A stretch of 64,000 nucleotides of DNA, from positions 744,001 through 808,000 of the forward strand of contig NZ_CP047941.1 in NCBI RefSeq assembly GCF_014279815.1, read 5' to 3'. Below, piece by piece: positions 1 through 64,000 of this stretch (position 1 is the stretch's first letter; every line of letters starts with the position of its first letter). Under the pieces are notes generated by a model, which saw only the letters and a program-made list of their open reading frames with translations, had not been told where the DNA came from and did not search any database. The translations under genes and the position numbers were made by a program. This DNA comes from Synechococcus sp. NOUM97013 (GTDB lineage Bacteria > Cyanobacteriota > Cyanobacteriia > PCC-6307 > Cyanobiaceae).

Positions 1-1
1 G

Positions 2-268
2 GGCAAGCGTGCCAGTTGGGCGCAGCAAAACAGTTTTGAAGCCTTCACCGTTCATGCCCCTGCAGCACTGCTGGCTGTTGTTGCGGTGTTGAGTGGTCAC
101 CCCCTTCCTGGCATCGCTGTTGCCGCCGCTTGGGCGCATCCCCTGCTTCGTTTGGCCTACATCAGCACCTATCTCTTCAACGTCCCCTTGGCCCGATCCT
201 TCGCTTGGTTCCTGGGTTTGCTTTGCAGTGGAATTCTCTATGGCGTGGGTATCGGAGCCCTTCTGTAG
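2..268 (+). CDS. MAPEG-family membrane protein (C-terminal part)
   Basis: The frame is open from the window edge to a TAG at 266-268, giving about 88 residues; the N-terminus lies outside the window. The segment begins with an Arg-x-x-Trp-Ala-Gln-Gln-Asn-Ser-Phe-Glu-Ala-Phe pattern, followed by several hydrophobic helices and a R-L-A-Y-I-S-T-Y-L-F-N stretch. This layout is typical of MAPEG proteins (four-helix membrane proteins related to microsomal glutathione S-transferase). Substrate unknown. It ends 20 bases before the convergent gene on the minus strand. Confidence 0.75.
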   Translation, partial: GKRASWAQQNSFEAFTVHAPAALLAVVAVLSGHPLPGIAVAAAWAHPLLRLAYISTYLFNVPLARSFAWFLGLLCSGILYGVGIGALL

Positions 269-288
269 GGCTGCATGTTGCTGCCTGC

Positions 289-768
289 TCAGTTCAGCAC
301 CACCGCGATGCTGCGGTTCAACTTCAAGGTTTCGTGATCGTTCTGGTTGGTGTCGCTCAGCTCCAGATTGAAAAAGGAGGCGGAGTCGGCATCAAACAGC
401 GGCCCTGCATGCCAAGTGCCCAGATGCAACTTGATGCCCTCGCCGGCTTCGATGCGCAGCAGCCAGGCCGTGGAGGCATCGAGCAGAGGCCCTTCAGTGT
501 CGGGTGGGGCCAGCAGCAGCCAGAAAGGGCGACCTTCCGCGGAACTGAGGCATTGGGTGGCGTTCACGTGGCGCGTCATCGCCGTCACCTGCAGCGGTCG
601 CCGTGGGATGCGCATCACGTAGTAACGCAGCTTTCCTGGCCCGAAGCGCAGCTCCGCGTCGTGCTGCCCGGGCGGCGTCATGTCGTCTACTTCGCGCAAG
701 GCCGTACCGCAAGCCTCCAGACGAGGGTCCACCAGGGACCCCGCTTTCAGGGGCTGATGCTCGATCAT
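289..768 (-). CDS. Ureidoglycolate lyase-like protein (AllA family)
   Basis: A 159-residue protein starting at Met-Ile-Glu-His-Gln. The frame stays open upstream, but that extension runs antisense through the DUF3122 gene and has no protein-like character, so the internal ATG at 768 is preferred. The size and the C-terminal pattern (L-H-L-G-T-W-H-A-G-P-L, then F-x-N-L-E-L-S-D-T-N-x-N-D) match the cupin-like ureidoglycolate lyase/hydrolase family, which releases urea from ureidoglycolate in purine degradation. No other purine-catabolism gene is visible nearby, so the substrate is an inference from the family. It is divergent from the DUF3122 gene, with about 24 bases between starts. Confidence 0.7.
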   Translation of the reverse strand: MIEHQPLKAGSLVDPRLEACGTALREVDDMTPPGQHDAELRFGPGKLRYYVMRIPRRPLQVTAMTRHVNATQCLSSAEGRPFWLLLAPPDTEGPLLDASTAWLLRIEAGEGIKLHLGTWHAGPLFDADSASFFNLELSDTNQNDHETLKLNRSIAVVLN

Positions 769-792
769 GGGAACACTGTTTGCGCTTGATCC

Positions 793-1290
793 ATGCTCGC
801 GTTGCGTCGTCTGCTCTGCACGTTGCTGGTTGCCGTAACGCTGTTGCTGCTCACGCCCATGGCGGTGAGTGCGCAGGTGCATGAGCATCAGGATGAAAAC
901 GGGGCACCGATGCTGCGCAGCCTCGAGAGCCTGCGCGATCTCGATTACCAGAGCTGGCAGGCGGTGGCCTACCGCACCGGCAAGCCGGGCAATCCGGTGG
1001 TGCTGCGCATCGTGGGCTACCCGGGCAAGCTGCGCCTGGAACATCCCGCGCCGCTGCTGGTGCAATCCGGCGTCAAGGAGTGGCAGCTCGACGACATCAC
1101 CCTCGACAATCCCGTTCTGGCCACCGACGGTCGTGAGGCGGCGGCGGAGTTTGCGCTCGATCCGCTGCTCAATGATCTGAGCAACAACCGTCCGCTGCGG
1201 TTGTTCATGCCGGGAGTGATCAACGAGATGCCCGTTCCTCCGTATGTGGTGGCGGAATGGCGTGATGTGCAGACCCAGCCGCTGAGCTGA
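793..1290 (+). CDS. Secreted DUF3122-like protein
   Basis: A 165-residue protein with a classic signal peptide (Arg-Arg, then a Leu/Val-rich core, then A-V-S-A at about residues 23-27). The mature part contains R-S-L-E-S-L-R-D-L-D-Y-Q-S-W-Q and V-V-L-R-I-V-G-Y-P-G, the pattern I associate with the cyanobacterial DUF3122 family, whose function is unknown. Its stop codon overlaps the ribD start by one base (TGATG at 1288-1292), so the two are probably translated from one message. Confidence 0.75.
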   Translation: MLALRRLLCTLLVAVTLLLLTPMAVSAQVHEHQDENGAPMLRSLESLRDLDYQSWQAVAYRTGKPGNPVVLRIVGYPGKLRLEHPAPLLVQSGVKEWQLDDITLDNPVLATDGREAAAEFALDPLLNDLSNNRPLRLFMPGVINEMPVPPYVVAEWRDVQTQPLS

Positions 1291-2402
1291 TGGGTTCCGT
1301 CGGCGGCTCACACCAACCCTGGCTGGCTTGGATGCGTCGGGCGCTTCAGCTGGCCTCCCTCGCGGAAGGCCGCACCAGCCCCAATCCCCTGGTGGGTGCG
1401 GTGGTGCTCGATGCCGACGGTCGCTTGGTCGGTGAGGGATTCCATGCCCGTGCCGGTGAGCCCCACGCTGAACCCGTCGCCCTGGCCCAGGCTGGTGACG
1501 CCGCCCGAGGCGGCACGATCATCGTCACCCTGGAGCCCTGCTGCCACCACGGCCGCACGCCTCCTTGCACTGAAGCGATCCTCGCCGCTGGAGTACGGCG
1601 GGTGGTGGTGGCACTCACCGACCCCGACCCCCGCGTTGCCGGCGGTGGTTTGCAGCGACTACGGGATGCGGGATTGGAGGTGATCAGCGGCGTGCTGGCC
1701 GTTGAGGCCGCTCATCAGAACCGCGCCTTCATCCATCGGGTGCAGACCGGCCGGCCCTGGGGGGTGCTGAAGTGGGCCATGAGCCTGGATGGCCGCACGG
1801 CGCTGCCCAATGGCGCGAGCCAGTGGATCAGCGGACCGCCGGCGCGCGCCTGGGTGCATGGCTTACGCGCCCAGTGCGATGTGGTGATTGTCGGCGGTGG
1901 CACCGTCCGCGCCGACGACCCGTTGCTCACCAGCCGGGGGCGGCGAACCCCCGAACCGTTGCGTGTGGTGCTCAGCCGCAGCCTTGATCTGCCGGCTGGC
2001 GCTCAGATCTGGGATCAGCAGGTGGCCAGCACCCTGCTGGCCTATCCGCAGCAGGCCGAGTCAGCGTTGTCCGCTGACCTGCGCGCTGTGGTGCACACGC
2101 AAGCGGTGGCAATGCAAGCGCTCGATGCTTCGGAACCGGAGCTGTTGCTGACGGCCCTGGCCCAGCGCGGTTGCAACCGCGTGCTCTGGGAGTGCGGTCC
2201 AGGACTTGCGGCCGCCGCCATCCAGCAGGGGTGTGTGCAGGAAATCGCGGCGGTGATCGCACCGAAGTTGCTCGGCGGTGAACTGGCGCACACGCCCCTG
2301 GGCGATCTCGGCTTTACTTCCATGGATCAGGTGCAGCTGCTGCGTGGAGACGACGTCCTGAGGCTGGGCGATGACCTGCTGCTGAAGGCCCGGCTGACTT
2401 GA
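1290..2402 (+). CDS. ribD: Bifunctional riboflavin biosynthesis deaminase/reductase RibD
   Basis: RibD carries out two steps of riboflavin synthesis in the cytoplasm: deamination of the pyrimidine intermediate and reduction of its ribosyl side chain. The N-terminal cytidine-deaminase-like domain shows the zinc site: His-Ala-Glu near residue 59 and Pro-Cys-Cys-His-His-Gly-Arg-Thr-Pro-Pro-Cys near 84-94. The C-terminal reductase domain starts around W-G-V-L-K-W-A-M-S-L-D-G and has the conserved S-x-W-I-S-G and R-A-D-D-P-L-L-T segments. At 370 aa it is full length. The ATG overlaps the stop of the DUF3122 gene; an in-frame Met a few residues downstream is an alternative start. Confidence 0.95.
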   Translation: MGSVGGSHQPWLAWMRRALQLASLAEGRTSPNPLVGAVVLDADGRLVGEGFHARAGEPHAEPVALAQAGDAARGGTIIVTLEPCCHHGRTPPCTEAILAAGVRRVVVALTDPDPRVAGGGLQRLRDAGLEVISGVLAVEAAHQNRAFIHRVQTGRPWGVLKWAMSLDGRTALPNGASQWISGPPARAWVHGLRAQCDVVIVGGGTVRADDPLLTSRGRRTPEPLRVVLSRSLDLPAGAQIWDQQVASTLLAYPQQAESALSADLRAVVHTQAVAMQALDASEPELLLTALAQRGCNRVLWECGPGLAAAAIQQGCVQEIAAVIAPKLLGGELAHTPLGDLGFTSMDQVQLLRGDDVLRLGDDLLLKARLT

Positions 2403-2408
2403 TTCGCC

Positions 2409-3152
2409 TTAACGGCTCGGGTCCCGTCGAGTGGAATCGCGCTCCTCGCGTTCCACCGTCGCGGCATAACGACCGATCAGCACCCCCATCACCACGGCCA
2501 GATAAATCGGGCCTGCGATGCCGGTGCTCACCGACAGCATTCGGGCCAGAGGCAGCATCGGCTGGATGTCGCCAAATCCCACCGTGGTGAGGCAGATGAA
2601 GGCGAAGTAATTGAGCTGAGAGAACACTCCCACGGATGCCAACACGCTGGCATCAACGGCGCTGGCGCCAGCGGCCAGTTCGATCGGCTCAAAACTTCCT
2701 GGCTGGATGGTCTCCAGGCCCATCATCACCAGCCCAGCGGTGAGACCTAGCAATAAGTACCCCGCGGCAGCACCCATCAGCACGCTGGCCGTCACCTTGG
2801 TTTCCCGGGCCAGGCGTTGCACCAGGCGCACCACGCTCCACCCCACCAGCACACTCCAGCTCACCACCAGGGGAATGCCGCTGTTGTGCCAACGCAAGGG
2901 GGTGAACAGCCACAGCAATTGGGTCACCAGGGCCACCACTCCTAGGCCTTGATATAGGCGGTCGTGCAAGCTGAGCACTCGCTTGCGGATCACCACCAGC
3001 TGGGTGAGCAGCAGGGCGATCAGGGCATATCCCAAACTGCCCAGCCAGGTGATTTTCGGGAACGCAAAGCTGATCATTACCAGCAGGCACAACCCCAGCA
3101 GCCAGGCGTAGAGCTTTTTGCTTCCTAGCTGCTGTCGCCCTTCCGATCGCAT
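2409..3152 (-). CDS. Potassium channel-type membrane protein
   Basis: About 247 residues from the ATG at 3152 (M-R-S-E-G); an upstream in-frame start at 3260 would add 36 poorly hydrophobic residues and is less likely. There are five to six hydrophobic segments. The last pair flanks a T-T-V-G-F-G-D selectivity filter (coded near 2568-2590), the signature of K+-selective pores. The charged tail E-R-E-E-R-D-S-T-R-R is cytoplasmic and short, with no RCK/TrkA-N domain. It runs convergent to ribD with only 6 bases between stop codons, and divergent from ftsH. Confidence 0.85.
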   Translation of the reverse strand: MRSEGRQQLGSKKLYAWLLGLCLLVMISFAFPKITWLGSLGYALIALLLTQLVVIRKRVLSLHDRLYQGLGVVALVTQLLWLFTPLRWHNSGIPLVVSWSVLVGWSVVRLVQRLARETKVTASVLMGAAAGYLLLGLTAGLVMMGLETIQPGSFEPIELAAGASAVDASVLASVGVFSQLNYFAFICLTTVGFGDIQPMLPLARMLSVSTGIAGPIYLAVVMGVLIGRYAATVEREERDSTRRDPSR

Positions 3153-3301
3153 CACATCTGCTCCCGTCAGCCAGAGGATGCCGAGCTTTGCTGGCTCTGG
3201 CGAGGTTTGCCTTCCAGTCGCCCCGTTCGGTTCTCCGCCATCGCGCGCCAGCCGTGACACGAATCTCCGCCTTAGCCTGCTTGAAGGACTGGACGTGATT
3301 T

Positions 3302-5179
3302 ATGCCGATCCGCGAGGACGACAACCGCCCCAATCGCCGCTTTGGGATTATCAACCTGGTGTTGATCGGCTTCGGTGTGCTGCTGTTGCTCAGCAGCTTC
3401 CTGCCCAACCAGGGCATGCAGCAGGTGCCGCGAGTGCCCTACTCCCTGTTCATTGACCAGGTGAACGACGGCGCTGTGAAGCGTGCCTACATCACCCAGG
3501 ATCAGATCCGCTACGAGCTGTCGGATCCTGAAGAAGGTGCGCCCTCTGTGTTGGCGACCACGCCGATCTTCGACATGGATCTTCCGCAGCGTCTGGAAAC
3601 CAAAGGCGTTGAGTTCGCTGCTGCGCCTCCCAAGAAGCCCAACATCTTCACCACCATCCTCAGCTGGGTGGTGCCGCCGCTGATCTTCATCCTGGTTCTG
3701 CAGTTCTTCGCGCGGCGTTCCATGGGTGCCGGTGGTGCTCAGGGCGCTCTGAACTTCACCAAGAGCAAGGCCAAGGTGTACGTGCCCGATGAGCAGTCAC
3801 GGGTCACCTTTGCCGACGTGGCCGGTGTGGATGAGGCCAAAGACGAACTGGCTGAAATCGTCGATTTCCTCAAGTCGTCAGAGCGTTACACCGAGATTGG
3901 AGCACGCATTCCCAAGGGTGTGCTGCTCGTGGGTCCTCCCGGCACCGGTAAGACCTTGCTTTCCAAGGCAGTGGCAGGTGAGGCCGGCGTTCCCTTCTTC
4001 ATCATCAGCGGCTCGGAGTTCGTCGAGCTGTTCGTGGGTGCTGGTGCTGCTCGGGTGCGGGATTTGTTTGAGCAGGCCAAGAAGAATGCCCCCTGCATCA
4101 TCTTCATCGACGAACTCGATGCGATCGGCAAGAGCCGTTCCGGTTCAATGGGTGTGGTCGGCGGTAACGACGAGCGTGAGCAGACGCTCAATCAGCTGCT
4201 CACCGAAATGGATGGCTTCGCTTCCAAAGACAAGCCGGTGATCGTGCTGGCCGCCACCAACCAGCCGGAAGTGCTGGACGCGGCACTGCTGCGTCCCGGA
4301 CGTTTCGACCGCCAGGTGTTGGTAGATCGCCCGGACCTCTCGGGCCGTAAGACGATCCTTGAGATCTATGCCAAGAAGGTGAAGCTCGCCGACGGAGTGG
4401 ATCTCGATCGCATCGCCCAGGCCACCAGTGGTTTCGCCGGTGCTGATCTGGCCAACCTGGTGAATGAAGCGGCGCTGCTGGCTGCCCGCGCCAAGCGCAC
4501 CAAGGTGGAGCAGGAAGACCTCGGCGAAGCGATCGAGCGTGTGGTCGCGGGTCTCGAGAAGAAGAGCCGCGTGCTGCAGGACGACGAGAAGAAGGTGGTG
4601 GCCTATCACGAGGTGGGACACGCCATCGTGGGTCACCTGATGCCCGGCGGCAGCAAGGTGGCCAAGATTTCGATCGTGCCTCGCGGCATGAGCGCTCTCG
4701 GCTACACCCTGCAGCTGCCCACGGAAGAGCGTTTCCTTAATTCAAGAGAAGACCTGCAGGGGCAGATCGCCACGCTGCTGGGCGGCCGATCTGCGGAAGA
4801 GATTGTGTTCGGCAAGATCACAACTGGAGCTTCCAACGATCTGCAGCGCGCCACTGACATCGCCGAGCAGATGGTGGGCACATATGGCATGAGCGACACC
4901 CTCGGCCCCCTTGCCTACGACAAGCAAGGTGGCGGTCAGTTCCTGGGCGGCGGCAACAACCCTCGCCGCACGGTGAGTGACGCCACGGCTCAGGCCATCG
5001 ATAAGGAGGTGCGCACGCTGGTCGACAACGCCCATGAGCAAGCCTTGGCAATCCTGCGTCAGAACATGGCCCTGCTGGAAACCATCGCTCAGAAGATCCT
5101 CGAGAAAGAGGTCATCGAGGGTGATGAGCTCAAGGACATGCTCAGTGCCAGCGTTCTGCCTGAAGCCGTCGCGGCTTGA
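3302..5179 (+). CDS. ftsH4: ATP-dependent zinc metalloprotease FtsH (FtsH4 type)
   Basis: A membrane-anchored AAA+ protease that removes damaged membrane proteins. There are two transmembrane segments (about 12-34 and 115-137) flanking a luminal domain. The AAA module has Walker A G-P-P-G-T-G-K-T near 210, Walker B I-I-F-I-D-E-L-D, and the zinc site H-E-V-G-H at 436-440. The wording ([32 protein letters not shown]) matches what I recall of Synechocystis Sll1463 (FtsH4) rather than FtsH1, 2 or 3. At 625 aa it is full length. The start ATG at 3302 follows a short leader after the divergent channel gene. Confidence 0.93.
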
Positions 5180-5231
5180 GGCTTGACGGATTCGCTGTCT
5201 GTCTCCGATAACACTCCTTTGAAGTCCGGCT

Positions 5232-6188
5232 ATGGCATCCGCCACCACCAGCGTTGCTGCCGTCCTCTCCACCCTGAGCGGCAGCGATTTTCTGTCTTCA
5301 GCGGATGCCTCTGCTGAGCAGACGGCTGCGCTCCTGGAGCTGGCCGCTCAGCTGAAGTCGGGTGATCGACGCATTGACCTGGGCAACAGGGTGCTGGGCC
5401 TGATCTTTACGAAGGCCTCCACCCGCACGCGGGTGAGTTTCCAGGTGGCCATGGCCCGGTTGGGCGGCCAGACCGTGGATCTCAATCCCCAGTTCACCCA
5501 GCTGGGACGGGGTGAACCGTTAGAAGACACCGCACGGGTGCTCAGCCGTTTCTGTGACGTGCTTGCGGTTCGCACCTTCGCCCAGCAGGAGCTGGCGGAT
5601 TACGCGCACTGGGCCACGATTCCGGTGATCAATGCCCTCACCGACCTCGAGCATCCCTGCCAGGCCCTGGCGGACTTCCTCACCATGCAGGAAGCCTTCG
5701 GCGATCTGCGTGGTCAGACGCTCACCTATGTGGGTGATGGCAACAACGTGGCCCATTCGCTGATGCTCTGTGGCGCCTTGCTCGGCGTGAACGTGCGCAT
5801 CGGCTGTCCGGAAGGCTTCGAGCCCTTGCCGGGTGTGTTGGAGCAGGCCCGTTCCCTGGCGGTAGCCGGTGCGCAGATCACGGTCACCAGTGATCCGCTG
5901 GAAGCAGCGCGTGGTGCTCAGGCTCTCTACACCGATGTCTGGGCCTCCATGGGCCAGGAGCAGGAGCAGGCCGAACGGGAACGGGCGTTCCAGGGGTTCT
6001 GTCTGAATGAAGAGCTGTTGGCCGAAGCCGATTCACGGGCGATCGTTCTCCACTGCCTTCCGGCCCACCGCGGCGAAGAGATCAGTGCAGGTGTGATGGA
6101 AGGGCCCGCCAGCCGCATCTTCGATCAAGCCGAGAATCGTCTGCATGCCCAGCAAGCCCTGCTGGCTGCTCTGCTCGGCGGTCTGTAG
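5232..6188 (+). CDS. argF: Ornithine carbamoyltransferase
   Basis: This enzyme condenses carbamoyl phosphate with ornithine to citrulline in arginine synthesis (cytoplasm, trimer). The carbamoyl-phosphate loop S-T-R-T-R sits at about residues 62-66. The D-L-E-H-P-C-Q motif is mid-protein, and the ornithine-binding H-C-L-P-A-H-R-G is near 274-281. The D-x-W-x-S-M-G segment confirms OTCase rather than aspartate transcarbamoylase. At 318 aa it has the usual length. It follows ftsH4 by 52 bases on the same strand and may be read through from it. Confidence 0.95.
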   Translation: MASATTSVAAVLSTLSGSDFLSSADASAEQTAALLELAAQLKSGDRRIDLGNRVLGLIFTKASTRTRVSFQVAMARLGGQTVDLNPQFTQLGRGEPLEDTARVLSRFCDVLAVRTFAQQELADYAHWATIPVINALTDLEHPCQALADFLTMQEAFGDLRGQTLTYVGDGNNVAHSLMLCGALLGVNVRIGCPEGFEPLPGVLEQARSLAVAGAQITVTSDPLEAARGAQALYTDVWASMGQEQEQAERERAFQGFCLNEELLAEADSRAIVLHCLPAHRGEEISAGVMEGPASRIFDQAENRLHAQQALLAALLGGL

Positions 6189-6216
6189 GTCCTTGCTGCG
6201 TGCTGGGGACTTGTCC

Positions 6217-6450
6217 TCATGCAGTGTCCTGACAAATGCAGGACGACCAGTTCCCTCCAGCGAGATTTTCGAGTTCCTCTTCTGTGAGTGCTGACTGAGT
6301 CTTGCTGAAATCGTCCGTGGAGACGCTGAATCCCGACTCCTTGGCAATCACGACAACAGCGTCTGCGTTCTTGGATGCTTTGAGTTTTTCTTGAAGGCTC
6401 GGATCAGCTTTGACGGCTTCCAGGAACGCTTTGAGCTGCTCTTCCGGCAT
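6217..6450 (-). CDS. Prochlorosin-like lanthipeptide precursor (Nif11-type leader)
   Basis: From the ATG at 6450 this is a 77-residue precursor. Residues 1-66 form a Nif11-type leader (E-E-Q-L-K-A-F-L-E-A-V-K near the start, E-E-L-E-N-L-A-G-G at its end). The double Gly is followed by an 11-residue core, NWSSCICQDTA. The core has two Cys, two Ser and one Thr, exactly what a LanM needs to make thioether rings. The leader matches ProcA-type precursors of marine picocyanobacteria. An upstream in-frame ATG at 6486 (M-A-I-T-T-L) is an alternative start; neither has a clear ribosome site. No modifying enzyme is adjacent; the LanM at 35642 and the C39 exporter at 31285 are the likely partners. Confidence 0.85.
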   Translation of the reverse strand: MPEEQLKAFLEAVKADPSLQEKLKASKNADAVVVIAKESGFSVSTDDFSKTQSALTEEELENLAGGNWSSCICQDTA

Positions 6451-6527
6451 GGGAAAAGACGGCAATCTGAGTGTTGTAATAGCCATGCTCGGCGGATTCC
6501 ACTCAATGCATCGAGTGCTGACCCGAT

Positions 6528-6905
6528 TCATCGACAACGTTGGTTTTGCTCACAGGCTTTGAGAGCCCATGGGCATTGATGGGCATACCGCTGGAGAACA
6601 ACCGCATGGCCTGCGTTCACCAGCCGTTGCTGCACGTTGGTCCCATCCACGAACAGTTCGGCCACGCTGCGCCCATAGCGGTCTGTTGTGATTCGCTTGA
6701 TGGCAACGGTTCGTCCCGCCACGAGCTGGCGCAGGTGATCCCGTGCTGCTTTGGCTTCGTGTGGTTTGGCCCTTGATCCGCTCAGTTCTGGTGTATCGAT
6801 GCACGCCAGCCGGATCCGTTCTCCCGTGCTGGTTCGACAGGTGTCGCCGTCGTAGCAGGACGCGATCACGACGGTGGCAAGCCCGGCAATCAGCATCAAA
6901 GGCAC
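6528..6905 (-). CDS. Thermonuclease-family (SNase-like) small nuclease
   Basis: A 125-residue protein. A hydrophobic N-terminus (about residues 2-15, ending A-S-C) suggests export or a lipid anchor. The staphylococcal-nuclease fold signatures follow: Y-D-G-D-T, then I-R-L-A-C-I-D-T-P-E, then D-R-Y-G-R-S-V-A-E-L. These contain the Asp, Arg and Glu expected for Ca2+-dependent phosphodiester cleavage. The C-terminus is Cys-rich (Q-C-P-W-A-L-K-A-C-E-Q-N-Q-R-C-R), suggesting a disulfide. It is monocistronic in appearance, upstream of the lanthipeptide precursor on the same strand. Confidence 0.82.
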   Translation of the reverse strand: MPLMLIAGLATVVIASCYDGDTCRTSTGERIRLACIDTPELSGSRAKPHEAKAARDHLRQLVAGRTVAIKRITTDRYGRSVAELFVDGTNVQQRLVNAGHAVVLQRYAHQCPWALKACEQNQRCR

Positions 6906-6945
6906 TGGCTGCGTTTGCGTCTGCGCGGCCAGTGCAGCGACCTGT

Positions 6946-7065
6946 TCACCCGCAAGCGCCCACGCATTCGAAGGTGCCAGGGTCGTTGAAGGCCAGGATC
7001 ATCAACACCGCCACCACGCTCACCGCGACCAACACAACCGGAACAATCTCATCATCGGGATACAT
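6946..7065 (-). CDS. Small single-span membrane protein (39 aa)
   Basis: A short frame begins M-Y-P-D-D-E-I-V-P and continues with a strongly hydrophobic helix (V-V-L-V-A-V-S-V-V-A-V-L-M-I-L-A-F). It ends in a Cys-containing tail (F-E-C-V-G-A-C-G). The helix length suits one membrane span. It fills the gap between the nuclease and the TerB-like gene on the same strand. No strong ribosome site is visible and no family is recognised, so this is a candidate only. Confidence 0.4.
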   Translation of the reverse strand: MYPDDEIVPVVLVAVSVVAVLMILAFNDPGTFECVGACG

Positions 7066-7172
7066 GGCCTGTGCAAACACCGACGGTCTCAATTGCACTT
7101 TTGCCGCAATGGCGCTGAATGCCACGTCGGTTGCAGCGGATTGACAACCGGATGTTGGCGTTGGCCGGGCTA

Positions 7173-7667
7173 TCAGTGCACCACCGTCGGATCCGGTTGC
7201 GTCGCAACCTCCTGGCCCATGGTGTCTTCTATGGCGGGCATGGTCAGGCGACTGCTCAAGGTGAGCCGGGCATGAAAGATCTCAAACACCGCATCAATGC
7301 GCTGTGCTTCAAAGCCTGAGATTTCCAGCATCAAAGCCAGGTGATCCAGAAAGGCGCGTTCCTGGCGTTGGAACGGCCCGTCGGAGCGCATGATTTCGGA
7401 GGCCATGGCGTAGGCCGTCATCCGTTGCGCAGGGGTCAGGCATTGCGCTGCGCGCAGCATCATGTTGTGAGAGCCCATCTCGCGACGCAGTTCCAGCAAT
7501 TCATCAAGCAGTCCGATCATCTCGGCATCCGGCATCTGGCAGAACGGCTCGCGATAGTCCAGTGCGTGTCTGAATGCGCGCGTCCCCGCTTTGGTGAAGT
7601 GTCCATCCCAGGACACGGCAGCGAAGCCGATTGCAGCAAAGGCGGTCAACGAGTCCATCGGTATCAA
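7173..7667 (-). CDS. TerB-like (tellurite-resistance family) protein
   Basis: About 164 residues; M-D-S-L-T-A-F at codon 4 is an alternative start. The protein opens with A-F-A-A-I-G-F-A-A-V-S-W-D-G. It continues with all-helical segments (L-L-D-E-L-L-E-L-R-R-E-M-G, M-T-A-Y-A-M-A-S-E-I-M-R-S-D-G) ending in E-R-A-F-L-D-H-L-A. This spacing of acidic residues is that of the TerB/DjlA-N fold, which often binds metal. No other ter genes are nearby, so a tellurite role should not be assumed. The 215 bases upstream, to the next gene, hold nothing I recognise. Confidence 0.6.
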   Translation of the reverse strand: MIPMDSLTAFAAIGFAAVSWDGHFTKAGTRAFRHALDYREPFCQMPDAEMIGLLDELLELRREMGSHNMMLRAAQCLTPAQRMTAYAMASEIMRSDGPFQRQERAFLDHLALMLEISGFEAQRIDAVFEIFHARLTLSSRLTMPAIEDTMGQEVATQPDPTVVH

Positions 7668-7881
7668 CGACCAAGAGCTTTGGTCTGGCTTGGGTCATGG
7701 CATCGGCGATGTGGCAGCTACTACCAAAGCGTTGCCTTGAGCATTCATGCGCATCGATAACGCGACCTGAGATCACACCGGCGTCAGTGGCATGCACACT
7801 CAACACTGCATTGTGTGAGGAGGGTTCAGTGGTGGGTGGTTGTCTATTTCGTCGAAGTGAAACTTCGGTGAATGCTGGCGA

Positions 7882-8226
7882 TCACCATTCGGCCTTGAAA
7901 AGCTCCATATACTTTTCGTAGGTGAGATCGTTGTTTAGGCCGCTGACGGCAAGGCTGGTGATGCCAAGTTTTGGATCACATTCAATTTTGGCACGCACAG
8001 GTGCATTGGTGAGTAGGGCTTCAACAAGTCCACCTTTCTGGTTGTCAAAGCGACTCGTGTATTCCTCACGTGTGAATCCAGCATTCGCAAGCGCGCTGCG
8101 AGCAGCTCCTAGGCATTGTTCACCTGTGCCGCCGTAGGAAAAAGAGGTGAGATAGACCCAAGGGCGTGCAAGCGCTGGACTTGATCCCAAGGCAATCAAT
8201 GAACACAACAGGAAAATACGCTTCAT
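7882..8226 (-). CDS. Secreted hypothetical protein (114 aa)
   Basis: From the ATG at 8226 the protein starts M-K-R-I-F-L-L and has a textbook signal peptide cut near A-L-A-R (about residue 20). The mature part carries two Cys (G-E-Q-C-L-G-A-A-R and K-I-E-C-D-P-K-L-G). It has a layout of one helix plus strands seen in small periplasmic proteins of marine cyanobacteria. I do not recognise a named family with confidence. The frame upstream of 8226 runs antisense to the next secreted protein's start and is ignored. Confidence 0.6.
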   Translation of the reverse strand: MKRIFLLCSLIALGSSPALARPWVYLTSFSYGGTGEQCLGAARSALANAGFTREEYTSRFDNQKGGLVEALLTNAPVRAKIECDPKLGITSLAVSGLNNDLTYEKYMELFKAEW

Positions 8227-8359
8227 TGAATCCTTTCTTTGACTGCCAATATTGATCAATTCCTTGCTCGAGTCAATCCCTTGATTCCTCATGGATGAGT
8301 GCAGATCAACCAAGTCATAACAGCTAGCTTCTTCGAAGATTGTTGAGTGTGAGGTATCC

Positions 8360-8698
8360 ATGAACCAAAGGGCACTGATGGCTGCGTCTGTGCTGACTCT
8401 GTCCACGTTCTCAGGAGCGGTTCAGGCTGATGCGTTGTCGCCGATCGCCACTGTTTGGTGTGCCACGCCCAGCTTTCACAACGCCAACCTGAGCGATGGT
8501 GTGGAACAGGCGACGCAGGCGGCGATGGATGGCTCCGAGGAGCCCTTCAAGATTCTCGACGCGATGCTGGCTTACAGCGATAACGAGGCGCTCGGCGCCG
8601 CGATCATCCGGGAATTCAATGCCGTGTGTCCCGATACAGCCCGCGCGGCGTTGGGGGACGACATCGTCGATCGGGCGATTCAGTTCAACGACAACTGA
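8360..8698 (+). CDS. Secreted hypothetical protein (112 aa)
   Basis: M-N-Q-R followed by a hydrophobic core ending G-A-V-Q-A-D-A indicates a Sec signal peptide of about 23 residues. The mature region has two Cys (V-W-C-A-T-P and N-A-V-C-P-D-T), probably forming a disulfide, and is helical and acidic. Function unknown. It is divergent from the 7882-8226 secreted gene; the two share the 133-base region 8227-8359. Confidence 0.6.
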   Translation: MNQRALMAASVLTLSTFSGAVQADALSPIATVWCATPSFHNANLSDGVEQATQAAMDGSEEPFKILDAMLAYSDNEALGAAIIREFNAVCPDTARAALGDDIVDRAIQFNDN

Positions 8699-8827
8699 AT
8701 CAGCGTCTCTGCGCATTGGCGCGCACGGTCTCTCCAAATCGGCGAGCCCAGCTATGACATGAACAGCTGAGCCCTGAGCGGTCGGGACGCGCCTGCCGCT
8801 GCCCAACTCAGGACGCACCCCAAAGAT

Positions 8828-9571
8828 GTGACAACAAACGCTTCACCGGTTCCTTTTGCTTTACCAGGAGGCCCGCTGACTGTGGTCCTGGTGCACGGGT
8901 TCACAGGGTCGCCGGCTGAAATGCGTTTGCTCGCACACGCGCTGCATTCGCAGGGGTTTGGTGTGGAAGCTCCTTTGTTGGCTGGTCATGGCACCCAGCT
9001 GGACGACCTGATGGAGATCGAACCTCGCCAGTGGTTGGAGCAGATCGATGCGCTGGTGGTTCGGCTGCGCAAACAGGGCCAGAGGGTGGTGGTGGCAGGC
9101 CTCTCGTTGGGATCCATCCTGGCGTTGCAGGCAGGTCTTCGCCATCGCGAAGTGGAGGCCGTGATGGCCTACTCGCCTCCGATCATCAGCGGCGATCCAA
9201 GGGCCTTGATCGCTCCACTGTTGGCCAGGGTGCTGCCTTCGGTGGCACGACCGGCCGAGGATTTTGTGGATCCAGCCACCGCAGATCGCATCTGGACCTA
9301 TGGACGTTGGCCCAGTCGTTGCAGCGTGCGTGTGCTGGAGTTGATCCGGGCGACGCGACGTCAGCTGGCGGAACTGCAGCAACCGCTGCTGGTGGTGGCC
9401 AGTCGCAAGGATCGCGTGATCACGGCCCGTGGCGTGGAATCGCTCAGGCATCGTGTGGGCTCCCAGCAGGTTGAGCTGCACTGGCTTGAGAACAGCGGCC
9501 ATGTGATTACGGCCGATGCGCAATGGCGGTTGGTGGCCGATCAGACGCTGACCTTTCTGGAACGCCTCTAA
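8828..9571 (+). CDS. Alpha/beta hydrolase, carboxylesterase-like
   Basis: A 247-residue serine hydrolase starting at a GTG (M-T-T-N-A-S-P). The oxyanion region V-L-V-H-G-F-T-G-S-P is at about 19-28. The nucleophile elbow G-L-S-L-G-S is near 91-96. The Asp comes in S-R-K-D-R-V and the catalytic His in N-S-G-H-V-I near the C-terminus. The order and spacing fit EstD/monoacylglycerol-lipase-like carboxylesterases acting on short acyl esters. It is followed 25 bases later by a chain of overlapping small genes. Confidence 0.85.
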   Translation: MTTNASPVPFALPGGPLTVVLVHGFTGSPAEMRLLAHALHSQGFGVEAPLLAGHGTQLDDLMEIEPRQWLEQIDALVVRLRKQGQRVVVAGLSLGSILALQAGLRHREVEAVMAYSPPIISGDPRALIAPLLARVLPSVARPAEDFVDPATADRIWTYGRWPSRCSVRVLELIRATRRQLAELQQPLLVVASRKDRVITARGVESLRHRVGSQQVELHWLENSGHVITADAQWRLVADQTLTFLERL

Positions 9572-9596
9572 GGTCCTCCCCATTCGCCATGGATGA

Positions 9597-9743
9597 ATGG
9601 ACCAGCAGGAACGTGATAACTGGCAGAGAGTGCTCGACTCTCTCGAAGCTGCTGGCGACACTGAAAGTGCCTTTTATGTGCGTGCTCGCGCCATCTGCAA
9701 TGGAGACCCTGATCCCATGCTCGAGTGGGAGGCCAAATCATGA
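9597..9743 (+). CDS. Small conserved-looking protein (48 aa)
   Basis: The frame begins M-D-Q-Q-E-R-D-N-W and reads as an amphipathic, acidic protein ending M-L-E-W-E-A-K-S. Its TGA overlaps the ATG of the next gene by four bases (ATGA at 9740-9743), the usual sign of translational coupling. This supports it as a real gene despite its size. No family recognised; it contains one Cys (A-I-C-N-G-D). Confidence 0.6.
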   Translation: MDQQERDNWQRVLDSLEAAGDTESAFYVRARAICNGDPDPMLEWEAKS

Positions 9744-9997
9744 GTATCGATCCACTCCAACGTGGGCTGGAGCAATCGTTTGAAGCGGAGAAATGGTCTC
9801 GCTTCATCCGTGAATGCGACGACATCGAGACGCTGAGGGAGACGGCCCTGTCGCTGTTGCAGCAGCTGGGTCAGATGAAGGTGGCCAGCTCCTGGATGGC
9901 CAGCCGAGCCTCCGAATCTGAAAATGCCAAGTTGAAAATGCTGGCGGAGCTCATCAAGCAACGCTCCGGTGAATCGCAAGCGGAGACAGACCAATGA
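9740..9997 (+). CDS. Small helical hypothetical protein (85 aa)
   Basis: The start is taken at M-S-I-D-P-L because it overlaps the preceding stop by four bases. The protein is almost wholly helical (E-A-E-K-W-S-R-F-I-R-E-C-D-D-I-E-T-L, then L-L-Q-Q-L-G-Q-M-K) with a Lys/Glu-rich tail. It overlaps the next gene again by an ATGA (9994-9997). It is therefore the middle gene of a coupled trio of unknown role. Confidence 0.65.
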   Translation: MSIDPLQRGLEQSFEAEKWSRFIRECDDIETLRETALSLLQQLGQMKVASSWMASRASESENAKLKMLAELIKQRSGESQAETDQ

Positions 9998-10419
9998 GCG
10001 CAACGGTTCGATCTGCGGTGGTGGCTTTGGCCAGTGTTCTTGCCGCTGTGCCTGCTGGGGCAGACGGTTGGTCGCCAGCACCGGAACCTGCTGTTTGGAT
10101 GCAGACCCGTCAGCAGCTCCAAGCCTCTGGAGCGATGACGGACCGTCCTTGGCAGTTCATGGAAGCGCTGGAGACTCCAGAGCTGATGGCCGGTGAATAT
10201 CTCAGTGGTCGCACCCCAACGTCTGTGGGTGTGGAGTTCGATGCTGGCTTGTTGCTGCGCCGCGCTGGCGACGAGGACTGGCAGGTGCGCGAGCTGCGCA
10301 TGCGGGCTCTCTGCAATCAGCAGAGGCTTCAGCGTCGTGCTGGTGAGACTCAGTGGGTGGATTACGTCGGTCGCGATGACACCGCGTCCAAGGTGGCGTG
10401 GATTTGTGACATCCCTTGA
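9994..10419 (+). CDS. Secreted hypothetical protein (141 aa)
   Basis: The N-terminus M-S-A-T-V-R-S-A-V-V-A-L-A-S-V-L-A-A-V-P-A-G-A-D is a signal peptide of about 23 residues. The mature part ends with two Cys-containing strands (R-A-L-C-N-Q-Q and A-W-I-C-D-I-P). This is the last of three overlapping small genes and lies directly upstream of lexA, on the same strand. I do not recognise a family. Confidence 0.65.
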   Translation: MSATVRSAVVALASVLAAVPAGADGWSPAPEPAVWMQTRQQLQASGAMTDRPWQFMEALETPELMAGEYLSGRTPTSVGVEFDAGLLLRRAGDEDWQVRELRMRALCNQQRLQRRAGETQWVDYVGRDDTASKVAWICDIP

Positions 10420-10453
10420 GCGGGCTGGGCTCTTGCCATCGTGAGAAAACATC

Positions 10454-10467
10454 GGTACATATGTATT
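10454..10467. promoter_or_regulatory. Candidate LexA (SOS-type) operator upstream of lexA
   Basis: The sequence GGTACATATGTATT fits the cyanobacterial LexA box pattern RGTACNNNDGTWCB with one mismatch. It contains the palindrome TACATATGTA at 10456-10465. It lies about 15 bases upstream of the lexA start, where an autoregulatory operator is expected. Binding is inferred. Confidence 0.55.
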
Positions 10468-10481
10468 GACGAACAAATGCA

Positions 10482-11105
10482 TTGCCGGTGCCTTCAGGAT
10501 CTCCCGAGCCCCTCACCACTGCTCAGCAAGAGCTCTACGACTGGCTTGCTGATTACATCGGCAGTCATCACCACAGCCCCTCTATCCGCCAGATGATGCA
10601 GGCCATGGGGCTTCGCTCCCCTGCGCCGGTTCAAAGTCGTTTGCGTCACCTTCAGCAGAAGGGCTGGATCACTTGGCAGGAAGGGCAGGCTCGCACTCTG
10701 CAGCTTCTTGGTGGCATCACGTCTGGGATTCCTGTGCTTGGCGCTGTTGCTGCAGGCGGGCTGGTGGAAGCCTTTGATGATGTTCAGGAGCGTCTAGATC
10801 TGGGTCCTGTGCTTGAAACCCGTGGGCTGTTCGCGCTCACCGTGAATGGCGACTCCATGGTGGATGCCCACATTGCCGATGGGGATGTGGTGTTGATGGA
10901 GCCGGTCACGGATGCCAGGCGCCTCCGTCAGGGAACGATCGTGAGTGCTCTGGTGCCAGGCAGCGGCACCACGTTGAAGCACTTCCACTGTGATGGTGTG
11001 ACCGTTCGTTTGGAAGCCGCCAATCCTGCGTATGAGCCGATTGAGCTGCCTGCTGATCAGGTGCAGGTGCAGGGCAAGCTGGCAGCCGTGTGGCGGCAGA
11101 TGTGA
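10482..11105 (+). CDS. lexA: LexA-type transcriptional repressor
   Basis: About 207 residues from a TTG at 10482; a GTG two codons on is the alternative. The N-terminal winged helix reads L-T-T-A-Q-Q-E-L-Y-D-W-L and S-P-S-I-R-Q-M-M-Q-A-M-G-L. The self-cleavage site is Ala-Gly in L-G-A-V-A-A-G-G. The catalytic Ser is in N-G-D-S-M and the Lys in T-L-K-H-F. All parts needed for RecA-stimulated autocleavage are therefore present. In some cyanobacteria LexA regulates carbon or redox genes rather than DNA repair, so the regulon is open. Confidence 0.92.
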   Translation: MPVPSGSPEPLTTAQQELYDWLADYIGSHHHSPSIRQMMQAMGLRSPAPVQSRLRHLQQKGWITWQEGQARTLQLLGGITSGIPVLGAVAAGGLVEAFDDVQERLDLGPVLETRGLFALTVNGDSMVDAHIADGDVVLMEPVTDARRLRQGTIVSALVPGSGTTLKHFHCDGVTVRLEAANPAYEPIELPADQVQVQGKLAAVWRQM

Positions 11106-11182
11106 TGGCTGGTCCCATGGGGCGCCGTCGTTGTAAGCTTCATCACGACGACGGGTGAGCCAAGCGCTTCAGCCGCGTTCAT

Positions 11183-11255
11183 GGGGCCATAGCTCAGCTG
11201 GTAGAGCACCTGCATGGCATGCAGGGGGTCAGGAGTTCGAGTCTCCTTGGCTCCA
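11183..11255 (+). tRNA. trnA-GGC: tRNA-Ala (anticodon GGC)
   Basis: A complete cloverleaf can be drawn. The acceptor GGGGCCA pairs with TGGCTCC, the D arm is GCTC...GAGC, and the anticodon stem CCTGC/GCAGG has loop ATGGCAT (anticodon GGC). The T arm is AGGAG-TTCGAGT-CTCCT. The discriminator is A and CCA is not encoded. The region downstream is gene-poor and variable, which fits a tRNA used as an integration point. Confidence 0.95.
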
Positions 11256-11646
11256 CTAGGTTTTCAACCAGTGGGACATCCCAAGTACTGCAAAACCCAG
11301 TGCAAAAATGAACTGGGTCACGTGCCTTGCACATTTTCTTGCACTAACTCCGTCTGTACGGATTCCAGGATCAGATCCCGTTGGAGCAAGTGCAGCCCTG
11401 CGCCCATCAATACTGCTGCTTCTGCCAGGTCGTGTTCAGCCATGCAGACGCCGCAACGTGCAATCGATAAGTGATCAGCCCACATCAATGGTGTTGCGCA
11501 CCAGAACAGTGTGCCGACCTATTTCTGGTTCGATCGCAAGGCCAACAAAAGCTCGGTGAGCAGCGTGATGGTGGTCAGGGTTTCCAGCGTCATCGTTTGG
11601 ATGCAACTGCCGTGAGTGTTCCCCGATCGTCGCCAGACTCTGCGGC
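11256..11646. other. Gene-poor stretch downstream of tRNA-Ala
   Basis: About 390 bases with no recognisable full gene. The only protein-like frame is the short minus-strand one at 11318-11485. No integrase, att repeat or terminator with a T-run is visible here. Confidence 0.5.
11318..11485 (-). CDS. Possible small protein or gene remnant (55 aa)
   Basis: A minus-strand frame starting M-W-A-D-H-L-S-I-A-R-C-G-V-C-M-A-E-H-D-L reads as a plausible amphipathic helical peptide (A-E-A-A-V-L-M-G-A-G-L-H-L-L-Q-R-D-L-I-L-E). It ends in TGA. A shorter start lies at the second Met (11443). No family is recognised and no ribosome site is obvious. It may be the tail of a decayed gene. Confidence 0.3.
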   Translation of the reverse strand: MWADHLSIARCGVCMAEHDLAEAAVLMGAGLHLLQRDLILESVQTELVQENVQGT

Positions 11647-11922
11647 ATGTCCAACAAGGAGCGCCCCCTCGTTGATCGCCATCCGCCGAAACCCGGCGGA
11701 GAGGGCTGGCTGGTGAACGCTCAAAAGCAGCTGGTGGTGCAGTTCAAACCCGACAACCCATTGCCTCATGCGGAGTGGGTGTCAGTACGGACCTACAGCT
11801 GGGTGCCACCACATCCACCCGTGCCGCAGACACGCAGGCGGATGCTCAGGCATAACGCGATTGACGCGTGGAAGCACATGCAGAAGACAGGCTGGCAGCG
11901 ATGTTCACCACCAGTGCGCTAA
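11647..11922 (+). CDS. DUF1651-like small protein
   Basis: A 91-residue protein with G-E-G-W-L-V-N near residue 20. Its C-terminal half is R-R-R-M-L-R-H-N-A-I-D-A-W-K-H-M-Q-K-T-G-W followed by a final P-P-V-R. The R-x-x-A-I-x-x-W-x-x-x-x-x-x-G-W core is the pattern of DUF1651, a family largely confined to marine Synechococcus and Prochlorococcus and of unknown function. It lies in the variable stretch after the tRNA. Confidence 0.65.
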   Translation: MSNKERPLVDRHPPKPGGEGWLVNAQKQLVVQFKPDNPLPHAEWVSVRTYSWVPPHPPVPQTRRRMLRHNAIDAWKHMQKTGWQRCSPPVR

Positions 11923-11994
11923 TTAATATTTAATGCGGGCGATGGTGCCAGGCATTGGAGGCTGATTGATGGGCTTTTGGGGTGATAGCAGCAA

Positions 11995-12021
11995 TAAAAA
12001 GCCCCTGCGGTTGCAGGGGCT
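11995..12021 (-). terminator. Rho-independent terminator (minus strand)
   Basis: AGCCCCTGC-GGTT-GCAGGGGCT forms a 9-bp GC-rich stem. Read on the minus strand it is followed by TTTTT, as in an intrinsic terminator. It probably ends transcripts from the small minus-strand genes at 12192-12696. On the plus strand there is no T-run. Confidence 0.75.
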
Positions 12022-12024
12022 ATG

Positions 12025-12167
12025 AGGGCGTAGGGTCATCATCTCTCCCACCTCTCAGCAAATGTAGAGTTGTGACGGGTGCTCGGTGCAAGCGGATTGT
12101 TCTGCCTAAAGCTGCTGTCACTGCTTTTGAAAGCGATGTTCAGAGCGACCTACAAGGCTTGATCTAA
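12025..12167 (+). pseudogene. Possible remnant of a DNA-binding protein
   Basis: Downstream of the terminator hairpin a plus frame reads V-T-G-A-R-C-K-R-I-V-L-P-K-A-A-V-T-A-F-E and stops at 12165-12167. The stretch resembles the C-terminal end of an excisionase-like winged helix, but no credible start or N-terminal half precedes it. The reading is weak; it could equally be a chance frame. Confidence 0.2.
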
Positions 12168-12191
12168 CCGCTGATCCGATTGGCTGACTCA

Positions 12192-12377
12192 TTAGTCACT
12201 TAGTTTCCTTCCTCTCCACCGTGGCTTAGGTGTGATGGGCGGCAAAACAGGATTAGAGAGACATCGAAGGACAGCAACCTTGGCAGGATCGCCATACGTC
12301 GCCTCGATTGCCTCACGGGCTAAATGTTCAAGATGAGCATTCCTGCGTGTTTGTTGTCGTGCCGTTACACGTGTCAT
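12192..12377 (-). CDS. Small paralogous protein A (61 aa)
   Basis: From the ATG at 12377: M-T-R-V-T-A-R-Q-Q, then H-L-E-H-L-A-R-E-A-I-E-A-T-Y-G-D-P, ending P-R-W-R-G-R-K-L-S-D. The last nine residues (R-W-R-G-R-K-L-S-D) and the L-A-R-E-A-x-E-A-T-Y-G block are shared with the neighbouring gene at 12502-12696, so the pair are tandem duplicates. A longer start at 12449 adds an unrelated hydrophobic stretch. Function unknown; the basic tail could bind nucleic acid. Confidence 0.6.
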   Translation of the reverse strand: MTRVTARQQTRRNAHLEHLAREAIEATYGDPAKVAVLRCLSNPVLPPITPKPRWRGRKLSD

Positions 12378-12501
12378 TACAAGTAATTCAGTTTTCTGAA
12401 CGCTAAAAAATGAATAGTGAAACTGCGTAATTGCGTTACCCAAATACACCGTAAGTTGTAGTTAAGTAACTAAAGGTTTACTGCAATACAAAGCCGAGCA
12501 A

Positions 12502-12696
12502 TCAGTCACTCAGTTTGCGCCCTCTCCACCTAGAGGCAGGAACGCGGATCGGCGTTGGCCTCGGCATTTGAGGAGAGATCAAGCCTTGCAGCGAAGCAAT
12601 GGTCCTTGGATTGCCGTACGTGGCTTCCAGCGCTTCACGAGCCAACTGTTCGAGATGGTCAACACAACCGCTGTGCCTGGAAGGTCTTTCTGTCAT
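12502..12696 (-). CDS. Small paralogous protein B (64 aa)
   Basis: From the ATG at 12696: M-T-E-R-P-S-R-H, then H-L-E-Q-L-A-R-E-A-L-E-A-T-Y-G-N-P, ending S-R-W-R-G-R-K-L-S-D. It is a diverged duplicate of the gene at 12192-12377. Conservation of the protein in both copies, with clear DNA divergence, argues that both are or recently were under selection. Function unknown. Confidence 0.6.
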   Translation of the reverse strand: MTERPSRHSGCVDHLEQLAREALEATYGNPRTIASLQGLISPQMPRPTPIRVPASRWRGRKLSD

Positions 12697-12775
12697 AGGG
12701 ATCACTCGTCCGGATACCTGCCTTCACTCTCAGCTTTTTTGTGATTGCGAAAAGAAGAGTTCAACGTGTGCTGCC

Positions 12776-13045
12776 TTAGAAACCCCTGAACTTCTGAGCG
12801 TATGGGTCTGACTCGTTAGGGAACACAGCGTTCCTCAACCGGCTGATACGAGCAATCAGATTCTTGAAGATCGTGCGGGCTCGTTCGTCTTTGATTTTGA
12901 TGGCGGCCAGCGCTGCCCCATCGGACAGAACAAATAGCCGAATAAGCGTGATGCGCTTTTCACGGCTTCTGCCTGCACATGGCACGTCGAGCTGACTTTG
13001 GGCTTTTTCTCCATCGAAGGCAGTACGCGATTCGACCGATTCCAA
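12776..13045 (-). CDS. Uncertain small frame (89 aa)
   Basis: The C-terminal half (A-I-K-I-K-D-E-R-A-R-T-I-F-K-N-L-I-A-R-I) looks like a real helical protein, whereas the N-terminal part is unconvincing. A second frame overlaps it. No family is recognised; it may be a degraded gene in the variable region. Confidence 0.25.
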   Translation of the reverse strand: MESVESRTAFDGEKAQSQLDVPCAGRSREKRITLIRLFVLSDGAALAAIKIKDERARTIFKNLIARISRLRNAVFPNESDPYAQKFRGF

Positions 13046-13051
13046 CGTGGC

Positions 13052-13360
13052 CTATCCAGGGGGAAAGTAGGACCATCGAGATCGGATGAGTTGATGACAG
13101 CCGACACTCCACCGGCACAGATTGCAGAAGCAGAGTGACTTTCTGGCTCCTACTCTCATCGTCTGAATAACGACCTGGGTTGGACCTTCAGTTGGCACGC
13201 TCCAGTACGTCTCGCCATACGACACTCTGCTAGCATAGTCACAGGTCCCGTAGAAGAAATCAATCCTCTCCCAGATCACATAATTTTCCAACGAGAGAAC
13301 ACTACACGCTACAATGAGACCTAGTTGGTTGCACATTGAGAACGCAAATAATTTCAACAA
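13052..13360 (-). CDS. Uncertain frame, possibly secreted (102 aa)
   Basis: It begins M-L-K-L-F-A-F-S-M-C-N-Q-L-G-L-I-V-A-C-S-V, which could be a signal peptide. A Tyr-, Ser- and Cys-rich stretch follows (F-F-Y-G-T-C-D-Y-A-S-R-V-S-Y-G-E). The C-terminus looks irregular and may reflect a frameshift. The 118 bases from here to the phosphatase gene are AT-rich and hold nothing recognisable. Confidence 0.25.
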   Translation of the reverse strand: MLKLFAFSMCNQLGLIVACSVLSLENYVIWERIDFFYGTCDYASRVSYGETYWSVPTEGPTQVVIQTMRVGARKSLCFCNLCRWSVGCHQLIRSRWSYFPPG

Positions 13361-13478
13361 AAAGCCGATAGCAATTATGAAATAATCAGTAGAGTTGTAA
13401 AGAATATGGGAACTGAAGGAGGGAAAATATTCGGAACTGACTCACAATAAATTGAGCCACAAAGATACAAGAATGCTC

Positions 13479-15638
13479 CTATTTGATGATATCAATGCGC
13501 TTTACAAACATCATTGTAATGTCGTCAAATTGCTCAGATTCTTCCATGAATTCATCCAACTCATGGAGTAGTGCATCCTGCATCTCTACAATTTCGTAAC
13601 CCCCAAATCGATCAAAGTAGTTTTTTAATCGAGAAATCCTATAGCTATCGCCTAAGGGATTTCTCGCATCGATAACACCATCGCTATAAGCGAGCAATTT
13701 TTCTCCTGCACAAAAAGACGTAGTAGAACCATTGTAGATAGCGCCATCAAAAATCCCCAGCGCTGGACCCGTTGCCTCGAGCTCTGCAAAAACTCCAGCC
13801 GCTTTTCTGATCAAAACTGCTTCATGCCCAGCTGACACATAAGACAATTGCGAGGTGTCTTCGTGGAGATGTCCAAAGAAGACTGTGGCGAAATAAGCAG
13901 AGTCGCCGTGATTAGCACTCATATATTGATTAACGTCGCTGATCACGTCGACCATTACTCGCTCGATATCAGCAACGTTCTCGTCCCGAAAACTAAAGCG
14001 CGTGCTGTATCGGATCAGGGTCCGGAACACTGACATGAACAATGCGGATCCAACACCTTTATCGCAGACATCGGCAACAACAAAAAATGAATGTTTCCCG
14101 ACACTGAAGGTGTCATACCAGTCGCCACCCACGTCGTAGGCAGGACGCGTCAGAGCTATCACCTCATAACTTAATCCATCAGGAAATATTTTGGTAAGAA
14201 AGAATCTTTGTATTTCTGAAGCAGTGCTGAGCTGACGCTGCGTCATTGCATTGAGACATTCAATTTGTTTTTTTGCACTTATGATCTCAGATGTACGTTC
14301 ATTGATTGTATCAACTGATGAACTGATCTCAGCAATTGGAGACTGCTTATAAAGTTCTTCGAGATCGTATTTCTGCGCATCATTGTTTTTCCTGGGCAGG
14401 ATTGCGACCCATTCATCGGTGAGTTTTTTGGCTAGAAAATTGCTAACCAAAAGAGAGATAATGACGACTTGAGTCAGTAGTTGAAGTGCCATATTCGTGG
14501 ATTCGGCTAATCCACGAACATAGGGTTTAAGAGGCGTGAAAATTTGAATATCTTTGAGTTCTGAATATTGATTATTTGGATAGGAATAAGCCCAATACCC
14601 AGCCATCAGGCGGTCGAGCTTGGATCCATTACTGGGTGTCAGAGCTCTGAGTTGCGTGCTGATCATTCGTCCGGGTTTATAAACCTCAAGTTCTGGCAAG
14701 ATATTTTCAAAAAAGTCCGGCTTATATTCAATCGTTTGTTTGTCTTGCCCCAGCCTTAATTTGTACCATACTGTTGATTCGCCTTCCGGCTTGACGATCA
14801 CGTACTTGCCATCTCTTGAATCGATATCGTACTCATTTGTTGTATCAAGATCTCGTTCTTTTGTATTCTTACTACTAGGACGGAGTGGTTCAACAATTAA
14901 TTCCTCGAGATCGCTAGAATTACTGATTGGATCCGAGTGATGGATTTGTTGTATCAGCGAGGCCAGGCTGGCATTCCGCTGAATTATGAGCATTTGGGAT
15001 CGATCCGATGCAATCACAAATCCTCTCGCGATTAAACTTAAGCTGAGCACAATGCAAGTCAGCATCAGCACAACACTGGTGAGTGTTTTTAGAGAAATTC
15101 TGTGGTGACTACCCTTAAATCTCCGATTGCGCTTTAGTTCAATCCAGGAATAGATTGCATAGGCAACCAAGATATTAAAAACACTTGTGATGAAATTCTT
15201 GTAGGACAGCGTCAATGCAACGTTGTGTGGAGTCCCGAAGTGGTAGATCTCCGTCAAATAGAGAAACGGGCAGCCAATCAGCACAGCAAAAATGGCTACA
15301 TCGCGAATAAGGCGTCCGCTTCTGATGGCTTTATCACAGCTTTTCTTACGGTTCAGCCAAGTGATCACTCCAATCTCGGCCAATAGACGGCATGCGGTAA
15401 GAACATCACCAAACAGCCAAATAGTTGCCAATGATGACGGGATTGCAACAGCAAGCCCCCAATAGGAGCGGTAGAGTAAAAAAGCAAGAAGGGAAAAAGA
15501 TGACCCAAGCAGCAGCCTCATCCCAAGAAAGACGCTTGGAGCGGCAAGTGTGATGATCAGGCCACCGAGGCTTAGAAGAGTTAGTGAGACAAGCTCAGCC
15601 TTACTTAATCGATGTGTTTTAGACCCTTTCATACCCAT
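13479..15638 (-). CDS. Membrane-bound SpoIIE/RsbU-type PP2C serine phosphatase
   Basis: A 719-residue sensor-type phosphatase. The N-terminal ~210 residues hold several membrane helices; a presumed external domain follows (about 215-385). Another helix (T-Q-V-V-I-I-S-L-L-V-S-N-F-L) sits near 395-410, then a coiled coil, and the PP2C domain from about 480 to the end. Phosphatase signatures: V-G-G-D-W-Y-D, V-V-A-D-V-C-D-K-G-V-G-S-A-L-F-M, Y-V-S-A-G-H-E, A-Y-S-D-G-V-I-D-A-R, and F-D-D-I-T-M-M. Such enzymes dephosphorylate anti-sigma-antagonist proteins. The gene is AT-richer than its flanks, suggesting acquisition. It lies 14 bases after the MRJP-like gene's stop and is probably co-transcribed with it. 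Confidence 0.88.
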   Translation of the reverse strand: MGMKGSKTHRLSKAELVSLTLLSLGGLIITLAAPSVFLGMRLLLGSSFSLLAFLLYRSYWGLAVAIPSSLATIWLFGDVLTACRLLAEIGVITWLNRKKSCDKAIRSGRLIRDVAIFAVLIGCPFLYLTEIYHFGTPHNVALTLSYKNFITSVFNILVAYAIYSWIELKRNRRFKGSHHRISLKTLTSVVLMLTCIVLSLSLIARGFVIASDRSQMLIIQRNASLASLIQQIHHSDPISNSSDLEELIVEPLRPSSKNTKERDLDTTNEYDIDSRDGKYVIVKPEGESTVWYKLRLGQDKQTIEYKPDFFENILPELEVYKPGRMISTQLRALTPSNGSKLDRLMAGYWAYSYPNNQYSELKDIQIFTPLKPYVRGLAESTNMALQLLTQVVIISLLVSNFLAKKLTDEWVAILPRKNNDAQKYDLEELYKQSPIAEISSSVDTINERTSEIISAKKQIECLNAMTQRQLSTASEIQRFFLTKIFPDGLSYEVIALTRPAYDVGGDWYDTFSVGKHSFFVVADVCDKGVGSALFMSVFRTLIRYSTRFSFRDENVADIERVMVDVISDVNQYMSANHGDSAYFATVFFGHLHEDTSQLSYVSAGHEAVLIRKAAGVFAELEATGPALGIFDGAIYNGSTTSFCAGEKLLAYSDGVIDARNPLGDSYRISRLKNYFDRFGGYEIVEMQDALLHELDEFMEESEQFDDITMMFVKRIDIIK

Positions 15639-15652
15639 GACTCATTTCATCC

Positions 15653-16843
15653 CTACTTGTGAATATTCGGCTGCTGTCCATGCCTAATTGGTCTGTAAGG
15701 CGTTTTGATCCGAAAAACCATATAAGGCTGAATCCGCTTATCAATGCCTTGGTGAAACTGTGATTGTCGATTGAGTTGGTTGGCTGTGAAATAGAGATAT
15801 CCATCATCGGCTAGTGCCAGGCTATCTGGCCAGATCGCTTGAGGAGAGTACATCAGTGTTTTTAGAGTTGAAATCGACCCTGTAAAGCGGTGAATGGCAT
15901 TGTGCTCATAGTCTGTGAGAAAAATTCCGCCACTTGAGTCGGCCTCAAGACCATCGGACGCTCCTGCCACTTGTCCGTGATCTACCACCATCTTCTTTAG
16001 ATTTTCCTCTTGGATGGTTCTGTTGATCAGTGCCTCCGTTGGTACGCTATAGAGATGCCTGCTGGTTAACGAGCGGAAAAATACGGTTTCACCATCCGCA
16101 GAAACTGCGATTCCATCAGAACCAACATTGAAACGTTTGGCACTTTCGCCAGGCTCGCGGATCATCAACACCTCAGCTTCTACAACCGGTACAAAGCTCG
16201 GATCTGAGCGTGTAAAGCTTGTTCCGCTCAAGCGCCTCCAACTTTCTCCCGTAACGAGGTTCACAACAATAATTCCTCCATCGGGCGACGAGTCGCTAAT
16301 GAAGGCATAGCTTGCCGTATTGCTGTTGAATAAAAACCTAACGTCATTGAGATAGGTTTCAGGAGTGAGAGCTTCTGGCTCAATTAAGATGGTTCTTAGA
16401 ACCTTATTATTCTCTAGGCTGACCTGGATGAGCTTTGGACCTCCATAAGAAATAGGGTGCGGTCGCAGACTTCCAGTATCAACAATCCATAAGTGAATTC
16501 CGCTTGGATCAATCACCACGCTTTGGGCCGATACGATCCGCCTGCTCTGAGTGGATATACTTCCCTGTTGGTTCCATATGGTATTCGGGAATGCAAGAGG
16601 TTTGCCATCGACAATTTCTGCAACCGTGAACTGAACGTCATCACCCCAGCGTGGATAATTGATAAAGATGCGACCTGATGTTGAGACCGCAATCCCTGTG
16701 GGCATCGCACCATGAATCTCAGCAACTGTTTCGAGATCTCCGATGGATTGTTGTGCTGGTACGGGTTGTGCTTGTACTTGTGAACTCGTTGCAAGACAGG
16801 CGGCCAAAGCGAAGGCTTGAAGGCTCTTTCTGATCAACGCCAT
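15653..16843 (-). CDS. Secreted major-royal-jelly-protein (MRJP/yellow)-like protein
   Basis: A 396-residue protein with a signal peptide (M-A-L-I-R-K-S, hydrophobic core, cut near V-Q-A-Q at about 26). The mature part is a beta-propeller-like sequence with the MRJP hallmarks: M-P-T-G-I-A-V-S-x-S-G-R-I-F-I-N-Y-P-R-W, then L-W-I-V-D-T-G, D-G-I-A-V-S-A-D-G, and S-D-G-L-E-A-D-S-S-G-G-I-F-L-T-D. Bacterial members are extracellular or periplasmic and of unsettled substrate. It is the first gene of a two-gene minus-strand unit with the SpoIIE-type phosphatase. Confidence 0.82.
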   Translation of the reverse strand: MALIRKSLQAFALAACLATSSQVQAQPVPAQQSIGDLETVAEIHGAMPTGIAVSTSGRIFINYPRWGDDVQFTVAEIVDGKPLAFPNTIWNQQGSISTQSRRIVSAQSVVIDPSGIHLWIVDTGSLRPHPISYGGPKLIQVSLENNKVLRTILIEPEALTPETYLNDVRFLFNSNTASYAFISDSSPDGGIIVVNLVTGESWRRLSGTSFTRSDPSFVPVVEAEVLMIREPGESAKRFNVGSDGIAVSADGETVFFRSLTSRHLYSVPTEALINRTIQEENLKKMVVDHGQVAGASDGLEADSSGGIFLTDYEHNAIHRFTGSISTLKTLMYSPQAIWPDSLALADDGYLYFTANQLNRQSQFHQGIDKRIQPYMVFRIKTPYRPIRHGQQPNIHK

Positions 16844-17283
16844 TCGCCCAATATAAAATCTACTTCTAAATCTAGAGCTTTCGCCCGAGTCTGTCTCACG
16901 ACTGAAATGATTCCGGCTTTATTCTGCTTGCATACAACTTTCTCTTGCTCTCGGCGCAAACACCAGCTTCTCGAGGCCACCACTCATTTGCCTCGCTTTG
17001 GCGCAATCTCATGCACGGTTTAAAGTCCTCTGCCCCTGCTTTGCTTTAAGGCTACGTAAGGACACGCCCACTGCTTGAGTGGATAAAGGTCAGACAATGT
17101 TGCCCTTGCTACCCAAAATCATGCCCAGCTAAGGCCATGACGCTGGAGCATCCCAAATCATTCCGGTGTAACAACAATACTGATTGTGCAGATACCATGA
17201 GCTTTATTTATTCAGAACAATCAAAAGAGGCAAGTTCTGGTGTGCGATACCAAAACCAGTGTCACTTCACCCTTAGCCTCTAC
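16844..17283. other. Non-coding stretch between the MRJP-like gene and the decayed precursor
   Basis: About 440 bases with frequent stops in all frames. It probably contains the promoter of the MRJP-like gene near its left edge. I see no RNA gene, repeat or terminator in it. Confidence 0.4.
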
Positions 17284-17505
17284 TTGTTAGAAGAGCAACT
17301 TAAAGCCTTCCTGGAAAAGGTGAAAGGGGTTGCCAGCCTTCAGATGCTCGGAGCCACTGCTAATTCTGATGCGGTCGTCGCCATTGTGAAAAAGGCTTGG
17401 TCTAGTTTTTCTGCTGATGATTTGTAGCTTGATTAAGCTGAGGTTTCTGATGACGAGCTGGAAGTGGAGGTTATCGTTGGCCGGCGTCCTGTGTGTCTAT
17501 TCTAA
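17284..17505 (+). pseudogene. Decayed Nif11/prochlorosin-type precursor peptide gene
   Basis: From a TTG at 17284 the frame reads L-L-E-E-Q-L-K-A-F-L-E-K-V-K, then N-S-D-A-V-V-A-I-V-K-K-A and S-F-S-A-D-D-L. This is clearly the same leader type as the intact precursor at 6217-6450. It then meets TAG (17425) and TAA (17434), and resumes in the same frame as A-E-V-S-D-D-E-L-E, the normal end of such leaders, before a relic core ending R-R-P-V-C-L-F. The normal Met start and the Gly-Gly site are lost. It is therefore a dead copy in the variable region. Confidence 0.75.
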
Positions 17506-17772
17506 AATTAATCCTGGCCTGAGTTTTCTGAACCACTAACAAATCAATCCTTTCGATCTTGCGTTTTACTCATCTTGCGGAGCATTGTTACTGGATACGG
17601 CCCGAATTGTCGGTTTCCATTCCCTCCAAGACTGGTTTTTTGAATTCTGCCCCTCTGTTGGTTCATGCGTACATGCGGCGTTCCCAGCTTTGCGCCTCTC
17701 CGAGAATTCGAATCAATCAAAATAATGCGGCTATGATCAAGCGGTGAGGTCTTTTGGGGTTGTTTCCACTCA

Positions 17773-18141
17773 ATGCGTAAATTTCTGGGTTTGCTTGCTG
17801 CCTCCAGCTTCGTCATTCTTCCTGTGAATGCTCACTCGCAAAAGGTGGCTTATGAGGAGGGTTGGGATGCTGGCTACTCTTATGGGTATGATGCTTCTCG
17901 GGCTTTCACAAATTGTTCACATTACGTGGATGACAACATTTCAAAGGAGGAGTTTTTGGATTCAATTGTCCCAATTAAATATCAAGAGGCTGAAAGCGAT
18001 CGTCGGAATTGGACGGTGATTATGGATCGTTGGGAAGACCGCCAGGAGGATAGTGAGTATGCAGAGTTTTATCGAACCTGCGCCGAAGCAGTGAAAGAGG
18101 CAGGCGAATGGGAATTGTCGCCTCGTCCTGGGGCAATCTAA
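17773..18141 (+). CDS. Secreted hypothetical protein (122 aa)
   Basis: M-R-K-F-L-G-L-L-A-A-S-S-F-V-I-L-P-V-N-A-H is a signal peptide. The mature protein is Tyr-, Asp- and Glu-rich (E-E-G-W-D-A-G-Y-S-Y-G-Y-D-A-S-R) with two Cys (T-N-C-S-H and R-T-C-A-E). No family recognised. It is followed 33 bases on by a convergent gene. Confidence 0.6.
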   Translation: MRKFLGLLAASSFVILPVNAHSQKVAYEEGWDAGYSYGYDASRAFTNCSHYVDDNISKEEFLDSIVPIKYQEAESDRRNWTVIMDRWEDRQEDSEYAEFYRTCAEAVKEAGEWELSPRPGAI

Positions 18142-18174
18142 GAGCGAGGTTCATGCGTCGATGTGCGTTGCGCT

Positions 18175-18630
18175 TCAGTGCACGCTTCCCGCAGTCTTGA
18201 AGTCGTTTTTGCCTCGATAACGGACCACGGCTCGACAATGCTCGATGTACTCCTCCGTGCTCATCCCGCCTTTGGCATCCGCAGTCTGGCGGCTCATGAT
18301 CTCGAAGTCACAGATCAAAGCTCCGCGGGTGTGTTTCACCATGGGGCAGCGTCTCGCTAATGCCAGCTGATCAGCCTCTTGGCTGGTGCTGAGGGTTGGG
18401 TTCTTGGTCTCTAGGAGAGATGCATTCATGGGTTGACCGTCGTAAGGGTCAATGCCGTCCGATTGGTGTGCTGCGGCATGAATCGCATCCATGGCGTCTT
18501 TCACCCGGTAGCTGCCGCCACGCTTGCGGTCGCGTTTGGTCACGGTCAACGCCTGGCGTTGCAGCCACTGTTTATAGATAAACGGTTTCAGCTCCATCCA
18601 GCTTGGTGGCGCATAGTCAGATGGAGTCAT
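18175..18630 (-). CDS. Hypothetical protein (151 aa)
   Basis: The start is taken at M-T-P-S-D-Y-A-P-P-S-W; M-S-P-P-I at 18657 is an alternative. The protein is soluble, with K-R-D-R-K-R-G-G-S-Y-R-V-K-D-A-M-D-A-I-H-A-A and a D-P-Y-D-G-Q-P-M motif. It ends with E-E-Y-I-E-H-C-R-A-V-V-R-Y-R-G. The D-P-Y-D-G segment is reminiscent of HNH-type nuclease neighbourhoods, but I cannot see a full HNH motif, so no function is assigned. Confidence 0.55.
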   Translation of the reverse strand: MTPSDYAPPSWMELKPFIYKQWLQRQALTVTKRDRKRGGSYRVKDAMDAIHAAAHQSDGIDPYDGQPMNASLLETKNPTLSTSQEADQLALARRCPMVKHTRGALICDFEIMSRQTADAKGGMSTEEYIEHCRAVVRYRGKNDFKTAGSVH

Positions 18631-18720
18631 GACTGACGAAACGATGGGTGGCGACATGCAAGGGTCTCGCCCACTTAGCACCCACGTCCATTAGAAGTGT
18701 GTAGAGGTTTCGCCGGCATC

Positions 18721-18930
18721 GTGCGCTTGCTGTATTTCGGGGCTGTTGTCTTTACGGCTGCTTGGTTGGTGGTGTTGTTGTGGCGCAAGTTTGTGGCACT
18801 GCGTCAGGTCAATGTGATTGTCGAGACCCCGGAACGGGCGCAACAGGTGAGTGCGCTCGAGCGAGCCTTTCGAGCCGAGGACGATCGTGATGATTCCTCG
18901 TCGGTCGATGAGGGCGGTCTCGCCGATTGA
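18721..18930 (+). CDS. Single-span membrane protein (69 aa)
   Basis: Starting at the GTG at 18721, the protein has one long hydrophobic helix (L-L-Y-F-G-A-V-V-F-T-A-A-W-L-V-V-L-L-W). A basic junction and a charged, Asp/Ser-rich cytoplasmic tail follow. An upstream ATG at 18697 would add eight residues. A terminator-like hairpin with a T-run follows at 19046. Function unknown. Confidence 0.5.
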   Translation: MRLLYFGAVVFTAAWLVVLLWRKFVALRQVNVIVETPERAQQVSALERAFRAEDDRDDSSSVDEGGLAD

Positions 18931-18978
18931 TCGCTTTCAGCTGGGTGGGACAGGACAGGTATTTCGACGCATGCCCTA

Positions 18979-18995
18979 TGTATCGCAGCGATACA
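18979..18995. repeat. Short perfect inverted repeat
   Basis: TGTATCG-CAG-CGATACA, a 7-bp stem with a 3-base loop. It could be an operator or a small RNA hairpin between the membrane-protein gene and the terminator. No protein binding can be inferred from sequence alone. Confidence 0.4.
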
Positions 18996-19045
18996 CAATG
19001 AAGGCATGAACTCCGGTGCGTCGGCGTTCAGACATTGGGGAAGCA

Positions 19046-19072
19046 AGGAGGGTGCGTCGCCCTCCTTTTTTT
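19046..19072 (+). terminator. Rho-independent terminator
   Basis: GGAGGG-TGCGTCG-CCCTCC followed by seven T on the plus strand. It lies about 115 bases past the stop of the gene at 18721-18930 and is the most likely end of that transcript. Confidence 0.8.
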
Positions 19073-19078
19073 ATGCGA

Positions 19079-19297
19079 TTAGCCGTTGTGCAGTTGGCTC
19101 AACAGTCGGGCGGCGAGTCCTCGCGAAATCCTGCGCTGCACCAAGAGGTCACAAATCCAGTCGAAGAGTGGGATCGCGTCAGTGGTGCTCAGACGTTGCT
19201 CGATGCCTTTCAGCTCCTGCACGGTTCTGCAACCCCGTAAGGCATCGATCAGTGTGTCTTCCTTGGGGCGTTCAGCCAGCAACTGGGTGGTCTTCAA
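19079..19297 (-). CDS. Small helical hypothetical protein (72 aa)
   Basis: The protein M-K-T-T-Q-L-L-A-E-R-P-K-E-D-T is all helical, with E-L-K-G-I-E-Q-R-L and a Leu/Arg-rich C-terminus (S-R-G-L-A-A-R-L-L-S-Q-L). Composition and codon pattern look genuine. No family recognised. Its stop codon lies just beyond the plus-strand terminator. Confidence 0.55.
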   Translation of the reverse strand: MKTTQLLAERPKEDTLIDALRGCRTVQELKGIEQRLSTTDAIPLFDWICDLLVQRRISRGLAARLLSQLHNG

Positions 19298-19432
19298 GTT
19301 GAGAACAGCCGGATCCCTTTGTCATGGCATCCCTCAGGGCTTCTTGTCACGCCTTGGGCGGACGCTTTGAAGGAAGCCTTTGGTTTCACATGCGGATCTC
19401 TGCGTTGTCCTGTGAATGCTTGGCCTTTTCCC

Positions 19433-20425
19433 TTATGAAAAGCTAGTGCTTTCAGTTTGGATCCCAAAAGCAATCTCCCAGTTTTCAAAGAAACCAAATG
19501 CTTCTCTGCGTGGATCGTTGCCGTCATAGCTCGATGCTTGAAGAAGTTCGTTTTCAGCACCGCTGATCAGCTGTGGCTGAGATACAAGTTGTTGAATGTT
19601 GATGTCCTGATAGGTGGTCATGCGGGCTTGATCCATGCTCACTGCAGCTTGGGGTTCGCTGAATTCACGTCTGCCAGTGATCGGGTCGTTCTCGACGCCC
19701 CAGATGGATTGCAATGCGATCAAGTCGGCATCGGAGAACCAGGTGTCCCATCCATCAGGGCTGATGTTGTAAGACATGACCGTGTCATCCGTTGTCCAGG
19801 CAGGGTTACTTGGATCATTGTTGGGATGTGAAAGGCCAAGCATGTGGCCGATCTCGTGCACGATCGTGTTGGCATCAAAGTCGCTCAGGGCAGCCAGGCC
19901 ATCGGTGTCTTTCCAGTACATATCCCAATATGCGCCACTGCCAAAGCCTTGCGGATTGACGCTGCCGACTACGTTTTCGCTCCACGTGCTTTGAGAGTCA
20001 AGGCTGTAAATATCCAAATCGCTATTGGTGAAGTCTTGGACCTCGTTGAAGTCGAGATCGATCAATGGATCTAGTCTTTGGAAGATGGAACGGATGAAAT
20101 CAGCCTCTTCTTGAGAGTGTCCAACGGATACACCTGAAGAGGCGTCATCGAAAAACAAATCTCCTTGGGGATTGTGAATGTAGTACTCCAGGGCTTCTCC
20201 ACTTCTCACTACAGCGTTCTGGGTGTGGTTGACGAAGGCTGCTTCCGTCAACATGTTGCTTGTTAGAGGTGCTCCTCCTCTGGCGTTCGCGCTTTGCGAC
20301 GTGGCCTGAAGGTCAATGTCTTCGGTGCCAAATCGACAAGCACTGCATTGACAACCACCTCGGGTTGTCTGATCGCCGGGCTGTTCGATCAGTCGTTCAA
20401 GATTGTCGGAAAGGTTGATTGCCAT
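19433..20425 (-). CDS. M10-type (serralysin/matrixin-like) zinc metalloprotease
   Basis: A 330-residue protein from M-A-I-N-L-S-D. The zinc site H-E-I-G-H-M-L-G-L-S-H falls at 190-200 (His190, Glu191, His194, His200), and the Met-turn V-M-S-Y is at 216-219. This is the metzincin layout of peptidase family M10. There is no Sec signal peptide, as in type I-secreted serralysins, but I see no Gly/Asp-rich RTX repeats after the catalytic domain. The N-terminal region has an odd Cys cluster (G-G-C-Q-C-S-A-C at 23-30), a possible pro-segment cysteine switch. A start at 20494 would add 23 residues. Confidence 0.85.
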   Translation of the reverse strand: MAINLSDNLERLIEQPGDQTTRGGCQCSACRFGTEDIDLQATSQSANARGGAPLTSNMLTEAAFVNHTQNAVVRSGEALEYYIHNPQGDLFFDDASSGVSVGHSQEEADFIRSIFQRLDPLIDLDFNEVQDFTNSDLDIYSLDSQSTWSENVVGSVNPQGFGSGAYWDMYWKDTDGLAALSDFDANTIVHEIGHMLGLSHPNNDPSNPAWTTDDTVMSYNISPDGWDTWFSDADLIALQSIWGVENDPITGRREFSEPQAAVSMDQARMTTYQDINIQQLVSQPQLISGAENELLQASSYDGNDPRREAFGFFENWEIAFGIQTESTSFS

Positions 20426-20521
20426 GCGCTTGGAGTTCAGGGATGTTGTCGTCGGGGACTTCCCTGTCGATGCACACACAATCCCAGCGATCAACAGCAG
20501 AGCTGATGATCTGCGTCATCT

Positions 20522-20547
20522 CACCCTGTGATCTTGCTCACAGGGTG
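20522..20547. repeat. 10-bp perfect inverted repeat upstream of the metalloprotease gene
   Basis: CACCCTGTGA-TCTTGC-TCACAGGGTG forms a perfect 10-bp stem with a 6-base spacer and no T-run on either strand. Its position about 97-122 bases before the metalloprotease start suits an operator or a 5' leader hairpin. Function inferred. Confidence 0.45.
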
Positions 20548-20625
20548 GGATTTGCTTAGTTGTGTCGATCATGTCTCGTTGGACAAGATTGGTTTGAGCT
20601 TGGGTTGAGCGATTGCTTCTGGCGC

Positions 20626-20835
20626 TTAAACCAGCCCTAAAGCCTTCATCACCTGCAGTCGGATTCCTCCAAGCCTGCTCCAGGCCTGAAGCGCTTGTTC
20701 CTTTGAGCTGTAAGGCCGCCAGTCGTTTTCGTTCATCCGTCGTTGCATGTGCTGTGCGACGCGCTGGGCCACCTGCACGTCACTCTGCGCTTTCAGGTGA
20801 AGCGTCTGACCATTGATCACATGCTCGGGAGCCAT
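20626..20835 (-). CDS. Small hypothetical protein (69 aa)
   Basis: M-A-P-E-H-V-I-N-G-Q-T-L-H-L-K-A-Q-S-D-V-Q-V-A-Q-R is followed by W-R-P-Y-S-S-K-E-Q-A-L-Q-A-W-S-R-L-G-G. It reads as a compact strand-helix protein with believable composition. No family recognised. Confidence 0.5.
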   Translation of the reverse strand: MAPEHVINGQTLHLKAQSDVQVAQRVAQHMQRRMNENDWRPYSSKEQALQAWSRLGGIRLQVMKALGLV

Positions 20836-20943
20836 GGGAACCCATTGCTCAGTTCATTCTGCAGGAGGACCGTGGTTGCCTCCAAACGCTGTGAAGACAG
20901 GCGGCCATCACGATCCCTTTGTTTCTGATGCCAGGCTCTCGCG

Positions 20944-21111
20944 ATGGAACCTTCTCAATCGGTCAGTTTGCTTCTGTTCATGGTCGGGCTGCTCAGCACG
21001 CTGACCGTTTTGTGGGTGGCCGCCAGACGAACTAATCAAGCTGAGCAGCAACGGGCTCGGATGAATCGCATGCGTCTGCGGCTGCATAGGCTGATTCAGG
21101 ACCGTTCGTGA
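20944..21111 (+). CDS. Small single-span membrane protein (55 aa)
   Basis: M-E-P-S-Q-S-V-S is followed by a hydrophobic helix (L-L-L-F-M-V-G-L-L-S-T-L-T-V-L-W-V) and a strongly basic helical tail (A-A-R-R-T-N-Q-A, then R-M-R-L-R-L-H-R-L). It has the layout of a small inner-membrane protein with a cytoplasmic basic tail. Function unknown. Confidence 0.55.
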   Translation: MEPSQSVSLLLFMVGLLSTLTVLWVAARRTNQAEQQRARMNRMRLRLHRLIQDRS

Positions 21112-21123
21112 TCTCTGGAATCG

Positions 21124-21219
21124 TTGAAGCTTCTCATCGTGGCTGCGGGTTTTCTGGCCTTTCTGGCGCTCACTCAGATGCTGGTGCGTCGCAGCATGGA
21201 CGATGGTCAGGGCGATTGA
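21124..21219 (+). CDS. Possible very small membrane protein (31 aa)
   Basis: From a TTG at 21124: L-K-L-L-I-V-A-A-G-F-L-A-F-L-A-L-T-Q-M-L, then a charged tail V-R-R-S-M-D-D-G-Q-G-D. It closely follows the 55-aa membrane protein on the same strand. The single helix and charged tail are believable, but the start codon is weak. Confidence 0.35.
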   Translation: MKLLIVAAGFLAFLALTQMLVRRSMDDGQGD

Positions 21220-21221
21220 GA

Positions 21222-21509
21222 TCAGCGTCGACCCATTCCGCGACCATTGCCAATCAGCCCCACATCAATCAGAAACCCGATTAACACCACTAGCAAACCG
21301 CTGAAGGATGCGATGCCTCCAAACGAAGCGTCGGCCCAGCAATAGCCCAGGGTGGTGGTCGGCAGCACCACCAGACCCAGCACCGGCAGGATCGGATTGG
21401 GGATCGCTAGATCGGCAAATGGCTGCAGCACAAATGCTGGGCTGAACAGCCACATCAGGATCAAGATCAGCCGCGGTGTGATCAGGCCGAGGAGTCCAAC
21501 AAGACACAT
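21222..21509 (-). CDS. Small integral membrane protein (95 aa)
   Basis: Three hydrophobic segments are visible: M-C-L-V-G-L-L-G-L-I-T-P-R-L-I-L-I-L-M-W-L-F, then L-P-V-L-G-L-V-V-L-P-T-T-T-L-G-Y, then G-L-L-V-V-L-I-G-F-L-I-D-V-G. The P-R-L-x-L-x-x-x-W-L-F opening recurs in small uncharacterised membrane proteins of cyanobacteria and actinobacteria. The tail is basic (G-R-G-M-G-R-R). Function unknown. Confidence 0.65.
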   Translation of the reverse strand: MCLVGLLGLITPRLILILMWLFSPAFVLQPFADLAIPNPILPVLGLVVLPTTTLGYCWADASFGGIASFSGLLVVLIGFLIDVGLIGNGRGMGRR

Positions 21510-21561
21510 CAGTGCGGTCCCGTCACTGTCAGTGTTGTAGCCACATCACCTCACCAGCAGG

Positions 21562-22827
21562 TCACGCCTTGATCGGTCGAAAGGCGGTTTCCCTGGTGAA
21601 TCCCGCGATCGTGATCAAGGTGATCAATCCGCTCGCGGCCACCCAGGCTCCCGGCAGCAACGGGTTTCCGGTTGTCGCGATCAACCAGGTGGCGATCAGC
21701 GGTGTTGTGCCTCCGAAGTAGCCCTCAGCCACGTTGAAAGCAACAGCAAGCCCTGTGCATCGAACCGCTGCCGGCATCAATTCCACATTGGCTGGATTTT
21801 TGCCTCCTGCCAGCAATGCCACCGCGAGGGTCAAACCCAGTTCTCCGCGCCACACCTGCTGAGGATCGCCGCTGTGCAACAGCCCGAAGAACGGAAGGGC
21901 GCCGAAACAAAGCAGCGATGCACCGGTGATCAGCATCGGTTTACGGCCGATCCGGTCGGACAGCCAGGCAGCGATCGGAAACAGCACCAGCAGGACGACC
22001 ATCACACTGGTGTTCAAGCTCAAGGAGGAGGACTGGCTGAAATGGTCAATGTCCTCCAGGTAGCTGACGGCGTAGACGAAGGCGGCGTAATAGCCAACGC
22101 TGCTGCCGATGTTCAAGGCCATCACTCTCAGAACCTGGAGCCGATAGCGACCGAAGGTCTCTCGAACAGGTGCTTCTGACGTCGATTCGACTCCATCGGA
22201 GCCGATCCCGTGCCGGAGCAGAACGCCGGTTAGGGCGACGAGGGCTCCAAACAGAAAAGGAATCCGCCACCCCCATTGCTCCAATTGCTCCGCGCTCAAG
22301 GTGTGAGCGAGCAGATCACCGATGCCTGAACCCAACAGCATCCCTGCCACGGATCCCCACAGCCCCCAGATGGCAAACACGCCACGTTTGCGATCCGGTG
22401 CTCGTTCCGTCAGGAAAATGACCGAACTGGTGTATTCACCTCCAACGGAGACACCCTGAATGAGGCGCAGCAACACGACGATGATTGGCGCTGCAATCCC
22501 GATCTGACGGTGGGTGGGCAGCAGTCCCATCAGCACAGTGGGGATCGCCATGGCCATCACCGACAGCTGCAGTGCTTTGCGCCGTCCGACACGATCGCCG
22601 ATGCGTCCGAACAGCAATCCCCCCAAGGGGCGCACCAGAAACCCCGCGGCAAAGGCCCCGAAGGCGCCAATGAGTGATGCCGTCGGATTGGACGAGGGGA
22701 AAAACAGCCGTCCGATCACTGTGGCGAAATAGCCATACACCGCGAAGTCGTACCACTCCATGACGTTGCCGATCAGCCCGGCCAAAATCACGCGTGTGGT
22801 GTTGCGTGGCGTTGAAAGGGTCGTCAT
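21562..22827 (-). CDS. MFS transporter, metabolite:H+ symporter (ProP-like) family
   Basis: A 421-residue, 12-helix transporter. The opening G-L-I-G-N-V-M-E-W-Y-D-F-A-V-Y-G-Y mirrors ProP/KgtP-type metabolite:H+ symporters. G-R-I-G-D-R-V-G-R-R-K-A (loop 2-3) and S-D-R-I-G-R-K-P-M (loop 8-9) are the MFS signature loops; R-L-I-Q-G-V-S-V-G-G-E-Y lies in helix 4. Substrates of the family are organic acids or osmolytes such as proline and betaine; which one applies here cannot be read from the sequence. Confidence 0.9.
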   Translation of the reverse strand: MTTLSTPRNTTRVILAGLIGNVMEWYDFAVYGYFATVIGRLFFPSSNPTASLIGAFGAFAAGFLVRPLGGLLFGRIGDRVGRRKALQLSVMAMAIPTVLMGLLPTHRQIGIAAPIIVVLLRLIQGVSVGGEYTSSVIFLTERAPDRKRGVFAIWGLWGSVAGMLLGSGIGDLLAHTLSAEQLEQWGWRIPFLFGALVALTGVLLRHGIGSDGVESTSEAPVRETFGRYRLQVLRVMALNIGSSVGYYAAFVYAVSYLEDIDHFSQSSSLSLNTSVMVVLLVLFPIAAWLSDRIGRKPMLITGASLLCFGALPFFGLLHSGDPQQVWRGELGLTLAVALLAGGKNPANVELMPAAVRCTGLAVAFNVAEGYFGGTTPLIATWLIATTGNPLLPGAWVAASGLITLITIAGFTRETAFRPIKA

Positions 22828-22866
22828 CGTCTGGCGCAGATCAGGGAGCAGAAAGCGCAGGTGGGG

Positions 22867-23529
22867 TTACTGCGGCTGATCAGAAATCTCATGCAAGCGG
22901 TCGATCAGCAAGTCGACATCCGTGTCGATGCCGCCGTCTTCCGCCCAGGCTTCGGGCACATGACGTGCTTGCACCAGGTCGTTGAGCTTGGACGCATTGC
23001 GGCGTTGCAGCATCGCGGCAGTGCTGCTTCGTTCTGTCGCAGGGCTCTGGTCCATCGGCGTAGCGCGGTTAGGGAGGTCACCGATCAGATGACAGGACAG
23101 ACGTCGCCGATGGGGGGATGCACGGTGCTCCCATAAGTACACCGCTTGCCAGGTGCCTAACAGCAGTTGGCCCTCCACCACACTCAAGCTCATGGTTTGC
23201 GTGGTGAGCGCCGTGCGGATATGGGCGGGCATGTCGTCATCGCCCTCGTCGTCATGCAGGTAGCGCCGTCGGCGTCCATCCGCATCCGCAGGGCCAAAAC
23301 CATCCTGGGGAACCACAGCATCCATCCATGCGGCTAAATCCTTCAACACCCTGGGATCGGCGTTCTCGTTGATCGTGAGGCTGCAACTGGTGTGCAGGCA
23401 GGTGAGATGGATCACGCCATGGCTCAACCCCGCATCACGGATGAGTTGGTTGAGTTGGTGATTCAGTGGGGTGAATCCTGGGCCATCGGTGCAGATCTCC
23501 AATCGCGTCAGCAGCTGATCCAGCGCCAT
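22867..23529 (-). CDS. YjbQ/UPF0047 family protein with C-terminal extension
   Basis: From M-A-L-D-Q-L-L (ATG at 23529) about 220 residues. The first ~150 match the YjbQ fold: H-L-T-C-L-H-T-S-C-S-L-T-I-N-E-N-A-D-P, then D-D-D-M-P-A-H-I-R-T-A-L, then L-L-L-G-T-W-Q-A-V-Y-L-W-E-H. The family is annotated as secondary thiamine-phosphate synthase, but its physiological role is unsettled. The usual length is about 140 aa, so the ~70-residue helical tail is extra. It overlaps no neighbour from this start. Confidence 0.85.
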   Translation of the reverse strand: MALDQLLTRLEICTDGPGFTPLNHQLNQLIRDAGLSHGVIHLTCLHTSCSLTINENADPRVLKDLAAWMDAVVPQDGFGPADADGRRRRYLHDDEGDDDMPAHIRTALTTQTMSLSVVEGQLLLGTWQAVYLWEHRASPHRRRLSCHLIGDLPNRATPMDQSPATERSSTAAMLQRRNASKLNDLVQARHVPEAWAEDGGIDTDVDLLIDRLHEISDQPQ

Positions 23530-23557
23530 CCCCAGGGCTCCACCCACTGATGACTCT

Positions 23558-24301
23558 CTAGCGCTGTTCGGAGGGCAATGGAATCGGTTCACCCACGGTG
23601 GGTGTCACCAACGCGCAATCATCCGCTGGCTCTGCTGAGGCTTGCGGCGCATCGCCTCCATCGAGGAGACGACTGATCAAGCCACTGAAGCGCACATCAC
23701 CGCCGGTGGTGCTGGCCAACACGGTTGTGGGTCGAAATTGCTTGATCAACGCAGGCATCACCGTGGCACCTGTGATGAACGATCCAACCAGCGGCAAGCC
23801 AAGATCGACAACCGGTGTGATCACTGTGTCGACCTTGCGCGACAGCAGCTCAGGATCGAGCACTCCATGGGGCTCCAGATACAGCGAGCCACCTGGCCAA
23901 TCCAAGAGGTAACCGTTTTCCACCATCGGAACGGCAGCGCCAGCGGTGGCACGCACGCTGAGATCACCAACGCGATGGGTTTCACCGGGGCGCAGTGTGT
24001 TGATGCGTTGGAAGCCCAACCGCTGAACCACCTTCCCTGCAGCTGCTGAGCCCACAACGGGGACGTTTTTGTCCAGGGTCCGTAGGGTGTCGGGATGGCT
24101 GTGGTCCGGCAGCCCTTGGGTGAGCAGGAGCAGATCGAGGTCCTCAGGGACGGGTTGATCCTGGGGTAGCTCTCCTTTGAGCAGCCAAGCGCCCGGTGGA
24201 AACACCAAAGGACCGGTCAACCATGGGTCGACGAGGATGCGTCGCCCCCCCAACTCCAGCAACCAACCGTTGGCGCCGTAGTACGTGGCTTGATCGGACA
24301 T
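23558..24301 (-). CDS. Metallo-beta-lactamase-fold protein with degenerate metal motif
   Basis: From M-S-D-Q-A-T-Y-Y-G-A-N-G-W-L (ATG at 24301), 247 residues. The opening E-L-G-G-R-R-I-L-V-D-P-W-L and the D-L-L-L-L-T-Q-G-L-P-D-H-S-H segment are those of MBL-fold hydrolases. The usual H-x-H-x-D-H motif is reduced to Q-G-L-P-D-H, so the first two His ligands are missing. Either metal binding is altered or the protein is non-enzymatic. Substrate unknown. It follows the EamA-type transporter gene on the same strand. Confidence 0.75.
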   Translation of the reverse strand: MSDQATYYGANGWLLELGGRRILVDPWLTGPLVFPPGAWLLKGELPQDQPVPEDLDLLLLTQGLPDHSHPDTLRTLDKNVPVVGSAAAGKVVQRLGFQRINTLRPGETHRVGDLSVRATAGAAVPMVENGYLLDWPGGSLYLEPHGVLDPELLSRKVDTVITPVVDLGLPLVGSFITGATVMPALIKQFRPTTVLASTTGGDVRFSGLISRLLDGGDAPQASAEPADDCALVTPTVGEPIPLPSEQR

Positions 24302-24330
24302 CTCGGTTGCATCAATCCCGCAGACCGTAG

Positions 24331-25221
24331 TCAACTCAGCACGGCCAGCGCCACGCCGCTGACGGCCAGCAGAGACGCCATCAGACCCTGCCAACCGAGG
24401 CGGTCTTGCTCGGCGCGGGCGACCAGAAGCGCCATCACCGGTGCTGTGCTCAGCACGGTGGTCGCAATGCCCAGCGGCAGCTGTTGCAGCGCAATTTGCT
24501 GAAGCAAGATCCCCAGCACTGTGCCCAGCAGGGTGGCGATCAGAACAGTGACCCACCGCCTTTCACGGGGACGCGGTTGTGGACATGGCATGGTCATGCG
24601 TCGCCAGCGGATGCGCATCCATGGCAACAGCAACAACAAACCTCCCAAGAGTCGACAGGCGGCACTCTGCAGTGGGGTCAGATCGGCACTGATCAGCACG
24701 CTGCGCGAGACGCCGGCACCGGCAACTCCGCAGGCCACCGCCAGCAGTGCCATCAGCACGCCCTGCAGTTGAACCCTGCTCTGGCGATCGCGCTCGAGGG
24801 TGGTGTGAGGCGGTTGCTGCAGGGCGACGATCGCCACGGAGGCTGTGACCAACAGCGCACCAACCCAGGCCTCTGCGGGAAGTTGTTCTCCCAGGGTGAG
24901 CCAACCACTGCTGGCGGCGACCAGAGGCGACAGGGATTCCATCGTCAGCGTGCGCCGCGTGCCAAGACGCCTCAGTGCAGCGAGATAAAGGCTGTCGCCG
25001 ACGGCAATCCCAAGCCCTCCACTGATCAGAAGCCAGACCAGTGCCTGGGGCTGCTGCCTCCAGGGCAGGGTCATTAACACCGGGAGCAGCACCAGGCTGG
25101 CCAGAGCATTTTTCAGACCATTCAGTTGAATCGCGTTCAACGATGTGGACAGACTGCGCCAGAGGCTGCTGGCCAGGGTCCAGGCCAGGGCAGCGATCAG
25201 GCCGGCGATCAATCCGCTCAA
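24331..25221 (-). CDS. EamA/DMT-family transporter
   Basis: About 296 residues with ten hydrophobic helices in two repeats. The start is taken at the TTG at 25221 (L-S-G-L-I-A-G-L-I-A-A-L-A-W), which overlaps the ClC gene stop by four bases (TTGA). A much longer upstream frame lies antisense to nothing but inside the ClC gene and is a shadow. Helix-5 and helix-10 pairs (A-W-V-G-A-L-L-V-T-A-S-V-A-I-V, L-M-A-S-L-L-A-V-S-G-V-A-L-A-V-L) mark the two EamA halves. Substrate unknown; families export amino acids, nucleosides and similar metabolites. Confidence 0.85.
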   Translation of the reverse strand: MSGLIAGLIAALAWTLASSLWRSLSTSLNAIQLNGLKNALASLVLLPVLMTLPWRQQPQALVWLLISGGLGIAVGDSLYLAALRRLGTRRTLTMESLSPLVAASSGWLTLGEQLPAEAWVGALLVTASVAIVALQQPPHTTLERDRQSRVQLQGVLMALLAVACGVAGAGVSRSVLISADLTPLQSAACRLLGGLLLLLPWMRIRWRRMTMPCPQPRPRERRWVTVLIATLLGTVLGILLQQIALQQLPLGIATTVLSTAPVMALLVARAEQDRLGWQGLMASLLAVSGVALAVLS

Positions 25222-26420
25222 TGGACGCGCTGCAGCAGTTGTCCCACCAGCAGTCCGATGGCCAACGCGACGGCACCGTGGCCTTGCAGCAGGGATAGCC
25301 CCAGAACCAGTCCCAGCAAAGGGGAGGACAGCAGAACCGAGAGGCTGCCGCCGACCACCCCTGCGCTCCAACTGTCGAGACCGCCGATCCAGGGAATCCA
25401 TTGGTGCAGCCCCATGCCCAGAGCGCTGCTGGCCAGGATCACCGGAAAAAACTGCCCGCCGCGCCATCCGGTTTCGAGGCACAGCCCCACCATCAGCAAT
25501 TTGGCGATGGCTGAGAGCATCAGGATGGCAGTGCTCAGTGACCAGTCACCGAGCACGAGCGGTTTCAATTGGTTTTCGCCGGAGAAGACTGCCAAGGGAA
25601 GCCCCCAGAGGCAGAGTCCCACGACCAAGCCGGTGGCGATCGGGGACCACCAGAACCGCTCGAGCAATTGGAGCTGGCGCAGCCACTGACGCCAGTGCCG
25701 CATCATCTGGCCTGCAAGCCAGCCCACTAGGCCAGCCAGTACGGCAGCGACCATGGCGCCGAGGCGTTGCTCTTCGCCGCTGGGCCAGAGGTAGGGAACA
25801 CCGCGCATGCCACCGCCGAAGTCATTCAGACCGTGAAACGCCACGAAACCGGCGACGCCGCCGATGGTGCCTGGCAGCCAGCGCCAGATCAGCTGCCATT
25901 TCTTCCCCGCCAAGGCGGCGCCTCCCACCAGGGGGGAGTGAAACAGGCCCAGAGAGCCCGCCATGGCGGCTGCCACCAGATTGCGATCGGCGCCTTTCCA
26001 GACGTGGTGACTGCCCACGGCCACCAGACGGGTCATCAGCGCTTCCGGGCCCAGGGTGCCACCACCGGTGAGCGCCAGGATCCCTCCCAGCAGTTGGGTG
26101 AAGCCGTTCTTTGTGTTCAGTCCTTCAGGGGCTCGCAACTGGGCCAGGGTCTCTTTCATCTCAGGCAGGCCGCGGGCCTGCCGTTGCCGTTGCAAGAGGC
26201 TCAGCAGCAGACCGATTCCGCCAGCCCAAAGCAGGCACCAGACCAGCGGACGCTCTCCGGGGAGACCTTGCAGCACCGAAGCTCCCCAGATCCATTGCTG
26301 CAGGGTGAGGGCAAGGCTCACCACCACGGCTGCCATCGCACCGCCTGCAGCGCCGGCCAGCAGGGCGCGGAGGCTCCACCACAGCAGAGAACGTGGCCTG
26401 GATGTCGAGAAGGTGCTCAC
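25218..26420 (-). CDS. ClC-family chloride channel/transporter
   Basis: A 400-residue membrane protein starting at a GTG that overlaps the ferredoxin stop (GTGA). The ClC motifs are visible: G-G-G-T-L-G-P-E-A in place of G-(K/R)-E-G-P, and G-W-R-G-G-Q-F-F-P in place of G-G-x-F-x-P. The usual gating Glu position in G-x-E-G-P is Leu here, with a Glu following the Pro instead, as in a subset of bacterial ClCs. This leaves channel versus antiporter activity open. There are no CBS domains. It sits in a chain of overlapping genes from cobQ to the EamA transporter. Confidence 0.85.
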   Translation of the reverse strand: MSTFSTSRPRSLLWWSLRALLAGAAGGAMAAVVVSLALTLQQWIWGASVLQGLPGERPLVWCLLWAGGIGLLLSLLQRQRQARGLPEMKETLAQLRAPEGLNTKNGFTQLLGGILALTGGGTLGPEALMTRLVAVGSHHVWKGADRNLVAAAMAGSLGLFHSPLVGGAALAGKKWQLIWRWLPGTIGGVAGFVAFHGLNDFGGGMRGVPYLWPSGEEQRLGAMVAAVLAGLVGWLAGQMMRHWRQWLRQLQLLERFWWSPIATGLVVGLCLWGLPLAVFSGENQLKPLVLGDWSLSTAILMLSAIAKLLMVGLCLETGWRGGQFFPVILASSALGMGLHQWIPWIGGLDSWSAGVVGGSLSVLLSSPLLGLVLGLSLLQGHGAVALAIGLLVGQLLQRVH

Positions 26421-26668
26421 CAGTAGGGGTCGGTGGCTAACTCCACCCTCAGCTGGCCTGATGCTGGCGCAGGCACGGTGCTGATGCAGGACCTCACCAC
26501 GGTCCCGTTCACTTCGATTTCGCAGGCACCGCAGCTGCCACCCAGGCAGCCGGTGGGGATGTGCATGCCCGCCTGTTGCGCCGCCTGCAGCCAGTCTTCC
26601 CCTTTGCAGCAGACGCTGCGACGGCCGTTCGGCCAGTGAATCTCCACCTGTGGGGGCTTGGCGCTCAA
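26417..26668 (-). CDS. [2Fe-2S] plant-type ferredoxin
   Basis: An 83-residue protein from a TTG at 26668 that overlaps the cobQ stop by four bases (TTGA). The cluster ligands are Cys41, Cys46 and Cys49 (C-L-G-G-S-C-G-A-C) and Cys61, the C-x4-C-x2-C...C spacing of plant-type ferredoxins. An earlier Cys-Cys pair (20-21) is unusual. It is short compared with the ~97-aa photosynthetic ferredoxin, so it is probably a specialised electron carrier. It is coupled to cobQ upstream and the ClC gene downstream. Confidence 0.88.
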
Positions 26669-28191
26669 GGAGGGGATGACAGCAATGGGTCCAGATTCAC
26701 ATGCTGCTCGAACGCATCGGCGAGACGATCGAGCAATGCCTCGCGCTGACGGCTGTGATGGGGTTGATCCTCGTTGAGTTCGGCTAGGTCCCGCCGACGT
26801 CGCAAGCGGTTCAGCCAACGACGACGCCAGGGGCCGTTGTCGAATATTCCGTGTAAGTACGTTCCTGCGGCGGCTCCAGCCTGGTTGTTGTGGTGCTTGA
26901 TCCACCCGAGTCCGTCGTCGGCACAAAGCGGTGTGCAGTCACCACTGACCTCCGTCAGTCCCCGGTGAAGTTCGAATCCCTCCAGCTGCAGCGGGGGCAT
27001 CTGCGCTGGCCACAGAGCAGTGCTGTGGCGTTGTCGGAGTGCTTTGCCTCCGCCGAACACGGTCCGGATGGGCAGCAGCGCCAGCCCTGGAACATGCCCG
27101 CTCGGCGTGTCGGTGTGGGGCTCTCCCTCGAGACCATCCGGATCTTGCAGGGATTCACCCATCATCTGCATGCCGCCGCAGATGCCGAACACCTCTCCCC
27201 CCTGCATGGCGAAGTCGACCAGCTGAGCATCGAGGCCAGTTCGGCGCAAACTGGTCAGATCCCGCAGGGTCTGCTTGCTGCCTGGAATCACCACCGCATC
27301 GGGGGTGCCGAGCGATTCCCCAGGGGAGACCCAACGCAGTTGAACCGTGGGCTCCGCCTCCAATGGGTCCAAGTCGGAAAAGTTGCTCAGTGATGGCAGC
27401 TTGAGCACGGCGATGTCCAGCTCTGCGGAGCGTTTGCGTCCGCGACGTTCCAGCAGATCCAGCGAATCTTCGGGGGGGAACAGCTCATCGAGCCATGGCA
27501 TCACGCCCACCACCGGCACGCCAGTGTTGGCCTCCAACCAGCGGCGGCCTTCGTCAAACAGCTCCCGGCGGCCGCGAAAACGATTGATCAGCAGCCCACG
27601 GATCAGAGGACGTTCTACGGGCCTCAGCAGCTGCAGCGTTCCCACGATCTGGGCGAACACCCCTCCCCGTTCGATGTCAGCCACCAGCAGGCAATGGGCC
27701 CTGAGGTACTGCGCCAGGCGGAGGTTGGTGAGGTCGCGTGCCTGCAGGTTCACCTCCACTGGGCTACCAGCTCCCTCCAGCACCAGCCGCCCGCCTGGAT
27801 GCGCTTCCTGCAGCGTCCTCAGTCCCTGGCGAATGGCGACCCAGCCTGGACGAAACCAATCGCGGTAGTAATGCTCAGCACGGCACTGACCGACCGAGGC
27901 CCCAAGGTGAATCACCTCACTGGTTGAGTCGCCCTGCGGTTTGAGCAACACGGGATTCATCGCATGATCGGGCTCCAGCTCAGCGGCCCAGGCCTGGAGT
28001 GCTTGGGAGTACGCCATTTCACCCCCGCTTTGATCCACCCAGGCGTTGTTGCTCATGTTCTGGCCCTTGAAGGGCAGCGGACATTCGCCGCGTCGTCTGA
28101 GCACGCGACAGAGGGCAGCTGTCATCAACGATTTGCCGGCACCGCTGCTGGTGCCAAGCACCATCAGGGGGGCTGGCTGGGGGCTGCGCAT
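26665..28191 (-). CDS. cobQ: Cobyric acid synthase
   Basis: This enzyme amidates four carboxylates of the corrin ring during cobalamin synthesis, using glutamine and ATP. From M-R-S-P-Q-P-A-P (ATG at 28191) about 508 residues; M-G-D-L-R-C at 28242 is an alternative. The N-terminal P-loop-like [10 protein letters not shown] and [10 protein letters not shown] begin the synthetase domain. The C-terminal class I glutaminase has the nucleophile Cys in [10 protein letters not shown] and the late His in F-E-L-H-R-G. It is first of a four-gene overlapping chain and divergent from the lanthipeptide cassette. Confidence 0.93.
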
Positions 28192-28343
28192 TCGAATGGG
28201 GTGGCTGCGATCCGCTGCTGTTGAGCATCGCAAGTCACCCATCGACGTTTCGCGTCGTTGTGAACAGCACGTGATGTCGGACTCGACAGTTGAACAACCT
28301 GTGGTTCGATACGGCCAGTTCTCGAGCGATGTCGCGCTGACCA

Positions 28344-29891
28344 ATGCCGGTGAAGCGTGCGGCTCTTTTTCCTCTGGGGCTCGCCTTGTTCACAGGCTTT
28401 GGCATGCCTCTTGTAGCCGAGCCGTATCCGTTGGCTCAACGCAATCCTCTGGCGAAGGAGCAAAAGGCGGATGCATTGGTCGACAGGCTTCAGCAACTGC
28501 GAGCTCGCGTTGATGCTTCATCCCAGAAAGTCTCCCTCGAGGAGGCGATTGAGCTGGGGCTTCGCAATAACCCTGATCTGGTTGCAGCATTTCGCGCGAT
28601 CCAGCAGTACGAATGGCAACTGATTGCGGCCCAACGTCAGTGGTACCCCACGCTTGAGCTTTCCAACGGCGCGCCATTTGTCGGTTTAAGTGCGAACACC
28701 TACATCCAGAACTTCTACAACTCACAACGGGAGCTGGTGACGTTGTCTCCCGGCAGCGCTCTGGATGCACCAAGACAGGTCAAGCAGTTCACCACCACGG
28801 CCGTTTTGCAGCCGGGTGCAACAGCGTCCTGGAGCTTCATCGATCCCACGCGGCAGCCCAACATCAACGCCGCATCAGAGGCACTGCGTCAACAGAAGCT
28901 GCTGTTTGATGTCAGCGCTAGAAACCTGATCCTGCAGATCCAGACCTCTTATTACTCCCTGCAGAGTCTTCGTCAGCTCATTGCTGATTTTCAGCAGATC
29001 TATGACATCAACCGTCGCCAGATGGAGGTGATCAGAGCCCGGTATGGGATTCAGCTGGCGACCGTTCTGGATCTGGCCCAGACGGAGTCTCAGCTGTTTA
29101 ATCAGCTCAATCAGCTGGTCTCATTCACGCAGTCGTACATCACAGAAGCTGCTCAACTGGCCCGCCAGCTCGGGTTGCCAGCCAACAGAATGGCGATGCC
29201 GGTGGAGAAGGCCAAGCTCTACAACAGCTGGACGGTTCCCCTCCCGGAAACCATTGCCCGTGCCACGCAACTGCGTGAAGAGATCCTCGCCAGCCTTGCC
29301 GCTGCGCAGTCGGCGCAGTGGAGTGGGATTGCGCAAATGAATCAATATCTCCCCGTCTTTCAGGTGGTGGGCAGGGGAAGCCTTCGGCTGGAAAGTGGTG
29401 TGATCAATGGGGTCCCTGGTCGGGACACCACGTTTGCCCAGTCGGGTTTGAAAACATGGGATGGTGCTGTTGGTATCGGTTTTAATTGGGCGTTGTTTGA
29501 TGGCGGTATTGATGCAGCCCAGGCCCAGTCTGAATACGCTCAGGCCGAGCAAAAACGATCAATGGCTGAGTCAAATCGTCTGCAGACCGTTGAACAAGTC
29601 CGTTCTAGTTATGGCGACTACGAGGCGTCTCAGGTGGCGGTTGACAGTGCACGGATGGCTTACCAGGCCGCACTGACGGCACAAGAGGTTGCGCGTGCCC
29701 GATTTGATATTGGGGTTGGTGACATCACCACCATTGTGCAAACGATCGAACAGTGGGGAACGTCATCGCAGCAACTGTCGCAGGCAATCCTGGCTTACAA
29801 CAAAGCCGTTGCAGAGTTATATCGCTATTCGGCGACCTGGCCTGGAGCCAGCGGTGCATTGGTGCGTGAACAGGAGAAGCGGATGCGATGA
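28344..29891 (+). CDS. TolC-family outer membrane channel of the lanthipeptide export cassette
   Basis: A 515-residue protein with a signal peptide ([11 protein letters not shown], cut near V-A-E). The TolC repeat entry [17 protein letters not shown] is near 64-80, and long amphipathic helices ([26 protein letters not shown]) follow. It provides the outer-membrane exit duct. Its stop overlaps the HlyD start by four bases (ATGA at 29888-29891). First gene of the five-gene cassette; the ~100-150 bases upstream, shared with cobQ, must contain its promoter. Confidence 0.88.
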
Positions 29892-31285
29892 GACAGATTT
29901 TCGAGACACGCGCCCTGCGCAAACGCCATCAGTCGGGAGACAAACAAACTCCTATCGTTGTGTTGTCGCCGCCGCTGCGTCTCACCCTTGGTTTTGGGGT
30001 GGTGTTGGCATCCGTTGGTGTGCTCTGGTCGGTGCTGGCGCGAATTCCGATCGAGGTCAGCGGCACCGGTGTGCTTTTGCCTGTTGGGGTGATTAATAAC
30101 GTTCGCGCTGCTGTGGATGGCCGAGCGCGCTGGACGTTTGCAGATTCTCGTTATCACTGGGCTGATGAAGCCTTGCGGTTTCAACGTGAGCCTGAATCAC
30201 TGTCGAATGCCGAGGTGATGGAGCTGTCGCGAAGCATTCTTCGTTCCTATGCACCCTCACAAGTCCAGCCACGATTGAGCTCCGATGCTGTGACGCCTGG
30301 ACAGACGTCGTATGCACAAGGAACTCTGCTCATCTGGTTGCAATCGCTTCAAGAGCAAGAGGCCTTGCAGTCACAGCTCGACAGGCTGACATCTGTTGGT
30401 GTGCTCACGCGCTTTCAGCAGAAAACGCTGGCTGAAAAGCAAACGATTCTGGAAAAAGAACTGAAAAGCCGCCAGGCATTTTTTAATTCGATGCATGCCC
30501 TCGCTCAGAAGGGCTACGTCAGCAAGCCCACCCTTCTTCAAAATCAGGCGCAGGTCGATAATCTCGAATCTCAGATCTTTTCCAATCAAGACTCGCTTGC
30601 GAAGCTTCAAGCGCAACTGGAGCAGTCGTACATCAAGCTGCGCCAGTCATTGGCTCAGATGATCTCCAATGGTTTGATTTTTGCGGATCACGATGTCTAC
30701 ATCCGTCAGGTGGTTCCCAATGACGGTGAAGGTGTCTCCAAAGGTGATTCACTTCTCCTGCTGAGTCGGGAATCGCTGGCCAACCCAGCTCGGGTGCCGG
30801 TGTTTCTCTCAGCCCGTGAATCAGCCCAGGTCAACGTGGGGATGCCTGTGTTGGTGACACCGGTGGGGATGCGTCGCTCCGAGGTGGGTGGCATTCAAGG
30901 GCGTGTGGTTCAGCTGGCTGAATTACCAAGCGGTGAGCAGGAGCTGGAGGCGCGCCTGGGTGTGAGTGAACTGGCGTCTGTGATCCGCAAGCGTGAACCC
31001 AGTCCCACACTGGCCGTGGTGGAGCTGGAACGCGACGCCGCCGATCAAGGCGACAACCGGGCTGGTTACGTCTGGAATTCCAGAGGGGATCTTCCCTTTG
31101 CTCCCAAAACGGCCGATCAGCTCACCGTGGCGATCACGACGCGTCATGTCGCTCCCATTGCATTGGTGATTCCACGCTTGCGCCGCTGGTTCGGCATCGT
31201 TCCGCCGGAATCGCGAGATGGGACTGAGGAAATCTCGGGTCAGCCCTCATCGTCGAACCGGTCGACGACCCCAAGGGGCCGTTGA
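29888..31285 (+). CDS. HlyD-family adaptor (NHLM bacteriocin-type secretion)
   Basis: A 465-residue periplasmic adaptor with one membrane helix near 32-50 (L-G-F-G-V-V-L-A-S-V-G-V-L-W). The N-terminal pattern [12 protein letters not shown], then I-E-V-S-G-T-G-V-L-L-P-V-G, is that of NHLM-system HlyD proteins. The middle is coiled coil (about 160-260: L-E-K-E-L-K-S-R-Q, A-K-L-Q-A-Q-L-E-Q-S-Y). It links the inner-membrane ABC exporter to TolC. It is coupled at both ends: ATGA with the tolC-type gene and a one-base TGATG with the ABC gene. Confidence 0.88.
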   Translation: MRQIFETRALRKRHQSGDKQTPIVVLSPPLRLTLGFGVVLASVGVLWSVLARIPIEVSGTGVLLPVGVINNVRAAVDGRARWTFADSRYHWADEALRFQREPESLSNAEVMELSRSILRSYAPSQVQPRLSSDAVTPGQTSYAQGTLLIWLQSLQEQEALQSQLDRLTSVGVLTRFQQKTLAEKQTILEKELKSRQAFFNSMHALAQKGYVSKPTLLQNQAQVDNLESQIFSNQDSLAKLQAQLEQSYIKLRQSLAQMISNGLIFADHDVYIRQVVPNDGEGVSKGDSLLLLSRESLANPARVPVFLSARESAQVNVGMPVLVTPVGMRRSEVGGIQGRVVQLAELPSGEQELEARLGVSELASVIRKREPSPTLAVVELERDAADQGDNRAGYVWNSRGDLPFAPKTADQLTVAITTRHVAPIALVIPRLRRWFGIVPPESRDGTEEISGQPSSSNRSTTPRGR

Positions 31286-33495
31286 TGTCCAGCACACCAT
31301 CACCACGGGTCAAGGCCACAACGGTTCTGCAATACGAAGCAGCCGAATGCGGTGCCGCCTCGTTGGCAACCATCCTTCGCTATCACGGGCGCATCGTCCC
31401 CTTAACGGAGCTTCGTCGTGCCTGTGGCATCAATCGCGACGGCTCCAATGCTCAGCATGTCTTGGTGGCCGCCCGTCAATACGGTTTGAAGACCAAGGCC
31501 TATCGCTGTTCCGGGGAGCAGCTGATGCTCCAAGGTCAGTTCCCCTGCGTGATCTTCTGGGGCTTCAATCATTTTCTCGTTGTCGAGGGTTTCGACCAGA
31601 CGCATGCGTTCCTGAGCGATCCAGCGCAAGGACGTGTGCGCGTTCTGCTGGAGGAATTTCTCGATCACTTCACCGGTGTGGTTCTGGAGTTCTCACCCGG
31701 CCCGGAGTTCCGTCGAGGCGGTCAGGATCGATCCCCGTTGTGGATGCTGCCGGGCTTGCTGCGTCCTTATCGCAATCAGCTGCTGCGTTTGATGGTGGTG
31801 GCTTCGGCCCTGCTGGTGCCCAATCTGCTGGTGGCGGGGCTCACCGCATCCTTCATCACGGATTTCCTCCAGGAAGAACGGCTCTATTTCGGGATTCCCA
31901 TCGTGTGGTTGTTGGCCCTCAGTTGCTTGATGTGGCTGATCCTGATGGCGGTGCAGTTTGTGGTGCTGAGGCGCCTGGAGCTGCTGCTTTCCAAAAAGCT
32001 CACCGCTGATCTGTTTGAAAAGCTGTTCTCTGTGCCGTGGGCTTTTTTCCAGGTGCGCATGGCCGGCGAATTGTCGTCGCGGATGCTGCTCGGCATGCAA
32101 ACCACCCAAGTGGTGGTGGCGCAGTTGCTGCGGTTCTTGGTGAGCACCTGGGCTGCGCTGCTGTTGTTGGTGGTGAGCTGTTTGATCTCGTTCTGGCTGA
32201 CTGCGTTGGTGGCGGTTGTGCTCGCCCTCAATCTGTTGCTCAACTGGTGGCTCACGGCTCAGCGTTACGACGCCAACCGCAAGCTTGCGATTGAACAGGG
32301 CAAAGCTCAGGGTCGAGCGCTGCAAGGCATCAACACGATCGAAACTCTGAAGGCGTCAGGGCTGGAGTTCGATTTCCTCAGCCAATGGCAGGGCAATTTC
32401 GGCTCGGTCGTGGAGCAAAACCAGTTGCTTGGTGCTCAGCTCGCCTGGTCGAGCATCAGTGCCAGCACCGCCACGCTGTTGCTGTCGGCCCTGGTGATCA
32501 CCCTTGGGGGAGTGCTGATCATCCAGGGACGCATGTCCCTTGGCCTGTTGGTGTCGTTTCAGTTCCTGCAGGTGCAGTTGATCGCTCCGATCTCCACCTT
32601 GCCGCAGTTGAGCTCCACCCTTCAGCGTCTGATCGGTGATCTGGGCCGCCTGGTGGATCTCACGTCCACGGCGAATGACCCCCATGTGCGCAGCTTTCAA
32701 TCCGCGCGCACAGGCTTTGAAGCGACGCTTGGTGACGATCAACGCCTCAACGGTCGGATCACGCTCAAGGGGGTGAGCTATGGGTTCAATGCCATCGATC
32801 CGCCTTTTCTTCCAGCGCTGGATCTCGAGGTTCCCGCTGGGTCACGCTTGGCCCTCGTGGGAGGAAGTGGATCTGGCAAGACCACCTTGATCCGCATGCT
32901 CGCTGGGCTGTTGGACCCGTTGGACGGTGAAATTCTGTTTGATGGCAAGACGTGGAAACAGCTGGATGATCAGCTCGTGCGCGGGAGCATCGCCTACGTG
33001 CCTCAGCAGGTGTTCGTGTTCAACGCCTCCGTTCGCGACAACATCACGCTGTGGAACCCGGACTACACCGATCAAGATCTGCAGGCCGCCGCTGCTGATG
33101 CCCAGTTCCTGGAGCCCGTGACTGGTCATCCGGATGGCTTTCAGCGGCAGTTGCGCGATAACGGCAGTGATCTCAGTGGTGGCGAACGGCAACGTCTGGA
33201 AATTTGCCGGGCCTTGATTCGCCGGCCTTCGATTCTGTTGCTCGACGAAGCCACCAGCTCCCTCGACAACCTCAGTCAGCGCGGTGTTCTTGATGCCGTT
33301 CAGCGGCGGGGCATCACGGTGGTGAGCGTTGCCCACAGGCTTGATGCTGCTCTGGCCAGTGACCAGGTGCTTGTTCTCTCCAAGGGGCAGGTGATCGAGC
33401 GTGGTCACCCGGAGCGGCTTCTGGAGGATCCCCTGAGTGAATTTTCAAAACTCGTGGCCGCCGAACTTCGCGAGTCAATCGAGGTGATGCCATGA
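31285..33495 (+). CDS. C39-peptidase ABC exporter (NHLM ABC1 type)
   Basis: About 736 residues. The N-terminal C39 peptidase has its catalytic Cys in Y-E-A-A-E-C-G-A-A-S-L (about residue 22), the His in W-G-F-N-H-F-L-V-V-E and the Asp in L-S-D-P-A-Q-G. This domain cuts leaders after Gly-Gly, as found at the end of the precursor at 6217-6450. Six membrane helices follow. The ATPase has G-G-S-G-S-G-K-T-T near 525, L-S-G-G-E-R-Q-R, and L-L-L-D-E-A-T. A TTG three bases earlier is an alternative start. The stop overlaps the next ABC gene by ATGA. Confidence 0.92.
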   Translation: MSSTPSPRVKATTVLQYEAAECGAASLATILRYHGRIVPLTELRRACGINRDGSNAQHVLVAARQYGLKTKAYRCSGEQLMLQGQFPCVIFWGFNHFLVVEGFDQTHAFLSDPAQGRVRVLLEEFLDHFTGVVLEFSPGPEFRRGGQDRSPLWMLPGLLRPYRNQLLRLMVVASALLVPNLLVAGLTASFITDFLQEERLYFGIPIVWLLALSCLMWLILMAVQFVVLRRLELLLSKKLTADLFEKLFSVPWAFFQVRMAGELSSRMLLGMQTTQVVVAQLLRFLVSTWAALLLLVVSCLISFWLTALVAVVLALNLLLNWWLTAQRYDANRKLAIEQGKAQGRALQGINTIETLKASGLEFDFLSQWQGNFGSVVEQNQLLGAQLAWSSISASTATLLLSALVITLGGVLIIQGRMSLGLLVSFQFLQVQLIAPISTLPQLSSTLQRLIGDLGRLVDLTSTANDPHVRSFQSARTGFEATLGDDQRLNGRITLKGVSYGFNAIDPPFLPALDLEVPAGSRLALVGGSGSGKTTLIRMLAGLLDPLDGEILFDGKTWKQLDDQLVRGSIAYVPQQVFVFNASVRDNITLWNPDYTDQDLQAAAADAQFLEPVTGHPDGFQRQLRDNGSDLSGGERQRLEICRALIRRPSILLLDEATSSLDNLSQRGVLDAVQRRGITVVSVAHRLDAALASDQVLVLSKGQVIERGHPERLLEDPLSEFSKLVAAELRESIEVMP

Positions 33496-35636
33496 GCGAG
33501 GCCCGGCGGCGCGCGCTCCAACAGGCGGATGCTCTCGAGCGCGATCTCCTGTTGCAGTCCAGTGAGGATCTGTTGCCGCAGCACGAGTTGCGACTGATTG
33601 GGTTCTGTCTGCGTCATCTGCAGGCTCCTTGGCGGCCTCTGATTGCCATCCCTGATGCCGAGATCAGTGTTCAGCTCGATCACAACGACATTCACCATCG
33701 CCGTGTGGATCCACCGCGCGAGCCATGGAGCAGTGAATTCCCGATGTTGATCGTTCACGATCGGAACTCCGGAGAAGCGCTGGCACTGTTCCGTGATCAA
33801 GGGCGTAACTGGTTTTATTCCGCTAATCGCGATCAACGCTGGCCCGTGCCGAAATCAGCGGACCTCGCTGGTGATGCCTTCGAAATTTATCCGTCGTTGC
33901 CTGCCAAGGTCACAGGACCTCTGCGCGTGATCTCGTTCGCTTTCGATACGGAATGGAGGGCTATCTGGGCCTTGATGCTGGCATCGGCAGCCGTGATGGC
34001 TTTTCACTTCAGCATCCCAATTTTCACCAACCTTCTGGTGAATCGTGTTTTGCCTGAAAACGATAGCGCTCTGTTATTGCAGGGGTTGGCGATTGTGCTT
34101 GTGGTGGTCGCTGGTGTGGCCGCGGCGCAGTATCTGCAAACCGTGATGATGTTGCGGATTGAGAGCATTACGGATCTCAGGTTGCAAACCGCTGTGTTTG
34201 ATCGCGTGATGCGCTTGCCGATGCGATTTGTCTCGCAATACACCACTGGTGACCTGGCATCGCGTGTTAACTCCATCAGTCAATTGCGTCAGCTGCTGGG
34301 CAGTGGTGTTCTTTCCACGTTGCTTTCGGCTGTGTTCAGCGTCGGTTACTTCGTATTGATGGTGATCTACGACAGCACCCTGGCGATCTGGGCCGCGATC
34401 TTCACCCTGGTTTCACTGGTGGGCTTGTTGGTACTCACCATTCGTGATATCCAACTGCAGAAACCGCTGTTGGAGACTGGTGCAGAAATTACTAATTTCT
34501 CGCTCCAGTCTGTGTTCGGACTGGCTCAGATCCGTAGTGCTGCGGCTGAGCCATTCGTGCTGCTCCGATGGCTGAGGGAAGTAAATCACTATGCGTTACT
34601 GCAACTGCGCAGCAACATCTATAGCGACGGGATTGAAATGTTCGGCACGTTGGTCAGTCCCCTGGCCTCATTGATGATGTTTACGGTGGTGACCCATCGG
34701 TTGTTAGCCAATGCCAGCAGTTCGGCTGAATTTGAAGCCATTCTGGTGAGCTTTATCTCGTTTAACGCTGCTTTTTCGGGGTTCAATGCATCACTCTCCC
34801 AGGCCGCCAACCTCTTGGCCAACACCTTCGGCCGTGCCAGCGTTCTTTGGAAACGGGCAGAACCCATTCTTTATGCCGAAGTCGAACGCGGTTATGAACC
34901 CGATGCTGTGCATCATCAGGTGGGGGGGCACTATCGCTTCCGTGATGTCACCTACACCTTCCCTGGAGCATCTGAGCCAATTCTGCGCAACCTGAATTTC
35001 GAGATCATGCCGGGTGAACACACGGTGATCACCGGCCCTAGTGGTTGTGGCAAGTCAACGTTGGTGCGCATGTTCCTGGGCTTTGCTGATCCCCAAGCCG
35101 GTGAAGTGTTGGTGGATGGCATTCCATTGCCTCGATTGTCGATACGGCACTACAGACGCCAACTCGGCGTTGTGCTGCAGACAGCGCATCTGAATGGCGG
35201 TTCGATTTATGACGTCGTCTGCGGCGGGCTTGTGCTCGATGAGGAGCGCATCTGGGAGGCCTTACGCGCAGCCTCCGTGGCCGATGAAGTGGAAGCCATG
35301 CCTATGAAACTCGAGACCCTTCTGATGGATGGTGCTGGCAATGTGTCGGGAGGGCAGGCGCAGCGCATTGCCATTGCCAGAGCCCTGATTCATCAGCCCC
35401 AGGTGCTGATCATGGACGAAGCCACCAGTGCTCTCGACCCTGCATCGCAGCAGCGCATCAATGCCACCGTTCAATCACTGGGGATCACCAGAATCAGCAT
35501 TGCGCATCGTCTGGCCACGATCAAAGATGCCGATCGAATCCTGGTGCTCAGAGATGGTGCAATCTCTGAAAATGGCACCTGGGATGAATTATGTGAGCAC
35601 GGCTACCTTGCGCAAATGTTGTCAAAAGGGCGCTGA
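33492..35636 (+). CDS. Second ABC exporter (NHLM ABC2 type)
   Basis: A 714-residue half-transporter. The first ~150 residues form a soluble domain without a C39 Cys, as in the partner subunit of NHLM exporters. Membrane helices run from about 160 to 440. The ATPase has G-P-S-G-C-G-K-S-T near 515, V-S-G-G-Q-A-Q-R and V-L-I-M-D-E-A-T. It probably forms a heterodimer with the C39-bearing exporter. LanM starts only 5 bases after its stop. Confidence 0.9.
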   Translation: MSEARRRALQQADALERDLLLQSSEDLLPQHELRLIGFCLRHLQAPWRPLIAIPDAEISVQLDHNDIHHRRVDPPREPWSSEFPMLIVHDRNSGEALALFRDQGRNWFYSANRDQRWPVPKSADLAGDAFEIYPSLPAKVTGPLRVISFAFDTEWRAIWALMLASAAVMAFHFSIPIFTNLLVNRVLPENDSALLLQGLAIVLVVVAGVAAAQYLQTVMMLRIESITDLRLQTAVFDRVMRLPMRFVSQYTTGDLASRVNSISQLRQLLGSGVLSTLLSAVFSVGYFVLMVIYDSTLAIWAAIFTLVSLVGLLVLTIRDIQLQKPLLETGAEITNFSLQSVFGLAQIRSAAAEPFVLLRWLREVNHYALLQLRSNIYSDGIEMFGTLVSPLASLMMFTVVTHRLLANASSSAEFEAILVSFISFNAAFSGFNASLSQAANLLANTFGRASVLWKRAEPILYAEVERGYEPDAVHHQVGGHYRFRDVTYTFPGASEPILRNLNFEIMPGEHTVITGPSGCGKSTLVRMFLGFADPQAGEVLVDGIPLPRLSIRHYRRQLGVVLQTAHLNGGSIYDVVCGGLVLDEERIWEALRAASVADEVEAMPMKLETLLMDGAGNVSGGQAQRIAIARALIHQPQVLIMDEATSALDPASQQRINATVQSLGITRISIAHRLATIKDADRILVLRDGAISENGTWDELCEHGYLAQMLSKGR

Positions 35637-35641
35637 CGCCG

Positions 35642-38600
35642 ATGTCCGTAATGCAGTCATGGCCTTCTTTGCATCAACTTCTGCAAGCTGAGAAGGGGCA
35701 AACCACTGATTCAGCTGTCAGCTGCGACGACCTCAACGGTTTCCAGCAGGGGCTTGGTCAAGCCTGGCTCGACGCGATCGCACCCCAGGAAAGCGACAAA
35801 CTGGCGCGTCGCTTTGCCTGGTCAGGCCTGGATGCGGAAACCCTGCGTCGCGTCTTGGCCCGTGCCTCAAATCCTGAAGAGGCAGCCATTTCTGAACCCT
35901 GGTGGGATGAACTGAAGGCATTGCAGCATGCGCTGCGATCCGACCCTGATCGTGCCCTGCACCCCTACGTCGCTGAGGATTCGGATAAGCAGAAGCTGCC
36001 GTTTGCAGACCTCTGGCTGCCGGTTGTCGACGATGCGGTGGCCAGGCTGCGCGACAGCCTTTCCGATTCGCAGACGCGATCTTTCACTGACGACGTCTTC
36101 CAGGCTCTGGGGCAATCGTTACTGAGCCGACTCAGCAGCGTCTCTGAGCAGGTGCTGTTTGAGCAGTTCAACCTGTTGCGACCTCCCGGCGTGATGCTGC
36201 TGGCCCACCTCGGTGCCGCAGGCGACGGTCAGGGCCCTCCGGTGCGCGAATACTACGAGCGCTTCATTCGTCAGCATCGTGCTGATGGACTGGACGGTCT
36301 GCTCAAAACCTTCCCGGTGTTGGGCAGGTATCTGGGTCTGGTGTGTCTGTTTTGGCGCCAGTCCAACAAAGAGATGCTGCGCAGGATTGATGCGGATGTT
36401 GACGCCTTGCAGCAGACCTTTGGAATTCCCCCATCTGCTGCGCTCATCGACATCAAGCAGGGCCTGAGTGACCCCCATAACGGAGGGCAGGCGGTCAGTG
36501 TTCTGACCTTTGCCACCCCGAATGGCGACAGCACATCACGCTTGGTCTACAAACCCAAGGACATGGGGGTTGATCTTGCCTATCACCAAGCCCTTGATCA
36601 TCTCAATCGCAACAGTGCGTTGCCGCCCCTGCGCACTCTGAGCATTCATTGCGGTGACGACTATGGCTACATGGAGTTTGTTGAGCATCGTCTCTGTAGT
36701 GGAGACGATGAGCTCAAGCGCTTCTACCGCAATGCGGGTCGTCTCACGGCCGTTTTGCATCTCTTCGGTTGTACCGATTGTCACCACGAGAACCTGATCG
36801 CTTGTGGGGATCAGCTGTTGTTGATTGATACGGAGACTCTCCTTGAGGCTGATTTACCGGATCACATCAGTGATGCGTCGGAGCATCAAACTTCTCTGAA
36901 TCAGTCAGATCTTCAGAAACGGTTTCAGAACTCCGTGCTTCGCTCCGGTCTACTGCCCACGTGGTTGTTTGTCGGTCAGGCTCGAGCTGCTGTGGACATC
37001 AGTGCGCTTGGCATCGCCCCGCCAGCCTCCACCACCATGAAGAGCGCCGGTTGGTTGGGTCTCAACAGCGACGGCATGATGGCCGGTCGCATCATGATCC
37101 CTGCGGAGGTGCCCACGAGTCTTCCGGTGGGCTGTGGCGAGACCAACGGGCTCAACAGGCATCTCGAGATCTTCTGTGAAGGCTTCCGTGAACAGTGCCT
37201 CGCCTTTGAGCAGACCCGTGATCACTGGATCGGAGCCGATGGTGTGCTCGAACGCTTCCGTGGTCTTCCGCGGCGCATCGTGCTGAGGGCAACCCGCGTT
37301 TATTTCGCGTTGCAGCGTCAACAACTGGAGCCAGCGGCCTTGCGGTCCCCGTTGAGCCAGGGATTGGTGCTGGAGCAGCTCAGTCGCAGTTTTCTGATGG
37401 CAACCGATCGGCCCAAGCATTGGCCCGTGTTTGATGAGGAAGTGCGCCAGATGGAAAGGCTTGATATTCCTTTCTTCGTTCACGCCATCGACGGCAACGA
37501 CCTGCCCCTCAGTGATGGATTCGCTCCTGTTGAGAACTTCATCGAAACGAGTGGTCTTGAATCCAGCCGCCGACGGATTGAGACCTGGGATGCCGCAGCG
37601 GTGCAGTTTCAGGAGCAGCTGATTCGCGGCACCAGTCGTGCGCGTGTCACCACTGAACAGGGTTGGCAGAACCAGGAATCGGCTCCCGAGGAGCTTGACG
37701 TTGCCGACTTGACGCCTGATCAGTTGCGATTGGAAGCAGGTCGTCTTGTCGATGTTCTGGAGGAGATTGCCATCCGAGATTCCGACGGTTTGGTCGATTG
37801 GTTGGGGATGGATCTCGGCAGTGATGGCGAAAAATTCGCCTTCGGCCCTGTTGGCCATTCCCTCTATGGCGGAACGGCCGGTGTGGCTCTTCTGGCGGCC
37901 CATTTCCCGGAACACGCTGACCGGTCTGAACTGTTGAAGGCCGTGATTCCTCCCCTTCTGCAGCTTGGAGAACCCAGTCGTGATGGCATGCGTTTGCGCT
38001 GGTGGAGAGATCAGCCCCTGGGGTTGAACGGTTGTGGAGGCACGCTGCTGTCTCTGCAGCAACTGGCAGCCCGCAGCGAAACCGACCGACGCCAGTCACT
38101 GCAAGAGCTTGAGTCGTTGTTGATTTCAGCCCTGCTGCCGGACCATATCCGTGCTGATCTTGCCCTTGATGTGATCGGAGGTGTTGCTGGTTTGATCGGC
38201 CCGCTTCTGCAGAACGGTTCGGCGCGAGCCTTGGAGTGTGCGGTGCTCTGTGGCGATCAGCTGCTCCAGCATCAAACGGAGAACGGGGGATGGTCGCTGG
38301 GTGGCCCTGACCGTCATCCCCTGCTTGGGTTTTCCCATGGCACCGCCGGATTTGCCGCTGCGCTGGTCAAGCTTGGACAGTGTGTGGGTGAAGCCCGTTT
38401 CATCGACGCAGCGTCGCGTGCCTTGGTCTATGAACGTGAGCGCTTTGATGCCGACCATGGCAATTGGCCCGACTATCGCGACTACAAACCTAACCAGCCC
38501 AACCAGTTCATGACGTCCTGGTGCCACGGCGCGCCAGGCATCGCCCTGGGACGGACCTGTCTGTTTGGCACTCCTCTCTGGGATGCGAGCTGTCTGGACG

Positions 38601-39013
38601 AGATGACCACGGCTCTCCAGACCTTGACCGCGTTCCCCTTACCCATGGCGGATCATCTCTGTTGCGGAACGATGGGCAATGCCTCGTTGCTGCGGATTGT
38701 GGCCGAGGGCCCTTGGTCTGATCAGTTGCCGGCGACATTGCGCTCCGCGGCCATCGAGCGCTCGTCGCAGCTGGTGAATCAGTCCATTGCCAGGGCAAGA
38801 GGTCTTGGGGGATCGTTCCGATGCTTTGGTACCGCTGATAGCAACCTGTTGCTTCCGGGGTGCTTCACCGGTCTTTCCGGAATCGGCCTGGCCTTGATGG
38901 ATCAGGTCAACCGCGATGACTGTTTGCAGACTGTGTTGTCGATGGGACTGCTCTCACCATCGGGGGCGGTGACGACGGCACCAGTGCACGAGTCGATGCG
39001 TCAATCCAGCTGA
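35642..39013 (+). CDS. lanM: Class II lanthionine synthetase (LanM) with CCG zinc motif, ProcM-like
   Basis: A 1123-residue bifunctional enzyme that dehydrates Ser/Thr and adds Cys to make thioether rings. The dehydratase half shows L-V-Y-K-P-K-D near 300, and C-H-H-E-N-L-I with L-I-D-T-E-T-L-L near 380-400. The cyclase half begins about 730 (Y-G-G-T-A-G-V-A). Its zinc site is Cys961 (S-W-C-H-G-A-P-G) plus Cys1007 and Cys1008 (L-C-C-G-T-M-G-N). The third ligand is thus Cys, not the usual His, the CCG form known from ProcM and other broad-specificity synthetases. No precursor is adjacent. Its last 60 bases overlap the convergent gene at 38954. Confidence 0.93.
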   Translation: MSVMQSWPSLHQLLQAEKGQTTDSAVSCDDLNGFQQGLGQAWLDAIAPQESDKLARRFAWSGLDAETLRRVLARASNPEEAAISEPWWDELKALQHALRSDPDRALHPYVAEDSDKQKLPFADLWLPVVDDAVARLRDSLSDSQTRSFTDDVFQALGQSLLSRLSSVSEQVLFEQFNLLRPPGVMLLAHLGAAGDGQGPPVREYYERFIRQHRADGLDGLLKTFPVLGRYLGLVCLFWRQSNKEMLRRIDADVDALQQTFGIPPSAALIDIKQGLSDPHNGGQAVSVLTFATPNGDSTSRLVYKPKDMGVDLAYHQALDHLNRNSALPPLRTLSIHCGDDYGYMEFVEHRLCSGDDELKRFYRNAGRLTAVLHLFGCTDCHHENLIACGDQLLLIDTETLLEADLPDHISDASEHQTSLNQSDLQKRFQNSVLRSGLLPTWLFVGQARAAVDISALGIAPPASTTMKSAGWLGLNSDGMMAGRIMIPAEVPTSLPVGCGETNGLNRHLEIFCEGFREQCLAFEQTRDHWIGADGVLERFRGLPRRIVLRATRVYFALQRQQLEPAALRSPLSQGLVLEQLSRSFLMATDRPKHWPVFDEEVRQMERLDIPFFVHAIDGNDLPLSDGFAPVENFIETSGLESSRRRIETWDAAAVQFQEQLIRGTSRARVTTEQGWQNQESAPEELDVADLTPDQLRLEAGRLVDVLEEIAIRDSDGLVDWLGMDLGSDGEKFAFGPVGHSLYGGTAGVALLAAHFPEHADRSELLKAVIPPLLQLGEPSRDGMRLRWWRDQPLGLNGCGGTLLSLQQLAARSETDRRQSLQELESLLISALLPDHIRADLALDVIGGVAGLIGPLLQNGSARALECAVLCGDQLLQHQTENGGWSLGGPDRHPLLGFSHGTAGFAAALVKLGQCVGEARFIDAASRALVYERERFDADHGNWPDYRDYKPNQPNQFMTSWCHGAPGIALGRTCLFGTPLWDASCLDEMTTALQTLTAFPLPMADHLCCGTMGNASLLRIVAEGPWSDQLPATLRSAAIERSSQLVNQSIARARGLGGSFRCFGTADSNLLLPGCFTGLSGIGLALMDQVNRDDCLQTVLSMGLLSPSGAVTTAPVHESMRQSS

Positions 39014-39367
39014 GGGGATGGCTTCCGGCCAGTCGGTCAGTACCTCCCGGCCGAGCGGCGTGATACGCACCCGTTCTGTCAGGCCCTGGCCATCCACTTC
39101 CCGGCGCAGGACTCCCAGTTGAATCAGCCAGATCAGGTGATCCTCGGTCTGGCTGGCATTGAGGCGTTTCTGGGTCAGGGCTGGCCAGTCGTCGAGAGCC
39201 ACCAGTTCGCCACTGCTCATGGCACCCGTCTCCAGGTGACGGTAGAAACTGCGCTGAAACGGCAAGCAGCGCACGGCTTGACGCGCTCGTCGCAGAGCAT
39301 GCCGCGTTAATTCACTGGGGTCCTGAAGGATCACGCGACCGGTTCTGTTGGGAGCTGTTGATGCCAT
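38954..39367 (-). CDS. Conserved cyanobacterial winged-helix-like protein
   Basis: A 137-residue protein. [19 protein letters not shown] and [33 protein letters not shown] form a helix-then-wing pattern like MarR-type winged helices. It resembles the cyanobacterial family I recall as Npun_F0494, of unknown function. Its C-terminal codons overlap the end of lanM on the opposite strand, so lanM's neighbour on this side is core genome. Confidence 0.65.
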
Positions 39368-39399
39368 TCTCGTGGTCAGCTTCCCGAACTGAGGGCTTC

Positions 39400-39975
39400 A
39401 TGCTGCTGCTGGCTTCCGCGTCCCCGGCACGACGTCGTCTGCTCGAGCAAGCGGCCATTCCCCATCGGGTGCAGATCAGCGGTGTGGATGAGTCCACCAT
39501 CCAGGATTCAGACCCATCCACGTTGGTTCAGCTGTTGGCCAAGGCCAAAGCAGAAGCGGTGGCGTCGCAGCTGGAAGAAACAGGCATCTCCGCTGTCTTG
39601 GGATGCGATTCGGTGCTGGTGTTCAACGGAGTGGTGTTCGGCAAGCCGGTGGATGCCCAACAGGCGGCCGAGCGCTGGCGCAGCATGCGTGGCGGTTGGG
39701 GAGAGCTGCACACCGGGCACTGCCTGCTTGTACCGGCCTCGAAGGACTCTTTCAGTCCGCGACGGGCCTGCGTAACCACCCGCGTGTTGTTTTCCGACCT
39801 CAGCGATCCGGAGATTGAGACCTATGTGAACAGTGGGGAGCCGCTGCAATGTGCCGGAGGCTTCGCTCTGGAAGGCCGTGGCGGCAGTTGTGTGGAGCGT
39901 CTTGATGGCTGCTATTCCAACGTGATCGGTTTGAGTCTTCCGCTGTTGCGGCGATGGTTGTCGTCCTTGCCTTAA
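39400..39975 (+). CDS. maf: Maf-family nucleotide pyrophosphatase
   Basis: From [15 protein letters not shown], 191 residues. The opening is the Maf signature. [20 protein letters not shown] and the late G-A-F-A-L-E-G-like segment ([10 protein letters not shown]) and [10 protein letters not shown] follow in order. Maf proteins hydrolyse non-canonical nucleoside triphosphates. A start at 39358 would add 14 poorly supported residues. It is divergent from the winged-helix gene. Confidence 0.9.
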
Positions 39976-40054
39976 CGCAACGCCACCATCGGCATTGCCA
40001 TTTTTTGACGCCCGTAGCTAATGCGAAGTCAGGCCCTTCCTCACACTTTTGGCC

Positions 40055-40315
40055 ATGCTTCGTTGTCTTCTCCCTGTTACGGGTGCACTGTTGCTCGCAG
40101 GAACTCTCGCTCTCAGCGCTTCAGGAATGGAGCCGTTGTCAGTGCGTTCCACAGCGTCGCGTTCAGCATCATTGAATCTGTCTGCCGAACAGGACTACCT
40201 CATGCAGGCCACAGGGTCACTAAGCGGGGCTGATGCTGGCCAGGCGCTGCCGTCGGCTGGTCAGGAACGGCATGAACCACCTGAGAGCCATACCTTGTTG
40301 GATATGGGTTTCTGA
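40055..40315 (+). CDS. Small secreted hypothetical protein (86 aa)
   Basis: M-L-R-C-L-L-P-V-T-G-A-L-L-L-A-G-T-L-A-L-S-A-S-G is a clear signal peptide. The mature part is polar and low in order (Ser-, Ala- and Glu-rich). Function unknown. A minus-strand frame at 40220-40375 overlaps its 3' end; both may not be genes. Confidence 0.5.
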   Translation: MLRCLLPVTGALLLAGTLALSASGMEPLSVRSTASRSASLNLSAEQDYLMQATGSLSGADAGQALPSAGQERHEPPESHTLLDMGF

Positions 40316-40375
40316 GCGAAACACCACGGGGCTTAGTTGTTGCTGGCGCAGCAGGCCGTTGCTGAAGTCGGTCAT
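40220..40375 (-). CDS. Candidate small protein antisense to the secreted gene (51 aa)
   Basis: M-T-D-F-S-N-G-L-L-R-Q-Q-Q-L-S-P-V-V-F-R continues to a basic tail (S-R-R-Q-R-L-A-S-I). It is preceded by GAGAGG eight bases before the ATG, a better ribosome site than most genes here. It overlaps the 3' third of the secreted gene on the other strand. Composition is plausible but no family is recognised. Confidence 0.3.
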   Translation of the reverse strand: MTDFSNGLLRQQQLSPVVFRSETHIQQGMALRWFMPFLTSRRQRLASISPA

Positions 40376-40819
40376 GCTGCGCACCTCTCTATGGGTGTTT
40401 CCTTTTCGGTGCGTGTGGTGTCGACGGTTCGGCTCGCCAGGCGCTTAGGAGTGGTGGCCTGCAGTGAGCGATTCAGGTGTTTTGCAGCGAACCCAGTGAT
40501 TGAAGTCCAAAAAGCGTAAGCATCGATTCAATGGTCGCAGCATGCTTGATGCCAGTAAAATCGGCTTGAAGATTGTGGCAAAGATGGGTGCAATCACGCT
40601 TTTATGCAGAGAGATTATGCTGTTCGACGAGTGAGTTGATAGTAAAGCTATCAGAAATGTGTGTAAGTATTGATGCTTGTTAATTTTTCGGTTTGATGCT
40701 CTGATCGACACTTTTTTGCCCTTAGCAAGGGTGTGTTACAGAAATCTGACTGGTTTTGTCTTGCCTTGGTTTGAATCTTACTTCCTTCAGTCGATAATCC
40801 ATGGGAATGCATTCGACCC
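40376..40819. other. Non-coding, AT-rich stretch before the DUF6447-like gene
   Basis: About 440 bases with only short, unconvincing frames. The right half (40600-40780) is AT-rich and probably holds the promoter of the following gene. No hairpin with a T-run or RNA gene seen. Confidence 0.4.
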
Positions 40820-41110
40820 ATGGCTCAGCAATCGTCGACTTCCACATCCTCTGCTTCTTCCTTTGGGTTTGAGATCAGTGCCGCCGCCGATGCATCTTGG
40901 GCAGTGGTCGCTGATGGCTTGCCTGAAACAGTGACGATCAATGGTGTGGAGTACAAATCCGCTGATCTCAATGACAAGGCGCGCAAATTGTTGTCGATCT
41001 ACGTCGCCGATCAGAAAATTATTAGCAATCAGAAGGAGCTCGTTGCAATGGCTGAGCTGGGGATGAAGTCTTTGTTAGCAGAAATTGAGAGCAACTTGCC
41101 TGGGTCTTGA
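40820..41110 (+). CDS. DUF6447-like small protein (96 aa)
   Basis: The N-terminal ~30 residues are Ser/Thr-rich and low-complexity (M-A-Q-Q-S-S-T-S-T-S-S-A). They are followed by V-T-I-N-G-V-E-Y-K-S-A-D-L-N-D-K-A-R-K-L and an amphipathic helix (V-A-D-Q-K-I-I-S-N-Q-K-E-L). The I-N-G-x-E-Y...D-L...A and helical D-Q-x-I pattern is what I associate with DUF6447, small proteins of unknown role common in marine cyanobacteria. No signal peptide. Confidence 0.55.
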   Translation: MAQQSSTSTSSASSFGFEISAAADASWAVVADGLPETVTINGVEYKSADLNDKARKLLSIYVADQKIISNQKELVAMAELGMKSLLAEIESNLPGS

Positions 41111-41362
41111 GTGATGCGCTGTCTTGTTGAGTGTGATGCTTTGCTCGCCGCCTCTGCCCGATGACGGTGGTTCTCGGTTGCGCTGTGCGCTTGGTTCCGC
41201 CTCAGAAGCAATGTGAGACGTGTGTGTCGAGCGAGGGAATGGTTGAGGCCACGATCCAAATGAACAATTCTTCTATTGCCTGACGCAGGGATTGAAGAAA
41301 TCTCGAGTTGAGATCTTGTCAAATTGAGTTAAGGTGTTGTTTGGATAAAAGTTAGTCTTGAG
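41111..41362. other. Intergenic stretch without a visible gene
   Basis: About 250 bases; I see no coding frame of convincing character, terminator or repeat. It presumably carries the promoter for the secreted protein at 41363. Confidence 0.4.
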
Positions 41363-41776
41363 ATGTCTTTGCAATTGCGACGCTTGGCTCTATGTGGATT
41401 TTGCTTTGCAGGCTTGTTGGCTTGTTTGTTCCCTGGTGTGGCAGCTGAGCAGACCATCCAAAATCGCGTTAATCCGATGAGTAAGGATGCTTTTGCGTTG
41501 TCTATCAAGCAGGCGGCACTAACTGTTTGTGCATTAAGAAGATTAGACATGGATTATAAACTTGCCTTGAATACAAGCGCTACGCCCGTTTTTCAATTGG
41601 TCAAATTTCAATATGGTATGGATATTGAGGGGATTGATCAAAAATTGGAAGAACAGCGTTTTATTCGATTTCTTGGTTACAAAATTAGTGAGATTGCGCT
41701 CGAATCTTGCAAAGAGATTCTGCCTTCCAATGTTGAATCAAGTATTCAAAAAATTAAGAGTGGCCCAAATTCTTAA
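41363..41776 (+). CDS. Secreted hypothetical protein upstream of the giant adhesin (137 aa)
   Basis: M-S-L-Q-L-R-R-L-A-L-C-G-F-C-F-A-G-L-L-A-C-L-F-P-G-V-A-A is a signal peptide of about 28 residues. The mature part is helical with two Cys (L-T-V-C-A-L-R-R and L-E-S-C-K-E). It lies 61 bases before the autotransporter gene on the same strand and may share its transcript. No family recognised. Confidence 0.55.
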   Translation: MSLQLRRLALCGFCFAGLLACLFPGVAAEQTIQNRVNPMSKDAFALSIKQAALTVCALRRLDMDYKLALNTSATPVFQLVKFQYGMDIEGIDQKLEEQRFIRFLGYKISEIALESCKEILPSNVESSIQKIKSGPNS

Positions 41777-41837
41777 TTGTTTTTTAGCCTTTCGCTTCTC
41801 AGCGATCTCTAAGGTTTGATGACTGGTTTGAGCAGCC

Positions 41838-44800
41838 TTGAAATCACGCCACGGCTTGCTGCTCTTTTGGCTATTACAAGTCTCGGTTTCTCTTTATTCT
41901 GGTGCCGCGCACTCAGGCGCATTCGATGCTGGAGGTGGTTCTGCAACAAGCAGTGGTGCTGTTGCAATCGGGGAATCAGCTAGTGCGACTGGTGATTTTT
42001 CAACTGCTGTTGGAGCTTCATCGAATGCAAGTAATACAAGCGCTACAGCGATCGGCAATGCCTCATGTGCATTGTCACAAGGTGCTACATCTTTGGGTTT
42101 TGCTGCGATCAGCAACGGCTCTGATGCGCTTGCAATAGGATCATCTTCTTTAAGTTCAAAAGCCAATTCGTTGGCTATTGGAACAAATTCCAGCTCTGTA
42201 GGTGATTTTTCTACAACAATTGGTGCAAACTCTTCTGCATCTAAGGCAAATTCAATTGCATTAGGAACGAATACAAAATCTGCGGGCGTCAATTCTGTTG
42301 CTATTGGAACATCTTCGTCTGCTTCTAATACCAGTTCTATAGCTGTAGGAGCTTCATCTTTAAGCAAAGCTGTTAATTCTACTGCGATCGGCGTAGGTTC
42401 AAATGCATCAGGCCTTAACTCTCTGGCCTTGGGCCCATCTGCTGTGGCCAGTGCTGAAAATTCAGTGGCCATTGGTGCTGGTTCCGTAGCCAACAAAACC
42501 AATCAATTCGCGATAGGTTCTAACGCGAGTAACTATTCAATGCCGGGTCTGACTTCAGGCAAGATGCCTGATCAACTCCCTGCTAAGCCTAATTCTTCTG
42601 CAAAAACAAGCGACTCCACATCAACTTACCAAGTAGCTGTATCAGCGGTAGCGAGTGGACACGTTTATAGTTATACAAATACTTCGACGAAGGCAACTCA
42701 ATATATCAAATGCAATACAGGCATTACTTCCACTGGATGTACATCCTCCGATGGAGACACTACGGTTGATTCCGGTAATGCCAGCGATTTTAAAAAGACA
42801 GATGTTAAGTGGTATGCAAATCAATCCACAGTCACCCCTCTGGTCGCAGGTTTTAAGGATCTTGGCTGGTCCGTCTACGCTCAGAGTGGAACAGCTAACT
42901 ATTCACCCTCGACGCCTTCAGTCGATAGCAACGGCAATCTTTATGCTTCGCAATCTTCGCTAATACCTGATAATACATACTACTTAACTGCTAACGGGTA
43001 TACGACTGCAGTATCCCAGTCAAGTTATAACCAAAATACTTGTTTTCAGCAGTATTCGAATGCGCAAGGAACTTTTAATTCTACGTCGTGTATTCCACAC
43101 CCAAAGGCAACGAGCACCGGTTCATCGGCTTCATCCTTTGATCAGGCCTTGGGTTCCACAGTTTTAGGATTAGGTTCACTCCTCAATGGGCTTTCGAAGT
43201 CCGTCGCGCCTTCTACTTCTGTTTCAGCCATTGCGCGCCCTAGTGGGGGTGGTGTCTGTGTTCCACCAGCACAAATAACCGCTGCAACAAACGAAAGGTT
43301 GCTCACGGTTGCAGGTGATGGCATTCTCAATGTTGCAGGCGAAGTTGGGTTGCTGCAGGTCACAAGTCTTGAGGCAGATGAGTTTACTGGCGATGTGACA
43401 TTGATCGCAATTGACGGAAGCGTTGATTGCGGTGGTATCTGTGGAGGTGGAGGAACGGTCGATGGTGCCACAAATATTGTTGGTGGTGGCTATATCGAGA
43501 TGACGGACGTCAATATCGATGATGCAAACATTGTGATTGATACGGAAGGTGAGGCTAATTTTACTTTTAGTGCAGAAGGTGTCGATCTTGTCTCATGTGC
43601 CTCAGAAGGCTCAGAAGGTTGGGCCGATTTGGGTGGCCTTGCGACGACGTCTGGGACGCTTGCCATTGGTCCTGGTGCCAACACTGTGGGAGAGGAAACC
43701 ATTGCGATTGGAGTCGGAGAAGGAGGAGCGGTAGCAAGCGGAGAAAACTCCATTGCGATTGGAGTCGGTGACGGAGGAGCGAAAATATCTGGAACTGAAT
43801 CCATTGCAATTGGGGTTGGAGAAATAGGTGTGAGCGTCGAAGCAGGAGAAGGTGTTATTGCGATTGGTTCAAATGTTAAAAATACAGCAGGCGGCGATAA
43901 TGTACTAATTGGCGGATCTTTGACAAATGGTTTTGGTGGTAATAATATTATTATCGGTGATACTTCAAAAATTTTGGAGGCCGATGGCGCGATATCTCTA
44001 GGTGATCTTGAAAAATTAGTTGAAGGTTCAATTGTGCTTGGCAATCAATCTCAGGTGTCAGGTGCGAGTTCAATTGCGATAGGTAATACCGCGATAGTTG
44101 GTGCTGCCGCTGGAGCGATTGCTATAGGTAATGCGGTCGGAACTGGAGCTAGTGCTGGAGCAATTGCTATGGGTAATATTGCTGTAACTGATGATGGAAA
44201 AAACCAAATCGCGATAGGTAATAAAGTCACCGCCTCCAAAGATTCAACAATCAGTATTGGTGACAATGCAAAAGCCACGGCAAAGGGTGCAGTCAGTATT
44301 GGGGCAGGAACGGTTGCTTCAGGCAAAGATTCTCTTGCGCTTGTTGCTGCTACCGCTTCTGGTGATGAGTCAATTGCTATTGGAGCTGAGGCTTCGGCTA
44401 CAAAAGAGAAAGCAATTGCCATTGGAGGTGGGGCTAATGCCACAGCTGAGAAGTCGATTGCAATGGGGGCAGAGGCAAATGCGTCGGAAGTTAATGCCAT
44501 AGCATTTGGCACTGAATCAAAAGCATCTGGAGTTGGTTCTATTGCGATTGGTGCGGATGCGAAGGCTGCTAATACATCTGCCGTCGCCTTAGGCACTGAA
44601 GCCAATGCATCTGGAGTTGACTCTATTGCAATCGGTGCCCGCTCAAATTCTGCGAATTATGGCTCTATCGCTCTTGGTGCGAATGCATCATCAACTGGCA
44701 CCAATGCGATTGCGATTGGTACGAATACATCGGCTACGTTTAACAACTCCTTTTTGATTGGTGCTGGAGCCATTGCCAATGGCACTGGAGCAGGAGCGAT

Positions 44801-47800
44801 TGGTTACAAGGCGAACACGCAGGGCCAAGACGCGATGGCCGTTGGCGTTCAAGCTTGCGCGTTAGGCAACAATTCCTTGGCCCTTGGCACGCAGGCTGTT
44901 TCCTCGGGCGTGGATTCGATTGCGATTGGTTTTAAAGCAAACTCTTCGAAAAGGAACGCAACATCCATTGGAACCAATGCGACGGCCAATGGGATTAATT
45001 CCATGGCCTTTGGTGCCCATGCCTATGCAAACGGCAACAATTCCACGGCAATTGGTGCCCAATCATTTGCGAATCGAACCAATTCTTTTGTGATTGGCCC
45101 CAACACCACAGCTTGTGGTGTGAATGCTGGTGCGATTGGTGCTAGTGCGAATGCCAATGGCACCTCATCGTTGGCGATCGGTGTTCAATCCTTTGCCCAG
45201 CAGGCAAGCTCATTAGCACTTGGAACCAATGCGTCCTCGATTGGGACGAACTCCACTGCTATCGCTGTGAATGCCTCAGCAAAGGGGGCGAATTCGATGG
45301 CGATCGGTTATTTCTCCAAATCGGTTGGTGTGAATTCTGCGGCCTTATCGGTTCAAGCCAACGCATCAGGAAATAATTCTGTTGCCTTGGGTGTGTTTGC
45401 TAATGCTCAGGGCGGTAATGCCTTGGCTTTTGGTACGGAATCAAAAGCTAATGGTACGAATGCCACCGCAATCAGTTCTAACTCTTCTGCTGCTGGGAAT
45501 AATTCCATCGCAATCGGTGTGGATTCTCTAGCTACAAAGACGAATGCTCAGGCCTTTGGTGTTTCAGCCAAAGCCATAAAGATTAACGCCACTGCTATCT
45601 CTGCCAATGCAACAGCATCTGGTTCGAATTCGATTGCTATTGGTATTGATTCGCTATCGAGTGGGGAGGATTCCGTTGCGATTGCTGCCAAGGCAAAATC
45701 AACAGCTGAAAACTCTTTAGCGTTCGGCGTTGCTGCACAGGCAAGGGCCGTCAACACGGTGGCAATCGGCACGAAGGCGATTTCAAATCAGACGGGTGCG
45801 TTGTCATTTGGCGCGAACGCCACAGCCACAGCGAATTACACGATGGCCTTTGGTGTTGGTGCCAATGCGAATGCCAATAATGCAACGGCGATTGGACATG
45901 CTGCAGCAGCATCATCACCAAACAGCATTGCAGTTGGCTTGGATGCTCAGGCGAGTGGAACGAAGTCGATGGCATTGGGTTTGAAATCACGATCGCTTGA
46001 TACGGATACGATTGCGATTGGTGCTTATTCAAATGCGAGTAATGCCAATGCCACGGCCTTTGGAACCAATGCCAGTGCTTTAGCCAACAATTCGATGGCG
46101 TTGGGGACGAAATCATTGGCGAATACCACGGATGCTTTTGCGGCGGGTCTTAAGGCGAAAGCGACGGGCGTCAACAGCATGGCCTTGGGGATGAATTCAT
46201 CGGCCACCAGTACCAATGCTTTGGCCTATGGCTCCTGTGCCACTGCCACAGGAAATAATTCGATGGCAACCGGTACGCAGGCGTTTGCTAATGCCTCCAA
46301 AGCGATTGCCTCTGGCGTGAAAGCGAAGGCTACAAATACTGGCGCTATTGCCTTTGGTGCCTATGCGAATGCCACGAATGTGAATACGATCGCAATGGGT
46401 GGATCTGCGCAAGCGGTTGGAGCTAACAGTACAGCGATTGGTGTGTCTAGTTATGCCGATGCCGATCAAGCACTTGCCGTTGGAGCTTCGAGTAAGGCAC
46501 TTCAAAATGGGGCGATGGCTCTTGCTGCTTATTCGTATGCCGATGGAACCGATGCGATCGCTGCCGGTTATAAAGCAAATGCCTCTGCTAGTAACGCCAT
46601 CGCACTAGGCACGAATACAACAGCTAGCGCGAAGGATTCTTTTGCTGCTGGTTATCAGTCACAAGCCACAGGTGTGAATTCAATGGCTTTGGGCAGTTCG
46701 GCGAAAGCAACGAAGGACGGAGCCTATGCCGCAGGTTTGCGTGCCAGCGCAACAGGAAATAACTCGGTGGCCCTTGCCACTAGTGCATCGGCAACTGCTA
46801 CGAATGCCTATGCGTTAGGTGTCGGTTCCCTCGCCACTGCAGCTAATGCCACGGCCTTTGGAACAAAAGCGAATGCCAGTGGTGATGCATCCTATGCCGT
46901 TGGTTTGTCTGCCAAAGCAACCGAGACCAATGCCACGGCCTTTGGAACAACGGCTACTGCCAGCGGAAAAAATAGTTTTGCGATTGGTTCTAATGCAACA
47001 GCAACTGGTCGTGACGCAGTGGCGCTGGGTGTTTCTGCCAATTCCACCCAGAATGAATCCTTTGCTGCTGGTACGCAATCGCAAGCTATTGCCAATCAGG
47101 CTTTAGCTTTCGGTGCGAATGCCAACGCATCTGGAAATTATTCTCTTTCTGTTGGTTCCAATTCTCAAGCCAGCGGTGAGAACGCTCAAGCGCTTGGTGA
47201 TAGGGCCAACGCATCTGGAAATAATTCCTTTTCGGCTGGTGCCAGGTCAAAAGCATCAAATTTAGACTCGGTGGCAATTGGCACAGGTTCCTCCTCTACG
47301 AATACATCGACGTTGGCACTAGGAACCAATGCGAGTGCGAGTGGTTTTCAATCCACGGCGATTGGCTTTAAGGCTAATGCCTTTGCTTATGATTCTGTCG
47401 CTGTTGGTGCACAATCACTTGCTGTAGCAAATAATTCGCTTGCTTTTGGAACCTCATCGAAAGCCTCTGCTCAAGGTGCCATGGCTTTTGGGCTTGAGTC
47501 ACAGTCTTCAGCTCTTGATTCGATTGCTATTGGCTACAAGTCTCAAGCGATTCGAGAAAACAGCACGGCGATTGGTTCTAGTTCCAAAGCGTCAGGTGTG
47601 CGCTCGATTGCCTTTGGTCAGAAAGCGACAGGAAGTGGGTCCGATTCAATTGCCATTGGTACTTCATCGATTGCCATTGATCGAGACTCTCTTGCGATTG
47701 GTACAAGTAGTTCTTCTACTGGAAATGAAGCATTTGCTTTTGGCACTCGCGCTGTCGCCAGTGGTGAGCGCTCTACAGCTATTGCGACAGATGCATCTGC

Positions 47801-50351
47801 CATTGGTGTGAATTCGGTTGCTTTTGGCGTAGATGCTCAAGCGAATGGATCGAATGCCTTTGCTTTTGGACCTGGGGCGATTGCTGTTGGAAATAACGCA
47901 TTTGCGTTTGGTATTGGTGCAGTAGCGCGCGGCGATGACTCTTACGCCTTTGGTGATAGTGCTCGAGCTAATTCTTCTGCTAACGACTCTTTGTCTACAG
48001 GGACGAATGCAACTGTTGTTGCTGGTGACGCATCTGCATATGGCCTCGACTCTTATGCAAGTGGTACCCGTGGATATTCTTACGGGACCTCATCACGGGC
48101 GATGTCTGATGATGCATTCGCCTATGGCACCGATTCGCATGCTGTGGCTGTTAATTCAACAGCTTTTGGTACAGACAGCCTCGCCCGAGGTGTTAATTCG
48201 ATGGCCTTTGGTCTTGAGTCAATCGTAGGTACTCAGTCACCTAATTCTTCTGCCTATGGAGTATCGGCCTACGCCAAGGGAACGAATGCATATTCCATGG
48301 GTACGAATGCAAACGCGAATGGTGTCAACGTCACGGCGTCAGGCACTGGCGCCCGAGCCGTTGGAACGAATGCAAAAGCGCAGGGCGTGAATGCATTCGC
48401 CGATGGAGTGAATGTGACGGCCTCAGGTACATCTGCACGCGCTACTGGCACCAACTCACGTGCGGAGGGCACTGGCGCCAATGCTGCAGGCGTGAATGCA
48501 TTCGCATCGGGTGTTGGTGCGACTGCAAGTGGCACCAATGTGCGTGCGGAGGGAACGGACGCTAGTGCTTCAGGGTTCAACGCATTCGCCACGGGTGTTG
48601 GTGCGACTGCAAGTGGCACCAATGTGCGTGCGGAGGGAACGGACGCTAGTGCTTCAGGGTTCAACGCACTCGCCACGGGTGTTGGAGCAACTGCATCTGG
48701 AACGAATGTGCGGGCGTCTGGAACGTTGTCTCTTGCTACCGGTGCCAACACTTCAGCATCCGGAACGAGTTCCCTTGCCTCAGGTTCCAATGCATTTGCA
48801 GTGGGTGTTGGAGCTTCGGCGAGTGGCACCAACGTGCGTGCGGAGGGCACTGGAGCGAGTGCTTCAGGTTTCAATTCATTGGCCACAGGTGTTGCCTCAG
48901 TTGCCAGTGGCACCAATGTGTTGGCTCAGGGAACATCGGCTTTTGCAAGTGGAGTGAATACGTCAGCCTCTGGATCCGGGGCCAAATCTTCAGGTGTTAA
49001 TGCAGTCGCCCAAGGTGTGTCTGCAGTGGCGAATGGAACCAATGTCAGTGCTGTTGGCACATCTGCAGAAGCCACTGGAACCAACACACAAGCCTCTGGT
49101 GTCGCTGCCTATTCCAGTGGCAGTAATACGCAGGCTTCGGGAACGAATGCCAGGGCGATCGGTTTCAATGCAGTCGCCCAGGGCACTGATGCCGTGGCTG
49201 AAGGACGCAATGTGATTGCGATTGGTACGGGAGCGCGAGCACTTGGTTACAACACCAATGGTGTTGCAATCGGCACCAATGCCTTAGCTAGAGGCACCAG
49301 TGTTATTGCTGTTGGTGAGCGTGCGAGAGCTTCTTCACGCTTTTCAACCGCGGTTGGTTTTCGGTCACATTCAGCTGCTCCCAATGCACTTTCGCTTGGA
49401 TCTTCCACAAAGGCGACTGCCCGTGCCGCAACTGCGATTGGTAGTGCTGCTCATGCAGCACACTACGCTTCCACGGCACTAGGGAGTAATTCATTCACGC
49501 AAAGAGATCACCAGGTTGCATTAGGGACAAGGCAATCCCCTTACTGGTTGCCTGGATTGGCGAATCCAGATAAAGGTTTTGTCGGTGATCACTATCAACA
49601 AAATGGCGAGAAGCGTTTTGTGACGACTGATCGGCGGGGCAATCTTGGTACAACCAATTTCAGTGTTGATTCTCTTCTAGATACTGTGAGTGCTGTTGGG
49701 GCTCTCAGTGCATCGTTGAGTGCTATTCCTCAAACGACGCTTCTCCCAGATGAAAATCTCCGCTGTGGTATTGGAACTGGGGCCTATGGCAATCAATGGG
49801 CTGGTGCACTTGGATGTGCGGTGAAAATGAAGGAGCGTTTGTTCTTCAATGCTGGTTTGGCGACCACTCCCACTCAGACGCTTGGTGGCCCGTTGATGGG
49901 TCGTCTTGGATTCTCGTTTGGGTTTGGTGGCAGTCCTCCGAAGGCCCATACTGAGCGGCTTTCTGCACTTCCTGGGATGAATGGCATGACAGTGTCTGCT
50001 CAGGAATTATTAGGGGCTGGTGTTGATATTCCCGTTTTCGATCCGTCATCTGATCAGTCTGAAGCACCTGTTGTGGCAGCCCTTCGAACGGACGATCCTT
50101 CTGAAATCCAGCTGTTGCGCGATCGCCTTGCTGAACTCGAAGCAGAAATCGAACGCTTGACTTCGTCTGATGACGGTGATGCTGATCGACGAATTGCAAT
50201 TCTGGAAAAGCTTCTTGAGGAGAAGAAAGAAAGCGAACGCCGCCTTCTGACGACGCTGTCCGAGATGCAGACTCGCTTGGATGATCAACGCGTCATGCTT
50301 GATCGGTTGATGAAGCTGATGGATTCTAAAACTGGCAATCAATCCTCATAA
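41838..50351 (+). CDS. Giant YadA-type trimeric autotransporter adhesin (2837 aa)
   Basis: A signal peptide (about 1-27, TTG start) leads straight into YadA-head repeats of 14 residues (A-I-G-x-x-S-x-A-x-G-x-x-S pattern). Head 1 runs ~30-240 and ends in a neck (Y-S-M-P-G-L). A non-repeat, Cys-containing insert covers ~245-590. Head 2 runs ~600-2550, switching to A-x-G-T-N-x-x-A-x-G repeats at ~2135-2435, and ends in a neck (Y-W-L-P-G-L-A). A short stalk precedes a YadA-like barrel anchor (~2615-2700: G-I-G-T-G-A-Y-G-N-Q-W-A-G-A-L-G). Then, unusually, come ~135 more residues with a coiled coil (~2754-2830). Such adhesins trimerise and self-insert in the outer membrane. The start codon is uncertain. 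Confidence 0.88.
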   Translation: MKSRHGLLLFWLLQVSVSLYSGAAHSGAFDAGGGSATSSGAVAIGESASATGDFSTAVGASSNASNTSATAIGNASCALSQGATSLGFAAISNGSDALAIGSSSLSSKANSLAIGTNSSSVGDFSTTIGANSSASKANSIALGTNTKSAGVNSVAIGTSSSASNTSSIAVGASSLSKAVNSTAIGVGSNASGLNSLALGPSAVASAENSVAIGAGSVANKTNQFAIGSNASNYSMPGLTSGKMPDQLPAKPNSSAKTSDSTSTYQVAVSAVASGHVYSYTNTSTKATQYIKCNTGITSTGCTSSDGDTTVDSGNASDFKKTDVKWYANQSTVTPLVAGFKDLGWSVYAQSGTANYSPSTPSVDSNGNLYASQSSLIPDNTYYLTANGYTTAVSQSSYNQNTCFQQYSNAQGTFNSTSCIPHPKATSTGSSASSFDQALGSTVLGLGSLLNGLSKSVAPSTSVSAIARPSGGGVCVPPAQITAATNERLLTVAGDGILNVAGEVGLLQVTSLEADEFTGDVTLIAIDGSVDCGGICGGGGTVDGATNIVGGGYIEMTDVNIDDANIVIDTEGEANFTFSAEGVDLVSCASEGSEGWADLGGLATTSGTLAIGPGANTVGEETIAIGVGEGGAVASGENSIAIGVGDGGAKISGTESIAIGVGEIGVSVEAGEGVIAIGSNVKNTAGGDNVLIGGSLTNGFGGNNIIIGDTSKILEADGAISLGDLEKLVEGSIVLGNQSQVSGASSIAIGNTAIVGAAAGAIAIGNAVGTGASAGAIAMGNIAVTDDGKNQIAIGNKVTASKDSTISIGDNAKATAKGAVSIGAGTVASGKDSLALVAATASGDESIAIGAEASATKEKAIAIGGGANATAEKSIAMGAEANASEVNAIAFGTESKASGVGSIAIGADAKAANTSAVALGTEANASGVDSIAIGARSNSANYGSIALGANASSTGTNAIAIGTNTSATFNNSFLIGAGAIANGTGAGAIGYKANTQGQDAMAVGVQACALGNNSLALGTQAVSSGVDSIAIGFKANSSKRNATSIGTNATANGINSMAFGAHAYANGNNSTAIGAQSFANRTNSFVIGPNTTACGVNAGAIGASANANGTSSLAIGVQSFAQQASSLALGTNASSIGTNSTAIAVNASAKGANSMAIGYFSKSVGVNSAALSVQANASGNNSVALGVFANAQGGNALAFGTESKANGTNATAISSNSSAAGNNSIAIGVDSLATKTNAQAFGVSAKAIKINATAISANATASGSNSIAIGIDSLSSGEDSVAIAAKAKSTAENSLAFGVAAQARAVNTVAIGTKAISNQTGALSFGANATATANYTMAFGVGANANANNATAIGHAAAASSPNSIAVGLDAQASGTKSMALGLKSRSLDTDTIAIGAYSNASNANATAFGTNASALANNSMALGTKSLANTTDAFAAGLKAKATGVNSMALGMNSSATSTNALAYGSCATATGNNSMATGTQAFANASKAIASGVKAKATNTGAIAFGAYANATNVNTIAMGGSAQAVGANSTAIGVSSYADADQALAVGASSKALQNGAMALAAYSYADGTDAIAAGYKANASASNAIALGTNTTASAKDSFAAGYQSQATGVNSMALGSSAKATKDGAYAAGLRASATGNNSVALATSASATATNAYALGVGSLATAANATAFGTKANASGDASYAVGLSAKATETNATAFGTTATASGKNSFAIGSNATATGRDAVALGVSANSTQNESFAAGTQSQAIANQALAFGANANASGNYSLSVGSNSQASGENAQALGDRANASGNNSFSAGARSKASNLDSVAIGTGSSSTNTSTLALGTNASASGFQSTAIGFKANAFAYDSVAVGAQSLAVANNSLAFGTSSKASAQGAMAFGLESQSSALDSIAIGYKSQAIRENSTAIGSSSKASGVRSIAFGQKATGSGSDSIAIGTSSIAIDRDSLAIGTSSSSTGNEAFAFGTRAVASGERSTAIATDASAIGVNSVAFGVDAQANGSNAFAFGPGAIAVGNNAFAFGIGAVARGDDSYAFGDSARANSSANDSLSTGTNATVVAGDASAYGLDSYASGTRGYSYGTSSRAMSDDAFAYGTDSHAVAVNSTAFGTDSLARGVNSMAFGLESIVGTQSPNSSAYGVSAYAKGTNAYSMGTNANANGVNVTASGTGARAVGTNAKAQGVNAFADGVNVTASGTSARATGTNSRAEGTGANAAGVNAFASGVGATASGTNVRAEGTDASASGFNAFATGVGATASGTNVRAEGTDASASGFNALATGVGATASGTNVRASGTLSLATGANTSASGTSSLASGSNAFAVGVGASASGTNVRAEGTGASASGFNSLATGVASVASGTNVLAQGTSAFASGVNTSASGSGAKSSGVNAVAQGVSAVANGTNVSAVGTSAEATGTNTQASGVAAYSSGSNTQASGTNARAIGFNAVAQGTDAVAEGRNVIAIGTGARALGYNTNGVAIGTNALARGTSVIAVGERARASSRFSTAVGFRSHSAAPNALSLGSSTKATARAATAIGSAAHAAHYASTALGSNSFTQRDHQVALGTRQSPYWLPGLANPDKGFVGDHYQQNGEKRFVTTDRRGNLGTTNFSVDSLLDTVSAVGALSASLSAIPQTTLLPDENLRCGIGTGAYGNQWAGALGCAVKMKERLFFNAGLATTPTQTLGGPLMGRLGFSFGFGGSPPKAHTERLSALPGMNGMTVSAQELLGAGVDIPVFDPSSDQSEAPVVAALRTDDPSEIQLLRDRLAELEAEIERLTSSDDGDADRRIAILEKLLEEKKESERRLLTTLSEMQTRLDDQRVMLDRLMKLMDSKTGNQSS
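48511..48762 (+). repeat. 84-bp tandem repeats inside the adhesin gene
   Basis: Two almost identical 84-base units (48511-48594 and 48595-48678) encode the 28-residue unit G-V-G-A-T-A-S-G-T-N-V-R-A-E-G-T-D-A-S-A-S-G-F (start). They differ at single bases. A third, more diverged unit follows. The unit equals two 14-residue head turns, so copy number can change without breaking frame or fold. Confidence 0.85.
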
Positions 50352-50467
50352 CGGGGAGTTGATCCTTATTCTTTTGCCTGCTGATGCGGAATGGTTGACG
50401 CATCATTTTGATAATTGGGTTGCGATTTTGTTGGGTGCTGTTTAACCAAGCATTCGTTTGTTCCCAA

Positions 50468-50494
50468 TAAAAAACCCTCGCCGTGAGGCGAGGG
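50468..50494 (-). terminator. Rho-independent terminator of psbD-psbC
   Basis: CCCTCGCC-GTGA-GGCGAGGG is a perfect 8-bp GC-rich stem; on the minus strand it is followed by TTTTTT. It lies 45 bases past the psbC stop and is the obvious end of the psbDC message. It also separates it from the adhesin gene. Confidence 0.9.
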
Positions 50495-50538
50495 TGAATG
50501 ACAATCGCTTGTATTGACTGGTCGATTGATCGGGGTGA

Positions 50539-51927
50539 TCAGTCGAGGTCGGGCATGGCGAGGGTGGGCTCGGCCTGACGGTCGATGCCTTTCTCGAAGC
50601 CAGCAGCAGCAGCGCGAGCGCGGCCAGCATGCCAGAGGTGACCCACCAGGAAGAAGAAGGCGAGCACGAACTGGGTTGCAGCCAGCCACTGGCGGATGTT
50701 CACGAAGTTCACCGAGTTGGGCTCGGTGATGATGCCGCCCACTGAGTTGATCGACGCGTTGGGCGCGTGGGTCATGTACTCAGCAGCACGACGAACCTGC
50801 CAGGGCTGAATGTCGTTCTGAAGCTTGTCGAGGCTCAGACCGTTGGGGCCACGCAGGGGCTCCAGCCAAGGGCCACGGAAGTCCCAGAAGCGCATGGTTT
50901 CACCACCGAAGATGATTTCGCCGGTGGGGGAGCGCATCAGATATTTACCAAGGCCGGTGGGGCCCATGGCGGAACCGATGTTCGCGCCCAGGCGTTGGTC
51001 ACGCACCAGGAAGGTGAAGCTTTGGGCCTGGGAGGATTCGGCGTTTGTGGGGCCGTAGAACTCCGAGGGGTAAGCAGTGTTGTTGAACCAGATGTAAGCC
51101 GAGGCGATGAAGCTCATGAAGCTCAGGGCGCCGAGGCTGTAGCTCAGGTAGGCCTCACCGTTCCAGATGAAGGCGCGACGCACCCAGCCGAAAGGCTTGG
51201 TGATCACGTGCCAGATGCCACCAAAGATCAGGGTCAGACCCAACCAGATGTGGCCACCGATGATGTCCTCCATGGAGTTCACACCGATGATCCAGCCCTC
51301 ACCACCGAAGGGGGCGCGGAACAGATAACCGAAGATCACGCCCGGATCGAGAGTCGGGTTGGTGATCAGGCGGACGTCGCCGCCACCGGGTGCCCAGGTG
51401 TCGTAAACGCCGCCGAAGAACATGGCCTTGAAGACCAGCAGCAGGCAGCCGACGCCCAGAAGGATGAGGTGATAACCAATGATGTTGGTCATCTGATTCT
51501 TGTCACGCCAGTCCTGGGAGAAGAACGTGGAGTAGTTCTCCAGGATCTCCGGACCACGGAGAGCGTGATAGAGGCCGCCGAGGCCGAGCACGGCAGAGCT
51601 GATCAGGTGCAGAACACCGACCACGAAGAAGGGGTAGAGATCGGTGACCTCACCGCCAGGACCAACGCCGTAACCGAGGGTTGCAACGTGGGGGAACAGG
51701 ATCAGGCCCTGTTCATACATGGGCTTGTCGAAGGTGAAGTGACTCACCTCGAACAGCATCATGGCTCCGGCCCAGAACACCATCAGACCAGCGTGGGCCA
51801 CGTGGGCACCCAGCAGACGGCCGGACAGGTTGATGAGACGAGCGTTACCGGACCACCAGGCGTAGCCGGTGGAGTCGAGGTCTTTACCGCCAGTGGCGAT
51901 AAGACCGGAATTAAAGGGCGTTTCCAC
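50539..51927 (-). CDS. psbC: Photosystem II CP43 chlorophyll protein
   Basis: CP43 is a six-helix inner antenna of photosystem II that binds chlorophyll a and supplies a ligand to the Mn4Ca cluster. From the GTG at 51927 ([14 protein letters not shown]) it is 462 residues. [18 protein letters not shown] near the end and the [17 protein letters not shown] lumenal loop are typical. The GTG start lies inside psbD: the genes overlap by 17 bases (51911-51927), as in other cyanobacteria and chloroplasts. An ATG-like frame upstream inside psbD is a shadow. Confidence 0.97.
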
Positions 51928-52966
51928 GGGGCAGAACCTCTTCAGGGAAGACGAAGTTTTCGTGCGGCTGGTCAGCCGGTGCCATCCAGGCACGCAGACC
52001 TTCATTCAGAAGGATGTTCTTGGTGTAGAAGGTCTCGAATTCGGGATCTTCTGCAGCGCGGATTTCCTGGGACACGAAGTCATAGGCGCGCAGGTTGAGG
52101 GCCAGACCGATGATGCCGATGGAGCTGGTCCACAGGCCCATCACAGGCACGAACAGCATGAAGAAGTGCAGCCAGCGCTTGTTGGAGAACGCAATTCCGA
52201 AGATTTGGCTCCAGAAGCGGTTGGCGGTGACCATGGAATAGGTCTCTTCTTCCTGAGTGGGCTCGAACGCCTTAAAGGTGTTGGCCTGCTCGCCGTCCTC
52301 AAACAAGGTGTTTTCCACGGTGGCACCGTGAATGGCGCAAAGCAGTGCACCGCCGAGGATGCCGGCGACGCCCATCATGTGGAAAGGATTCAGGGTCCAG
52401 TTATGGAAGCCCTGAAGGAAGAGAAGGAAGCGGAAGATCGCAGCCACACCAAAGGAGGGCGCGAAGAACCAGCTGCTCTGGCCGAGGGGGTACATCAGGA
52501 AGACGCTGACGAACACCGCGATCGGACCGGAGAAGGCGATGGCGTTGTAGGGGCGGATGCCGACCAGACGGGCGATCTCGAACTGACGCAGCATGAAGCC
52601 GATCAGAGCGAAGGCGCCGTGCAGGGCCACGAAGGCCCAAAGGCCACCGAGCTGACACCAGCGAACGAAGTCACCCTGGGCTTCAGGGCCCCAGAGCAGC
52701 AGAAGGCTGTGACCCATCGCATCAGCGGGGGTGGACACAGCAGCTGTCAGGAAGTTGCAACCTTCCAGGTACGAAGAGGCGATGCCGTGGGTGTACCAGG
52801 AGGTAACAAAGGTGGTGCCTGTGAGCCAGCCACCGATGGCCAGGTAGGCCGTGGGGAAGAGAAGAATGCCGGACCAGCCGACAAAAACGAAGCGGTCGCG
52901 CTTGAGCCAGTCATCGAGGACGTCAAACCATCCCCGCTGAGGCGCGCGTCCTACAGCGATCGTCAT
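51911..52966 (-). CDS. psbD: Photosystem II reaction centre protein D2
   Basis: D2 pairs with D1 to hold the special pair, the pheophytins and plastoquinone QA. The 351-residue sequence has the five helices and hallmarks such as [31 protein letters not shown], and [10 protein letters not shown]. Full length. It is followed by psbC in an overlapping arrangement. The 220-base region up to ycf4 (divergent) must contain its promoter and leader; I cannot place the start site by eye. Confidence 0.98.
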
Positions 52967-53187
52967 GAGAGGAGAACGGTGCGGTTAGCCGCAGGCTGTG
53001 GGATACCTGGCGACCTTAACAATCTCAACGGGCATTGCGGGGCTGATCTCTTTCACCTGAAATCGCTTGTATCCGAACGTTTCTTCGGGGTTTCTTCCGC
53101 TTTTGTGAGTGGGTTTGTGGCAGTGCTCCGCATGATCGCCAGTCGCAACGCTTCAGCGGTCACAATGGGCGCTGCTTCCGGGCTGTG

Positions 53188-53724
53188 ATGGCCGCTGATC
53201 TGCTCGAACAACCTGTCGTCGGTTCCCGGCGACTCTCCAATGTCTTGGTGGCTGCCATGGTCACCATCGGCGGCGTTGGATTTCTTTTCGCCTCTTTGTC
53301 CAGTTACCTCGGGCGTGATCTGCTTCCGCTCGGGCATCCCGCGGGTCTGGTGTTTGTCCCTCAGGGCCTGATCATGGGGCTTTACAGCATTGCTGCCGCT
53401 TTGCTGGCCACTTATCTGTGGTCTGTGATTGCCATCGATGTGGGCGCTGGTTCCAATCGTTTCGACAAGTCAGCTGGGCTGGTGACCATTTCCCGTCGCG
53501 GCTTCCGCCGCCCTATCAGTGTGGAAATTCCCATGAAGGACATCCAGGCTGTGAAGGTAGAGGTGCGTGATGGTTTCAACACCCGTCGTCGCGTTTCCTT
53601 GCGTGTCCAGGGCCGTCGCGACATGCCATTGACCCGTGTGGGTGAGCCGCTTCCCCTCGCACAGCTTGAGCAAGACGGTGCTGAGCTGGCTCGTTTCCTG
53701 GGGGTGAACCTTGAAGGACTCTGA
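53188..53724 (+). CDS. ycf4: Photosystem I assembly protein Ycf4
   Basis: A 178-residue thylakoid protein that helps assemble photosystem I. Two membrane helices lie at about 20-40 and 62-85 ([30 protein letters not shown]). They are followed by a conserved soluble part ([21 protein letters not shown]). An ATG at 53188 is taken as start; the frame also offers a GTG one codon earlier. Its 3' end overlaps the cyclophilin gene by 14 bases. Confidence 0.93.
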
Positions 53725-54421
53725 TCGCAACGTGATTCGGCAATCGCTTCGGGTTCTGCTTGCGATGGCGCTCTGCCTGCCGTTGCTGGTGAGCTGTGCC
53801 TCTGAGACCACCGCTTCCATGCCGGTTGGTTGTGAACAGTCATCCAGTCCTTGTCTTCAAGGCAAAGCGTCTGTGGAGATCACTACCAGCAAAGGTGCGA
53901 TCACCCTGGAACTCGATGGTGATGCGGCCCCTGTCACCGCGGGCAATTTCCTTGATCTGGTCAAACGCGGCGTCTACGACGGCACCGTGTTTCACCGTGT
54001 TGTGCGTGAACCCGTGCCGTTTGTGGTTCAAGGCGGTGATCCAGCTTCCAGTGATGTCTCCACTCCCAAGAGCCAGTACGGCACAGGAAGCTTTGTTGAC
54101 CCGTCCTCGGGTCAGGCCCGCTTCATCCCTCTGGAGCTGTCGTTTAACGGTGACGAGCGTCCGCGCTACAGCCGGGTGGTGAGCAACCCGAGTGAACTGC
54201 TGCAGCTGAAACTGACCCATGAGCGTGGAGCTTTGGCCATGGCGCGCTCCCAGGCTCCGGATTCAGCCAGTGCGCAGTTCTACATCGCGCTGAAGCCTCT
54301 TCCCGAGTTGGATGGGCGCTACGCCGTGTTCGGTCGCGTCACCGAAGGGCTTGATGTGGTGGATGCCATCCGTCAGGACGACAAGATCATCAAAGCAACG
54401 GTGCTGACGCCGGGTCTTTGA
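53711..54421 (+). CDS. Cyclophilin-type peptidyl-prolyl isomerase, lipoprotein
   Basis: A 236-residue protein from a TTG inside the ycf4 3' end. A lipobox (L-L-V-S-C, Cys near 27) predicts a membrane-anchored lipoprotein outside the cytoplasm. The cyclophilin domain has the usual order: [60 protein letters not shown]. It probably folds proteins of the thylakoid lumen or periplasm. Coupled to ycf4 by overlap. Confidence 0.9.
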
Positions 54422-54444
54422 TCCCAACTGCAGCGAAGCCTCTG

Positions 54445-54975
54445 TCAGGCGGGCACACGCCCGCCGCTGATGGAGGCTTTCAGTAATTCAGTGTTCACAC
54501 CTGAAGCACGCTCAAGAGCGACCTTGCCGGTTCTCGCGATCTCGAGAATGCCGTAGGGAGCCATCAGACGTTCCAGGGCAACCAGTTTCCCAGGGTCACC
54601 CACCACCTCAAGGGTGAGCGCGTCATCCGCGACATCCACCACCTTGGCGCGGAACACCTGAACGAGTTCCAGGATGCCGCTGCGTTGCTGTGCTGGGGCC
54701 GACACCTTCATCAGCATCAATTCACGTTCAACAGCAGGCCTTTGGGAAAGATCCAGCACCTGAAGCACGTTGACCAGCTTGTCGAGCTGTTTGGTCATCT
54801 GCTGAACGGTCTGTTCGTCGCCTTCAACGACCATGGTCAGCCTGGAGCGTCCTTCTGCTTCGCCCGGACCGACAGCCAGGCTGTCGATGTTGAATCCGCG
54901 GCGGGCGAACAGGCCGGCAATGCGGCTGAGAGCTCCAGATTCGTCCTCCACCAGGACCGACAGGGTGTGCTTCAT
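54445..54975 (-). CDS. ilvH: Acetolactate synthase small (regulatory) subunit
   Basis: This ACT-domain subunit confers valine feedback on acetolactate synthase in branched-chain amino-acid synthesis. The 176-residue protein opens [23 protein letters not shown] and has [12 protein letters not shown]. It ends [15 protein letters not shown], all family-typical. Its start overlaps the hydrolase stop by four bases (ATGA), so they form a pair. The catalytic subunit is not in this window. Confidence 0.95.
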
Positions 54976-55955
54976 GCCTGGTGCTCGATCCCGGATGCGC
55001 GTCGTGTGTCACCCAAATTACGGTCCAGCCAGTGCAGCAGCTCCTGATGGAACGCATCCGGCGTCTCGTCATGGGGGCAATGGCCTGTGTTGTCGAGCAC
55101 CTTCAGCTCCAGCCACGGGTGTTGCTGCTGGACGCTTTCACCAATGACCAGCGGGACCAAGCGGTCCTGGCGTCCCCACAGCAGCAGCACTGGAGGGGCA
55201 TGGCGTCGGTTGCGCAGACGCTCCAGCAACTTGGGTGCCGTCATCTGAGGTGGCCGCAGAGCCATACCAACACTCATGGCCCGCAGGCTGCGTGGGGCTG
55301 ACAGACGACGTGCGGGTTGGGCGATCAACCGCTGCAATTCCCTGTCGTTGCGGATCGAGCGCTGGTAAGCACCTTGGAGTCCTGCACGCAGCAGCGGTGT
55401 TCGGCTGATCAAGGGAACGATCAGTTCGAGCGGGAGCAACCGACAGCTCGTTCGCACTAGCACCCGTTGCAGGCGTCGCAGCCATCGAGGTGGACGCCGG
55501 CGATCAGGTTGGATCAGGGCGGGGTCTGGGAGCGGTGCCGCCACCACCGCCTGCACGAGCTGCGGCGCGAGGGCGGCTGTGGTCAGCGCCGTCAGGCCTC
55601 CCAACGAGTTCCCCACCAGCACGGCAGGCCTCTGCACCACCTCACGCAGAAAGGCCGCCAGTTGAAGAGCCCAGAGGCGGTTGTCAAGGCTGCGTCGGGC
55701 GCTCAGACCAGGCTGATGGGAGCGGCCGAAACCAATCAGGTCAAGGCTGAACACGCGGAAACCCGCTGCCGTGAGCGGATGGGCGTTGTGGCGCCAATGG
55801 CTGCTGCTGGCCCCAAACCCATGCACCAGCACCATCGCGGGAGCATCCGCAGGTCCCAGCACGCGCCAGTGGCAGCGCATGCCCATCCAGGTCCATTCCC
55901 CCGCCTCACCCCAGTCGGCACCCGTGGAGGCAGGCTGGAGAGCGGTTGCGTGCAC
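54972..55955 (-). CDS. Alpha/beta hydrolase
   Basis: About 327 residues from a GTG at 55955; M-G-M-R-C at codon 24 is an alternative. Oxyanion region [13 protein letters not shown], nucleophile elbow G-N-S-L-G-G, Asp in W-G-R-Q-D-R-L-V-P, His in N-T-G-H-C-P-H. This is a common cyanobacterial hydrolase type without an established substrate. Coupled to ilvH by a four-base overlap. Confidence 0.85.
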
Positions 55956-57131
55956 GCGCTGAAATCACCGGATCTTCACTATCGCGAAGGGGCGGCCTGC
56001 CTGCAGACCGGCGACGGTTTTTTTCGCAGGGACTCCCGTCCGTCAAGAGATCTTTCGGTGCTTTTGGCTGCCTTGCAGGTTTCGCAGGCGCAGCGGCCTC
56101 TGCGCTGGCTCGATTTGATGGCCGGTTGCGGGATCCGAGGCCTGCGCTGGGGTCTAGAGGCGCGCCAGATCGCCCAACGGGAGGTGGAGTTGTGGGTCAA
56201 TGACGCCGATCCCGACCGGGCCTGCTTGCTAGCGGCCAATCTCCAGTCACTGTGCAGCGCGCCAGCATTGACGTTGCGCACTAGCCATTTGGCAGCTGAA
56301 CGGCTTTTGCGTCAGGCCTATCTCGACCAGACCTTCTTTGATCTCATCGATCTCGATGCCTTTGGGTGTCCGAATGCGCTGCTGCAATCGGCCCTGGCGG
56401 TGCTGCGCTTTGGCGGTGTGCTCATCCTCGCCAGCACGGACGGACGTTCCCCCACCGGCCATGACCGCCCGGCCGCGATCCGACGCTTCGGCGCCGCGGC
56501 GCGTGCCCATCCTGCGAGCTGGGAACTAGCGCTGCGGCTGCAACTGGCCGCGATCGCCCGTGAAGCCTGGTTGCTGGGACGCGGCATTGAGCCGGTTGCC
56601 TGTTTCAGCGATGGGCGCACCTTCCGACTAGCGGTGCGTCTGCGGAAGCGGGCTGCTGCACGAGAGGAGGCGCAATTGGGGCTGCTGGCGCGGTGCGAGC
56701 GCTGCGGCGATCAGGCGGTGCAGTCCTTGCTCAAGCTCTCCGGTTGGAGACCCTGTGCCTGTGAGGACGGCTTGGGCCGTTGGGCGGTGACGGGGCCGCT
56801 CTGGACCGGTCCATTGCAGTCGCCGGAGCTGTTGCAAGCGTTGCTCAGACTTGATCCCCTGCTGGCTGGCTCGCTCTCGCCGGCGGGCCGGAGACTGTTG
56901 CAGCGTCTGCAAAAGGATGCGGGCCAACCTGTCTGCTGCTGGTCCACGGCAGAGCTGGCCAAGCGTCTTGGCATCGGCGGACCGCCTGCGCTGCAGGCGC
57001 TGGTTGAGGCCTTGCGCATCCAGGGGTATCAGGCTCAGGTGAGTGGCGTGATGGCAGGACAGTTGCGCACGGATGCGCCAATGGCAGTGTTGTTACAGCA
57101 GTGCGTCGATCTGGTGGCTGAGGGGCGTTAA
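55950..57131 (+). CDS. trm1: tRNA (guanine-26-N2) dimethyltransferase Trm1-like
   Basis: From the GTG at 55950 (V-H-A-L-K-S-P-D-L), 393 residues. The SAM-binding motif is D-L-M-A-G-C-G-I-R-G-L-R and motif IV is D-L-I-D-L-D-A-F-G-C-P. A zinc-binding C-R-C-G-like segment (C-E-R-C-G-D) follows near 250, and a winged C-terminal part ends the protein. Trm1 makes N2,N2-dimethylguanosine at position 26 (and 27 in some bacteria) of tRNA. Family mostly archaeal and eukaryotic; cyanobacteria are among the bacterial carriers. The upstream frame inside the hydrolase gene is a shadow. Confidence 0.85.
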   Translation: MHALKSPDLHYREGAACLQTGDGFFRRDSRPSRDLSVLLAALQVSQAQRPLRWLDLMAGCGIRGLRWGLEARQIAQREVELWVNDADPDRACLLAANLQSLCSAPALTLRTSHLAAERLLRQAYLDQTFFDLIDLDAFGCPNALLQSALAVLRFGGVLILASTDGRSPTGHDRPAAIRRFGAAARAHPASWELALRLQLAAIAREAWLLGRGIEPVACFSDGRTFRLAVRLRKRAAAREEAQLGLLARCERCGDQAVQSLLKLSGWRPCACEDGLGRWAVTGPLWTGPLQSPELLQALLRLDPLLAGSLSPAGRRLLQRLQKDAGQPVCCWSTAELAKRLGIGGPPALQALVEALRIQGYQAQVSGVMAGQLRTDAPMAVLLQQCVDLVAEGR

Positions 57132-57158
57132 ATGGGAGCTGATTGTGATCCCAGATCA

Positions 57159-57257
57159 ATGGCCTCGGAGATTTTTGGAACAGCAGCGATCTTCTGGGTG
57201 CTGATCCCCGTGGGCTTGGCGGGTGGTGCGTTGTTGCTCAAGCTTCAGAAAGACTGA
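57159..57257 (+). CDS. petM: Cytochrome b6f complex subunit PetM
   Basis: A 32-residue protein, [20 protein letters not shown] and so on, ending L-L-L-K-L-Q-K-D. It has one membrane helix and the K-L-Q ending of PetM, a small subunit stabilising the b6f complex. It matches the known size and pattern in marine Synechococcus. It lies 27 bases after trm1 on the same strand. Confidence 0.9.
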
Positions 57258-57310
57258 TCCTCGTTTCAGCAGGGAGCGCCATTAAGCTCCCTCCTTGCCT
57301 TAGAGAGCCC

Positions 57311-58273
57311 ATGCAGGTCCTGGTGGTTGGTGGTACGGGAACCCTGGGTCGTCAGATTGCCCGAAGGGCACTCGACCAAGGGCACGACGTTCGCTGCATG
57401 GTGCGCACTCCCAGAAAAGCGTCCTTCCTTCAGGAATGGGGAGTTGAGCTCACCCGCGGTGATTTGCTTGAGCCGGCGAGTCTTGACTACGCACTGGATG
57501 GTGTTGACGCCGTCATCGATGCATCCACCAGCCGCCCAGATGACCCCAAGAGCATCTACGAAACAGATTGGGATGGAAAGCTCAATCTGCTGAGGGCTTG
57601 TGAACGCGCGGGTGTGAAGCGCTTTGTGTTTCTGTCGCTGCTCGATGCGGACAAGCACCGTGATGTTCCACTGATGGACATCAAGTACTGCACAGAAAAG
57701 CTGCTTCGGGAGTCCGAGCTGGACTACACCGTGCTTCAGGGAGCCGCCTTCATGCAGGGCGTGATCAGTCAGTTTGCGATCCCCATTCTCGAGAGCCAGA
57801 CCGTCTGGGTGAGTGGCAGTCCCACTTCAATCGCCTACATGAACACTCAGGACATGGCGCGATTTGCCGTGTCTGCTCTCGATCACCCCGACACGGTCCG
57901 CAAGACCTTTCCAGTGGTTGGGCCCAAGGCCTGGAACACCGGTGAGGTGGTTCAGCTTTGTGAGCTGGCCTCCGGAAAATCGGCTCGCGTGTTTCGGGTG
58001 CCTCCAGCGTTGCTTGACCTCACGGCGGGGATCTGCTCATTCTTCGAGCCGGCAGTGAATGTGGCAGAACGTCTTGCCTTCGGGGCTGTCACGGGTGGTG
58101 GTGGCAGCCTGAGTGCTCCGATGGAGGAGACCTACAGCAGTTTTGGGATTGATCCTGAAGAGATCACGGGTCTCGAGGAATACATCCGTGAGTATTACGA
58201 CACGATCCTGAAGCGCCTGCGCGCCATGGAGGCTGATCTCGACAAGGACGCCAAGAAAAAACTGCCGTTCTGA
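57311..58273 (+). CDS. ycf39: Ycf39/NmrA-type photosystem II assembly protein
   Basis: A 320-residue atypical short-chain dehydrogenase. The Rossmann NAD(P) motif is V-V-G-G-T-G-T-L-G-R at 5-14. V-I-D-A-S-T-S-R-P, Y-T-V-L-Q-G-A-A-F-M-Q-G and a C-terminal basic tail (D-A-K-K-K-L-P-F) fit Ycf39 (plant HCF244). Ycf39 helps insert chlorophyll into newly made D1. It lacks the usual catalytic Tyr-x-x-x-Lys in dehydrogenase form. It follows petM by 53 bases. Confidence 0.92.
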   Translation: MQVLVVGGTGTLGRQIARRALDQGHDVRCMVRTPRKASFLQEWGVELTRGDLLEPASLDYALDGVDAVIDASTSRPDDPKSIYETDWDGKLNLLRACERAGVKRFVFLSLLDADKHRDVPLMDIKYCTEKLLRESELDYTVLQGAAFMQGVISQFAIPILESQTVWVSGSPTSIAYMNTQDMARFAVSALDHPDTVRKTFPVVGPKAWNTGEVVQLCELASGKSARVFRVPPALLDLTAGICSFFEPAVNVAERLAFGAVTGGGGSLSAPMEETYSSFGIDPEEITGLEEYIREYYDTILKRLRAMEADLDKDAKKKLPF

Positions 58274-58347
58274 CGCGAGCCATTGCAGGCTTGCCTAGTT
58301 GATTTGTACTGGTTTTCGTTAGGATGGCGTTCTGATGCCTCCCGTCG

Positions 58348-58563
58348 ATGTCTGCCGCTCAAGTCAAAAATCTGCAGCGCCGTCTCGATAACCTCGCCCG
58401 TGAAGCGGAAACCGAGCTCGATCGTGCTTGTGGTCATGATCTCTGGCGCAGCATCGGTTTCGATGCCTTCGACAGCCTGGAGGACAACGACCGCCGTGCC
58501 AGCGCGAACTACTACTACGGTCAATGGTCGATCGTGCGTGAATTGCAGGAGGTATTGAGCTGA
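58348..58563 (+). CDS. Small helical hypothetical protein (71 aa)
   Basis: M-S-A-A-Q-V-K-N-L-Q-R-R-L-D-N-L-A-R-E-A, then F-D-A-F-D-S-L-E-D-N-D-R-R-A and a Tyr-rich Y-Y-Y-G-Q-W-S-I-V. Its TGA overlaps the ATG of the methyltransferase gene by one base (TGATG at 58561-58565), so the two are coupled. No family recognised. Confidence 0.65.
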   Translation: MSAAQVKNLQRRLDNLAREAETELDRACGHDLWRSIGFDAFDSLEDNDRRASANYYYGQWSIVRELQEVLS

Positions 58564-59342
58564 TGAGCGAAGGATGTTGTGGTCCATCCCTGGATCAGAC
58601 ACAGGCTGTTGAGGAGCGTTACGGCGCGGCGGCGCAAGAGCAGGAGGCTTGTCTTTGCACGCCTGTCGCCTTTGATTCCTCTCTGTTGGCTGTGATCCCT
58701 GATGCGGTGGTGGAGCGTGATTACGGCTGCGGTGATCCAACGCGATGGGTGAAATCCGGTGACACCGTTCTCGACCTCGGAAGTGGAAGCGGTAAAAACG
58801 CCTTCATCTGTGCTCAGGTTGTGGGCGCATCCGGTGCAGTGATCGGCGTCGATCGCAACGCCGACATGCTGGCCCTTTCGCGTCAGGCGGCTCCGGTGGT
58901 GGCCGAAAAAGTAGGTTTTGACAACGTTCGCTTTGTTGAAGGCGCCATCGAGTCCTTGGATGCACCCACGGCGGCAGGCGAACCGCTGATTGCCACGGGC
59001 AGTGTCGATGTCGTGTTGAGCAACTGTGTGCTCAATCTTGTGAATCCGTCGGGACGGACATCCCTGTTGAACAACATCCGCAGAGTGCTGCGCCCGGGTG
59101 GTCGCGTGGCGATCAGCGACATCGTTTGTGATCGACCTGTCCCCGACCATCTGCAGCAAGATGCAGAACTCTGGAGCGGTTGCATCAGTGGTGCCTGGCA
59201 AGAAGAGGCCTTCCTGGCTGATTTCCGTTCACTCGGCTTTGAGGAGGTGTCCTATGCCGATCGTTCCGAGCAGCCTTGGCGTGTTGTCGAAGGGATTGAA
59301 TTCAGGGCCGTGACCTTGATCGGTTCCTTGCCGGCCGCTTAA
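58563..59342 (+). CDS. arsM: Arsenite S-adenosylmethionine methyltransferase-like protein
   Basis: A 259-residue SAM methyltransferase. The opening Cys-Cys (E-G-C-C-G-P-S) and E-A-C-L-C-T-P-V-A are typical of ArsM. V-L-D-L-G-S-G-S-G-K-N-A is the SAM loop; V-L-S-N-C-V-L-N-L and a W-S-G-C-I-S-G-A-W segment give the further Cys residues used by ArsM to bind arsenite. Methylation of arsenite is the family activity; an alternative substrate is possible. It overlaps the pseudouridine-synthase gene by 41 bases, tail to tail. Confidence 0.85.
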   Translation: MSEGCCGPSLDQTQAVEERYGAAAQEQEACLCTPVAFDSSLLAVIPDAVVERDYGCGDPTRWVKSGDTVLDLGSGSGKNAFICAQVVGASGAVIGVDRNADMLALSRQAAPVVAEKVGFDNVRFVEGAIESLDAPTAAGEPLIATGSVDVVLSNCVLNLVNPSGRTSLLNNIRRVLRPGGRVAISDIVCDRPVPDHLQQDAELWSGCISGAWQEEAFLADFRSLGFEEVSYADRSEQPWRVVEGIEFRAVTLIGSLPAA

Positions 59343-59934
59343 GCAGAGACATCAGGCGATCCTGTTCGTTGGGCGTGACGGCGCGCCATTCTCCTGAGCG
59401 AAGGTCGCTCAGACTGAGTGGTGGGCCGCCATCCATCAGGTCCATGCTGTGGCGAATCAGCCGCAAGGTGGGAAGACCGACTGCGGCCGTCATGCGCCGC
59501 ACCTGACGATTGCGCCCTTCGGTGAGGCTGATTGTCAGCCAGGCGGTAGGAATGCTTTGTCGTATGCGGATTGGGGGCTCCCGTTCCGGCAGTGCTTGCC
59601 AGTACTCGCTGGCGAGATGGTCAACACGCGCCGGTCGAGTGCGCTGTTTCTGAACGACAACGCCCTGGCGCAGTGCGTCCAGCTGCGAGGCGACAGGCAT
59701 TCCCTCCACCTGCACCCAGTAGGTGCGCCAGTGACCGAAACGGGGATCGGTCAGACGTTGTTGAAGGCGACCGTTGGCTGTGAGCAAAAGGAGACCTTCG
59801 CTGTCGGCGTCCAGGCGTCCAGCCGCATAGACCCCAGGGACGTCGACCCAGTCAGCCAGACACCCCCATCGGCTGTCGGGTTCCGGTGTGAACTGACTCA
59901 GAACCCCGAAGGGCTTGTGCAGAAGGAGCGTCAG
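59302..59934 (-). CDS. Pseudouridine synthase (RsuA/RluE family), probable CTG start
   Basis: The protein reads H-K-P-F-G-V-L-S-Q-F-T-P-E, then A-A-G-R-L-D-A-D-S-E-G-L-L-L-L-T (catalytic Asp in G-R-L-D), and L-T-E-G-R-N-R-Q-V-R-R-M. About 210 residues. There is no ATG, GTG or TTG between an in-frame stop upstream and the conserved K-P-F-G motif. The first candidate is a CTG at 59934 that overlaps the stop of the preceding gene as CTGA, the same style of overlap seen elsewhere in this window. The enzyme isomerises a uridine in rRNA. Confidence 0.85.
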   Translation of the reverse strand: MTLLLHKPFGVLSQFTPEPDSRWGCLADWVDVPGVYAAGRLDADSEGLLLLTANGRLQQRLTDPRFGHWRTYWVQVEGMPVASQLDALRQGVVVQKQRTRPARVDHLASEYWQALPEREPPIRIRQSIPTAWLTISLTEGRNRQVRRMTAAVGLPTLRLIRHSMDLMDGGPPLSLSDLRSGEWRAVTPNEQDRLMSLLKRPARNRSRSRP

Positions 59935-60179
59935 GAGTGCTTTCCAAAGCAGAGCAGCAGGGCTTCACCCCAGCTGGCGGCATCGTTGATGTGATCGTCG
60001 TGCAGCTGCTGCAAGCGTTCAGCCTGCATCCTCATCATCGTTGCCTGGGTGAACTCGTGACCCTGTTCTTTCGCGAGATCAACCACGTGCTTGGGTGTGG
60101 CGGCTTGACGCACCTGTTCGCGGACCTTGGAATCGGACTGAACCAGGGCAGCAAAGGCGGCGAGAGCTGACTCGGACAC
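59931..60179 (-). CDS. Nif11-like small protein without a Gly-Gly core
   Basis: An 82-residue protein, M-S-E-S-A-L-A-A-F-A-A-L-V-Q-S-D, V-V-D-L-A-K-E-Q-G-H-E-F-T. This is the Nif11 domain, related to the leader of the lanthipeptide precursor at 6217-6450. It lacks the Gly-Gly cleavage site; the last stretch (A-S-W-G-E-A-L-L-L-C-F-G-K-H-S) has one Cys and Ser but no core-like tail. It is more likely a stand-alone Nif11 protein than a precursor. Its stop overlaps the presumed CTG start of the pseudouridine synthase. Confidence 0.7.
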   Translation of the reverse strand: MSESALAAFAALVQSDSKVREQVRQAATPKHVVDLAKEQGHEFTQATMMRMQAERLQQLHDDHINDAASWGEALLLCFGKHS

Positions 60180-60203
60180 AGTTTTGGAGCGTCTGAGCGA
60201 AGA

Positions 60204-60296
60204 CTAGGTGGATTTCTGACGGGCTCGCCAAAGATTGACAGCACCGATGGAAATCATCAGAAGCCCCAGATCCATTGAAAGGGGAGGAAGAATCAT
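60204..60296 (-). CDS. Very small membrane protein (30 aa)
   Basis: M-I-L-P-P-L-S-M-D-L-G-L-L-M-I-S-I-G-A-V-N-L-W, then a basic tail R-A-R-Q-K-S-T. It has one hydrophobic helix and a basic cytoplasmic end. It lies just upstream of the Nif11-like gene on the same strand. Size and form resemble small membrane proteins of picocyanobacteria, but I cannot name it. Confidence 0.4.
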   Translation of the reverse strand: MILPPLSMDLGLLMISIGAVNLWRARQKST

Positions 60297-60409
60297 CGCG
60301 GTGTCGTGGCGCAGCGTGACCCTAGGGAGATGACCTTCTTTGTGGGGATGATCCTGGAGCGGATGGCCTTCTAAAATGTTGGTGTGTTTTATCTGGTCAA
60401 CGCCGGCGC

Positions 60410-60679
60410 ATGATTGAAACCTCGGGTGTGATCGAGAAGGAACAGGGCAATGGGTTCTACCTGGTGACTCTGGAGCAGCCCGCAGGTCACCAATGCCTTT
60501 GCCGTGCTGCTGGCAAGCTCACCAAATTCCGGATCAAGTTGCTCGCTGGCGACAAGGTGTTGGTTGAGATCAGCCCTTACGACCTCACCCGTGGCCGGAT
60601 CACCTACCGGGAACGCAACGCTGGCGCCCCCGGTGGTCGTCCGGGTGGAAACCGTCCCGGTGGCCCGCGCCGTCGCTGA
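60410..60679 (+). CDS. infA: Divergent translation initiation factor IF-1 with a basic tail
   Basis: An 89-residue OB-fold protein. E-T-S-G-V-I-E-K-E-Q-G-N-G-F-Y-L-V-T, A-G-D-K-V-L-V-E-I-S-P-Y-D-L-T-R-G-R-I-T-Y-R is the IF-1 signature. IF-1 is normally ~71 aa. This one differs in the N-terminal half (C-L-C-R-A-A-G-K-L-T-K-F) and has a Gly/Pro/Arg tail (G-G-R-P-G-G-N-R-P-G-G-P-R-R-R). It may be a second IF-1 beside the one in the ribosomal-protein cluster, or an RNA chaperone. Confidence 0.8.
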   Translation: MIETSGVIEKEQGNGFYLVTLEQPAGHQCLCRAAGKLTKFRIKLLAGDKVLVEISPYDLTRGRITYRERNAGAPGGRPGGNRPGGPRRR

Positions 60680-60682
60680 GCC

Positions 60683-62044
60683 TCAGCGCTCAACCAGCAG
60701 TGATTGGATCGAGTCCTTGAACTCGCTGCGCTGTTTGACGCCGCGCCATTGCTGCTTTAGTTCTTTGCCATAAAACAGTTGCACGGTCGGCGTTCCGTTT
60801 ACACCGGCCTGCTTGGCAATCTCTTGGTCGGCTTCGATGTCGATTTCAATTCCCTGTGCAGCACCCGACAGCTCATCGAGCACGCGTTTCAGCTGCGGCT
60901 TGAGCACGTGGCATGGACCGCAGCTCGGGGAGGTGTACACCACGAGTAACGGTTTGGAGCTGTCGTGATAGAGCTTGCGCAAGGCGTAGCTGCCCTTCTG
61001 CCAAAGGGCTGAGGGGTCATAGGTCGCTTCCGTTGTTTCCACCGTTGTTTGCGGTGTTTCAGCCGAGGCGGGTTCGGTTTGTTCCCGTGTGACCAGCGAT
61101 GCCAGATTGTTGTGACTCAGCCACCGTTCAGCGGCAAGGGCAGCCTGACAGCCACTCCCGGCAGCCGTAATGCCCTGGCGCCACTCCGCATCAGCCACAT
61201 CGCCAGCTGCAAACACGCCTTCCATCGAAGTTTCAGGACGCCCCGGCTGGGTGATCAGATAGCCCTTGGGATCACAGTCGAGCTGGTGATTCAGGATGTC
61301 TGTGTTGGGTGTGTGGCCGATGGCATAGAACATGCCGCTCACGGGCAGATGCTCCTCTAAGCCGCTGTCGCGGCGCAGCAGCTTCAAGCCGTTCAGCCAC
61401 TCATCCCCGGTCACGTCCAGCACCTGGGTGTTCCAGTGAACGGTGATCTGAGGGTTCGCTTGGACGCGATCAGCCATGGCGGCACTGGCGCGCAGCTGGT
61501 CTGAGCGCACCAAGAGGTGCACGTGGCTGCCGTATTTGGTGAGATAAACAGCTTCTTCGCAGGCGGAATCGCCGCCGCCCACCACGGCCAGTTCCTCGTT
61601 GCGGAACTGGGGGGTGGCGCCATCACAGATGGCGCAGGCACTGATGCCCTGGCTCCAGAAGCGCTCTTCGCTGGGCAGGCCCAAACGATTGGCACTGGCG
61701 CCTGTAGCAACGATCAGGGCATGGGTTTCGATCGTCTGGCCATCAGATTGGATTCGATAGGGGCGCTGGCTCAGATCAATGGAATCAGCATCGGCCTCCA
61801 GCAGGCGTGTCCCCCAACGACAGGCCTGCGCTTTCATCAGATCCATCAGCTCAGGACCCAGCACCCCATCTGGAAAGCCAGGAAAGTTCTCCACGTGTGT
61901 GGTGGTCATTAGCTGACCGCCGGGAATGCCTCCCCGCTGGAATCCCGTGATCAACAGAGGGTTGAGATTGGCTCGTGCGGCGTAAATCGCAGCGGTATAT
62001 CCGGCGGGACCAGAACCCACAATCACCAGATTTTCGACCGCCAT
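60683..62044 (-). CDS. ntrC-type trxB: NADPH-thioredoxin reductase with C-terminal thioredoxin (NTRC)
   Basis: From [16 protein letters not shown], 453 residues. FAD motif G-S-G-P-A-G at about 9-14, redox C-A-I-C-D near 136-140, NADPH loop [12 protein letters not shown] fused thioredoxin domain follows a linker rich in Thr/Glu (about 320-345), with the W/S-C-G-P-C active site (P-S-C-G-P-C). NTRC keeps 2-Cys peroxiredoxins and Calvin-cycle enzymes reduced in chloroplasts and cyanobacteria. A longer upstream start (62092) is possible but less likely. Confidence 0.93.
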
Positions 62045-62195
62045 GGCTAATGCGGAATGACTATGACTTGACTCTAAGGGTGCCCCGGCCAAGTTCGGGA
62101 TACTGGCGCTGACGGAACGGGCTGCGTATCAAGCGGCAAAAGATGAGCCAGCGAAAAAAGTAGTGGCTAAGAAAGATTTAAGGATTTCTTTAGAT

Positions 62196-62528
62196 TTACT
62201 GATTCTCTTCCATTGCAGTGCCGAAGTATTGATGCTTCCCCTTGGTCGGGGCTTGCTGAACGCTCATCACCGAGTCCTCCAGCAGTTCTGGATGTTCTCC
62301 CAAACAGGTGATCCATTCTCGAAATTCTTCGGTCAACGCGTAGCTGTCCTCATAGCGCTCAGCGCTGTCGAGCACAGCGATTCGGGTGGATGCCCAGCAG
62401 GTGGCAACGCTGACGCGACGTTCAAGAGCTGCATCCATGTCTGTCTCCCAGATGTTGACCAGGTTGATTGCTGATGGGTCGCCATCAGCCCTGAATTCGT
62501 CAAACGTCGCATTTTTTTCGGCGCACAA
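62196..62528 (-). CDS. Hypothetical protein (110 aa)
   Basis: M-C-A-E-K-N-A-T-F-D-E-F-R, then N-L-V-N-I-W-E-T-D-M-D-A-A-L-E-R-R, and Y-A-L-T-E-E-F-R-E-W-I. Acidic and helical, without a signal peptide. It lies 6 bases downstream of the helicase stop on the same strand and may be co-transcribed. No family recognised. Confidence 0.6.
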   Translation of the reverse strand: MCAEKNATFDEFRADGDPSAINLVNIWETDMDAALERRVSVATCWASTRIAVLDSAERYEDSYALTEEFREWITCLGEHPELLEDSVMSVQQAPTKGKHQYFGTAMEENQ

Positions 62529-62534
62529 ATGTTT

Positions 62535-64000
62535 TCAACGCTGCAAAAATCTGGGTAATTCCGGGGTTTTCATGCGAATCACCGCTCCGGCTCCATCCTC
62601 AATTGCCTCCATTGGCAGGCTTGGGCCTCGCCAGGAGCCGCCGATTTCAGTCGGGTCTTGATCGTCAGCTACTGCCGGAACGGCAATCCGATACGGCTCT
62701 GACAGCGACCAGCTGCGCGCGTACTGCATCAGCAATGGGTCCGCTGGCGCGAACACATAGGAGGGTTCGCGAGGAATGGATTCCAGGTTGGCCCGTTCGC
62801 CGCACATGCGCACGGCACGGGTGATGCCCTGTACGAACCGACTGCGGGTCACCACCGTGGTGAGGTAGGCCACCACCCTGATGCGCGAGGCATCGAAGCC
62901 CTCAGCGCACATGTCGATGCTCACCAACCAGTCAGCCTGCCCTGCCTGAAAGCCGCTCAAACGTGCGGCCGCTTCGGAGTCTTGCGAGTGAACGAGGTCG
63001 ACCCGATCACCCTCTTCCTCCAGCAAGAGGGTGATGGCACGCGCGTGTTCGATATCGCGTGCAATCACAAGACCTCCTGCGCGTGGGTGCTCGTTGCGCA
63101 CCTTCTCGAGTTGTTTGCGTGCCCGCAGCAGCAGTTGCTGCGCAATGCTGCTGCTGTCGGACAGGCGGATGGCTCGGCGCAGATTGCGAGCGCGCCAGCT
63201 TTCCCGCTGTTCGGCCGACAACGGCGAAATCTCTCGGTCTGGGATGCCCTCCTGGCCGTGCTCCACCCAGCCGTCCTGGAAACGGAATTCCAGGGGACGA
63301 ACATCCCCTGCTGCAATCAGTTCCCTGGGTTCAACGGAGAGATCCGGATGAATCTGTTCCACCAGTTGTCCCTGTTCCTCCACCCGCACACGGCGGGCTG
63401 CACAGAAGGCCAGGTTGTCGGCGCGAAAGGGTGTCCCTGTCAGACCGAGGCGCAATCGCGCACGGTTGCTCAGTTCCAGAAAAGTGTGACCCCAGACGGG
63501 TCCATCCGGTTCATCGGGGTCGACCCCCAGATGATGGGCTTCATCGGCAATCGCTAGGAGTGTCTCGGCGTTCCATCGCTGGAGATCGGCTGACAGGTTG
63601 TGCTGCTGTCGGCCGGCTCCTTGGTAGCTGACGAGCCAGCCATCGACGTCGCCGTTCAGTTGGTTCTGACCGGACCAGAGCTCGAGCTTGAGTCCCAGGC
63701 GCGCTGCGGAGCTTTGCCACTGGCTGAGGATGGAGGTGCGGTGGCAGAACACCAGGGCATGCTCGAGTCGGCCCTCCTGCTGCATCGCCTGGAAGGCCAA
63801 CAAGGCGCCCAGGGTTTTGCCGGCTCCAGGACCGGCATGGATCAGCACATCGCGAGCGGCATGGGACTCGGGTTGCAGCCGTCTGCGCAGCAGCTGAATG
63901 AGCTGCTGCTGCCATTCCCTTGGGCGAATGGAGTGACCTTGGGACCTGGCGCCAAGGGCGAAAGACGGTGTGTCGATAGCGGCGCCGAAAGTTAGGTCTT
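62535..64000 (-). CDS. Superfamily II DEAD/DEAH-type helicase (N-terminus beyond window)
   Basis: The frame stays open to the window's right edge, so the protein is partial (at least 488 residues). Walker A is H-A-G-P-G-A-G-K-T; motif II is A-D-E-A-H-H (D-E-A-H type). L-G-L-T-G-T-P-F-R-A is motif III. The C-terminal half has S-I-D-M-C-A-E-G-F-D and V-V-T-R-S-R-F-V-Q-G-I-T-R-A-V-R (motif VI). This is the layout of DNA/RNA translocases related to type III restriction and UvrB-like helicases. Partner genes are not visible, so a restriction or repair role is undecided. Confidence 0.85.
   Translation of the reverse strand, partial: DLTFGAAIDTPSFALGARSQGHSIRPREWQQQLIQLLRRRLQPESHAARDVLIHAGPGAGKTLGALLAFQAMQQEGRLEHALVFCHRTSILSQWQSSAARLGLKLELWSGQNQLNGDVDGWLVSYQGAGRQQHNLSADLQRWNAETLLAIADEAHHLGVDPDEPDGPVWGHTFLELSNRARLRLGLTGTPFRADNLAFCAARRVRVEEQGQLVEQIHPDLSVEPRELIAAGDVRPLEFRFQDGWVEHGQEGIPDREISPLSAEQRESWRARNLRRAIRLSDSSSIAQQLLLRARKQLEKVRNEHPRAGGLVIARDIEHARAITLLLEEEGDRVDLVHSQDSEAAARLSGFQAGQADWLVSIDMCAEGFDASRIRVVAYLTTVVTRSRFVQGITRAVRMCGERANLESIPREPSYVFAPADPLLMQYARSWSLSEPYRIAVPAVADDQDPTEIGGSWRGPSLPMEAIEDGAGAVIRMKTPELPRFLQR

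Follow-up and report, generated by a model that had tools for sequence, protein, structure and literature searches.

Lanthipeptide systems in which a single modifying enzyme acts on precursors encoded elsewhere in the genome have been described before. The prochlorosin system of Prochlorococcus MIT9313 (ProcM, ProcA) comprises one LanM with a CCG motif, Nif11 leaders ending in Gly-Gly and scattered precursors (PMC10783134, PMC2887384), and the synechococsin system of Synechococcus MITS9509 (SyncM, SyncA) a ProcM-like LanM and up to 79 precursors at scattered positions (PMC10783134, PMC9872173). The biological function of the prochlorosins is unknown according to PMC10783134. The locus presented here shares these features; on the Prochlorococcus side, its LanM was compared with relatives such as that of AG-412-I05. 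According to Haft 2010 (PMC2887384), the NHLP/N11P systems likewise keep precursors apart from modification and export genes and use an exporter set of HlyD, C39-ABC and C39-less ABC (TIGR03794, TIGR03796, TIGR03797), from which the present exporter differs in scores below the cut-offs and in a TolC inside the operon. A LanM accompanied by HlyD and C39-ABC transporters is also found in group IV of the cyanobacterial bacteriocin clusters, while nine lanM genes of the same survey lie apart from other biosynthetic genes (PMC3140520); unlike those nine, lanM here sits with the exporter and the precursors lie away. Since Haft 2010 (PMC2887384) and Arias-Orozco 2023 (PMC10783134) already report LanMs of the CCG type, unlinked Nif11 precursors and TolC/HlyD/ABC/C39 genes close by, a prochlorosin/synechococsin-type system is not new in kind. 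What the present locus adds are a separate LanM clade and a LanM that ends the exporter operon at a site between cobQ and maf in five genomes.

On the plus strand of the window (the whole analysed stretch of 64,000 nucleotides), genes for TolC, HlyD, C39-ABC, a second ABC and LanM are arranged head to tail from 28344 to 39013, and the five-gene lanthipeptide cassette proposed in the first-pass annotation is borne out by open reading frames and family matches. The first gene (28344..29891) encodes a TolC-family outer-membrane channel (PF02321, 3.6e-43), which is 89% identical in G141 and 57-59% in G265, G271 and G289. It is followed by an HlyD-type periplasmic adaptor (29888..31285), for which a Pfam search at 0.001 gave no family. 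The annotation had assigned this adaptor to the NHLM type, which holds for the best NCBIfam match (NHLM_micro_HlyD, TIGR03794, 7.1e-26), but not for the score of 91 bits compared to a cut-off of 156. The C39 peptidase-ABC exporter ABC1 (31282..33495) matched NHLM_micro_ABC1 (TIGR03796, 5.6e-212; 706 bits, cut-off 853) and Peptidase_C39 (PF03412, 2.3e-31, residues 13-141), and the second subunit ABC2 (33492..35636) best matched NHLM_micro_ABC2 (TIGR03797, 6.1e-159; 531 bits, cut-off 709) and showed no C39 match. Accordingly, for all three transporter genes the NHLM models are the top match, yet the curated equivalog cut-offs are not reached. HlyD, C39-ABC and C39-less ABC adjoin as in the NHLM gene set, and by its best matches the exporter resembles an NHLM exporter and probably works like one, though it is not classed as an equivalog. 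VLQYEAAEC of ABC1 provides Q and C as candidate catalytic residues of the C39 domain, FNHF provides H and LSDP provides D, and the domain is expected to cut behind Gly-Gly.

The last gene (35642..39013) encodes a class II lanthipeptide synthetase LanM of 1123 aa. The junctions are as first annotated, with 4-base overlaps at 29888, 31282 and 33492 and a 5-base gap upstream of LanM, whereas a 1-base overlap arises only if the C39-ABC gene starts at the alternative ATG at 31285 instead of the TTG at 31282. Upstream, cobQ (cobyric acid synthase, 26665..28344, minus strand, NF001989 4.9e-170) flanks the operon, and since most homologue matches begin there, its true start probably lies nearer 28185. 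Downstream, the 3' end of lanM is overlapped by a conserved gene of 137 aa (38954..39367, minus strand; 89% in G141; no Pfam match at 0.001), followed by a Maf-like protein (39358..39975, plus strand, PF02545 5.7e-54).

The LanM combines a DUF4135 dehydratase domain (PF13575, 6.6e-103) with a LanC-like cyclase domain (PF05147, 2.3e-33), the architecture of a LanM, and scored 749 bits against TIGR03897 (lanti_2_LanM, 6.1e-225; cut-off 304). The dehydratase domain contains TDCHHEN, and the cyclase domain contains SWCHG and HLCCG, which make up a three-Cys zinc site. The CCG motif, which includes the third zinc ligand Cys, marks the ProcM-like LanM family (PMC10783134) and was present in 26 of 27 LanM rows; the exception, L066, is a partial row.

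In the LanM tree, which was built by a quick method with SH-aLRT support and no bootstrap, the window LanM belongs to a distinct clade and shares about 50% identity with the Prochlorococcus-type LanMs; LanM2 (see below), G072, the second LanM of G289 and the Opitutae row are placed uncertainly on long branches. The LanM of Prochlorococcus AG-412-I05 is 50% identical to that of the window, and three genomes of a single genus have LanMs 50-53% identical to it, one of them identical to that of AG-412-I05. Five genomes have a LanM of the window clade as the last gene of the exporter operon, always at the same place between cobQ and maf. In contrast, the LanM of the other large clade stands tail to tail with ABC2-ABC1 in seven genomes, with HlyD and TolC behind ABC2-ABC1 in the two loci that extend far enough (L061 and L064), and in one genome of that clade (G071) LanM at 280 kb is far from ABC1 at 1056 kb. 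Only tentatively, and at somewhat less than even odds, we suggest that LanM and exporter of the window clade form a self-contained module fixed between cobQ and maf, evolutionarily parted from the tail-to-tail ProcM-type module and gained or lost en bloc, while an independent, fast-changing precursor pool would expand or collapse after it.

The genome-wide search for Nif11 Gly-Gly leaders advised in the first-pass annotation yielded, in the 2.55-Mb genome, 11 unbroken precursors whose Nif11 leaders have double-glycine-type ends. Genome size and relatives suggest a marine picocyanobacterium as the host. They lie in 8 places from 750 kb to 2428 kb, all outside the cassette (772-783 kb). The nearest, 22 kb off and inside the window, encodes 77 aa (6217..6450, minus strand, TIGR03798 2.9e-24) with the leader end ELENLAGG and the core NWSSCICQDTA, and is an unlinked candidate substrate. 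The leaders approximate D/E-E-L-E-x3-G-G, as worded in PMC10783134, and precede variable cores with Ser/Thr and Cys. For the pattern E-L/F-E-x3-G-G, 13 matches were obtained in the whole genome, 10 at Nif11 leaders (two broken), one at an NHLP precursor beside LanM2 and two further ones, compared to none for the reversed pattern. The 11 cores counted, with L018 (broken leader) among them but neither L008 (broken) nor L010 (93-aa tail), all contained Cys and Ser/Thr, and Cys made up 21 of 230 residues compared to 0.8% in six window proteins.

A part of this pool is decayed. Stop codons interrupt three leaders (L008, L018, L022), some genes survive only as truncated scraps (among them L023, L028 and L030/L032), L010 carries an odd 93-aa tail, and the window itself holds a decayed precursor (17290..17463, plus strand, TIGR03798 1.4e-8) with one TAG and one TAA in frame and no in-frame Gly-Gly. 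These observations could indicate a relic, most Nif11-GG genes decaying and the cassette now exporting few or none. Since 11 precursors are still unbroken, with Cys-rich cores in the ten counted, and LanM and all four exporter genes read uninterrupted from start to stop, we consider this explanation unlikely.

A connection between operon and precursors is supported by the number of Nif11 leaders (E <= 1e-10) in related genomes. Eleven same-genus genomes with LanM showed 3, 9, 15, 17, 18, 22, 26, 34, 40, 100 and 150 leaders, compared to 0, 0, 1 (seven times), 2 (three times) and 4 in 13 without (one-sided Mann-Whitney p 2e-5); counts for G271 and G289 are to be read as "at least", since only 150 candidates were scored in each. 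Among seven independent pairs, taken on a single-gene Maf tree with 5 or more leaders as many, six agreed, none disagreed and one was equal (p 0.031). ABC1 (E <= 1e-150) occurred in 11/11 of these genomes with LanM and 2/13 without, and G216 retains an 81-aa LanM remnant and 0 leaders. Several observations count against the connection: the ABC1 matches in LanM-less G156 (66% identical) and G204 (40%), the 1-4 leader matches still carried by 11 of the 13 LanM-less genomes, and the only 3 leaders of G231, which has LanM. Beyond the genus the link is looser, with a diverged LanM and 0 leaders in G072, only 2 leaders in G268, and a LanM but no ABC1 match in G029.

The genome also holds a second, unrelated LanM (LanM2) and, elsewhere, a second HlyD-ABC1-ABC2-TolC set (1525018-1532570), both of which count against a single serving operon. 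LanM2 matches both LanM domains and has HLCCG too, so it might mainly serve the Nif11 precursors, the window cassette serving something else. This is very improbable from the sequences, since LanM2 adjoins its own NHLP-leader precursor and was found in none of the 28 other genomes of the 29 searched with every candidate scored (14 with ProcM-like LanM), where matches were 23-27% identical and located in ProcM-like LanMs. Moreover, LanM2 is only about 24% identical to the window LanM over 438 residues, and ten same-genus genomes without it hold 3-150 leaders. That the second exporter is left over from the tail-to-tail module is unsupported, since its ABC1 shares 34-37% identity with picocyanobacterial ABC1s linked to LanM, whichever their arrangement. 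Among the additional stretches retrieved, genes were read in L068, L069, L085 and L086.

A cis system, with a precursor overlooked inside the cassette as short genes readily are, is largely refuted and has a negligible probability, since two Nif11 models (PF07862, TIGR03798), the NHLP model (TIGR03793), the E-L/F-E-x3-G-G DNA pattern and a looser regular expression all found nothing in 28344-39013, as the first-pass annotation had stated, and gaps among the five genes never exceed 5 bases, although a precursor of another family overlapping cassette genes could escape these searches. The regular expression, run over 20000-48000, gave only fragments at 23191 (-) and 44450 (+), both without a Nif11 leader.

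Altogether, operon anatomy, family matches, conserved motifs, scattered precursors and the co-occurrence of LanM, ABC1 and many precursors point, with a probability of roughly 90%, to a trans-acting prochlorosin/synechococsin-type pathway, in which one enzyme-exporter operon serves precursors scattered on the chromosome. The trans-acting system proposed at first is thus supported by the 11 precursors and by leader numbers tracking ProcM-like LanM, whereas the missing neighbouring precursor does not define it, since relatives often have precursors adjoining LanM (e.g. G186, G193, G246 and, at the same site, G289). The shared operon most likely acts on around a dozen small peptides whose genes lie at other places on the chromosome. 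Judged by its family, the LanM, encoded in one operon with the exporter, may bind the conserved Nif11 leader of these peptides, dehydrate Ser/Thr and join them to Cys within the variable cores. The C39 domain of ABC1 would then cleave after Gly-Gly, and ABC1/ABC2, HlyD and TolC would export the cyclic peptide across both membranes.

Studies of substrate-tolerant lanthipeptide synthesis gain from this locus a LanM that shares about half of its residues with the Prochlorococcus-type enzymes and has natural candidate substrates of its own. Given the pattern within the genus, many leaders with LanM and few without, deletions could test whether scattered precursors depend on one enzyme.

Five genes for TolC, HlyD, a C39 peptidase-ABC exporter (ABC1), a second ABC protein without C39 match (ABC2) and LanM are arranged head to tail on the plus strand at 28344-39013 of the window, which covers positions 744001-808000 of the single contig of 2,552,712 bases that constitutes the genome. 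A re-reading of the genes, their strand and their junctions (overlaps of 4 bases at three of them and a gap of 5 bases at the fourth) confirmed the coordinates and gene calls of the first-pass annotation. LanM exceeded the cut-off of the class II model (304 bits) with a score of 749 bits, and the three transporter genes were best matched by NHLM models, each with a score below the model cut-off. Within 28344-39013, no precursor was found with two Nif11 models, the NHLP model, a degenerate E-L/F-E-x3-G-G pattern and a regex scan, so that the earlier claim of a cassette without a precursor holds under all of these searches.

The genome-wide search for Nif11 leaders ending in Gly-Gly, which the same annotation had proposed, revealed 11 unbroken leader genes at 8 places when the Nif11 matches were read in frame, ten of them with a Gly-Gly end and one (L014) with Ser-Gly-Ala-Gly. 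Three more precursors are broken by stops (L008, L018, L022), while shorter scraps (e.g. L023, L028, L030/L032) and Nif11 matches without a double-glycine end (e.g. window 59976-60176) lie outside the count. An unbroken precursor 22 kb away from the cassette (6217-6450, minus strand) lies in the window itself, as does one of the broken ones (17290-17463). Each of 11 cores counted contains at least one Cys and at least one Ser or Thr, and Cys accounts for 21 of their 230 residues compared to 0.8% in six window proteins; this set of cores differs from the 11 unbroken genes, as it includes L018 with its broken leader and omits L010 with its 93-aa tail.

Among 300 genomes of the family, 24 showed a LanM match, 11 of which belong to the 24 same-genus genomes listed. 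A leader model built from the 11 leaders was run on 37 genomes, namely 21 of the 24 with a LanM match (G107, G144 and G159 omitted), 13 of the same genus without LanM and three other family genomes without LanM. Within the genus, genomes with LanM comprised 3 to 150 leaders compared to 0 to 4 in those without (one-sided Mann-Whitney p 2e-5), the counts being lower bounds for G271 and G289, in each of which 150 candidates were scored. Since these genomes are related and hence not independent, pairs were compared on a Maf tree. Seven independent pairs differed in LanM, and the presence of at least five leaders changed in the same direction in six, in the opposite direction in none and not at all in one (p 0.031). 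All 11 same-genus genomes with LanM showed an ABC1 match at E <= 1e-150, and so did two of the 13 that lack LanM (G156 with 66% and G204 with 40% identity). The three other family genomes without LanM showed 1, 0 and 0 leaders. Against a strict link stand G231 of the same genus, which has LanM and only 3 leaders, and, outside the genus, G072 (LanM diverged, 0 leaders), G268 (only 2 leaders) and G029 (LanM present, no ABC1 match). G216 carries an 81-aa LanM remnant (L157, C1:1730172-1730414), 79% identical to the LanM of the window, and showed no leader match at E <= 1e-10.

The identical five-gene order was observed in five genomes (G000, G141, G265, G271 and G289), downstream of a CLC-channel/cobQ pair and upstream of a pair formed by a 137-aa gene and maf. 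G289 differs in that about 3 kb including a Nif11-like leader are added between LanM and the latter pair. The surroundings of maf were read in 22 further genomes, where the match to cobQ and that to the 137-aa gene are separated by at most 71 bases in 15, by about 700 in three and by about 950 in one, while cobQ lay outside the stretch read in the remaining three. Based on this short spacing elsewhere and the constant position of the five genes, the cassette appears to have entered, or disappeared from, a single site as one block. In G193, G260 and G181 (stretches L172, L165 and L174, around 355-997, maf forward), the cobQ junction carries a 133-aa ORF with an HPFxDGNKR motif, which we take to be Fic/Doc-like, and a presumably AbrB-like ORF of 75-76 aa; a toxin-antitoxin pair is possible. 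A 2837-aa ORF lies 2.8 kb 3' of the cassette (window 41838-50351) and, with its YadA anchor and 20 stretches of YadA head type, resembles a trimeric autotransporter adhesin.

Other arrangements comprise LanM tail to tail with ABC2-ABC1 (seven genomes) and LanM distant from the ABC1 match (G186, G071). In G071, the full LanM is at 280-283 kb, and the neighbourhood of the ABC1 match (1055803-1057992) contains a 39-residue stretch (C1:1053496-1053612) with weak similarity to the LanM C-terminus (36%, E 6e-4). Judged by these sequences, a move of LanM away from its exporter is possible. In the LanM tree, the window, G141, G186, G265, G271 and G289 form a clade of six (SH-aLRT 100) separate from the Prochlorococcus-type rows; identities amount to 66-87% among the six and to 50-52% in comparison with the Prochlorococcus-type sequences. 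Since Nif11-type leaders adjoin LanM in several relatives, the absence of a neighbouring precursor is a matter of strain. Leaders of Nif11-like type also adjoin the LanMs of two Roseovarius records and one Opitutae MAG (L062, L063, L065), which are 43-45% identical to that of the window and suggest a transfer between phyla.

A second lanthipeptide locus at 2312411-2317887 of the genome (L068:12412-17888) comprises a 203-aa precursor, LanM2 (2313605-2316802) and a Cupin_8-domain ORF overlapping the 3' end of LanM2. The precursor combines two NHLP-like stretches, which precede AAGG, with a core that is rich in Gly and Ala and contains two Cys. LanM2 has a CCG motif and is 24% identical to the window LanM over 438 residues; a search of 28 other genomes did not find it. 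A further HlyD-ABC1-ABC2-TolC set without LanM lies at 1525018-1532570 (L085:10019-17571); its ABC1 is 36% identical to that of the window, and the Nif11 model search gave no match within 10 kb of it.

While the anatomy of the cassette and its co-occurrence with leaders were observed directly, we infer each catalytic step from the protein families: LanM would bind the Nif11 leader and then dehydrate and cyclise the cores, C39 would cleave behind Gly-Gly, and an ABC-HlyD-TolC channel would export the peptide. According to Haft 2010 (PMC2887384), such precursors are located far from their modification and export genes, and Synechococcus RS9916 has Nif11 precursors and, elsewhere or nearby in its genome, a LanM that need not be clustered with them. 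Cyanobacterial LanM clusters are classified in PMC3140520, and PMC10783134 describes CCG LanMs with TolC, HlyD, ABC and C39 genes nearby as well as scattered procA/syncA genes. Altogether, it is well supported that the cassette, with the scattered precursors, is a genuine member of an already known kind of system. Its mechanism is ordinary, and some interest lies in the distinct LanM clade and the fixed site between cobQ and maf.
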